A stretch of DNA of 34,068 nt from Anaerovorax odorimutans (lineage in GTDB: Bacteria; Bacillota; Clostridia; Peptostreptococcales; JAAYPU01), in contig JAENZQ010000033.1 of NCBI GenBank assembly GCA_016841185.1, positions 1-34,068 on the forward strand. The letters run 5' to 3'. Below, one piece after another: positions 1-34,068 of this stretch (positions are counted from its first letter, which is position 1; every line of letters starts with the position of its first letter). The translations under genes were made by a program, and so were the position numbers. The notes beneath the pieces were generated by a model. The model had not been told where the DNA came from. It searched no databases and saw only the letters and a program-made list of their open reading frames with translations.

Positions 1-1035
1 ACTTCATATACGTCATGGGAAGCTTATTTGAAAAAGGTTCATTTTCCGAAAAAAAGGAATTATAATATTTTTTCAGAAGATTACGAAAACAAAATTTTTT
101 GGGGATGGATGGCACAAATCTGCGGAGGCTCGTTTGGTACAGCTTTGGAAGGATATACGACAAAGAACTTGCGGGATGTTTTTTCTGAAATAAGAGAATA
201 TGTCCGCCGGCCAAATACTTTTAATGATGATATTACATATGAATTGGCGTTTCTGAAGGCTTTTGAAGAGAAAGGCTATCAGGTAATGGCATCCGATATA
301 GCCGAAAAATGGGTGGGGCATATTCCTTTTGGATGGTCTGCTGAAGATATTGCATTAAAAAATATTCGACAGGGTGTCTATCCCCCTGAAAGCGGATTTG
401 TCAATAATCCTTTTTATGAATGGATAGGTGCCCAAATGCGAGGAGCGGTTTGTGGGATGGTTTCGCCGGGAAACCCGAAAGAGGCAGCAAAGCTTGCATG
501 GCAGGACGGGAGTGTTTCTCACTATAATAACGGTATACTCGGAGAAATATTCAATGCCATTTTAGTTTCATTGGCCTTCATTGAAAATGATGTCCGTCAA
601 CTCATAAAAAAGGCTATATCCATGATTCCGGAGGATAGTGAATATTATTCAGTAATTTCATATGCATATGACCGGTGCAGAGAAGAAAAAAGCTGGGAGA
701 AAGCCTGGAAACCTTGTGAGAAAAGATACGAAAGATACAACTGGATACATGCATATCCCAATGCGGCAGCTGAAGTTATTGCGCTGTGGTTTGGCAAAGG
801 AGATTTTGATGAGACCATGCACATCATTGCAATGGAAGGACAGGATGTGGACTGTAATGCAGCTCAGATTGCAACGGTATTGGGAATCATAAGCGGAAAA
901 GATGGGATTAAGAATAAGTGGACAGATCCTATAGGGAATAAATTGAATACTTACGTCAGAGAAATGAAAGAAATGAAGATCGATGATCTTGCAAAGTGGA
1001 CCGTAGAAATTGTACGAAAGGCTTTTCAGGTATGA
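1..1035 (+). CDS. ADP-ribosylglycohydrolase family protein (5' end outside window)
   Basis: The reading frame is open from base 1 and ends at TGA 1033-1035, so the true start lies upstream; a TTG at 28 is only the first possible start in the window. At least 344 residues are visible. The protein resembles the DraG/ADP-ribosylglycohydrolase fold: an acidic N-terminal metal motif (FNDDITYELAFL), a central DGSVSHYNNGILGE segment, and a C-terminal GQDVDCNAAQIATVLG segment matching the family's G-x-D-x-D metal-binding helix. Family members hydrolyse N- or O-glycosidic bonds of ADP-ribose using two Mg ions, but many bacterial members probably act on other ribosylated small molecules. A LacI regulator and ribokinase follow at once, suggesting release of free ribose for phosphorylation. 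The exact substrate is unknown. Confidence 0.8.
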   Translation, partial: TSYTSWEAYLKKVHFPKKRNYNIFSEDYENKIFWGWMAQICGGSFGTALEGYTTKNLRDVFSEIREYVRRPNTFNDDITYELAFLKAFEEKGYQVMASDIAEKWVGHIPFGWSAEDIALKNIRQGVYPPESGFVNNPFYEWIGAQMRGAVCGMVSPGNPKEAAKLAWQDGSVSHYNNGILGEIFNAILVSLAFIENDVRQLIKKAISMIPEDSEYYSVISYAYDRCREEKSWEKAWKPCEKRYERYNWIHAYPNAAAEVIALWFGKGDFDETMHIIAMEGQDVDCNAAQIATVLGIISGKDGIKNKWTDPIGNKLNTYVREMKEMKIDDLAKWTVEIVRKAFQV

Positions 1036-1039
1036 TAAT

Positions 1040-2077
1040 ATGAGTGTGACTATTAAAGATATCGCTAAAGAAGCAAATGTTTCCATAGCAACAGTTTCAA
1101 GAGTTATAAACAATAAAAGTGAAGGCGTTGGAAAGGAAACAAGGGAAAAGATCCGGAAGATTATCAAGGACCTAAACTATTATCCCAACCGGGTAGCAAG
1201 AGGAATGGTAACTAAGCAGTCCAACATTTTAGGATTGATTCTGCCGGATATCTCCAATCCCTTCTTTCCGGATCTGGTAAGAGGCGTAGAAGATACTGCA
1301 AGCAAATCCGGATACAATATTGTTCTTTGTAATGCAGATAATAATAAGGACAAAGAAGCATCCTATATCCGGGTTTTAAAGGAAAACAATGCAGCAGGGA
1401 TTTTCTACATCAGTGTAATCAAAAAAAATGACAACAATCTGAAGCTGCTTGTGGATGGTAAAATTCCTTTTGTTCTGATGGACAGAAGAATCAACATCGA
1501 AAATGTTCCGAAAGTCTATACAGATAATGTGACCGGTATGTATGAAATGGCAGATTATCTGATAAAAAACGGACATAGGCGCATTGCATATATTTCCGGG
1601 CCTAAGCATAATTCTTCTTCGGACCAGAGGCTTAAAGGATATAAAAAGGCTCTTTCAGATACAGGGATTACCATAGATCCTGATATTATCAAAGTCGGGG
1701 ATTACAAGCTTGAAAGCGGGCGTCAGCACATGCAGGCTTTGATAGACGAAGGTAATAATTTTACGGCAGTTGCATGTGCCAATGATATGATGGCGGTAGG
1801 CGCTTTAGAGGTATTAAAACATAAAGGAATAAAAGTACCTCAGGAAATATCAATAACAGGCTATGATGATATTTTCATGGCAAGTGTCACATCGCCCAAA
1901 CTGACAACTGTTGCACAACCTAAATATAAAATGGGTTGTATTGCAGCAGAACTGTTGATCAAACTTGTTCAAGGCCGGCAGATTTCCCGAAAGGAAATAA
2001 TTCTTAAGCCATCTCTTGCAATACGGGAATCTGCGATAAAGAGGAGTGATAACTTTGAAAATTGCAGTTATAGGTAG
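1040..2077 (+). CDS. LacI family transcriptional regulator
   Basis: The protein is 345 aa when started at ATG 1040. The N-terminus (TIKDIAKEANVSIATVSRVI) is the typical LacI helix-turn-helix followed by a hinge helix around residues 45-60. The remainder is a periplasmic-binding-protein-like sugar-sensing domain, with the characteristic NGHRRIAYISGP and ISITGYDD segments. An in-frame TTG at 1010 would overlap the upstream gene and place ten residues before the conserved start, so ATG 1040 is preferred. It begins 5 bp after the upstream stop and its end overlaps the ribokinase start, implying translational coupling. It probably represses this ribosyl-utilisation operon in response to a ribose-type ligand; the ligand is inferred only from the neighbours. 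Confidence 0.92.
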   Translation: MSVTIKDIAKEANVSIATVSRVINNKSEGVGKETREKIRKIIKDLNYYPNRVARGMVTKQSNILGLILPDISNPFFPDLVRGVEDTASKSGYNIVLCNADNNKDKEASYIRVLKENNAAGIFYISVIKKNDNNLKLLVDGKIPFVLMDRRINIENVPKVYTDNVTGMYEMADYLIKNGHRRIAYISGPKHNSSSDQRLKGYKKALSDTGITIDPDIIKVGDYKLESGRQHMQALIDEGNNFTAVACANDMMAVGALEVLKHKGIKVPQEISITGYDDIFMASVTSPKLTTVAQPKYKMGCIAAELLIKLVQGRQISRKEIILKPSLAIRESAIKRSDNFENCSYR

Positions 2078-2951
2078 CATTAATATGGATTATTCTCTTA
2101 AAGTGAAGATGCTTCCTGAAAAGGGAGAAACGATTCTTGCAGATTCATTTTATACTGCACCGGGAGGGAAAGGGGCAAATCAGGCGGTTGCAGCCAAGCG
2201 CCTCGGAGCTGCAGTTTATATGATAGGTGCGGTGGGAAAAGATTCCAATGGAAAAGAATTATCAGATAAATTGAAAAAAGAAGGCGTTGAAACAAGCGGT
2301 ATCAAATCTGTAGATACGCCTACGGGTAATGCTATGATCACTGTGGATAATGATGGCAGCAACACCATTGTTGTTTATCCCGGTGCTAATGGGGATATGG
2401 ATGAAGATTGGCTGATAAAGAACCTAACGACCATCGAGGATTCGGATTTTATTATTATGCAGCTGGAGATACCTGTTAAAACCGTTATTGCTGCTGTTAA
2501 GCTTGCAAAACGTCTCAATAAAAAGGTGATTCTTAATCCCGCTCCGGCCTCTGTTTTGCCGGAAGAAGTATTTAAGGGAATTGATTTCATTACACCAAAT
2601 GAAACTGAACTGGCTGTGATGACAGATACCAGGGATATAGAGAAAGGAGCGGAAATCCTCTTAAATAAGGGAGTAGAAAATGTGATCGTTACGCTGGGAC
2701 ATAAAGGATGCTATTTTAAAAACAAAGAGGACGAAATATATATAAAACCCTATAAAGTACGTTCCATTGACAGTACTGCAGCAGGAGACTCCTTTAATGC
2801 AGCGATAGCAGTTGCATTATCAGAAGGAAAAACATACAGGCAGGCACTGCAGTATGCAAATGCCGTGGGAGCCCTTACAACTACCAGACCAGGGGCAGCT
2901 GAAACCCTCCCGTTTAAAGACGATGTGGAAAAGTTCATGGAAAGGGAATAA
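2055..2951 (+). CDS. rbsK: Ribokinase (PfkB family)
   Basis: The protein is 298 aa. The PfkB N-terminal signature GGKGANQAVAAKRLGA and the C-terminal signature DSTAAGDSFNAAIA, with the catalytic Asp in the GD motif, are both present. The N-terminal KIAVIGSINMDY is typical of ribokinases, which convert D-ribose to ribose 5-phosphate in the cytosol. I chose TTG 2055 because GAGGAG at 2041-2046 lies 8 bp upstream and the family N-terminus begins here; the upstream GTG 2046 would overlap that ribosome binding site. The gene overlaps the end of the LacI gene by 23 bp. A rho-independent terminator follows at 2986. Ribokinase identity is likely, but another PfkB sugar or nucleoside kinase specificity cannot be excluded. 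Confidence 0.9.
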   Translation: MKIAVIGSINMDYSLKVKMLPEKGETILADSFYTAPGGKGANQAVAAKRLGAAVYMIGAVGKDSNGKELSDKLKKEGVETSGIKSVDTPTGNAMITVDNDGSNTIVVYPGANGDMDEDWLIKNLTTIEDSDFIIMQLEIPVKTVIAAVKLAKRLNKKVILNPAPASVLPEEVFKGIDFITPNETELAVMTDTRDIEKGAEILLNKGVENVIVTLGHKGCYFKNKEDEIYIKPYKVRSIDSTAAGDSFNAAIAVALSEGKTYRQALQYANAVGALTTTRPGAAETLPFKDDVEKFMERE

Positions 2952-2985
2952 GAAACAATAGCATTTAACATTTAAGGTTGAAAAG

Positions 2986-3009
2986 ATCCTTTATAATAAA
3001 GGATTTTTT
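2986..3009 (+). terminator. Rho-independent terminator after rbsK
   Basis: A perfect 8-bp stem ATCCTTTA / TAAAGGAT with a 3-nt loop (2986-3004) runs into a T tract ending at 3009, 35 bp after the ribokinase stop. It closes the ribosyl operon. Confidence 0.85.
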
Positions 3010-3045
3010 CATTTGTAACATCAGAATATTACAAAATTTTGGCTT

Positions 3046-3072
3046 TTGAAAATTCTTTTAAAATGTTATGAT
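3046..3072 (+). promoter_or_regulatory. Possible promoter for ispF
   Basis: TTGAAA at 3046-3051 and TATGAT at 3067-3072 are separated by only 15 bp, shorter than the optimum, so this is a tentative sigma-A promoter. It sits between the rbsK terminator and ispF. Confidence 0.35.
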
Positions 3073-3160
3073 AAAAAGAGAAAACAATTGATTCAGAAGC
3101 TGTTTTTGAAGGTGAATTCGGTGATTGTTATGATTAAGAGATAAAAAGGAAGGTATAGGA

Positions 3161-3628
3161 ATGAGAGCGGGAACAGGTTACGATGTACATCGCTTAATTA
3201 AAGAAAGAAAATTAATTCTTGGAGGGGTGGAAGTTTCTTATGAAAAAGGTCTTTTAGGCCATTCTGATGCAGATGTACTGATTCACGCCATTATGGATGC
3301 ATTGATAGGGGCTTGTGCTCTTGGGGATATAGGAAAGCTTTTTCCGGATACGGATAGGAAATATAAAGATATTTCAAGTATTCTTCTGTTAGAAAAAGTA
3401 GGGCAGCTTATCGAGGCAGAAGGCTATCGTATCAATAATATAGATGCTGTGGTAATTGCAGAAAATCCAAAACTGGCACCCTATATAGAAGATATGAGAG
3501 CGAATATTGCCAACGCTTTGGGTATGAAGAAGGAATGTGTAAGTGTAAAAGCTACCACTACAGAAGGGCTAGGGTTTATAGGGTATGGGGAAGGCATTGC
3601 AGCCCAGGCTATCGCTACCCTGTATTAA
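3161..3628 (+). CDS. ispF: 2-C-methyl-D-erythritol 2,4-cyclodiphosphate synthase
   Basis: The protein is 155 aa, the normal length. It converts CDP-methylerythritol 2-phosphate to the 2,4-cyclodiphosphate with release of CMP, a step of the MEP isoprenoid pathway. The divalent metal ligands D8, H10 and H42 are in place (GYDVHR; DVLIH). The LGHSDADVL motif and the C-terminal [17 protein letters not shown] motif are typical. A GGAAGG-type ribosome binding site precedes ATG 3161. In many Clostridia ispF is adjacent to ispD; here the two are about 4 kb apart, separated by sspH, two membrane-protein genes, the T-box leader and proS. The enzyme is a cytosolic trimer. Confidence 0.97.
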
Positions 3629-3654
3629 ACCCCCTTTATTTCATTGGTATTTCT

Positions 3655-3840
3655 TCAATGTTCATTTTCTTCGAGGTTTTGAATTGACACCTGTTCGCTT
3701 TTGTTAGGTTTATTCAGCGGATGGATATAGGCAATACCGTTGTCTTCATTTATTTTCTCAATGTAAACAGGTACACCGTTATAGGTGACATGGGCCATGA
3801 TCGGAGAAGAAGCAATTTCAATTGCTCTTTTTTTATTCAT
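3655..3840 (-). CDS. sspH: Small acid-soluble spore protein, H family
   Basis: The protein is 61 aa. The N-terminus MNKKRAIEIASSPIMAHVTY and the following GVPVYIE segment match the SspH family, known from Bacillus spores. SspH-type proteins are made in the forespore and packaged in the spore core; their precise role is less clear than that of the alpha/beta SASPs. The gene is convergent with ispF, leaving 26 bp between stops. AAAGGGTG lies about 7 bp upstream of the start on the minus strand. The upstream region holds copy A of the dispersed hairpin repeat. I could not identify a convincing sigma-G promoter by eye. Confidence 0.93.
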   Translation of the reverse strand: MNKKRAIEIASSPIMAHVTYNGVPVYIEKINEDNGIAYIHPLNKPNKSEQVSIQNLEENEH

Positions 3841-3865
3841 AAAAGCACCCTTTCATTTTTTTTTG

Positions 3866-3914
3866 CCGTCAGCGGAGAGTCTGAGACTTTCACTGATGGG
3901 GCTCACTTCATTAT
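3866..3914. repeat. Dispersed hairpin repeat, copy A
   Basis: The stem CCGTCAG (3866-3872) pairs with CTGATGG (3893-3899), with one G-T pair, and encloses a loop holding GGAGAGTCTGAGACTTTCA. A conserved tail GGGGCTCACTTCATT follows. Close relatives occur at 25300 and 33162. This copy lies about 35 bp upstream of the minus-strand sspH start. Confidence 0.75.
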
Positions 3915-4039
3915 TCATAGCTTTTGCATTATAACAGTGAAATATTCTCTGAATAAAAATATAGGATGCAGGTGTCCTAAAATATAATTTCATGGTATTA
4001 TATTATTTACAGATTAAAAAAATAGTATGGAGCAGATTA

Positions 4040-4930
4040 ATGGATTCTTTTGAAATTTTACAAAGTATTTTAGGTTTTGGGTTAAACTTGATCGCATTTT
4101 TTTTCAGGATTATATTTGCCTTTATAGCAGGGTTTATCGCCCTTACGAAGGGCAGAAACTTTTTCTTCTGGGGGATGATCACTTTATTTTTGCCCTGGAT
4201 ATTTTTTATTATTCTGTTTATTCCAAGAAGATACCCCCAGTTTCACAGTCATATTATGAACAAAGAGGAATTCAGAGGAAAAAACCCTGTCATTGCCTCC
4301 ATCATGGCACTGTCTGCAATGGTTGCAAAGTCAGATGGCAGTGTCAGCAAAGAAGAAATATTTCAAATCAAAAAATTTATTTCTGCTAATTTTGGGATTA
4401 CCTTTGAAGAGTTAAGTGCCTATGGCAGTGTATTCGATTATGGTAAAAATCATCCGGAAGAATACAGAGAATTTACGAGGGTAATTAATACTTTCTATAG
4501 ACGAAAGGACTATATTATTGCTATTGCATATCTTTTTGTTTCCATTGCAATGCAGGACAGCCGGATTTCTGAGAATGAAGATGTATTGATCAGAAGTATT
4601 TTACATGAGCTTGGATTGTCTTCATATGAGTATGAAAGCATAAAAAATGCTTTTACCCATAGACAAGGTTACTATTACAACAATCAAAATGCCCAAGAGT
4701 ATGTCGGTAATAAGGATCATCTTATTAGAAAATATACAAAAGTGCTTCAAGTAGATGAGGGTGCAAGCCTAACAGAGATCAAAAAGGCTTATAGGAGACT
4801 TGTCAAAGAATATCATCCGGATAAGATGGCTTCCAAAGGGATGCCGGAAGATTACAGAGAATTTGCAAATAATAAAATAAAAGAAATCAATGAAGCATAC
4901 GACTACCTCAGTAAATTAAAAGGAGCTTAA
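4040..4930 (+). CDS. Membrane-anchored TerB/DnaJ (DjlA-like) protein
   Basis: The protein is 296 aa from ATG 4040. The N-terminus has two hydrophobic segments (about residues 8-32 and 40-60), then a TerB-like acidic helical domain (about 75-190; note the [13 protein letters not shown] segment), and a C-terminal J domain (about 230-296) with the essential HPD triad in KEYHPDK. This order resembles DjlA, a membrane-tethered co-chaperone that stimulates DnaK. ATG 4040 is preferred over ATG 3992 because GGAG at 4029-4032 is well placed and the upstream extension ([16 protein letters not shown]) does not fit the hydrophobic start. The gene is followed 3 bp later by a small membrane protein. The client or pathway is unknown. 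Confidence 0.85.
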
Positions 4931-4933
4931 TGA

Positions 4934-5221
4934 TTGGAAATGAGACTATCAGACATTATTGGGTTTGCTGCTGTATTGATTCCTTTAATCATGTTCGCAC
5001 TAATTATAAATTGGTTTTTTAAAATAACGCCTTTTCAACAGGCAGAGGGTATGCCTTTGTTGATAGCACCTATTTTTTGTATAGTCGGATTCATCTTAGG
5101 TTTCTTATCATTCAAAATGTCGGGAAACAAATTAGGCATAGCAGGGATCATCTGTAATAGCATCATATTCTTACTTCCATTTTTATATATATTTCTGGGC
5201 ACTTTGTTTTTCGGTCCTTGA
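4934..5221 (+). CDS. Small membrane protein of unknown function
   Basis: The protein is 95 aa, highly hydrophobic, with about three membrane segments (roughly residues 8-28, 42-62 and 70-92) and few charged residues between them. I do not recognise the family. TTG 4934 is used because AGGAG at 4921-4925 is 8 bp upstream; ATG 4940 is an alternative. It starts 3 bp after the DjlA-like gene and is probably co-transcribed with it, so it may be an assembly or regulatory partner of that membrane chaperone-like protein. Even the existence of the protein is less certain than for the larger genes. Confidence 0.6.
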   Translation: MEMRLSDIIGFAAVLIPLIMFALIINWFFKITPFQQAEGMPLLIAPIFCIVGFILGFLSFKMSGNKLGIAGIICNSIIFLLPFLYIFLGTLFFGP

Positions 5222-5251
5222 TTACTGGAAAAATATATTGACATTTGAGTC

Positions 5252-5280
5252 TTGACAAATAAAACTGCGTTGATTAATAT
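5252..5280 (+). promoter_or_regulatory. Sigma-A promoter of the proS T-box leader
   Basis: TTGACA (5252-5257), a 17-bp spacer and TAATAT (5275-5280) form a near-consensus promoter just upstream of the T-box leader. A second TTGACA lies at 5238-5243. Confidence 0.75.
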
Positions 5281-5284
5281 ATTC

Positions 5285-5530
5285 CATATAATAGGAATGA
5301 CAATGAAGGAAACAGTAGAAAAGAAATGGTCTTGAAGAGAGCGGAATTCGCGGCTGAAAAATTCCGCAGGATACAACTTTTTGAACCCATCCCGGAGTCA
5401 AAAAAACAATATAAAGTTTTTTCGGCTGCAACCGTTATTTTGCTGATGAGGGGATTCCCTGAGGGGAATTAATTAGAGTGGTACCGCGATACTTTCGTCT
5501 CTAAAGAAAAGACGAAAGTTTTTTATTTTT
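5285..5530 (+). ncRNA. Proline-specific T-box leader with terminator
   Basis: The conserved T-box sequence AGAGTGGTACCGCG is at 5475-5488. It is followed by an intrinsic terminator: stem ACTTTCGTCT (5491-5500) / AGACGAAAGT (5510-5519) and a T tract. Upstream is a Stem I-like region with an AGTA motif near 5319 and a distal hairpin at 5341-5366 (GCGGAATT...AATTCCGC). A likely specifier loop GAACCCATC at 5383-5391 has CCC (5386-5388), a proline codon, followed by A. T-box leaders bind uncharged tRNA, whose acceptor end stabilises the antiterminator. Here uncharged tRNA-Pro would allow transcription of proS. The specifier assignment was made by eye. Confidence 0.92.
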
Positions 5531-5589
5531 CCCAAAAACAGGACATAGAAGACAGGTGACAGGGAACAGATGAACAATGAACAATTAAA

Positions 5590-5631
5590 GAGGGTCAGAG
5601 GGTCTGAGGGCCAGCGGGCCAGAGGGCAGAG
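5590..5631 (+). repeat. 8-bp tandem repeat array (GAGGGTCA-type)
   Basis: Five consecutive degenerate units GAGGGTCA, GAGGGTCT, GAGGGCCA, GCGGGCCA and GAGGGCA lie between the T-box terminator and proS. The tract is purine-rich and roughly complementary to the TAACCTC repeats about 90 bp downstream. Confidence 0.8.
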
Positions 5632-5683
5632 TAAAAGAACAATGAATAATTATTGTGGGTTTTGTTCCAAAACCTTCATTCAG

Positions 5684-5725
5684 TAACCACTAACCTCCAA
5701 CCTCTAACCTCTAACCTCTAATATC
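5684..5725 (+). repeat. 7-bp tandem repeat array (TAACCTC-type)
   Basis: Six 7-nt units read TAACCAC, TAACCTC, CAACCTC, TAACCTC, TAACCTC and TAATATC. They end just upstream of the proS ribosome binding site and lie within the transcribed leader. They could pair loosely with the upstream GAGGGTCA array. Confidence 0.8.
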
Positions 5726-5749
5726 TACAATAAAAAGGTGGTAATAGAA

Positions 5750-7462
5750 ATGAAAATGTCAAATATGTACTTTCATACTCTGCGGGAAGACCCCACAGAA
5801 GCAGAAATCGCAAGTCATAAATTGCTTCTGCGAGCAGGGATGATTCGAAAACTGGTATCCGGCGTATATGGATTTATGCCGATGGGATATCGGGTACTAA
5901 AGAAAATTGAACAAATAGTACGTGAGGAAATGGATGCCAAAGGCGCTCAGGAAATTCTCATGTCTGCTATTCAACCTGCTGAACTCTGGCAGGAGTCGGG
6001 CAGATGGTATGCTTACGGGCCTGAAATGTTCAGACTGAAAGACAGGCACGAAAGAGATTTTTGCCTGGGACCGACGCATGAAGAGATATTTACGGATATT
6101 ATAAGGACTGAAGTAAATTCTCACCGTCAGCTGCCATTGAATCTTTATCAGATTCAGACCAAGTACAGGGATGAAAAGAGACCTCGGTTCGGGCTTTTGA
6201 GAAGCAGGGAATTTATTATGAAGGATGCCTACTCTTTTGACAAAGACTGGGAAGGCCTGGATAAAAGTTACAAAGAGATGTATGATGCTTACAGCAGGAT
6301 ATTTACAAGATGTGGGCTGGAATTCAGGGCAGTGGAAGCTGATACAGGTGCTATGGGGGGGAGTGATTCCCACGAATTTACAGCATTATCTGAAGTAGGA
6401 GAAGGCGTTATCGCCTATTGTGAGAAATGCGATTTTGCTGCAACTTCAGAAAGAGCACAGTGTGTCGATGATCCTTTAAATCAGAATGAAGAAGAACTTC
6501 CCTTAAAGGAAGTATTGACACCTGATAAAAAAACCATTGAGGCGGTTTCAAGTTATCTCTCAATAAATCCGAATAGAACAATTAAGACTCTGCTTTTCAA
6601 AACAGGGAACGAAATGGCAGCTGCTGTTCTCAGAGGAGACAGAGAATTAAACGAGACGAAACTTGTGAATGCTTTGGCGATTCCCGAACATTTGCTGGAA
6701 TTTGCTTCGGAAGAAGAAGTCAGGGAGATCACAGGATCGGACACCGGTTTTGCAGGTCCCGTGGGATTAAAGAATATTAAAATAATAGTGGACAGTGAAT
6801 TGGTCCATATGAGAAATATGGCAGCAGGTGCCAATAAAACAGACTATCATCTTCAGAATGTCAACTATGGCAGGGATTATGAAGGTACTCTGGTAACAGA
6901 TATAAAATTGATTGATGAAGGGTATCCGTGTCCTAAATGCTCCGAGCCTGTTAAATTGGCTCAAGGTATTGAAGTAGGACAAGTTTTCAAATTAGGGACC
7001 AAATACAGCGAATCCATGGGAGCATTTTACAGAGATGAAAATATGGAAGAAAAGGTGATGGTTATGGGATGCTATGGGATAGGTGTAACGAGGACCATGG
7101 CTGCCATAATAGAGCAGCACCATGATGACAATGGTATCATGTGGCCGATTGCCGCAGCACCCTATCATGTTATTATAACGGTTATCAATACAAAAAATGA
7201 AAAACAGATGGATGCAGCGGTGAAAATTTACAAAAGCCTTCAGCAGGCAGGAGCGGAAGTACTGATGGATGACAGAGACGAAAGAGCCGGTGTTAAGTTT
7301 AAAGATGCGGATTTGATCGGTATTCCTCTAAGAATCACAGTCGGCAAAAAGGCCGCAGACGGAAAAGTGGAATTCAAATTAAGAAGAGAAGCTGATCTTT
7401 ATGAAATGGACATTGAAGAAGCCATAGGTAAAGCCATTGATATCATTAAAAAAGAACAATAA
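5750..7462 (+). CDS. proS: Prolyl-tRNA synthetase (bacterial type, with editing domain)
   Basis: The protein is 570 aa. This class II synthetase charges tRNA-Pro. The N-terminal catalytic core holds motif 1 and motif 2 ([20 protein letters not shown]). An inserted editing domain of YbaK type spans about residues 225-390 and includes the [14 protein letters not shown] segment. It is followed by the rest of the core, with motif 3-like [14 protein letters not shown], and the anticodon-binding domain. ATG 5750 is chosen because AAGGTGG at 5735-5741 lies 8 bp upstream; the in-frame GTG at 5738 overlaps this site. Expression is controlled by the upstream T-box. The leader between terminator and start is unusually long and repetitive. 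ispD follows 55 bp downstream. Confidence 0.97.
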
Positions 7463-7517
7463 AAAGTTGTTAAATAACGGCTCGCCAAACTTGGAACATT
7501 GAAGGAGAAGGATTGAT

Positions 7518-8225
7518 ATGAATACGGCCGTCATTTTATCTGCCGGTAAAGGAACGAGGATGAAAACAGATTTCAATAAACAATATTTAATGCTGAAGGA
7601 TAAACCGATAATGGCTCAGACCATAGATGTTTTCGAAAAAAGTCCTTTGATAGATCAGATCATATTGGTCGTTAACGAAAGTGAAAAGGCTTTCTGCCAA
7701 AAAGTAGTGATAGACCGGTATAAGTTCAAAAAAATAGCGCGGATTGTAAATGGTGGACCGGAAAGGCAGAATTCCGTTTTCAATGGACTGTCTGCATTGG
7801 AGAAAGAAACAACGATTGTTCTGATTCATGATGGGGCCAGACCTCTTGTGACACAAAAGGTCATTGAAAGATGTGTGAAAGGTGCTTTGGAATTTGGAGC
7901 AGTATCTGCCGGTGTTCCTATCAAAGAAACCATTAAGATCACAACTAAAGATAAATTTGTAAGTTATACGCCCAAAAGGGAAGAGGTATGGATTACCCAA
8001 ACGCCTCAGGCCTTTAGAAAGGAAATTATCACAAAGGCCCATCAGTTTGCGATGGATCAGAATGTATTTGGAACAGACGATGCTATGTTGGTAGAGCATA
8101 TGGGCATTAAGGTCAGAATGGTGGAAGGTGATTATGAAAACTTAAAAATTACGACACCTGACGATTTAATAGCGGCGGAAGCGATATTAAATCATAAAAG
8201 AGTAGCTGAGAGAAATAGAAAATAA
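7518..8225 (+). CDS. ispD: 2-C-methyl-D-erythritol 4-phosphate cytidylyltransferase
   Basis: The protein is 235 aa, the usual length. It joins CTP and methylerythritol 4-phosphate in the MEP isoprenoid pathway. The N-terminal nucleotide-binding motif is ILSAGKGTRMKTDFNKQY, and VLIHDGARPLV and TQTPQAFRKE are family signatures. A GGAGAAGGA ribosome binding site precedes ATG 7518. It lies downstream of proS, with which it may be co-transcribed under T-box control, and is followed by a strong terminator. Its pathway partner ispF is about 4 kb upstream. Confidence 0.96.
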   Translation: MNTAVILSAGKGTRMKTDFNKQYLMLKDKPIMAQTIDVFEKSPLIDQIILVVNESEKAFCQKVVIDRYKFKKIARIVNGGPERQNSVFNGLSALEKETTIVLIHDGARPLVTQKVIERCVKGALEFGAVSAGVPIKETIKITTKDKFVSYTPKREEVWITQTPQAFRKEIITKAHQFAMDQNVFGTDDAMLVEHMGIKVRMVEGDYENLKITTPDDLIAAEAILNHKRVAERNRK

Positions 8226-8240
8226 GTTCAAGATATAATA

Positions 8241-8276
8241 AAGCATATATATCGTATGAAGATATATATGCTTTTT
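8241..8276 (+). terminator. Rho-independent terminator after ispD
   Basis: A perfect 13-bp stem (AAGCATATATATC 8241-8253 / GATATATATGCTT 8261-8273), a 7-nt loop and a T tract to 8276. It separates the proS-ispD transcript from the central regulon. Confidence 0.9.
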
Positions 8277-8297
8277 GTCATTTTTGAAATCTGTTGG

Positions 8298-8364
8298 TTG
8301 ACATTGGGAAAATTTAGAATATAATAAAAATGAGAATAAGTTCAATTGCTGAACAAATGTAAAA
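8298..8364 (+). promoter_or_regulatory. Promoter and putative SorC operator of operon 1
   Basis: TTGACA 8298-8303, a 16-bp spacer and TATAAT 8320-8325 form a strong sigma-A promoter. Downstream are an inverted repeat GTTCA-ATTGC-TGAAC (8340-8354) and the box TGAACAAATGTAAAA (8350-8364), placed to block transcription. The promoter at 14259 has the same hexamers, spacer length, TTTAGAATATAAT block and identical 15-base box at the same distance. A common regulator is inferred, most likely the SorC protein at 14348. Confidence 0.8.
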
Positions 8365-8395
8365 GTAATATAAAAAAAGAAAGCAGGTTATCTTT

Positions 8396-9190
8396 ATGTA
8401 TAAAATGGTTGCCATTGATTTAGATGATACCTTACTTAATGATGAGTTTGAGATTTCGGAGAAGAACAAACAGGCTGTCCAAAAGGCTATTGAAAAAGGA
8501 GTTGTTGTGTGCATTATTTCTGGAAGAAGTTTCAGTTCTGTTAAAAATTATTTGAGCGATTTAAAAATATCCTATTTATGCGGAAGCATAAACGGTGCAA
8601 TGATTACCGATCCGGCGAGCGGAAAAAATGTATTTGTCCAGACAGTTGATGATAAAGTTACAGGTGAAATATTAAAGGAAATTGAACTTCTGGGAATGCA
8701 TGTCAACTACTATCATGATCATAAAGTTGTTTGCAGTGAAAAAAATGATATCGCTGAAGATTATATAAAATTGACCGGTGTTGAAATTGAGTTTGTGGGC
8801 TCACTTCAAAAATACCATGAGGGAGCATCAGCAGGAAAACTTTTGTTGATAGATCATAGAGATACACTTGAATCATTAAGAAAGAAATTTCAAAAAACCT
8901 ACGGCGAACAGATAAACATTACTTTTTCCAAACCTACGTTTTTAGAAATTTACAGCAAAAAGGTTTCTAAAGGAGAAGCTGTAAAGACGATCGCCCAATA
9001 TTACGGTTTTGAGCAGGGGGAGATTATCGCGATTGGGGATGGTGAAAATGATATGTTTATGATTGAATATGCCGGATTAGGTGTTGCTATGGGCAACAGT
9101 AATGAAACGGTTCAGTCAAGAGCCGACTTTGTTACGCTTACAAATAATGAAGGTGGCGTGGCTCATGTATTGGAAAAGTTTATCCTTTAA
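8396..9190 (+). CDS. Cof-type HAD-IIB family phosphatase
   Basis: The protein is 264 aa. HAD motif I is DLDDTLL near residue 8 (nucleophile Asp and acid/base Asp), motif II is IISGRS, and the C-terminal motif IV is GDGENDMFMIEYAG; a C2B cap lies between. Cof/YidA-type enzymes dephosphorylate sugar phosphates and related metabolites in the cytosol. It is the first gene of the putative SorC-controlled operon, with E1-alpha starting about 35 bp after its stop. It may remove phosphate from an intermediate or prevent toxic sugar-phosphate build-up. Specificity cannot be read from sequence because this family is promiscuous. Confidence 0.9.
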   Translation: MYKMVAIDLDDTLLNDEFEISEKNKQAVQKAIEKGVVVCIISGRSFSSVKNYLSDLKISYLCGSINGAMITDPASGKNVFVQTVDDKVTGEILKEIELLGMHVNYYHDHKVVCSEKNDIAEDYIKLTGVEIEFVGSLQKYHEGASAGKLLLIDHRDTLESLRKKFQKTYGEQINITFSKPTFLEIYSKKVSKGEAVKTIAQYYGFEQGEIIAIGDGENDMFMIEYAGLGVAMGNSNETVQSRADFVTLTNNEGGVAHVLEKFIL

Positions 9191-9225
9191 TGCCGAAATT
9201 ATAAATGGACAGGAGGGAAAAGGAA

Positions 9226-10182
9226 GTGGATGAAAAAGAAAAGATGGTAGAAATGTATAAGCGGATGAATGAAGCGCGATCATTCGAGGAAAAAGTAAGT
9301 TTCTTTTTTGCGAGAGGAATGGTACATGGAACGACTCATTTATCAGTTGGAGAGGAAGCATCAGGAGTGGCCTCCTGCATGGCCTTAGAGGCATATGACC
9401 TGATTACATCGACTCATAGAGGGCATAGCCAGGTGATCGGAAAAGGAATTGATTTGAATAAGATGATGGCTGAGCTGCTTGGAAAAGCTACAGGTTATTG
9501 TAAGGGAAAAGGCGGATCGATGCATATAGCAGATATAAAAGCGGGTAATTTAGGAGCTAACGGTGTAGTAGGAGGCGGACACGGAATAGCAGTAGGAGCG
9601 GCCTTGACTCAGAAGTTGAAAAAAACAGGAAAGATTGTTCTCTGCTTTTTCGGAGACGGAGCAGCCAATGAAGGGAGCTTTCATGAAGCGGTTAATTTGG
9701 CATCAATATGGAGGCTGCCGGTAATCTTCTTTTGTGAAAACAATTTTTATGGGATGTCCATGCCTTTATCAAAACATATGAATATCAAAGACATTGTGAA
9801 ACGAGCAGAAGCGTATGGGATACCCGGGTATATAGTAGATGGAAATGATGCTGTAGCGGTTTACAGGAAAGTCAAAGAGGCTGCTGAGTATGTAAGAAGC
9901 GGGAAAGGGCCTGTATTAATCGAGAGTAAGACCTATAGATGGCTGGGACATTCAAAGAGTGATGCAAATGTGTACAGAACTAAAGAAGAAATCGTTGAGT
10001 GGAAGAAAAAATGCCCTTTGAAGAGATTTAGAGCATATCTTCTAAAAGAGGAGATCCTGACGGAAGAAGAAGCAGATGCCATAGAGCGGAAAGCTAAGGA
10101 GGATATAGAAAAAGCAGTAGAATATGCAAACAACAGCCCTGAACCGCCCATCGGTACACTTTTGGAAGATGTGTATGCATAA
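9226..10182 (+). CDS. acoA: TPP-dependent acetoin dehydrogenase-type E1 alpha subunit
   Basis: The protein is 318 aa from GTG 9226. AGGAGG at 9211-9216 is ideally placed for this start, whereas ATG 9205 would leave the site inside the coding region. The E1-alpha signature is clear: STHRGHSQVIGKG, GKGGSMHIAD, and the TPP/Mg motif GDGAANEGSFHEAVNLASIW followed by FFCENNFYGMS. The short length without an N-terminal extension fits the acetoin dehydrogenase branch more than pyruvate or branched-chain enzymes, but substrate is not fixed by these motifs. It forms the E1 heterotetramer with the next gene. E1 decarboxylates a 2-oxo acid or cleaves an acyloin/diketone and passes the acyl group to lipoyl-E2. 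Confidence 0.88.
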   Translation: MDEKEKMVEMYKRMNEARSFEEKVSFFFARGMVHGTTHLSVGEEASGVASCMALEAYDLITSTHRGHSQVIGKGIDLNKMMAELLGKATGYCKGKGGSMHIADIKAGNLGANGVVGGGHGIAVGAALTQKLKKTGKIVLCFFGDGAANEGSFHEAVNLASIWRLPVIFFCENNFYGMSMPLSKHMNIKDIVKRAEAYGIPGYIVDGNDAVAVYRKVKEAAEYVRSGKGPVLIESKTYRWLGHSKSDANVYRTKEEIVEWKKKCPLKRFRAYLLKEEILTEEEADAIERKAKEDIEKAVEYANNSPEPPIGTLLEDVYA

Positions 10183-10195
10183 GGGGGAATAGAAA

Positions 10196-11176
10196 ATGAG
10201 AGAAATAACATATGCAGAAGCTATACGGGAAGCTATGAGTGAAGAAATGCGCAGAGACGAGAATGTATTTCTGATGGGAGAAGATGTTGGACTTTATGGC
10301 GGCGCATTTGGAGTTACCGTCGGAATGTTTGAAGAATTCGGAGAAGAGAGAGTAAGAGATACGCCAATATCAGAAGCCGTCATAGCAGGTGCAGCAGCAG
10401 GAGCTGCAGTGACAGGCATGAGGCCCGTAGCAGAAATAATGTTTATGGATTTTACTACTATTGCAATGGATTCACTTGTAAACCAAGCAGCAAAGATGAG
10501 ATATATGTTTGGGGGAAAAGCAAAAGTGCCTATGGTATTGAGGTGTCCTGCAGGTTCGGGAACCGGAGCGGCGGCGCAGCATTCCCAAAGCCTTGAAGCA
10601 TGGTTTTGTCATGTGCCGGGGCTTAAGGTAGTGGCTCCGTCCACACCTGCGGATGCCAAAGGTCTATTAAAATCAGCCATTAGAGATGATAATCCGGTTA
10701 TTTTTGTCGAACAGAAGTTATTGTACAGAAAAAAAGGAATAGTGCCTGAAGAAGAATTTATTATCCCCTTAGGGAAAGCAGATATCAAACGGAAAGGGAC
10801 AGATGTTACCATTATCACTTATGGCAGGATGGCAGAAAGCGTATTATCGGCAGCGGCAGATATGGAACAGGAGGGGATCAGTATAGAGGTTATAGACCCA
10901 AGGACACTGGTACCTTTAGATAGAGAAACCATTATTGAATCTGTAATCAAAACAGGAAGGGCTGTTGTTGTACATGAAGCGGTAAAGACAGGCGGCTACG
11001 GAGGAGAGATCGTATCAGCGATTAGTGAGAGTGAAGCATTTGACTACCTGGATGCGCCTGTCCTTCGGATAGCCGGCAAAGATGTCCCTATTCCCTATAA
11101 CCCTGAATTGGAAAAAGCAGCGGTTCCAAGTGTGGCAGAGATCAAAGAGGCTGTACGGAAAGTGATGAATCGATAG
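10196..11176 (+). CDS. acoB: TPP-dependent acetoin dehydrogenase-type E1 beta subunit
   Basis: The protein is 326 aa. It has the transketolase pyrimidine domain ([15 protein letters not shown] near the N-terminus, with [17 protein letters not shown]) and a C-terminal transketolase domain ([27 protein letters not shown]). The [26 protein letters not shown] region is typical of E1-beta chains and includes active-site histidines. A GGGGGA ribosome binding site precedes ATG 10196, 13 bp after acoA. The alpha and beta chains make the TPP sites at their interface. No acoX and no sigma-54 activator AcoR accompany the genes, unlike classical acetoin operons. Confidence 0.9.
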
Positions 11177-11188
11177 GGAGGTGCCCAT

Positions 11189-12496
11189 ATGGCAGTAGAA
11201 GTCATCATGCCTAAAGCTGGTATGGCAATGGAAGAAGGGACCATTGTAAAATGGTATAAAAAAGAAGGTGATCAGGTTGAAGCAGGAGAAGCTCTGCTGG
11301 AAATTATTACTGATAAAGTAAACATGGAAGTGGAAGCGGAAGTTTCAGGAGTACTCCTTAAAATAGTAGGTAAAGAAGGGCAGGTGCTGCCTGTGTTTAC
11401 TCCCATTGCGTATATAGGAAAGGAAGGGGAAGAAGTAGAGACAGAAACTACAGGAAAGAATCCTGAACAACCTGAAAAAAAAGAAAAAGAAGAATTAAAA
11501 AAGGAAAATGTGTCGGTCTCAGAAAAAAAGGTACGGGCGACACCGGCAGCAAGAAAAACAGCAAAAGAAAGTGATCTGGAGCTAAGAGATATAAAAGGCA
11601 GCGGTCCAAAAGGCAGGATACAAAAAAAAGATGTTTTATCCTTAAGAACAAGTGTGAATAAGATGACACCTCTTGCAGAGAAAATAGCAGCCCTTGAAGG
11701 AGTGGACCCTGCTCTTCTGGAAGGAAGCGGATATGACGGAAAAATTACCAAAGAAGACGTTATGAAGCAGATCGGTCAACGGACAAAAGAAAAGGGAAAA
11801 CCGGTAAAAGGAAAAATCGTGCCGCTAACGCCTATGAGAAAGACAATCGGAAAAAGAATGAGCGACTCTTTTTTCACGGCTCCGACGTTTACTCTGAACA
11901 TAGAAGTGGATATGAGGAAAACAAAGGAGATGAAAAATACTTTAAAAGCTGCCATAGAAGAAGAAACAGGGTTTACTCCGACTATAACGGATATTCTTGT
12001 TATGGCTTGTGCAAAAAACTTAAAAAAACACCCTGCAGTCAATACTGCCATAACAGAAGAAGGGCTGTTGATTTATGACGATGTGAATATTGCTTTTGCA
12101 GTAGGATTGGAAGAAGGTCTTTTTGTTCCGGTCATTAAAAACGCTGATAAATTGACATTGAGTGAGATCGTGACCATTTCAAGAGAATTGGTCTCTAAAG
12201 CAGAACACATGAGTCTGAGGCCGGATGAGCAGGAAGGCAGCACCTTTACCATAAGTAATTTGGGGATGTACGGCATATCTCATTTTAACCCCATCATCAA
12301 TCCGCCCAATAGTGCTATATTAGGTGTCGGCGCTATAACGGACCGGCCCATAGTAAGAAAAGGGGAGATCCGGATCAATCCTATGATGAATTTGAGCATG
12401 ACTATTGACCACAGGGCTATCGACGGGGCTCCGGGAGCCAGATTCATGCAGAATCTTAAGGAACTCCTTGAAGACCCGATAAAATTGTTAACATAG
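11189..12496 (+). CDS. acoC: Dihydrolipoamide acyltransferase E2 with two subunit-binding domains
   Basis: The protein is 435 aa. Residues 1-78 form one lipoyl domain with the lipoylated lysine expected at K43 (ITDKVNMEVEAE). A charged Glu/Lys-rich linker follows (about 80-114). Two sequences like the peripheral subunit-binding domain come in tandem: about 115-150 (ATPAARKTA...GSGPKGRIQKKDV) and 158-193 (TPLAEKIA...GSGYDGKITKEDV). The catalytic acyltransferase domain runs from about 215 to the end, with the DHRAIDG motif (H408, D412). E2 transfers the acyl group from lipoamide to CoA and forms the complex core. The ligase that could lipoylate it is in operon 2. Two binding domains rather than one is notable. 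Confidence 0.92.
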   Translation: MAVEVIMPKAGMAMEEGTIVKWYKKEGDQVEAGEALLEIITDKVNMEVEAEVSGVLLKIVGKEGQVLPVFTPIAYIGKEGEEVETETTGKNPEQPEKKEKEELKKENVSVSEKKVRATPAARKTAKESDLELRDIKGSGPKGRIQKKDVLSLRTSVNKMTPLAEKIAALEGVDPALLEGSGYDGKITKEDVMKQIGQRTKEKGKPVKGKIVPLTPMRKTIGKRMSDSFFTAPTFTLNIEVDMRKTKEMKNTLKAAIEEETGFTPTITDILVMACAKNLKKHPAVNTAITEEGLLIYDDVNIAFAVGLEEGLFVPVIKNADKLTLSEIVTISRELVSKAEHMSLRPDEQEGSTFTISNLGMYGISHFNPIINPPNSAILGVGAITDRPIVRKGEIRINPMMNLSMTIDHRAIDGAPGARFMQNLKELLEDPIKLLT

Positions 12497-12514
12497 GTAT
12501 AAGGAGGGCTTTGC

Positions 12515-13921
12515 TTGACAACAGGTATGAATAAAGACTATGACGTTATTGTGATTGGTGGAGGACCTGCAGGGTATGCAGCAGCTATTAAAGCTTCTCA
12601 GATGGGAGGGAAGGTTGCATTAATAGAGAAATACAAAGTAGGAGGAACTTGCTTGAACAGGGGATGTATTCCTACAAAGACCTATATAAGGAATGCAGAA
12701 ATGATTGGCATCTTAGAAAGGGCAGAAAACAGAGGCATTATGATAAACGACCCGGATTTTAATCTGGATATGGCAAAAATCATCCAATACAAAAATAACG
12801 TAGTAAACACTTTGACGGATGGCGTGTCGGGGCTTTTGAAAAGTTATGGCATTACGGTATATATCGGACAAGGGAGGCTGAAGAAAGACAAAAGTGTGGA
12901 GATTGACGGAAAGGACATTATCAGCGGAAAAGCTGTTATTTACGCAGGGGGGTCAAAAGTATCACGACTGCCTATTAAAGGAATAGAAAATCCTTTGATC
13001 ATGACAAGCGATGAAATACTTGATCTTGCTGAAGTGCCAAAGTATTTAACGATTATCGGAGGCGGTGTTATAGGGGTAGAAATGGCTGAGATATTCAGTG
13101 CATACGGGAGTCGGATCACAATAATAGAATTATGTGACCGGATACTGCCACAGATGGACAAAGAAATCTCCGAAGTTCTTACTAAAATATTGAAGACAAA
13201 GGGTATCCGTATTTTGACAGGGGCTCGAATCGATAAAATAAAAGAAGAAAAGAGAGGCCTCAAGTGCTTTTTCTCGGACGGCAGCGGGGTAGAATGCGAC
13301 AGGGTATTGATTTCAACAGGCAGAATCCCTGATTTATCTGCAGTGGGGGAACTGGATTTCAAAACAGATAAAGGCAGGATACAAGTGGATGCGTATATGA
13401 AAACAAGCATTGAAGATATCTATGCACCGGGGGATATTAATGGCAAAAACATGTTGGCACATGCTGCTTTTAAAATGGGAGAGACAGCCGCCCAAAATGC
13501 TATGGGTGAAAATGTCAAATCAAATCTTAGATTTGCACCCGGATGTGTCTATACCATTCCCGAAATAGGTACCGTTGGATTAACTGAGGAAGAAGCAAAG
13601 AAAAAGTACGATGATATATGTACGGGAAGATTTAATTTTATTGCCAACGGAAGAGCTCTTTCATCTGGAGAGACAAAAGGATTTGTAAAAGTCATAGGGG
13701 ATAGAAAATACGGTGAGATTCTCGGCGTGCATATCCTAGGGCCCCAGGCAGCGGAAATTATCAATGAAGCATCCGTATTAATGTCATCTGAAGTAACATT
13801 GGAAGAAGTTTCGAGTTTCATTCACGGGCATCCTACTTATTCGGAAAGCTTTATGGAAGCCTGTGCAGATGCACTGGGAAGATCGATTCATCTGCCTAAA
13901 AAATTGATTAAAAGGAGTTGA
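12515..13921 (+). CDS. lpdA: Dihydrolipoyl dehydrogenase E3
   Basis: The protein is 468 aa from TTG 12515, chosen because AAGGAGG at 12501-12507 is 7 bp upstream; ATG 12527 is too distant. The FAD-binding motif GGGPAGYAAA is at about 15-24 and the redox disulfide GGTCLNRGCIPTKT supplies C46 and C51. The NAD-binding motif IIGGGVIGVEMAE and the C-terminal dimer-interface motif HGHPTYSE, with H439 and E444 as the catalytic dyad, are present. It reoxidises the dihydrolipoyl group of E2 and makes NADH. It has no fused lipoyl domain. Its place right after E2 marks it as the dedicated E3 of this complex. Confidence 0.95.
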   Translation: MTTGMNKDYDVIVIGGGPAGYAAAIKASQMGGKVALIEKYKVGGTCLNRGCIPTKTYIRNAEMIGILERAENRGIMINDPDFNLDMAKIIQYKNNVVNTLTDGVSGLLKSYGITVYIGQGRLKKDKSVEIDGKDIISGKAVIYAGGSKVSRLPIKGIENPLIMTSDEILDLAEVPKYLTIIGGGVIGVEMAEIFSAYGSRITIIELCDRILPQMDKEISEVLTKILKTKGIRILTGARIDKIKEEKRGLKCFFSDGSGVECDRVLISTGRIPDLSAVGELDFKTDKGRIQVDAYMKTSIEDIYAPGDINGKNMLAHAAFKMGETAAQNAMGENVKSNLRFAPGCVYTIPEIGTVGLTEEEAKKKYDDICTGRFNFIANGRALSSGETKGFVKVIGDRKYGEILGVHILGPQAAEIINEASVLMSSEVTLEEVSSFIHGHPTYSESFMEACADALGRSIHLPKKLIKRS

Positions 13922-13925
13922 AGAA

Positions 13926-14189
13926 ATGCATTGTGAAACTGTAGAAGTTCTAAACAAGACCGGACTTCATGCCCGTCCGGCATCTATGTTCGTAAAAAAA
14001 GCGACAGAGTACCAATCTGATATTCACATTCGGTTTTCAGACAGGAGGATTAATGCCAAAAGTATTGTGGGAGTCCTTGCAGCAGGTATAAACTGCGGCA
14101 GTACCATTGAGATCGTTGCGGAAGGACCTGATGAGGCAGAAGCCGTCAGAAGTCTTGCGGACCTTGTTGGCACACGTTTTGGTGAATAA
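13926..14189 (+). CDS. Phosphocarrier protein HPr
   Basis: The protein is 87 aa, standard HPr length. The phosphorylated histidine is H15 in TGLHARPAS, and the regulatory serine corresponds to S46 in NAKSIVGVLAAGI, the residue used by HPr kinase in Firmicutes. It passes phosphate from Enzyme I to EIIA. The gene starts 4 bp after lpdA with AAGGAG upstream, so it is the last gene of operon 1. Finding HPr at the end of a dehydrogenase operon links that complex to PTS uptake, with the matching EIIABC and Enzyme I in the next operon. It could be a dedicated carrier or the cell's general HPr; the rest of the genome would tell. Confidence 0.93.
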   Translation: MHCETVEVLNKTGLHARPASMFVKKATEYQSDIHIRFSDRRINAKSIVGVLAAGINCGSTIEIVAEGPDEAEAVRSLADLVGTRFGE

Positions 14190-14258
14190 AAAATAATGGT
14201 TAAAAGAAATAGACCCTCCGATATCAGGGGTAATTTGGTGAATCTATTATGGAGGATA

Positions 14259-14325
14259 TTGACATTTATAATATTTAGAATATAATGAAAATGAGAAAGT
14301 TTTCACACTGTGAACAAATGTAAAA
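14259..14325 (+). promoter_or_regulatory. Promoter and putative SorC operator of operon 2
   Basis: TTGACA 14259-14264, a 16-bp spacer and TATAAT 14281-14286. A perfect palindrome TTCACA-C-TGTGAA lies at 14302-14314 and runs into the shared box TGAACAAATGTAAAA (14311-14325), which starts 30 bp after the start of TATAAT, exactly as at 8320/8350. It lies directly upstream of the SorC gene, consistent with autoregulation. Confidence 0.82.
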
Positions 14326-14347
14326 ATATTTTTGCTGGAGGAAAAGC

Positions 14348-15301
14348 ATGAAAAAAGTCACAGGGGATATTAGATTAATTTATAAATGCTGTATGCTTTA
14401 TTATGACGACCAGTTAAGCCAACAGCAAATAGCAGAAATTTTAGGGATATCACGTCCTACGGTATCCAGACTCTTGAAAGAAGGAAAAAGGCGGAGTATC
14501 GTAAAAATCGAAATTGATCATTCCTATAATTCCGGCTATCATCATCTGGAAAGGGAATTGGAGAAAAAATTTGGACTCAAAGAAGTTATTATAGTCGATG
14601 ACAAAAACGATCCGTATATTCAAAAGCTGGAAATAGGGAATGCTACAGCAAAATATCTGGAAAGAACCTTAAAGGATGACGATTGTGTCGGCGTATCCAT
14701 GGGAACCACCATTAAGGAGATTGCTCAGTACGTGGAATACAATGAGGCGATAAATATCACCTTTATTCCATTGATCGGGGGCGTAGGTCAAGTAGGGATA
14801 CACATACATCCAAATCAAATCGTTATGGACCTTGCAAAAGCGTTTAAAGGAAATGTAAAGCTTTTACACGCGCCAGCCGTATTATCAGACAAAAATGTTA
14901 AAGAAAACCTGAAGGAAGATAAAGGTATAAAAGCAATACTTGAAGAGATTGACAAAGTAAATGTTGCAATCGTCGGAATTGGCGGAAAGATGAACAAAGG
15001 CTCAACCTTAGTGGATACAGGGTATTATGATGAAGAGGACTTAAAGCTGATAGAGAGTCAAAATGCCGTTGGGGACATCTGTCTTCAGTTTTATGATATA
15101 AAAGGAGACAGTTCCCAATATGTATACAATGAAAAAGTCTTTGGAATAGAGCTCAACCAGCTTAAAAAAATTGATAAAGTTATTGGAGTAGCAGCGGGAG
15201 GAGAAAAGGTCAAAGGTATTATCGGCGCAATTAACGGTCGATATATTAACATTCTGGTCACCAATTACAGCTGCTGTATGGAACTGCTGAAATACAGATA
15301 A
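14348..15301 (+). CDS. SorC/DeoR-type sugar-binding transcriptional regulator
   Basis: The protein is 317 aa. The N-terminal helix-turn-helix (about residues 20-45, QLSQQQIAEILGISRPTVSR) is followed by the C-terminal sugar-phosphate sensing domain of the SorC family (segments GNATAKYLE, GVSMGTTIKEIAQ, IPLIGGVGQVG, VAIVGIGG). SorC-family proteins usually bind a phosphorylated sugar that controls their tetramer on DNA. GGAGGA precedes ATG 14348. As first gene of the PTS operon, with matching operators before both operons, it is the likely regulator of the whole set. Whether it represses or activates is not visible, but an operator downstream of the -10 favours repression. Confidence 0.9.
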   Translation: MKKVTGDIRLIYKCCMLYYDDQLSQQQIAEILGISRPTVSRLLKEGKRRSIVKIEIDHSYNSGYHHLERELEKKFGLKEVIIVDDKNDPYIQKLEIGNATAKYLERTLKDDDCVGVSMGTTIKEIAQYVEYNEAINITFIPLIGGVGQVGIHIHPNQIVMDLAKAFKGNVKLLHAPAVLSDKNVKENLKEDKGIKAILEEIDKVNVAIVGIGGKMNKGSTLVDTGYYDEEDLKLIESQNAVGDICLQFYDIKGDSSQYVYNEKVFGIELNQLKKIDKVIGVAAGGEKVKGIIGAINGRYINILVTNYSCCMELLKYR

Positions 15302-15316
15302 AAAGGAGAGGAAGCC

Positions 15317-15688
15317 ATGGAGAAAATTGCAATCATTGCTTTTTTGATGTTGATTGTACAGGGATTGTTTGCTTTTTATCAGGTAAAGCATTATCAAAAA
15401 CGCGCGTCTTATTTATCACAAAAAGGACTGATTGGAATTGGAAGAGAAAAAGGTATTTTCCAGGCAGGGAACCTTACAATTTTAGTCTGTGATAAGCAGG
15501 GGAGGATTGTTACGGCAGAAAAGATGGAGGGCTTGACTGTATTTTCGCGGTTTAAACCCATCAAAAATATCGAAGGTCGGTTCATTGAGCATATCAAGGA
15601 AGAATATCTAAAGAAAAACAAATATAAAATAGGGAAAAAGGCTATGCTGCAGGCCATCGAAGAGCTGGAGAATAAGGTAAAAGCTTAA
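15317..15688 (+). CDS. gutM: GutM family glucitol operon activator-like protein
   Basis: The protein is 123 aa. It has an N-terminal hydrophobic segment (about residues 4-20) and a short soluble region with GLIGIGREKG and a basic C-terminus. This matches the GutM (SrlM) family first known as an activator of the E. coli glucitol operon; its mechanism is poorly understood. It lies 15 bp after the SorC gene and before the EIIC gene, the place it usually holds in glucitol-type PTS operons. The predicted membrane segment is unusual for a DNA-binding activator and suggests a membrane-associated role. Family assignment is likely; function is by analogy. Confidence 0.8.
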   Translation: MEKIAIIAFLMLIVQGLFAFYQVKHYQKRASYLSQKGLIGIGREKGIFQAGNLTILVCDKQGRIVTAEKMEGLTVFSRFKPIKNIEGRFIEHIKEEYLKKNKYKIGKKAMLQAIEELENKVKA

Positions 15689-15716
15689 ATATGGAGATTC
15701 TGCATATTTGTTTGAG

Positions 15717-15760
15717 AATAACCAAAGGAAAGGGGGGCTCATCAATTAATTTTGGTTATT
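15717..15760 (+). repeat. Inverted repeat upstream of the EIIC gene
   Basis: Perfect 10-bp arms AATAACCAAA (15717-15726) and TTTGGTTATT (15751-15760) flank a 24-nt spacer holding a G-run. There is no good T tract. It may be an operator or an RNA element between gutM and the permease genes. Confidence 0.65.
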
Positions 15761-15800
15761 TCACAATAAATTATTTTTAATGTATGAAAGGAGTGTTTAT

Positions 15801-16343
15801 ATGCTAGGGTCCATTGCTAATCTTGCAGAAGGTTTTATAGGCCTGTTCAGACAAGGTGGAGAAACATTTATGGGATTGATGACAGGCATCCTTCCCACGC
15901 TGATTGTTTTGATCACTGCCGTAAACGCACTTATAAAAATTATCGGGGAGGAAAGGGTCAATAATCTGGCGAAATCCGCATCAAAGTATTTTCTTACAAG
16001 ATATACGGTGTTTCCTATTCTTGCCGTATTTTTTCTGACAAATCCAATGTGCTATTCTTTTGGAAAGTTTCTGGATGAAAAATATAAGCCGGCATTTTAT
16101 GATGCTGCAGTATCATTTGTACATCCCATAACAGGTCTTTTTCCACATGCAAATGCGGGGGAACTATTTGTTTATATGGGGATCGCCCAGGGAATTGAGC
16201 AACTTGGATTACCTCTTGGGCAATTAGCTGTCCGATACTTTATAGTGGGCGTTATTGTTATTTTCATCAGAGGTGTCCTCACGGAAAGGATCACGGCTAT
16301 TATGATGAAGCAAAAAACTGAAAAAATGACGGCCAAAGCATAG
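15801..16343 (+). CDS. srlA: PTS glucitol/sorbitol-type EIIC component
   Basis: The protein is 180 aa from ATG 15801, with AAAGGAG at 15787-15793; the in-frame ATG 15780 lies upstream of that site. It is an integral membrane protein of the Gut family, with several hydrophobic segments and the typical [20 protein letters not shown] region. In this family the membrane domain is split: this EIIC half pairs with the C half fused to EIIB in the next gene. It takes up a hexitol or other polyol during phosphorylation. Glucitol is the model substrate, but neighbours here include no sorbitol-6-phosphate dehydrogenase of the usual type, so a different polyol is plausible. Confidence 0.93.
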
Positions 16344-16354
16344 GAGGGAGAAAT

Positions 16355-17329
16355 ATGTATAAAGCGGTCAAGATTGAAAGAGGAAGCAGCGGCTGGGGTG
16401 GCCCATTGATTATCAAGCCTACGGAAAAAAGAAATAAGATTGTCTCGGTAACCGGAGGAGGAATAGACCCGATAACTAAAAGAATTGCGGAATTGACCGG
16501 AGCAAAAGCGGTAGATGGTTTTAATACCGGTGTTCCCGACGATGAAATAGCTGTCGTCGTTGTTGACTGTGGAGGAACTGCCCGATGTGGCGTTTATCCC
16601 AAAAAAAGGATTTATACAGTCAATCTGACTCCCGTTGGGCAATCAGGGCCTTTGGCACAATTCATCACCGAAGATATTTATGTATCGGGAGTAAAAGAGA
16701 ATAATATCAGTATCTATGAAGGTAACGTTGACACAATTGAAGCATCAGATACACGTTCCGGATTTGATTTTAAGACTGAAGAAAAAGAAAAAGAACGGCC
16801 AAGAGGCGGTCTTTTGACGCGTATAGGAAAAGGTGTAGGTGGTGTTGTTGGTAAGCTTTATCAGGCCGGAAGAGAAACCATTGACCAGGTTATTAAAAAT
16901 ATTATCCCATTTATGGCTTTTGTCAGTATGCTTATTGGTATTATCATAAAATCAGGCATTGGCGACTGGATCGCTAAGACAATTTCTCCGTATGCCGGAA
17001 CTTTGCCTGGTTTACTGATCATCTCTGTCATATGCGCCATTCCTGTATTATCACCATTATTAGGGCCCGGTGCAGTTATTGCCCAAGTCGTCGGAGTACT
17101 GGTCGGAGTAGAAATAGGAAAAGGAGCTATACCGCCACAATACGCACTGCCTGCTTTATTTGCTATTGACCCGCAGGTTGGATGTGATTTTATCCCTGTT
17201 GGATTAAGCCTGGGAGAAGCAGAACCTGAAACCATCGAAGTCGGAGTTCCTGCAGTTCTTATTTCCCGCCTGATCACAGGGCCTATATCCGTATTGATTG
17301 CCTTTGCTTTTAGTATCGGATTGTACTAA
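16355..17329 (+). CDS. srlE: PTS glucitol/sorbitol-type EIIBC component
   Basis: The protein is 324 aa. The N-terminal EIIB domain (about residues 1-125) carries the phosphorylatable cysteine in [10 protein letters not shown] (C72 is the likely site, C78 nearby). A linker rich in Lys/Glu follows, and the C-terminal half (about 180-324) is a hydrophobic EIIC2 domain with [20 protein letters not shown]. It accepts phosphate from EIIA and transfers it to the incoming polyol. AGGAGG precedes ATG 16355, 11 bp after EIIC. A strong hairpin separates it from the EIIA gene. Confidence 0.94.
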
Positions 17330-17340
17330 ATCAACATTTG

Positions 17341-17375
17341 TGTGGTATAGTGCTCCTTATGTGCATTATACCACA
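17341..17375 (+). other. Strong intercistronic hairpin between EIIBC and EIIA
   Basis: The arms TGTGGTATAGTGC (17341-17353) and GCATTATACCACA (17363-17375) pair over 13 positions with one G-T pair. No T tract follows, so it is not a classical terminator. A smaller TCAC/GTGA hairpin follows at 17379-17391. It may set mRNA stability or processing and so the EIIA level relative to EIIBC. Confidence 0.75.
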
Positions 17376-17420
17376 TTATCACATTTAGTGATATTTAAGA
17401 TAAAAAATGCGGAGGTTATT

Positions 17421-17783
17421 ATGACATATAAGGCAATTATTACTAAAATCGGAGCGTTAGCATTGGATTTCTTATCTGACCGTATCCTTGTTATTTTCAA
17501 TGAAAATGCTCCTGAAGATTTAGCTGAGATCTCTGTGCTTCATACCATAGAGAAAGTACCCCGTGATATTCGTGAAGGAGATGTATTTATCATTTCAAAT
17601 AAAGAATATCCTGTAACAGCAGTTGGGGATGAAGCAAATAAAACATTTAAATCAATGGGGCACTGCACTTTAAAATTTACAGGATCACGAAAGGCAGACC
17701 TTCCCGGGTATATCGTATTAAAAGGAGATGAAATACCCGATATTCATATCGGTGATACTATTGAAGTTAAATATAATTTATAA
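17421..17783 (+). CDS. srlB: PTS glucitol/sorbitol-type EIIA component
   Basis: The protein is 120 aa from ATG 17421, with GGAGG at 17411-17415; the frame is open further upstream but lacks a matching site and overlaps EIIBC. It matches the EIIA-Gut family, with the phosphorylated histidine likely H41 (ISVLHTIEK) and a C-terminal beta-rich region ending HIGDTIEVKYN. It receives phosphate from HPr and gives it to the EIIB cysteine. The gene is 15 bp before the SAF-domain oxidoreductase. With EIIC and EIIBC it makes a full permease. Confidence 0.92.
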   Translation: MTYKAIITKIGALALDFLSDRILVIFNENAPEDLAEISVLHTIEKVPRDIREGDVFIISNKEYPVTAVGDEANKTFKSMGHCTLKFTGSRKADLPGYIVLKGDEIPDIHIGDTIEVKYNL

Positions 17784-17798
17784 ATTGGAGTTGATTAT

Positions 17799-19088
17799 AT
17801 GATTGGCATAAATAACAGACTGCTACATTTAGAAGAACAGGGGGAAAAAATATTAGCAGGAATCGTAGGAGCGGGACAGATGGGAAAAGGTATGGTTAGC
17901 CAGATGGTGCTGATGAAAGGGTTGAAGCCGGCTGCCGTTGTGGATATTGATATAAATTGTGCTATTAATGCCTATAAAAATGCAGGTCTTACGGAGGATG
18001 ACTTCAAAATAGTCGATACCCCTGCTAAAGCGAATCTATGGATTGAAAGAGGAAAATATATTGTTTCTGAGAATGCTGAAGTTGTAACCAAAACCGACAG
18101 GATCGACGTAGCAGTAGATGCGACAGGGGTCCCTGAAGTAGGAGCCAAAGTTGCTTTGGATTCTATTTTTAACAAAAAACATATAGTTATGCTCAATGTT
18201 GAAACGGACATTGTAATAGGTCCGATTTTAAAAAAATTAGCCGATAGTGCAAATGTTGTATATACAGGTTCCGCCGGTGATGAACCGGGAGCAGTAAAAG
18301 AATTGTATGATTTTGCTGATTCATTGGGATTTGATGTTCTTGTTATCGGAAAAGGGAAAAACAATACTTTGGATTATGACTGCAATCCCGACTCAGTATC
18401 AGAAGAAGCAACGCGCAGAGGAGTCAGCCCTAAGATGCTGACCTCTTTCAAGGATGGGACCAAAACAATGGTGGAACTGACTGCTATGTCCAATGCAACC
18501 GGCTATACGGCTGATGTAAGAGGAGGCCATGGTGCATCAGGTAAGGTAGAGGATTTGACCAGAATATTAAGACTAAAAGAAGAAGGAGGGATACTGAACA
18601 AATACAAGGTCGTTGATTTCATTAACGGAGTTGCACCCGGCGTATTTGTTATAGTATCCAGTAAACTGCCTGAAATCAACCATGAAATGGAATATCTCAG
18701 TATGGGGCCAGGGCCAAATTACGTTCTATACAGGCCCTACCACTTATGCAGCCTTGAGACACCCTTATCAGTAGTAAGAGCGGTATTGGATCAACAACCG
18801 ACCATTGTTCCTATGGGCCCGCCTATATCAGAGACCATTACCGTAGCCAAAAAAGACCTGAAAAGCGGAGAATATTTGGACGGCATTGGAGGGTATACGG
18901 TTTATGGAACTATTGAACGGGCCGATATTACGAGGGAATTAGATGCGCTGCCATTAGGTCTTGTAAATAAGAAAACCAAATTGAGAAGGGATATCCAAAA
19001 AGGAGAACTGATCACTTATGATATGGTCGAACTGGATAAAGATTCACTTATTGTTCAATTAAGAAAATTACAGGATACATTAATGTAG
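17799..19088 (+). CDS. SAF-domain NAD(P)-dependent oxidoreductase (predicted homoserine dehydrogenase-like)
   Basis: The protein is 429 aa. The N-terminus has a Rossmann nucleotide-binding motif (GIVGAGQMGKG, glycines at 24, 26 and 29) and an Asp-rich second strand (VVDID), then a homoserine-dehydrogenase-like middle region (VDVAVDATGVPEVGA-type segment; YTGSAGDEPGA). The C-terminal part, from about residue 350, is a SAF domain (TVAKKDLKSGEYLDGIGGYTVYG). This is the architecture of the predicted homoserine dehydrogenase/SAF group, found next to Gut-type PTS genes in various Firmicutes. Its reaction is not established to my knowledge. Here it is the only dehydrogenase candidate for the imported phosphorylated polyol, so I infer oxidation, perhaps with isomerisation, of that compound. 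It is not a housekeeping homoserine dehydrogenase judging by context. Confidence 0.85.
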   Translation: MIGINNRLLHLEEQGEKILAGIVGAGQMGKGMVSQMVLMKGLKPAAVVDIDINCAINAYKNAGLTEDDFKIVDTPAKANLWIERGKYIVSENAEVVTKTDRIDVAVDATGVPEVGAKVALDSIFNKKHIVMLNVETDIVIGPILKKLADSANVVYTGSAGDEPGAVKELYDFADSLGFDVLVIGKGKNNTLDYDCNPDSVSEEATRRGVSPKMLTSFKDGTKTMVELTAMSNATGYTADVRGGHGASGKVEDLTRILRLKEEGGILNKYKVVDFINGVAPGVFVIVSSKLPEINHEMEYLSMGPGPNYVLYRPYHLCSLETPLSVVRAVLDQQPTIVPMGPPISETITVAKKDLKSGEYLDGIGGYTVYGTIERADITRELDALPLGLVNKKTKLRRDIQKGELITYDMVELDKDSLIVQLRKLQDTLM

Positions 19089-19149
19089 TTGATAACGGAT
19101 ACAGACTTTTCTCAGTTTGTGCCCTCTTTTTGAGGGCACAAGTTATCAA
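19089..19149 (+). other. Compound stem-loop ahead of the lipoate ligase gene
   Basis: Outer arms TTGATAAC (19089-19096) and GTTATCAA (19142-19149) enclose a perfect inner stem TTGTGCCCTC (19117-19126) / GAGGGCACAA (19132-19141) with a T5 loop. The two 3' arms are contiguous and the 5' arms are separated by a 20-nt bulge. The structure ends right against AAGGAGG at 19150-19156, the ribosome binding site of the next gene. It may act on translation or as a partial terminator. Confidence 0.75.
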
Positions 19150-19162
19150 AAGGAGGCTGAAA

Positions 19163-20149
19163 ATGCGTTATTTGATCAATGAATCTTTAGATCCATATTA
19201 TAATTTAGCTCTGGAAGAATTTCTTCTGACAAAGGCGGATGTCAATGAAGACTATTTTATGCTATGGCGCAACAACCCGGCTATCGTTGTAGGAAAGCAC
19301 CAAAATACAATAGAGGAAATCAATCTGAAATATGTAGAAGAAAAAAAAATCCATGTTGTAAGAAGGCTATCCGGCGGAGGAGCGGTCTATCATGATCTTG
19401 GAAATTTAAATTTCACTTTCATTATCAATCATTATTTGGACAATCGGTTTGATTTTAAAAAATTTACTGAGCCTGTTGTCCGTGCTCTTCTAAGAATGGG
19501 TGCCAAAGCATATTTCAATCATAGAAACGACTTGGAAATCGATGGAAAAAAATTTTCCGGAAATGCTCAGTATATAAAAAATGGCAGACTATTACATCAT
19601 GGAACATTGCTGTACAATTCAAAAATAGATACGCTTGTAAAAGCACTTAATGTATCAGATGATAAGATAATATCAAAAGGGATCAAGTCTGTGAAAAGCA
19701 GGGTAACCAATATTGCTGAGCACATAAAAGGAGAAGCAGATATCTTTCAATTCAAGTCAACGCTTTTGGAATATCTACAGGAAGAAATGGGCCCTTTTGA
19801 TGTACTTTCGACAACAAAAGAAGATAAAGTAAAAGCAGAAGAAATTATGAACAACAGATATACAAAATGGGAATGGAATTATGGAGAATCACCGGAATTC
19901 AATAAAAGGAAGAAAAAAAAGCTGGAATATGGAACAGTCGAGGCACTGATAAATGTGTTCGAGGGTTATATTCGTCAGATCAGGTTCTATGGCGATTTTT
20001 TCAATACGAGAGATGTCGAAGAGATAGAATCACTGTTAGAAGGGCAAAGATATGAGGAAAAATCTATCCGTGAAGTTTTATCAAAGATAGAGATTAACAA
20101 ATACTTTATAGGATTTGATCAGCATCAGTTAATAGAGGTTTTATTTTAA
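19163..20149 (+). CDS. lplA: Lipoate-protein ligase A
   Basis: The protein is 328 aa from ATG 19163, placed 6 bp after AAGGAGG. The family signature RRLSGGGAVYHDLGNLNFTF and the lysine-bearing DLEIDGKKFSGNAQ segment for lipoyl-AMP binding are clear. A C-terminal accessory domain (about residues 245-328) is present, as in E. coli LplA. It activates free lipoate with ATP and attaches it to lipoyl domains. Its likely target is the E2 of operon 1 (K43), which explains its presence in a PTS operon. It is the only lipoate gene in the window, so the cell may depend on salvaged lipoate for this pathway. Confidence 0.94.
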   Translation: MRYLINESLDPYYNLALEEFLLTKADVNEDYFMLWRNNPAIVVGKHQNTIEEINLKYVEEKKIHVVRRLSGGGAVYHDLGNLNFTFIINHYLDNRFDFKKFTEPVVRALLRMGAKAYFNHRNDLEIDGKKFSGNAQYIKNGRLLHHGTLLYNSKIDTLVKALNVSDDKIISKGIKSVKSRVTNIAEHIKGEADIFQFKSTLLEYLQEEMGPFDVLSTTKEDKVKAEEIMNNRYTKWEWNYGESPEFNKRKKKKLEYGTVEALINVFEGYIRQIRFYGDFFNTRDVEEIESLLEGQRYEEKSIREVLSKIEINKYFIGFDQHQLIEVLF

Positions 20150-20169
20150 CAGTAAAGGAGAGGTTTAGG

Positions 20170-21897
20170 ATGATAAAAGGAATTGCAGCATCCCCTGGAA
20201 TAGCAATAGGAGAGATATTCATTAAGAAAGAAGATGAAGCTGTAATAGAAAAAACCAAAATCAAGGATGCGGAAAAAGAAATAAAGAAGCTGGAGGAAGC
20301 GGTGAAACAAAGCAAAACTGAACTCCGGGAGATTTATGAAAAGACGCTTAAAAATATAGGTAAAGAAGAAGCTAAAATCTTTGAAGCCCACCAATTGATC
20401 CTCGAAGATCCTGAACTGTTAGGAAAAACAAAGGAAATGATTTCAAAAAATAAAGAGAATGCTGCTTGTGCCCTGAATAAAATAACGGAAGAATTTCTGT
20501 CTGTCTTTGAAGCTATGGGAGAAGGGTATTTAAGAGAGCGGGCGGCGGATTTAAAAGATGTGGTGGAGCGCGTCTCCAGGAAACTTGTGGGAGTTGGCGG
20601 TACTGACTTCAACAGTATAAAAGAAAGAAGTATTATTGTAGCAAGAGATCTGACGCCCTCGGATACGGCTCAAATGGATAAAGAAAAAGTTATTGGATTT
20701 GTGACAGAGACAGGAGGCAGCACTTCACATTCGGCAATTATGGCAAGGACAATGGAAATACCGGCTGTTACAGGGGTAAGTAATATTATGGGTCAAGTGG
20801 AAAATGGCGACTTGATTGTAATGGACGGCACTATTGGAGAAATCTGTATTCGCCCGGATAAAAAAACTTTAGATACATATGAAAAAAGAAAGACAAAATA
20901 TGAAGAAACCAAAAGAAAACTCAAAACAATGATAGGAAAAAAAACCCTAACTCACGACAATCATAAAGTAGAAATTTCATCCAATATCGGAACACCGGAA
21001 GATCTGGAAGGCGTGGTTCTAAATGATGGAGAAGGCATAGGGCTGTTCAGGAGTGAATTTTTATATATGAACAGGCGGGAAGCTCCGGGAGAAGAAGAGC
21101 AATATGAAGCCTATAAAAAAGCCGCTCAGACTATGGAGGGAAAACCTGTTGTAATTCGGACGCTGGATGTAGGAGGAGATAAAGAGATCAGTTATTTATC
21201 CCTTCCGAAGGAAATGAATCCCTTTCTCGGGTATCGTGCGATCCGCGTATGTTTGAGAGAGGTTGAACTGTTTAAAACCCAATTAAGAGCGCTTCTTCGT
21301 TCGAGTGCCCATGGAAATATAAAAATAATGTTTCCTATGATATCAAGCATAGAAGAGGTAAGACGGGCAAAATCAATATTAAAAGATTGCAAAGAAGAAC
21401 TAAGAAAAGAAGGGGCACGATTTGATGAAAGCATTGAAGTGGGAATCATGATAGAAATTCCGGCAGCAGCATTAATATCCGATATGCTATCAAAAGAAGT
21501 AGACTTTTTCAGTATCGGAACCAATGATTTGATTCAATACACCACAGCGGTAGACCGGATGAATAATACGATCAGCAACCTGTATACACCATATCATCCT
21601 GCACTATTGAGGCTGATCAAAATGGTAATCGACAACGGCCATAAAGAAGGAAAATGGGTAGGTATGTGCGGAGAATCGGCAGGAGATTTCAAATTGATTC
21701 CCATATGGTTGGGGATGGGACTGGACGAATTCAGTATGAGTGCCGGATCTATCCTTAGAGCAAGGTGGATCATTAATCAACTTTCCAAAGAAATGATGGA
21801 AAAAGAGGCAGAAAAAGTTCTGGGCATGCTTTCTTCTGAGGAGATAGAGTCTTATCTGCATGAGCTGGCCATAAAAATGGGTATTGATAAAGTATGA
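20170..21897 (+). CDS. ptsI: PTS Enzyme I (phosphoenolpyruvate-protein phosphotransferase)
   Basis: The protein is 575 aa, full length. The N-terminal domain carries the phosphorylated H187 in GGSTSHSAIMARTMEIPAV. The C-terminal PEP-binding barrel has the GIGLFRSEFLYM motif, the VIRTLDVGGDK motif and the active cysteine motif GMCGESAGD. It takes phosphate from PEP and gives it to HPr. ATG 20170 has AAAGGAGAGG upstream and starts 20 bp after lplA. It ends operon 2. Enzyme I usually pairs with ptsH in a general operon; here HPr is 6 kb away at the end of operon 1. Either these are dedicated copies or the organism's only ones. Confidence 0.96.
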   Translation: MIKGIAASPGIAIGEIFIKKEDEAVIEKTKIKDAEKEIKKLEEAVKQSKTELREIYEKTLKNIGKEEAKIFEAHQLILEDPELLGKTKEMISKNKENAACALNKITEEFLSVFEAMGEGYLRERAADLKDVVERVSRKLVGVGGTDFNSIKERSIIVARDLTPSDTAQMDKEKVIGFVTETGGSTSHSAIMARTMEIPAVTGVSNIMGQVENGDLIVMDGTIGEICIRPDKKTLDTYEKRKTKYEETKRKLKTMIGKKTLTHDNHKVEISSNIGTPEDLEGVVLNDGEGIGLFRSEFLYMNRREAPGEEEQYEAYKKAAQTMEGKPVVIRTLDVGGDKEISYLSLPKEMNPFLGYRAIRVCLREVELFKTQLRALLRSSAHGNIKIMFPMISSIEEVRRAKSILKDCKEELRKEGARFDESIEVGIMIEIPAAALISDMLSKEVDFFSIGTNDLIQYTTAVDRMNNTISNLYTPYHPALLRLIKMVIDNGHKEGKWVGMCGESAGDFKLIPIWLGMGLDEFSMSAGSILRARWIINQLSKEMMEKEAEKVLGMLSSEEIESYLHELAIKMGIDKV

Positions 21898-22026
21898 TAG
21901 GAAAATATTATACAATAAGGCTGTTTTAAGATATAAAAGTATGAATCACGTTTTTTCCTATTAATATACCTTATGAGAAAAAAATAGGGTATAATTAAGA
22001 AATAATAAATAAAAGAGGTGTGTGCT

Positions 22027-22350
22027 ATGCAGATTACAAAGATGCAAGCAGAGCTGTTTTGTCTAAATTGTAATAAGGATACGCTTCACGAGGTGACATA
22101 TCTTGGGGAAAATATCGAGAAAATAACTTGTTTAGAGTGTGAGGCTTTTTTGGAAATCGATGAAAAATTAATATTGTCTTCTTATGTAGCAGAAATTTTT
22201 AGCAGAATCAAAACTAAACCTGAAAGAATGAGTAAAGAAAGTAAGGCCGACTTGTCAAAGTTTTTACGGTCAATACCCTTTCGTGTTGTGACAAAACCCT
22301 ATCGGATGATAAAGGAATTTAAAATCATTAAAGATATATCCCATGATTAG
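22027..22350 (+). CDS. Small zinc-ribbon protein of unknown function
   Basis: The protein is 107 aa. The N-terminal half has two CxxC pairs (FCLNCNK and ITCLECEA) that would form a zinc ribbon; the rest is Lys/Arg-rich and ends in helical sequence. I recognise it only as a conserved short Firmicutes-type protein with no assigned role. ATG 22027 is chosen over GTG 22018 because AGAGGTG at 22014-22020 serves as its ribosome binding site. A TATAAT at 21990-21995 suggests its own promoter, without a clear -35. A nucleic-acid-binding role is possible but unproven. Confidence 0.7.
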   Translation: MQITKMQAELFCLNCNKDTLHEVTYLGENIEKITCLECEAFLEIDEKLILSSYVAEIFSRIKTKPERMSKESKADLSKFLRSIPFRVVTKPYRMIKEFKIIKDISHD

Positions 22351-22405
22351 GGTTTGATACGAATATAAATAACATAGGTTTATATACCTTTTATATAGAG
22401 TATAC

Positions 22406-22434
22406 TTAACATACAGGATAAAATGGATTATAAT
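22406..22434 (+). promoter_or_regulatory. Sigma-A promoter for the DUF3842 gene
   Basis: TTAACA (22406-22411), a 17-bp spacer and TATAAT (22429-22434) precede the DUF3842 gene. A second candidate, TTGACT at 22440-22445 with CATGAT at 22463-22468, lies just downstream. Confidence 0.65.
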
Positions 22435-22498
22435 ATAAGTTGACTTATTAAGTATATAGCGGCATGATTAATGATCTTATCAGTAATGGAGTGATGCT

Positions 22499-22921
22499 GT
22501 GAGAATAGCAGTCATTGACGGGCAAGGCGGCGGAATCGGAAAATCTGTTATTGAACAAATTCGGAGAACGATCCATAATGATATTGAAATCATTGCGTTG
22601 GGAACGAATTCCCTTGCGACCTCCAATATGTTCAAAGCAGGAGCCAACGAAGCGGCAACAGGTGAGAATGCCATCAGCGTTACATCTCAGCAAGTAGATA
22701 TTATCGTTGGACCATTGGCAATTATCTTTGCAGACTCTATGTTGGGAGAAATATCCCAGAATATTTCCGGTTCTATTGCAAGAAGCCCTGCTAAAAAAAT
22801 GCTTCTGCCGATGAACAGGTGCGGGGTGATGGTAGCAGGAATTAAAAACAAAGGGATTCAGGATATGATCAATGAAATTGTATATGAAATACAGGAAGAA
22901 ATAAAAAACCGCGAAGGTTGA
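22499..22921 (+). CDS. DUF3842 family protein
   Basis: The protein is 140 aa from GTG 22499, with GGAG 7 bp upstream. The N-terminus RIAVIDGQGGGIGKSVIEQI is the hallmark of DUF3842 and looks like a glycine-rich nucleotide-binding loop. Two cysteine/alanine-rich segments (VDIIVGPLAIIFADSMLGE; MNRCGVMVAGI) follow. No function is established. It is commonly near ECF-transporter and DUF1893 genes, as here. Its stop codon lies in the loop of a strong terminator hairpin, so transcription into the next gene is probably only partial. Confidence 0.85.
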   Translation: MRIAVIDGQGGGIGKSVIEQIRRTIHNDIEIIALGTNSLATSNMFKAGANEAATGENAISVTSQQVDIIVGPLAIIFADSMLGEISQNISGSIARSPAKKMLLPMNRCGVMVAGIKNKGIQDMINEIVYEIQEEIKNREG

Positions 22922-22936
22922 ACCTTCGCGGTTTTT
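22904..22936 (+). terminator. Terminator overlapping the DUF3842 stop codon
   Basis: A stem of about 15 bp (AAAAACCGCGAAGGT 22904-22918 / ACCTTCGCGGTTTTT 22922-22936) has the stop TGA (22919-22921) as its three-base loop and a T tract as its 3' end. It could work in both directions. Confidence 0.9.
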
Positions 22937-22982
22937 AATGCTCATGAATAAAAGACAATAAAACTAATAGGGAGGAATTAAA

Positions 22983-23531
22983 GTGAATGTAAAAAATTTG
23001 GTTTATAGCAGTTTATTTATTGCTTTAGGAGTTCTTATACCTCAGATATTTCATCTTACAGGGGGGCCTGCGTTGGGAGGCATTTTTCTTCCAATGCACT
23101 TTCCTGTTCTTATAGCAGGGTTTTTATGCGGGCCCATAACAGGCTTGGTTACAGGGATCGTATCTCCTTTGCTCAGCAGCGCTGTTACAGGAATGCCTCC
23201 TGTGCCAAGGCTTTGGTTTATGATTGTAGAGCTGGCGGTTTATGGTATTACATCAGGAGTATTGTATTTTAAAATGAAAAAAAACATATTTCTTTCTTTA
23301 GCCGCTGCAATGGTGCTGGGAAGGTTGGCTTATGGCATTGTATTTTTGGTTGTGGTAAACTTGTTTGGAATAACCTTACCTTTTGGATTAGGATTAGCTG
23401 CATCTTTAGCAAAAGGTGTTCCGGGGATATTTTTGCAGATCATTATAATCCCTATTGTGATACGTGCTTTAGAAAGGAGTTCTTTTAATAATGAAGGAAT
23501 TGAAAACAGCAGAAAATCTGTTGAAAAATAA
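22983..23531 (+). CDS. ECF transporter S component
   Basis: The protein is 182 aa from GTG 22983, with GGAGG at 22971-22975. It is very hydrophobic with about six membrane segments and glycine/proline-rich turns (GGPALGGIFLPMHFPVLIAG; GLVTGIVSPLLSSAVTGMPP), as in the substrate-binding S components of energy-coupling factor vitamin and metal transporters. It would dock on a shared EcfA/A'/T module encoded elsewhere. The substrate is not evident; no riboswitch or biosynthesis gene is nearby to indicate one. Its end overlaps the DUF1893 gene by 41 bp, so the two are tightly coupled. Confidence 0.85.
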   Translation: MNVKNLVYSSLFIALGVLIPQIFHLTGGPALGGIFLPMHFPVLIAGFLCGPITGLVTGIVSPLLSSAVTGMPPVPRLWFMIVELAVYGITSGVLYFKMKKNIFLSLAAAMVLGRLAYGIVFLVVVNLFGITLPFGLGLAASLAKGVPGIFLQIIIIPIVIRALERSSFNNEGIENSRKSVEK

Positions 23532-23934
23532 CCGGTATTCATGTGTCATCAGTAATGGAAAAGAGATACTTTATACATCTGTAGAAAAAGGTATAAAGCC
23601 TTTATTGGAATTCTATGATAATAATCAATTTAAAAACAGCAGGCTATATGTTGCCGATAAAATCATTGGTAAAGGAGCAGCTTTTCTTTTGGTTTTATTT
23701 TCTGCCAAAGGTTTGTATACACCTGTCATCAGCGAGAGTGCTTTGGATCTATTACAAAGATACGGTATTGCAGTGAAATATGATAAAATCGTTTCTTATA
23801 TTAAAAACAGGACAGGGGACGGAAGATGTCCTATCGAATCCGCAGTCATCGATGAAGATGACCCTAAAACCGCTTATAATAAAATTGTACAAAAAATCAA
23901 AGAACTTACAAAAGAAATTACAACAGAAAATTAA
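23491..23934 (+). CDS. DUF1893 (TM1506-like, deaminase-fold) protein
   Basis: The protein is 147 aa. It belongs to the DUF1893 family, whose Thermotoga representative TM1506 has a cytidine-deaminase-like fold. Cysteine and glycine-rich motifs are seen at CVISNGKEI, IIGKGAAFLLVL and GRCPIES. No reaction has been assigned. It starts inside the end of the ECF S-component gene with AAAGGAG 11 bp upstream. The coupling suggests it acts on, or senses, the compound the S component binds. Confidence 0.85.
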   Translation: MKELKTAENLLKNNRYSCVISNGKEILYTSVEKGIKPLLEFYDNNQFKNSRLYVADKIIGKGAAFLLVLFSAKGLYTPVISESALDLLQRYGIAVKYDKIVSYIKNRTGDGRCPIESAVIDEDDPKTAYNKIVQKIKELTKEITTEN

Positions 23935-24008
23935 TATAACAAATGAACAATAAATTCTATAGGATGAAAGAAGACTGAGAAAGATATATAGAAAAAGACC
24001 AAATAGAA

Positions 24009-24029
24009 GGACAGGGCTTGTCCCTGTCC
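24009..24029 (-). terminator. Palindromic hairpin between convergent genes
   Basis: GGACAGGG (24009-24016) and CCCTGTCC (24022-24029) form a perfect 8-bp stem with a 5-nt loop. On the minus strand it is followed by a loosely U-rich stretch, so it probably terminates the alaX transcript. On the plus strand it is followed by A-rich sequence. Confidence 0.55.
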
Positions 24030-24065
24030 AAAATAAAAATTGCAGATTATATTTTGGATTATAGA

Positions 24066-25259
24066 TTATCTAACATGCTGCTCTTCCAATTTCTTGACTT
24101 GTAAGAGAATTTCATCTATAAAGGTATCCAGATCTTTTTCACTGTTAAAAACGATCTGAGCCATTTTATCGGAGCCTCCGCCTTTTCCGCTCGTATTCCG
24201 GATATATTTTCTAACGATATTACCGCAGTGGATGTTAAAACTTCCATTATGGCACAAAAGAGTTCCCTTTTTTTGAAGAGAGGCTAAAATCAATAATTTA
24301 TCTTTACATTTGAAAACCATTTTTGCAATACGTTTCAAATCATCCATATCATAAAATGCATAAATTTGATGATAAAAAAAGTCATGATCTTCTGTAATTC
24401 TACTAACTTCCCATTCATACATGGCGTTTTTTGTTTCCAGAAGTTGTTCTTTTAATTCCTGATTTTTTTTGCCTTCGTTTTCTATTTTTTCTATTAGATT
24501 AGATTCATTGGCTGAAAACATTTGATATAAATAAATTTGGCTTTCATTCTTTAACCGGTAATCCTCCAATGCTCTTTTGCCGCATTTGAAATAAATACGT
24601 GTCATCCTTTTATAGTTTTCTGCTTTAAGGATCTTGATCATACCAATTTCGCCGGTTCTATGAGGATGTGTGCCGCAGCAAGCAACACAATCCACTTCCG
24701 GGATGGTGACAATTTTTATATCTTCTTCCACATTCAATGGTTTTCTCAAAGGGTAGTTCTGAGCCTCATCCATACTTTCAAGTAAACGGATTTCAACAGG
24801 GAGATTGGCATAGATGGCGTCATTTGCTATATTCTCTATCCTTCGCAGCATTACATCAGTAACATTTTGTATATCCATATCAATGGTAATATAATCATTT
24901 CCCATATGGAAGCCTTTGTTTGCCGCCTGATATTCCTTGTAAAAAATGCCTGATAAAATATGTTCGCCGCAATGATTCTGCATCATATCCAGACGGTGGG
25001 GCCAATGAATTTTACAATAGACTTCTTTGCTTGAAGGGGCTTCATTAAGAATGTGAAATATGGTTTTATCTTTTTCATAGACGCCTAAGACCGGATGTCC
25101 GTCTATTGTTCCCTTATCTCCCGGCTGGCCTCCTCCGCGAGGAGAAAAAACGGTTTGGTCCAGAACTACTGAAAATTTTCCGTTTTCTTTGGCTATTTCT
25201 TTGACTTGACTTATACATGTATCCAGATAGACATTTTTTTCATAAAGCTTAAAGGACAT
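24066..25259 (-). CDS. Alanyl-tRNA editing protein, AlaX-L type
   Basis: The protein is 397 aa. It resembles the editing and C-terminal parts of alanyl-tRNA synthetase without the catalytic core. The Zn-binding editing motifs NHCGEHIL (HxxxH) and CCGTHPHR (C and H ligands) are intact and lie at about residues 95-100 and 195-200. The C-terminal DHHA1-like domain (about 290-390) ends with a glycine-rich GKGGGSDKMAQ motif. AlaX proteins hydrolyse Ser-tRNA-Ala (and some Gly-tRNA-Ala) in trans. AGGAGG lies just upstream of ATG on the minus strand. Dispersed repeat copy B lies about 41 bp upstream of the start. Confidence 0.9.
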   Translation of the reverse strand: MSFKLYEKNVYLDTCISQVKEIAKENGKFSVVLDQTVFSPRGGGQPGDKGTIDGHPVLGVYEKDKTIFHILNEAPSSKEVYCKIHWPHRLDMMQNHCGEHILSGIFYKEYQAANKGFHMGNDYITIDMDIQNVTDVMLRRIENIANDAIYANLPVEIRLLESMDEAQNYPLRKPLNVEEDIKIVTIPEVDCVACCGTHPHRTGEIGMIKILKAENYKRMTRIYFKCGKRALEDYRLKNESQIYLYQMFSANESNLIEKIENEGKKNQELKEQLLETKNAMYEWEVSRITEDHDFFYHQIYAFYDMDDLKRIAKMVFKCKDKLLILASLQKKGTLLCHNGSFNIHCGNIVRKYIRNTSGKGGGSDKMAQIVFNSEKDLDTFIDEILLQVKKLEEQHVR

Positions 25260-25645
25260 ATTGACCTCCTGTTAAAGGATTTTTCTTTATCGTTTTAATG
25301 GAGAGCCTGAAACTTCCGCTGACGGAACTCACTTCATTTTACCTAATACGGGGCCAGAAGTCAAAAGACCGGCCATTGACCCTATAAAAGGTTATAAAAT
25401 TAAATATTAATAGACAGATTAAATTGATTATTATATTCAATTGTCTTTAACCTGGAGAAATTAAAAGTACCATTCCATGGCATTTTCTGTAGCAAATAAA
25501 TTATTTTAAAATTTCGTGATAATGATAGTATTCGAAACTGGAATTTTGTATAATTATATTATAGAAAGTAGTAATAAAGACAGAGTAATAGATTCTTGTA
25601 CATACATGTCTTTTCTTATGACATAGACGAAAAAGAGGGATATAT
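25260..25645. other. Intergenic region between divergent genes
   Basis: This 386-bp gap separates the minus-strand alaX from the plus-strand AI-2E gene. It holds repeat copy B (25300-25340), a GGCC-rich hairpin around 25350-25375, an AATTGA/TCAATT inverted repeat around 25424-25444, and a TATAAT at 25549-25554 that may be the -10 of the AI-2E gene (no good -35). I see no ORF or RNA family. Confidence 0.6.
25300..25340. repeat. Dispersed hairpin repeat, copy B
   Basis: GGAGAGCCTGAAACTTCCG, then CTGACGG and AACTCACTTCATTTT, aligns with copy A over 41 bases with about 8 differences, nearly all transitions. The 5' stem arm seen in copies A and C is degraded here. Confidence 0.75.
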
Positions 25646-26806
25646 ATGAAAAATATTTTCGATTCTCAGAGTTGGATATCCACTTTAAGAATATTGATTC
25701 TTATTATTATCTCCATTGTTATATATAAATTTATGGATAATGCGGATAATTTTTATATAACCGCAGGGGATAAGGTCGCAACAGTTATCAGTTCAGCTAA
25801 GCCTTTTGTTTTTGCTGCTGTTATTGCATATATTTTCAACCCGGTTGTAGAGTTCTTTGATGAAGCCGTAACCAGCAGGATTATATCCAATAGAATCCAC
25901 CCCAGATATAAAAGAATAATCAGCACACTGACCATATATGCCATATTGATTTATATTTTTGTTTCGGCTATGGTCTATCTGCTTCCGGAAATAGTCAACA
26001 GCATAATGGATTTATTTGAAAAGTTTCCTGATATCCTTGAAAAAGGGCAGATACAACTTCTTGAACTAAATGAAAGGGTTTACAGCGGTAATGCGGATAT
26101 AATGACCATTAAAGTTGCAGACATTATTAATTCCCTGTTTAACTCTATAAGTGAAAAAGCTTCATTTATTGCAAATACTGTTCTTGTAAGTGCTATTTCA
26201 TTTACAACGGAAACAGTAATAGCCGTTTTCTCTTTGATTATTTCAGCCTATTTTATTATTTCAAAAGACGCATGGATTGCAGGTTCGAGAAAAACTATCC
26301 GGGCGCTTTTCGGGAGAAGAGCTTTGATTCGGTATGACCTTTTCTGGAAAAAGATGAACAAAACTTTCATAAAGTTTATTTTAGGAAAAGCGCTTGCTTC
26401 GGCTATATTGGGTATATTATGTTTCATAGGTCTGCTCATCATGAAAAGTCCATATGCCATATTAATCAGTGTTATATTCGGTGTTACAAATATGATACCC
26501 TATTTTGGTCCCTTTATCGGTGAAGTAGTAGGAGGTGCTCTTGTGGCTTTGATAAATCCCTGGCTGGGTTTATGGGTTTTCCTTTACCTTCTGTTGCTGC
26601 AGCAGGTAGATGCTTTTTTCCTGACACCTAAAATGGTTGGGGATGCGTTAAAAATCAGCCCGGTATGGATCATGTTTTCTATCATATTAGGCGGTCAACT
26701 CTTTGGTATTCTGGGAATGTTTTTTGGAGCGCCAATCATTGCAGTAATATTGGAAATGCTGGATTATCGTATAAAGAAGAGACTTATTAAGGCTAAAACA
26801 CAGTAA
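25646..26806 (+). CDS. AI-2E family transporter (predicted permease)
   Basis: The protein is 386 aa with about seven to eight membrane segments and the family layout: N-terminal pair of helices (residues 12-30 and 48-65), a central soluble region (about 120-185), and a C-terminal block with VIFGVTNMIPYFGPFIGEVVGG and QQVDAFFLTPKMVGDALKISP. The AI-2E (UPF0118) family includes proteins linked to autoinducer export and Na+/H+ antiport, so transport function here is only general. The gene precedes dcd by 13 bp and may be co-transcribed with it, with no obvious functional link. Confidence 0.9.
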   Translation: MKNIFDSQSWISTLRILILIIISIVIYKFMDNADNFYITAGDKVATVISSAKPFVFAAVIAYIFNPVVEFFDEAVTSRIISNRIHPRYKRIISTLTIYAILIYIFVSAMVYLLPEIVNSIMDLFEKFPDILEKGQIQLLELNERVYSGNADIMTIKVADIINSLFNSISEKASFIANTVLVSAISFTTETVIAVFSLIISAYFIISKDAWIAGSRKTIRALFGRRALIRYDLFWKKMNKTFIKFILGKALASAILGILCFIGLLIMKSPYAILISVIFGVTNMIPYFGPFIGEVVGGALVALINPWLGLWVFLYLLLLQQVDAFFLTPKMVGDALKISPVWIMFSIILGGQLFGILGMFFGAPIIAVILEMLDYRIKKRLIKAKTQ

Positions 26807-26819
26807 ACAGAGGTGAAAA

Positions 26820-27350
26820 ATGATATTATCAGACGGCACAATCAAACAATTAATACATGAAGGAATATTGCAGATCGATCCTCTTACGGATGAACAGATT
26901 CAGCCTGCATCCGTGGATTTGAGATTGGGAAATCATTTTTTGAAAGTCGATGAAAATACTATTGAGTCAATGGCTTTGGATAAGGAAATAAAGTATGTCG
27001 AATTTACCAGTGATGAAGTCATTATCCCACCCCATTCCTTTCTTTTAGCTACTACCATGGAGTATATTCAAGTACCGGAAAACTTGACTGCTTTTGTAGA
27101 GGGAAGAAGCTCAATAGGAAGAATAGGACTTTTTATTCAGAATGCAGGCTGGGTAGATCCCGGGTTTGAAGGTGAGATCACTTTAGAATTATATAATGCC
27201 AACCGCCTGCCTATAAAATTGATGGCAGGAAGACGGATATGCCAGTTGGTTTTTGCACAATTGGACAAAAAAGCTTTAAATCCGTATAATGGAAAATATC
27301 AGAAACAAAAAAGTGCTACCGGAAGCAGAGTTTATTTAGATTTGAAATAA
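26820..27350 (+). CDS. dcd: dCTP deaminase
   Basis: The protein is 176 aa. It shows the trimeric dUTPase/dCTP deaminase fold motifs: [33 protein letters not shown], and the catalytic Glu region GEITLEL. It deaminates dCTP to dUTP, the source of dUMP for thymidylate synthesis; some members also hydrolyse dUTP directly. AGAGGTG lies just before ATG 26820. A long hairpin follows the stop. Confidence 0.94.
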
Positions 27351-27355
27351 TTATT

Positions 27356-27419
27356 CCCCCTATTTTCATAAATCTGTTTGTCATGAATAAAATATATGAA
27401 GATAGGGGGTCTTGTTTTT
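27356..27419 (+). terminator. Long hairpin after dcd that includes the cwlD ribosome binding site
   Basis: The arms CCCCCTATTTTCATA (27356-27370) and TATGAAGATAGGGGG (27395-27409) pair over 15 positions with one T-G pair, with a 24-nt loop, followed by TCTTGTTTTT. It looks like a terminator for dcd. It also buries GGGGG (27405-27409), the only ribosome-binding-like sequence before cwlD. Confidence 0.75.
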
Positions 27420-28160
27420 ATGGTGATTATCATTCGAAAAGGCATTCTCTTATTATCAGCACTATTGCTGTTCCTTTCCTTAACGTTTTATTTCAACGGA
27501 TACAAACTATTACAAGCGATACATATAAAAAACCAGAGCATAGTACTTATTGATCCTGGGCATGGCGGTATAGACGGAGGTGCTATTAGTAAAAATGGGG
27601 TCAAAGAGAGCGATATCAACCTTGAGATTTCATTTAAGCTGAAAGACATGTTTGAGGAAAGTGGATGGAAAGTCATTTTGACCAGAGATAAGGATGAAGG
27701 ATTATATTCCGATACGGGAACAATTCGCAGTAAAAAAATGCAGGATTTAATCAACAGGCAAAAAATGATAGAGCGTGAAAAGCCGGATTTTGTTATTCTC
27801 ATACATTTAAACAGTTTTCCGGATACTTCATGCTATGGTGCACAAACCTTTTATCCCGGAAAATCGCCGGAAAGCAAACTCCTTGCAGAGCAAATTCAGA
27901 AAAAGCTGGTTGAAGATATAGACAATGAGAACAAACGTAAAAGTAAAGAAAAAAATGATATCTTCCTTTTTAAAAGTTCAGATTTGCCGACAGTCCTGGT
28001 CGAGTGCGGTTTTTTATCTAATTCCAAAGAAGAAGAACTGCTGCAGGAAAATCAATATCAGGAACTTTTAGCTAAGTGTATTTTCGAAGGACTGATGAAA
28101 TACTGCACCCTTACAAATAATCCGCCTAAAAAAAGTATAGAATATATAGTAAATAAATAG
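27420..28160 (+). CDS. cwlD: CwlD-type N-acetylmuramoyl-L-alanine amidase
   Basis: The protein is 246 aa from ATG 27420. A membrane/signal segment (about residues 6-26) is followed by an Amidase_3 zinc domain: VLIDPGHGGIDGGA (Zn His), E in ESDINLEISFKL, ILIHLNSF (Zn His) and VLVECGFLSN (catalytic Glu). CwlD acts with PdaA to make muramic-delta-lactam in spore cortex peptidoglycan, needed for germination. ATG 27396 lies inside the hairpin stem and has no ribosome binding site, so 27420 is preferred. Together with sspH it marks a spore-former. Confidence 0.88.
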   Translation: MVIIIRKGILLLSALLLFLSLTFYFNGYKLLQAIHIKNQSIVLIDPGHGGIDGGAISKNGVKESDINLEISFKLKDMFEESGWKVILTRDKDEGLYSDTGTIRSKKMQDLINRQKMIEREKPDFVILIHLNSFPDTSCYGAQTFYPGKSPESKLLAEQIQKKLVEDIDNENKRKSKEKNDIFLFKSSDLPTVLVECGFLSNSKEEELLQENQYQELLAKCIFEGLMKYCTLTNNPPKKSIEYIVNK

Positions 28161-28187
28161 AAAAAAGAACAGAAGGGAGATGCTTTT

Positions 28188-29597
28188 ATGGGAGAAATTA
28201 TAGGGGCTTATCTTATGCCACATCCGCCGGTTATCATTCCGGAGGTTGGAAAAGGAAGAGAGAAGGAAATATCTGATACCATTGTTGCAATGAATCATAT
28301 CTCCAGGGATATCGCCGAAAAGAAACCGGATATTATTATATTAATCAGTCCCCATGGCGCTTTATTCAGAGATGCAGTGGCTATTACGGGCATTTCCGAA
28401 CTAGAAGGAAGCTTAAAGGAATTTGGAGCAAAACAGGTAAAAATAGAAAAGAAAAATGACCTGGAACTTGCAAAAGAAATAGAACTGGCTGCTTGGGAGG
28501 AAGGTATTCCTACGGTATTTTTAGATTCGGATAAAATAAAGGAATATAAAGTAAGCACAAAGCTGGATCATGGAGCAACTGTTCCGCTTTATTTTATTGA
28601 AAAAGCATATCCGGGTTATCAATTGGTGCACATCAATTATGGACTGCTTTCAAAAATAGAATTATATACATTCGGCGGAATAATGGCTTCTTGTGTGGAA
28701 AAAACCCATAAAAAAGCAGTCATTATTGCCAGTGGGGATTTATCTCATAAGCTTACACCGGATGCTCCGGCAGGATACAACAAAAAAGGTGCAATATTTG
28801 ACAAAAAGCTGCTGGGCTTATTAGAGAAAGGTGATATACCCGGTATTTTTTCTATTGAAGATGCTTTAGTCAATGAAGCAGGAGAGTGTGGCCTTCGCTC
28901 TATAGAAATGATGCTTGGGGCTTTTGAGGGGAAGGATATTTCTATTACAATACTTTCTTACGAAGGGCCTTTTGGGGTAGGGTATGGTACTGCGGTTATA
29001 GAACCGGAAAGAAAAAACAGTGAAAGAATATTTAAAGATAAGATTACAGACATCATAAATGAAAAAATTAATAAATTCAGGGATAATGAAAGTGAACATG
29101 TTAAACTTGCACGAAGTGCTCTGGAAAACTATATATCAACAGGTAAAATAATTGAAATACCTTCGGATATTGGTTCGGAATTAAATAACAAAAAAGCAGG
29201 TGTTTTTGTTTCGCTGAAAAAAGATGGTGAGCTCAGGGGATGCATAGGTACCATACAGCCTGTGGAGAACAGCATTGCAGAAGAAATAATTCGTAATGCC
29301 ATTCAGGCAGGAACACAGGACCCGAGGTTTTATCCTGTTGAGGAAAGTGAACTGGACAAGTTGATTTATTCTGTGGATATTTTGGGAGAACCCGAGCTTG
29401 TGGAAAATAAAAGTATGCTAAATGTAAAAACATATGGTGTTATTGTTGAGAGTGGCAGCAGAAAAGGGCTTCTTCTGCCCAACCTGGAAGGTGTTGATAC
29501 TGTCGACGAACAGGTTGATATTGCGCTAAAAAAAGCAAGTATTCGCAGAAATGAAGCATATAAGATTTATAGATTCAAGGTTGATCGGTATAAATAG
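28188..29597 (+). CDS. AmmeMemoRadiSam protein: MEMO1-AMMECR1 fusion
   Basis: The protein is 469 aa. Residues 1-275 are a MEMO1/LigB-like (class III extradiol dioxygenase fold) domain, with histidine-bearing MPHPPVIIPE, ISPHG, DHGATVPLYF and SGDLSH. Residues about 295-469 are an AMMECR1 domain with the conserved LRGCIG motif. The two domains are separate proteins in many organisms. With the radical SAM protein next door this is the AmmeMemoRadiSam system, conserved in archaea and bacteria; its human counterparts MEMO1 and AMMECR1 exist but the bacterial reaction is unknown. AAGGGAG precedes ATG 28188, 27 bp after cwlD. Confidence 0.93.
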   Translation: MGEIIGAYLMPHPPVIIPEVGKGREKEISDTIVAMNHISRDIAEKKPDIIILISPHGALFRDAVAITGISELEGSLKEFGAKQVKIEKKNDLELAKEIELAAWEEGIPTVFLDSDKIKEYKVSTKLDHGATVPLYFIEKAYPGYQLVHINYGLLSKIELYTFGGIMASCVEKTHKKAVIIASGDLSHKLTPDAPAGYNKKGAIFDKKLLGLLEKGDIPGIFSIEDALVNEAGECGLRSIEMMLGAFEGKDISITILSYEGPFGVGYGTAVIEPERKNSERIFKDKITDIINEKINKFRDNESEHVKLARSALENYISTGKIIEIPSDIGSELNNKKAGVFVSLKKDGELRGCIGTIQPVENSIAEEIIRNAIQAGTQDPRFYPVEESELDKLIYSVDILGEPELVENKSMLNVKTYGVIVESGSRKGLLLPNLEGVDTVDEQVDIALKKASIRRNEAYKIYRFKVDRYK

Positions 29598-29879
29598 GCC
29601 GTTATTTAATCTTGGATAAATCACCTCCAGCCTGTGGAAAAGATGTTGATAAAAAAATGAAGGCGTTATAAAACCCCAGTATTTGCAACGCAAACATAGC
29701 ATTTTGGTTTTCCACATATGTTTTTGGATATTTATATCCAGAGGAAATAGCGATGTTGTGGAAAACCTTCACGACGGTTTACTTTTTTCAGATATTCTAT
29801 TGTTGAAAAATGATAACTTCTTTATATATCCGGCACATTGAGGTCTGAACAAAATTTAAAGGGAAAGGATGAAACATAG
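29598..29879. repeat. Intergenic inverted repeat with DnaA-box-like sequences
   Basis: GGTTTTCCACA (29706-29716) and TGTGGAAAACC (29757-29767) form a perfect 11-bp inverted repeat enclosing a second one, TGGATAT-TT-ATATCCA (29725-29740). A third TGTGGAAAA lies at 29633-29641. TTTTCCACA differs from the DnaA box TTATCCACA at one position. Another inverted repeat, TTTTTCA/TGAAAAA, lies near 29787-29812. It splits the two AmmeMemoRadiSam genes by 282 bp. No ORF is seen. Confidence 0.7.
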
Positions 29880-30737
29880 ATGAAAGGACTACAAGAATGC
29901 CTGTTTTATGAGAAGAAGGCTAAGGGAAAAGTAAGATGTATTTTATGCCCCCAGTATTGTCTCATTGAAGATGGGCAGGTAGGGTTTTGTAATGTCCGGA
30001 AAAATGAAAGCGGTATTTTATACAGCATGAATTATGGGGTGATTTCTTCATATGCAATGGACCCTATAGAAAAGAAACCTTTGTCAAGATTTCATCCTGG
30101 GAGTAAAATATTGTCAATAGGATCTTTTGGCTGTAACCTGAAGTGTTCTTTTTGCCAAAATCATGGGATATCGCAGGAAAACAGAGAAGGAATCAGAACT
30201 ACACCTCAGAATATTGCGGATATCGCTTCCCATGAAAAGGGAAACATTGGAATAGCTTATACCTATAATGAACCGTCGGTCTGGTATGAATTTGTTTATG
30301 AAACGGCCAAGCTTAATAAGGAAAACGGAAAGGAAAATATACTGGTCACAAACGGTTATATCAATGAGAAACCTCTGGAAAAACTGCTTCCTTACATTGA
30401 TGCCATGAATATAGATTTGAAAGGAATAGATGATATTTTCTATGAGGAAGTGTGCAAAGGAAGGGTTGGACCTGTATTGAAAACCATCAGAAAAAGCATA
30501 CCAAAATGTCATGTTGAAATAACAACTTTGCTGGTGACAAAAAAAGTTGATAATTTAAAAACAGTTCGATCCATCGCGGAATGGATCGGCAGTATCGACA
30601 GAAGTGTTCCTTTCCATCTCAGCAGATATTTTCCGAATTATCAATACTCGGAACAGCCTACGGATATAGAATTTATGAAAGCAGCCAAACGTGAAGCGGA
30701 CAAATATTTGGACTATGTTTATCTGGGAAACATCTGA
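29880..30737 (+). CDS. amrS: AmmeMemoRadiSam system radical SAM enzyme
   Basis: The protein is 285 aa. The radical SAM cluster motif CNLKCSFC gives C85, C89 and C92. An N-terminal cysteine set (CILCPQYC and GFCNVR; C20, C23, C27, C37) is also present, as in the PflA-like AmrS group, and may bind a metal or a second cluster. The GIAYTYNEPSVWYEF and MNIDLKGID segments are typical. It is the partner of the MEMO1-AMMECR1 fusion upstream. The enzyme would make a 5'-deoxyadenosyl radical to modify an unknown target. GGAAAGGA precedes ATG 29880. Confidence 0.93.
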   Translation: MKGLQECLFYEKKAKGKVRCILCPQYCLIEDGQVGFCNVRKNESGILYSMNYGVISSYAMDPIEKKPLSRFHPGSKILSIGSFGCNLKCSFCQNHGISQENREGIRTTPQNIADIASHEKGNIGIAYTYNEPSVWYEFVYETAKLNKENGKENILVTNGYINEKPLEKLLPYIDAMNIDLKGIDDIFYEEVCKGRVGPVLKTIRKSIPKCHVEITTLLVTKKVDNLKTVRSIAEWIGSIDRSVPFHLSRYFPNYQYSEQPTDIEFMKAAKREADKYLDYVYLGNI

Positions 30738-30952
30738 TTTAATTGTCAATTAATAATCTGTCATCGAGAGAGTAATCCCACAAATAGGATATGGTTTATA
30801 GAGTATAGATTATAGATTATGGATTAAAATAGAAAGGCGTAATGGGTTGTGCGGACAGCCGCAAGGGCTATTCCTATAATTTCCACTTTTAATTTGTTTA
30901 TAGCAAGCGGATGTGTGTGATTTCACACTTACTACGATTAGCGGGGGACATT
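30738..30952. other. Intergenic region ahead of the AraC gene
   Basis: This 215-bp gap has a tandem TATAGATTA-type stretch (about 30797-30826), a TGCGG/CCGCA hairpin around 30850-30863, and GTGTG-ATTT-CACAC around 30915-30928. A similar GATTATA-rich stretch lies at about 24043-24067. I see no gene. Confidence 0.55.
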
Positions 30953-32995
30953 ATGCTAAAGGAAAAAATACTTTATTCGGAAGGACTGCCGGTAAAAATT
31001 TATGTAACGGCTATTGAAGAATATCCCATTCATTTTCATGATGAACTGGAGGTTATTTACGTTCTGGACGGGACGGTAAAAGTAAAAGACGGGTACTATA
31101 ATTATTCGCTGAATAAGGATGACGTTCTGATTATAAACGACAGAGAGCTTCATAGTATTAAGAGAACCCGGGAGCCCAATATCATATTGATTTTTCAAAT
31201 TGACCTTCAGTTTTTCAGCAAATTTCATTCAACCTTGTCCAATCCTTTCTTTGTTACCGATACTTCTTATAATGTGGATGAAAGTAAGGAACCCCTTGAA
31301 AAATTAAGAAGACTGATGGCAATCATTATGATGGAATATATTAATAAAGCCGTTGGATACAAAAACAGGATCATTGACTATACCAATGAATTTATAACAG
31401 GCCTGAATAATGACTTTCAGTACTTTTCCATGGATGAAGGCAAATTTGTAAATGAAATGAAAAATAAGGGCAATAAGATTCTGGCAGAAAGGGTTCACAG
31501 AATTACCGATTACATTTATAAAAACTATGACAGGAAACTGACGCTTCAGGAGATTGCAAATAAAGAGCATCTGAGTGTCTACTATTTATCCCATGTTATA
31601 AAAGAATCCATGGGGTTGAGTTTTCAGGATTTTTTAAACTTTGTGCGAGTTGAGCAATCCGAACAGCTTCTTTTAGGCACAGATAAAAAAATAAGCGATA
31701 TTTCTTTTGAATGCGGCTTTTCGGCCACCCGGTATTTTATTAAATATTTTACGAAATGGTTTGGTTGTCATCCGGAAGAATACCGGAAAAAATACGTTAA
31801 AAAAATTATGGGGAAAGAACCGGATATAAAAATTTCCAGTTACTCACCTGAAAGTATCCTAAGTATTCTGAAGAATCGTTTCAGAAAAGAATATACGGAT
31901 TATCAGAATGAAAATGAGAGATCTTTGAAAGTGATAGAAGCGGATGTCAACCGGGAAGGCAAAAATAATAGTATAAAGTGCCCCTTTGATACTTATTTGA
32001 TAAAAAATACTGCCGAATATTTATATGTGGAAGAATTCAGAAAGCTTAAAGAAATTTTCAGAGACCTTAAGATAGAAAAGGTGAGCGTGCCTTTAAATAT
32101 TATTGTAGACGCTATTGCATTAAGAAATATAATGGACTTTGGGATAGACGTAGAAATTTTCTTTGAATACCCGACGAATAACAAGAATTTTGACGACATT
32201 ATCAATTCACTTGAAAGAATCAGCAGGGAATACCCTGAAAGCGATAAAATCAAATTTTTCATGATGGCGGATAAAGGAAATAGTGAGAATTCAAAAAAAA
32301 TGATTTCACAAATAAAGGAAAATATGAAAATGCTTTTAAATATTAAGCTGAAAGATCAAATACCTTTGGTTGAAAATAATTATCTGTACGATTCGGTTCT
32401 GATGATTCCTATAATTCTGAGAGGTGCTCTTGATAGTTGTGAAGATAAGAAATTCAGAGAGCTGTGTTCCGATGTATATCCGAATATTTTTTTGACCGGT
32501 GAACCCGGCATTGTGACATCATACGGGATAAAAAAACCTGCATATTTTGCATATAAGATGCTGGCTGAATTAGAAGGGGAGGAAATAGCAAAAGGAGAAG
32601 GCTACATTATTATAAAGGAAGGAACTATCGTAAAAATATTGCTTTATGCTCCTGGTGGTGCAGATATTTTGGACCAAAAAGTAAAGTCGCCGGATGAAAT
32701 CATATCCATAATTGAAAACAGCCAAACAGATTATCAAATGATTGTCAAGTTAAAAGAAATGAAAGGGTGTTATCAAGTAAAGAGATACAAAATAAATAAA
32801 AACAACTGTATTCTGACTTTATATTCCGGTCTGGGATTTCCGGACAGCCTGACCCTTGAAGAAGAACAAATGATAAAATGGGCATCCTATCCCGATGTGA
32901 GCATCAAGGAAATGCTGCCGGACAATGGGGTATTAGAGATTCACTCGGATATTGGAAAGTTTTCTGCAGAATTAATTATAATTGGACCTTACTAA
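30953..32995 (+). CDS. AraC family regulator with C-terminal glycosidase-like domain
   Basis: The protein is 680 aa from ATG 30953 (GGGGGA just upstream). Residues 1-100 are a cupin-type sensing domain (HFHDELEVIYVLDG). Residues about 170-285 are an AraC DNA-binding domain with two helix-turn-helix units (LTLQEIANKEHLSVYYLSHV; KISDISFECGFSATRYFIKYF). Residues about 350-680 resemble the glycosyl hydrolase family 39 region often fused to AraC regulators, notably GIVTSYGIKKPAYFAYKMLAEL. The region is shorter than a full GH39 enzyme and I see no NEP-type catalytic Glu motif, so it is probably a sugar-sensing relic. It stands alone with its own terminator. Confidence 0.8.
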   Translation: MLKEKILYSEGLPVKIYVTAIEEYPIHFHDELEVIYVLDGTVKVKDGYYNYSLNKDDVLIINDRELHSIKRTREPNIILIFQIDLQFFSKFHSTLSNPFFVTDTSYNVDESKEPLEKLRRLMAIIMMEYINKAVGYKNRIIDYTNEFITGLNNDFQYFSMDEGKFVNEMKNKGNKILAERVHRITDYIYKNYDRKLTLQEIANKEHLSVYYLSHVIKESMGLSFQDFLNFVRVEQSEQLLLGTDKKISDISFECGFSATRYFIKYFTKWFGCHPEEYRKKYVKKIMGKEPDIKISSYSPESILSILKNRFRKEYTDYQNENERSLKVIEADVNREGKNNSIKCPFDTYLIKNTAEYLYVEEFRKLKEIFRDLKIEKVSVPLNIIVDAIALRNIMDFGIDVEIFFEYPTNNKNFDDIINSLERISREYPESDKIKFFMMADKGNSENSKKMISQIKENMKMLLNIKLKDQIPLVENNYLYDSVLMIPIILRGALDSCEDKKFRELCSDVYPNIFLTGEPGIVTSYGIKKPAYFAYKMLAELEGEEIAKGEGYIIIKEGTIVKILLYAPGGADILDQKVKSPDEIISIIENSQTDYQMIVKLKEMKGCYQVKRYKINKNNCILTLYSGLGFPDSLTLEEEQMIKWASYPDVSIKEMLPDNGVLEIHSDIGKFSAELIIIGPY

Positions 32996-33008
32996 TTAGC
33001 AAAAAATA

Positions 33009-33123
33009 TTGTTGCTACACCCGCATTCAACAGCTGACATGGCGGGCTGTTCAGTAAACCCTAATTGAAGAGAATGAAGCATAGGCAACAAGACAAGCAA
33101 AGAAAGCTTGTCTTTATTTATTT
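33009..33123 (+). terminator. Structured 3' region and terminator after the AraC gene
   Basis: A stem AAGACAAGC (33090-33098) / GCTTGTCTT (33106-33114) followed by TTTATTTATTTC is a good terminator. Upstream, TTGTTGC (33009-33015) can pair with GCAACAA (33085-33091). Inside lie two interleaved stems, CCCGC/GCGGG (33020-33024 / 33042-33046) and AACAG/CTGTT (33029-33033 / 33047-33051). Confidence 0.75.
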
Positions 33124-33161
33124 CATTAAGACTCCCGCCTCTATAGGTGGCGAGATTGCAA

Positions 33162-33209
33162 CCCTCGGAAGGAGAGTCTGAATTTCACTGAGGGCTTGCT
33201 TTACTAATT
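33162..33209. repeat. Dispersed hairpin repeat, copy C
   Basis: The stem CCCTCGG (33162-33168) / CTGAGGG (33188-33194) surrounds GGAGAGTCTGAATTTCA. It matches copy A with a 2-nt deletion and a different but still paired stem. It is preceded by a CGCC-TCTATAGGT-GGCG hairpin (33135-33151). It lies in the 359-bp gene-free stretch 32996-33354. Confidence 0.75.
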
Positions 33210-33278
33210 TGCTATTTAATATATATTATTAATATAAGCATACAGCAAATTAATACAAAAAAATCAGCAAACACATAA

Positions 33279-33307
33279 TTGAATATTCTGAAAAATACAA
33301 CTAAAAT
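33279..33307 (+). promoter_or_regulatory. Putative promoter of the saccharopine dehydrogenase-like gene
   Basis: TTGAAT (33279-33284), a 17-bp spacer and TAAAAT (33302-33307), about 48 bp before the start codon. Confidence 0.5.
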
Positions 33308-33354
33308 AATTACATAGTAAATAATAAACAGAAGTGAGAATAGGAGGAGTGAGT

Positions 33355-34068
33355 ATGAAAGTACTGTTAATAGGAGTAGGCGGCGTAGGGGAATCTGCAG
33401 CGGCTATTATTAAAACGGCAGACCCGAATAGTGAATGGATGGAAAAAATGATTCTATCGGATTATGATGTGGAAAAAGCACAGAGGTTATCCAAAAAATT
33501 GGGGGCTGACCGGTTTCCTGCTGAAAAAATCAATGCTCGGAATTCTAATGAAATCATTGCACTGGTAAAAAAATATGATGTGGATATGATCATGAATGCA
33601 GTGGACCCATCATTTAATGAAGTGATATTTGATTCTGCATTTGAAGCAGGCGTAAACTACATGGATTGCGCCATGACCCTGTCAAAGCCTCATCCGGAAA
33701 AACCTTATGAAAAGACGTATATCAAGCTGGGAGATTATCAGTTTGATAAATCAAAACTGTGGGAAGAAAAGGGTTTACTTGCTGTGGTTGGTTCAGGAGT
33801 TGAGCCTGGTATGGCGGATGTATTTGCAAAATATGCTCAAAAACACTTATTCGACGAAATAGAAGAAATCGGCGTGAGAGATGCCGATAACTACGAAGTT
33901 GAAGGAAAAACAGTCGCCTTTGGTTTTTCCATTTGGACAACAATTGAAGAATGCCTGAACCCTCCTGTGGTGTGGGAAAAGGATAAAGGATGGTATACCA
34001 CTCCGACCTTCTCTGAGCCTGAAGTATTTGTTTTCCCGGACGGTATAGGACCTGTAGAAGTTGTAAAT
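33355..34068 (+). CDS. Saccharopine dehydrogenase family protein (3' end outside window)
   Basis: From ATG 33355 (AGGAGG at 33342-33347) the frame stays open to the window end, giving 238 residues. The N-terminal Rossmann motif is LLIGVGGVGESAAA, followed by a saccharopine dehydrogenase-type NADP-binding region (VDMIMNAVDPSFNEVIFDSA, AGVNYMDCAM) and VVGSGVEPGMADVFAKYA, which begins the catalytic domain. The family covers lysine metabolism enzymes, carboxynorspermidine dehydrogenase and other amino-acid reductases, so the substrate is open. Confidence 0.87.
   Translation, partial: MKVLLIGVGGVGESAAAIIKTADPNSEWMEKMILSDYDVEKAQRLSKKLGADRFPAEKINARNSNEIIALVKKYDVDMIMNAVDPSFNEVIFDSAFEAGVNYMDCAMTLSKPHPEKPYEKTYIKLGDYQFDKSKLWEEKGLLAVVGSGVEPGMADVFAKYAQKHLFDEIEEIGVRDADNYEVEGKTVAFGFSIWTTIEECLNPPVVWEKDKGWYTTPTFSEPEVFVFPDGIGPVEVVN

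Follow-up and report, generated by a model that had tools for sequence, protein, structure and literature searches.

The gene at positions 17799-19088 of the 34,068-nucleotide stretch of Anaerovorax odorimutans DNA analyzed here (hereinafter, the window) encodes a protein that is, judging by its sequence, a member of the DRL/DXR-II family (the type II DXP reductoisomerase family), and the association of such proteins with a lipoyl E1/E2 complex recurs across Bacillota and Alphaproteobacteria. We are moderately confident that the operon that includes this gene encodes a catabolic route for 2-C-methyl-D-erythritol (ME) or another 2-C-methyl-tetritol that closely resembles it. This proposal draws on the family, residues and fold of the DRL, the shared promoter/operator, the conserved linkage, the E1 clade and the NAD-type motif, all of which come from the analysis described here.

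The gene is a genuine open reading frame on the forward strand, with an ATG start, a 429-aa product and the boundaries originally claimed for it. In a Pfam search, the product matches DRL_cat (PF21135) with 222.9 bits at a cut-off of 27 and, marginally, the SAF domain (21.3 bits at a cut-off of 21); no family was matched in the NCBIfam search. The sole relatives detectable by sequence in the PDB at the E-value threshold of 0.001 are the Brucella DRL structures 3UPL and 3UPY (3.4e-101), the titles of which describe the Brucella abortus enzyme of the first committed step of the MEP pathway; the two proteins are 41% identical across 426 aligned residues. This E-value, together with the recurrence of PTS EII genes near related DRLs, indicates that the relationship is not a chance one. 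The reaction, which the earlier note had left unassigned, can accordingly be placed in the DRL family of type II DXP reductoisomerases (3UPL/3UPY; available text of PMC3847144). The same text describes the roles of individual residues in substrate binding, the dimer cavity and the split between DXR-II and DLO, including the sites that part DXR-II from DLO1 and DLO2 (G121, T229, H250, R320 and V351 of Brucella DRL) and the substrate lysines K191 and K193; our residue check covered the sites named there, out of the 28 and 34 listed (PMC3847144). The alignment shows that G121, E174, F178, K191, K193, T229, H250, R320 and Y322 of Brucella DRL are all retained in the window protein, as G115, E168, F172, K185, K187, T223, H244, R312 and Y314, respectively, and that V351 is conservatively changed to I343. 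Across 122 aligned DRL rows, which include some genomes twice, no change is seen at K185, K187, T223 or R312; substitutions occur at H244 in 26 rows, at E168 in 7, at F172 in 5 and at Y314 in 7.

The AlphaFold2 model of the window DRL (mean pLDDT 94.3) matches 3UPY over 427 residues with a Z score of 55.1 at 1.4 A, and the next structural matches are canonical DXR (Z 16-19) and homoserine dehydrogenase. The resemblance to a homoserine dehydrogenase with a SAF domain, which the earlier note had perceived, is retained only as the marginal SAF match and a similar fold (3mtj, Z 16.5 over 271 residues with 15% identity): at an E-value of 0.001, no homoserine dehydrogenase family was matched in either Pfam or NCBIfam. 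Given this lack of family matches and the full-length match to DRL, it is exceedingly improbable that the protein is a homoserine dehydrogenase, and the suspicion in the same note that it is not the biosynthetic enzyme is borne out.

The genomic context of the DRL gene consists of two transcription units with the gene orders HAD-E1a-E1b-E2-E3-HPr and SorC-GutM-EIIC-EIIBC-EIIA-DRL-LplA-PtsI (Table 1). The DRL gene follows the glucitol-type EIIA gene after a gap of 15 bp, and EIIA, EIIC, EIIBC and GutM all exceed their own Pfam cut-offs, in full agreement with the initial placement of the gene directly after EIIA in a PTS operon. What had been overlooked is the extent of the regulon: the E1a-E1b-E2-E3 genes, HPr, lipoate ligase and PtsI belong to it as well, and these components point to the MEP/DXP pair and a thiolytic second step. 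The HPr-like gene is absent from the list of open reading frames because its 87-aa product falls below the 90-aa floor. For the small Cys-rich protein encoded downstream of PtsI, no family was matched in the Pfam profile search; it likely belongs to the DRL system. The window also carries ispD and an IspF-family gene (PF02542, 232 bits).

Table 1. Predicted genes and regulatory sites of the two transcription units and the adjacent small gene
Feature	Coordinates	Strand	Evidence
Promoter/operator 1	8298..8367	+	TTGACA-16-TATAAT, perfect sigma70-like, plus predicted SorC-type operator TGAACAAATGTAAAA
Cof-type HAD hydrolase, opens unit 1	8396..9190	+	TIGR00099 201 bits, PF08282
E1 alpha, acetoin-dehydrogenase-like complex	9205..10182	+	PF00676; clade of DRL-linked E1a
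E1 beta, TPP-dependent	10196..11176	+	PF02779, PF02780; clade of DRL-linked E1b
E2: lipoyl, E3-binding, acyltransferase domains	11189..12496	+	PF00364, PF02817, PF00198
E3, dihydrolipoyl dehydrogenase	12515..13921	+	TIGR01350 518.7 bits, above cut-off
HPr-like phosphocarrier, 87 aa	13926..14189	+	PF00381 103 bits
Promoter/operator 2	14259..14328	+	Perfect sigma70-like promoter within 70-nt repeat
SorC/DeoR-type sugar-binding regulator	14348..15301	+	PF04198 237.9 bits
GutM	15317..15688	+	PF06923
PTS EIIC, glucitol type	15780..16343	+	PF03608
PTS EIIBC, glucitol type	16355..17329	+	Family profile matches
PTS EIIA, glucitol type	17421..17783	+	PF03829 (searched from 17418)
DRL/DXR-II homologue, predicted NAD-type	17799..19088	+	Pfam, PDB, fold model, residue alignment
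Lipoate-protein ligase LplA	19163..20149	+	PF21948, PF10437 (searched from 19160)
PtsI (EI)	20170..21897	+	PF02896, PF05524, PF00391
Small Cys-rich (Zn-ribbon-like) protein	22018..22350	+	Relatives in 19 related loci

No SDR was identified among the genes around the window PTS, and a crude motif scan detected no SDR resembling sorbitol-6-phosphate dehydrogenase within 4 kb of the PTS genes in any of the 53 related loci in which the scan itself found PTS genes. The DRL gene hence stands where sorbitol-6-phosphate dehydrogenase would be expected, as previously proposed, and its product is probably, also as proposed, the first enzyme that acts on the imported phosphate ester.

Both units begin at a perfect sigma70-like promoter inside a 70-nt repeat, the two copies of which are 79% identical. 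The core of the repeat, TTTAGAATATAATNAAAATGAGAA, has two matches in the window, both exact, when up to three mismatches are permitted (0.01 expected), and the 15-mer TGAACAAATGTAAAA occurs exactly at these two promoters only in the entire genome, with one further place at one mismatch. In the set of related loci (the best 80 of 566 loci from named genomes), a search with at most one mismatch yielded 13 operator matches upstream of system genes, that is, within the 300 bp before them (about 4.5% of the bases in the 80 loci), and 5 elsewhere; 41 control words averaged 0.1 upstream matches, with a maximum of 2. With two mismatches allowed, there were 26 matches upstream and 21 elsewhere, compared to 1.0 and 11.1 for the controls. 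In several Bacilli, the motif (with up to two mismatches) immediately precedes E1a, and it also precedes a SorC-E1a-E1b-E2-lpdA cluster on a Clostridioides difficile plasmid. The best reading of these patterns is that the HAD-to-HPr and SorC-to-PtsI units form one regulon under a predicted SorC-type operator; the site that the two units share might instead be common to SorC-family regulators at large.

The E1a, E1b, lipoyl E2 and E3 subunits are encoded together in the first unit. The window E1a scores 363.4 bits with TIGR03182, under the pyruvate dehydrogenase (PDH) cut-off of 393.85, and E1b exceeds the cut-off of NF006667, a PDH-named subfamily model (both NCBIfam). We did not take the name pyruvate dehydrogenase at face value: two acetoin dehydrogenases, labeled as such by their context, also score best with TIGR03182 and below its cut-off, so the PDH-type labels discriminate little. 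In the joint tree of E1a and E1b (53 rows), 31 DRL-linked rows and 5 unlinked ones form a single clade (bootstrap/SH-aLRT 95/99), and four acetoin dehydrogenases identified by context (a sigma54 activator, acetoin reductase, butanediol dehydrogenase or AcoX-like NAD kinase nearby) form a separate clade (100/100); DRL-linked here means a DRL open reading frame in the same locus or, for three loci, within 15 kb. Both clades were recovered in the single-gene trees as well, the DRL-linked one with 33 plus 5 rows (support 91) for E1b and with 36 plus 5 rows (support 87) for E1a. The E1b tree places the clade with the acetoin dehydrogenases as sister to the DRL-linked one, with the three solved PDH chains, which did not group together, outside both; the E1a and joint trees do not resolve how these groups branch relative to one another. 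Rows below 250-270 aa were left out of the E1 trees, L040, L134 and L156-L162 are long-branched rows, and the pdhA-named L160, along with L161 where it passed, was entered as unlinked. The five unlinked rows come from G198 and G420, in which a DRL is encoded elsewhere in the genome, from the C. difficile plasmid, and from G351 and G411, with no DRL among the matches listed for these two genomes in the Bacillota sample search. The separate clade of acetoin dehydrogenases led us to reject this name for the window complex, which is best described as acetoin-dehydrogenase-like without being filed as such.

The neighborhood of the DRL gene recurs in distinct variants. Among the best 80 of 566 loci, a PTS EII gene lies within 10 kb of the DRL gene in 55, E1a in 17, and a trio of aldolase, TIM and YjbQ genes in 16; E1a and the aldolase co-occur in one of the 80, and the genome G303 carries both as well. 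In 24 of the 80, some of which are short contigs, neither PTS nor E1 was found within 10 kb, and for many PTS-linked DRLs, no gene for a downstream enzyme lies close by. The HAD hydrolase gene was matched in 7 and EIIA in 46 of the 80 loci, counts that come from an open reading frame picking that missed the DRL itself in 6 loci owing to longer antisense frames; the figure of 5 of 80 for EIIA under a 150-aa floor is an undercount. A sample of 398 Bacillota genomes yielded 42 DRL matches in 38 genomes besides the source genome of the window, the rows of which (1 DRL, 3 E1a) are left out of the linkage counts, with the total kept at 398. E1a lies within 15 kb of the DRL in 19 of these 42 matches and within 300 bp in 13; conversely, 11 of the best 15 E1a matches outside the source genome are neighbors of a DRL, and E1a with at least 54% identity is present in 20 of the 38 DRL-bearing genomes vs 13 of the 360 without DRL. 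In G096, the system is uninterrupted (SorC-GutM-EIIC-EIIBC-EIIA-DRL-E1a-E1b-E2-E3-small Cys protein-PtsI); the same gene order was found in G399, where the EIIA frame was not picked and E2 is split over two frames.

In all six alphaproteobacterial plasmid regions examined, DRL is directly followed by E1a-E1b-E2, and the means of import vary: a glucitol PTS in Nitratireductor, Terrarubrum and Rhizobium K1/93, an ABC transporter with a sugar kinase in Rhizobium N324 and Sinorhizobium meliloti Rm41, and no obvious sugar importer in the examined stretch of the Aminobacter plasmid. In Priestia aryabhattai, an MFS transporter and an FGGY kinase are encoded alongside the E1-E2-E3 genes and DRL. The S. 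meliloti Rm41 cluster includes lipA, and the window, lplA. The first eight rows of plasmid matches of the window EIIBC are all replicons that also figure in the DRL list. A variant of a DRL-related operon with Fsa and transketolase was found in Ligilactobacillus.

With regard to the substrate, direction and products of the pathway, we infer the following route. The PTS would import 2-C-methyl-D-erythritol, delivering MEP, which the DRL, with NAD+, would oxidize and rearrange to DXP. The latter can be viewed as an acyloin, CH3-CO-CHOH-R, that is, a methyl acyloin like acetoin; the acetoin-dehydrogenase-like E1 with TPP would attack its carbonyl, freeing glyceraldehyde 3-phosphate, and the two-carbon unit would be transferred via the lipoyl-E2 to form acetyl-CoA, with E3 re-oxidizing the lipoamide and LplA charging E2. 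The SorC regulator, which probably responds to a phosphorylated intermediate, would control both transcription units. The DXR equilibrium favors MEP, so that reversal would need the pull of the complex step. As cited in PMC3424233, purified PDH yields 1-deoxyxylulose when supplied with pyruvate and glyceraldehyde, which supports the ability of the E1 superfamily to handle the respective carbon-carbon bond of DXP, and aceE mutants raise DXP (PMC3424233).

An acidic residue closing the second Rossmann strand usually signals NAD(H) use, and in the window DRL, this position is taken by Asp49 (VVDIDI). Among the 122 DRL rows, the residue in this position is acidic in all 35 E1-linked and all 18 YjbQ-trio-linked DRLs, in 30 of the 32 that are linked to a PTS only, and in 22 of the 37 without such context (35/35, 17/17, 29/30 and 21/36, respectively, when only distinct sequences are counted; Fisher p 1.3e-7 for acidic residue vs context, with kinship ignored). 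The 15 non-acidic rows of the last group, which takes in many short loci, some flanked by just 1.5 kb, carry Ser, Asn or Ala there, in many cases followed by Arg, as in the LSARRLP of Brucella; of the 8 no-context rows flanked by 4 kb or more on each side, 2 are acidic and 6 are not. G356 (one contig) carries both kinds, an Asp copy within PTS-DRL-E1-E2-E3 and an Asn-Arg copy by EIIA, the small Cys protein and PtsI. By this motif, the E1-linked DRLs are predicted to be NAD-type and the Brucella DRL is not. A rival scheme has 1-deoxy-D-xylulose imported, with the PTS yielding DXP directly for cleavage by the complex and DRL turning a portion of it into MEP. That scheme involves the same intermediates and has DRL working in its known direction, from DXP to MEP (PMC3847144), but it makes DRL dispensable for catabolism, yet DRL is the constant neighbor of the E1 clade, and the NAD-type motif fits oxidation better; we consider it very unlikely.

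In the tree of the 122 DRL rows (FastTree, rooted with Brucella, without DLO1 and DLO2 sequences), the E1-linked DRLs are spread over alphaproteobacterial, Bacilli, thermophilic clostridial, Tissierella-type and window-like sequences, and the trio-linked ones are found mainly in the Selenomonad and Lachnospiraceae part. E1-linkage requires 16 changes on this tree, which implies that it is either old or often re-made (gained or lost often). These 16 changes, the 24 of 80 loci without PTS or E1, the PTS-linked DRLs without a nearby downstream enzyme, the YjbQ trio, the 5 unlinked E1 rows, the variation of H244, E168, F172 and Y314, the DXR equilibrium and the possibly generic operator count against the catabolic reading.

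The source genome encodes DXS (819 bits), DXR-I (517.6 bits) and IspG, so the window DRL is not needed there for isoprenoids. Across 42 DRL-bearing genomes, DXR-I is present in 25 and missing in 17, and IspG was matched in 41 (above the cut-off in 38). A full DXS N-terminal domain (at least 389 bits) is present in 22 of the 42, all among the 25 with DXR-I; G242, G274 and G354 have DXR-I without this domain. None of the 17 genomes without DXR-I has a DXS above the TIGR00204 cut-off: in 16, PF13292 matches are weak (at most 75 bits) or missing, and G258 has a partial one (240 bits); IspD is above the cut-off in 16 of the 17. Four genomes, G096, G309, G235 and G399 (two of them single-contig), lack DXR-I and have IspD and IspG, and their sole DRL match is E1-linked. 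The E1-linked DRL is the only visible MEP-forming candidate in these genomes, which ties it to the DXP/MEP pair. In G303 (100% complete), DRL, SorC, PTS and E1a-E1b-E2 are present, and profile searches of this genome gave no match to DXS, DXR-I or IspG and no IspD above the cut-off; the module in G303 is therefore not there for isoprenoids by the MEP route, and we did not accept the absence of DXR-I alone as proof of a biosynthetic role. The 17 genomes without DXR-I and the rescue of a dxr-deficient strain by 11 DXR-II clade members (PMC3847144) favor the possibility that the window DRL is a second isoprenoid enzyme, a DXR-II redundant with DXR-I and merely parked in a sugar operon, whereas the DXS and DXR-I of the source genome, the NAD-type motif, the co-regulation with a catabolic complex and the case of G303 speak against it; we regard such redundancy as quite unlikely.

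The glucitol-type PTS may carry other polyols, so that the DRL could act on another polyol phosphate, of the erythritol, threitol or apiitol type, and E1-E2-E3, on another acyloin. The aldolase-TIM-YjbQ trio, which does not obviously fit DXP, and the Fsa-transketolase variant of Ligilactobacillus do suggest that other phosphorylated sugars are fed by related operons. Nevertheless, the invariance of the two lysines, T223 and R312, the position of the E1-linked DRL as sole MEP-forming candidate in the four genomes without DXR-I, and the requirement of an acetoin-type complex for a methyl ketone make this alternative unlikely, and degradation of 2-C-methylerythritol remains the reading that we prefer.

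DXR-II, the glucitol PTS and acetoin dehydrogenase are all known kinds of systems; what appears to be new is their union as a degradative MEP/DXP route, given that no methylerythritol-degrading or DRL-acetoin-dehydrogenase operon was found in the open-licence literature searched. If the proposal is correct, DXR-II gains a degradative job that would explain its retention beside a complete MEP pathway, a co-occurrence of DXR-II and DXR-I that the available text of PMC3847144 leaves unexplained, as well as its presence in Finegoldia magna and Anaerococcus prevotii, which have DXR-II without any other MEP gene (PMC3847144). It would also provide a breakdown route for 2-C-methylerythritol, a compound that accumulates in Arabidopsis both free and as glucosides; MEcDP is exported by plants and microbes (PMC11192765). 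More tentatively, and with considerable doubt, one could envisage that DXR-II is catabolic at its root: the NAD-type DRL and the acetoin-dehydrogenase-like complex would constitute a widespread pathway from 2-C-methylerythritol to acetyl-CoA and glyceraldehyde-3-phosphate, NADP-type copies, as in Brucella, would have been recruited to isoprenoids later, and E1 and DRL working forward might supply the otherwise unaccounted-for DXP and MEP of bacteria in which IspD and IspG are present and both DXS and DXR-I are absent. For some of the 172 species with the MEP pathway but without DXS, for which the available text of PMC10663253 offers no explanation, E1 and DRL provide a candidate that can be tested.

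Compared with known systems, the window DRL shares the fold and the substrate and dimer-cavity residues with Brucella abortus DRL, but the latter has an Ala-Arg-Arg motif where the former has the NAD-type Asp49, and, unlike the Brucella enzyme, it sits in a PTS/lipoyl-complex regulon of a genome that already has DXR-I. The EIIC, EIIBC, EIIA and GutM proteins belong to the same families as those of the glucitol/sorbitol PTS operon (srl/gut), in which the place of DRL is occupied by the SDR sorbitol-6-phosphate dehydrogenase; Priestia megaterium NCT-2 has an SDR-plus-transaldolase form of the glucitol-PTS operon. Among the 40 of 77 records listed, EIIB of the best DRL-bearing alphaproteobacterial plasmids shares 60-62% identity with the window EIIBC; the figure for enterobacterial SrlE is about 55-56%, and the DRL-bearing Pseudoroseomonas also stands at 56%. 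The E1a-E1b-E2-E3 architecture is that of the acetoin dehydrogenase complex (AcoABCL), which has a sigma54 AcoR-type activator, whereas the window complex has a SorC-type regulator and, unlike AcoABCL, is linked to PTS and DRL, with no acetoin reductase or butanediol dehydrogenase in its operon; two other E1-E2-E3 sets of the same genome adjoin sigma54 activators with PAS or GAF domains. Finally, the proposed route would share the intermediates glyceraldehyde 3-phosphate, DXP and MEP with DXS and DXR-I, the first two steps of the MEP pathway, but would run in the reverse, degradative direction, with acetyl-CoA rather than pyruvate at the two-carbon end.

In searches of the sampled Bacillota genomes, DRL, the DXR-II homologue, was detected together with IspD and IspG above the cut-off in G058, G085, G096, G138, G174, G208, G235, G256, G260, G285, G309, G356, G399 and G439, and in these same genomes neither DXR-I nor full DXS, both of which were sought, was found. 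Isoprenoid genes also lie upstream of DRL in the window, and ispD-like matches were found five ORFs upstream of DRL in the related loci L035, L088 and L094.

In five related loci, the DRL module is adjoined by a gene of the transaldolase/fructose-6-phosphate-aldolase family; four of these five genes match PF00923, and the copy in L117 is annotated as fsa. Enzymes of this type can join hydroxyacetone and glycolaldehyde phosphate, and the gene beside the module could possibly provide another route to DXP. The putative second downstream route beside PTS-DRL is a trio consisting of a class II ketose-bisphosphate aldolase, a triose-phosphate-isomerase-like protein and YjbQ/UPF0047, which accompanies PTS-DRL in 16 of the 80 related loci (the best 80 of 566), mostly without E1 (L035, L037, L067, L068, L073, L080, L085, L086, L090, L109, L111, L112, L114 and others).

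The small Cys-rich protein, about 104-123 aa long, returned no family in a Pfam search. Related proteins are encoded in 19 of the loci compared, mostly near DRL or PtsI; the one in L171 adjoins SorC and E1, with DRL absent. A Clostridioides difficile plasmid (L120) carries SorC-E1a-E1b-E2-lpdA, with E1 belonging to the DRL-linked clade; DRL was not found in this stretch of the plasmid, and a different strain (L066) has a PTS-DRL locus. Past the operon in the window, the AlaX-like protein carries tRNA_SAD and DHHA1 domains and is probably a stand-alone alanyl-tRNA editing protein.

Coordinates of features in the window and in related DRL or E1 loci (L-numbers)
Feature	Position	Strand	Remark
IspF-family gene	window 3161-3628		upstream of DRL
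ispD	window 7518-8225		upstream of DRL
Small Cys-rich protein	window 22018-22350; L168:3256-3609; L172:6869-7195		
DUF3842 gene	window 22499-22921		past operon, first of three in a row
ECF transporter S component gene	window 22983-23531		past operon, second of three in a row
DUF1893 gene	window 23491-23934		past operon, third of three in a row
AlaX-like protein	window 24066-25259	(-)	tRNA_SAD + DHHA1 domains
Transaldolase/fructose-6-phosphate-aldolase family gene	L168:13737-14381; L169:15385-16032; L172:4198-4842; L175:225-869; L117:13901-14554		
Aldolase-TIM-YjbQ trio	L170:13392-15461		
SorC-E1a-E1b-E2-lpdA	L120:5977-11897		plasmid

The window's own genome encodes two more E1a-E1b-E2-E3 sets, on G000:C18 (L166) and G000:C20 (L167), and each has as its neighbor a sigma54 activator, 672 or 701 aa long, an arrangement likewise seen in acetoin operons.
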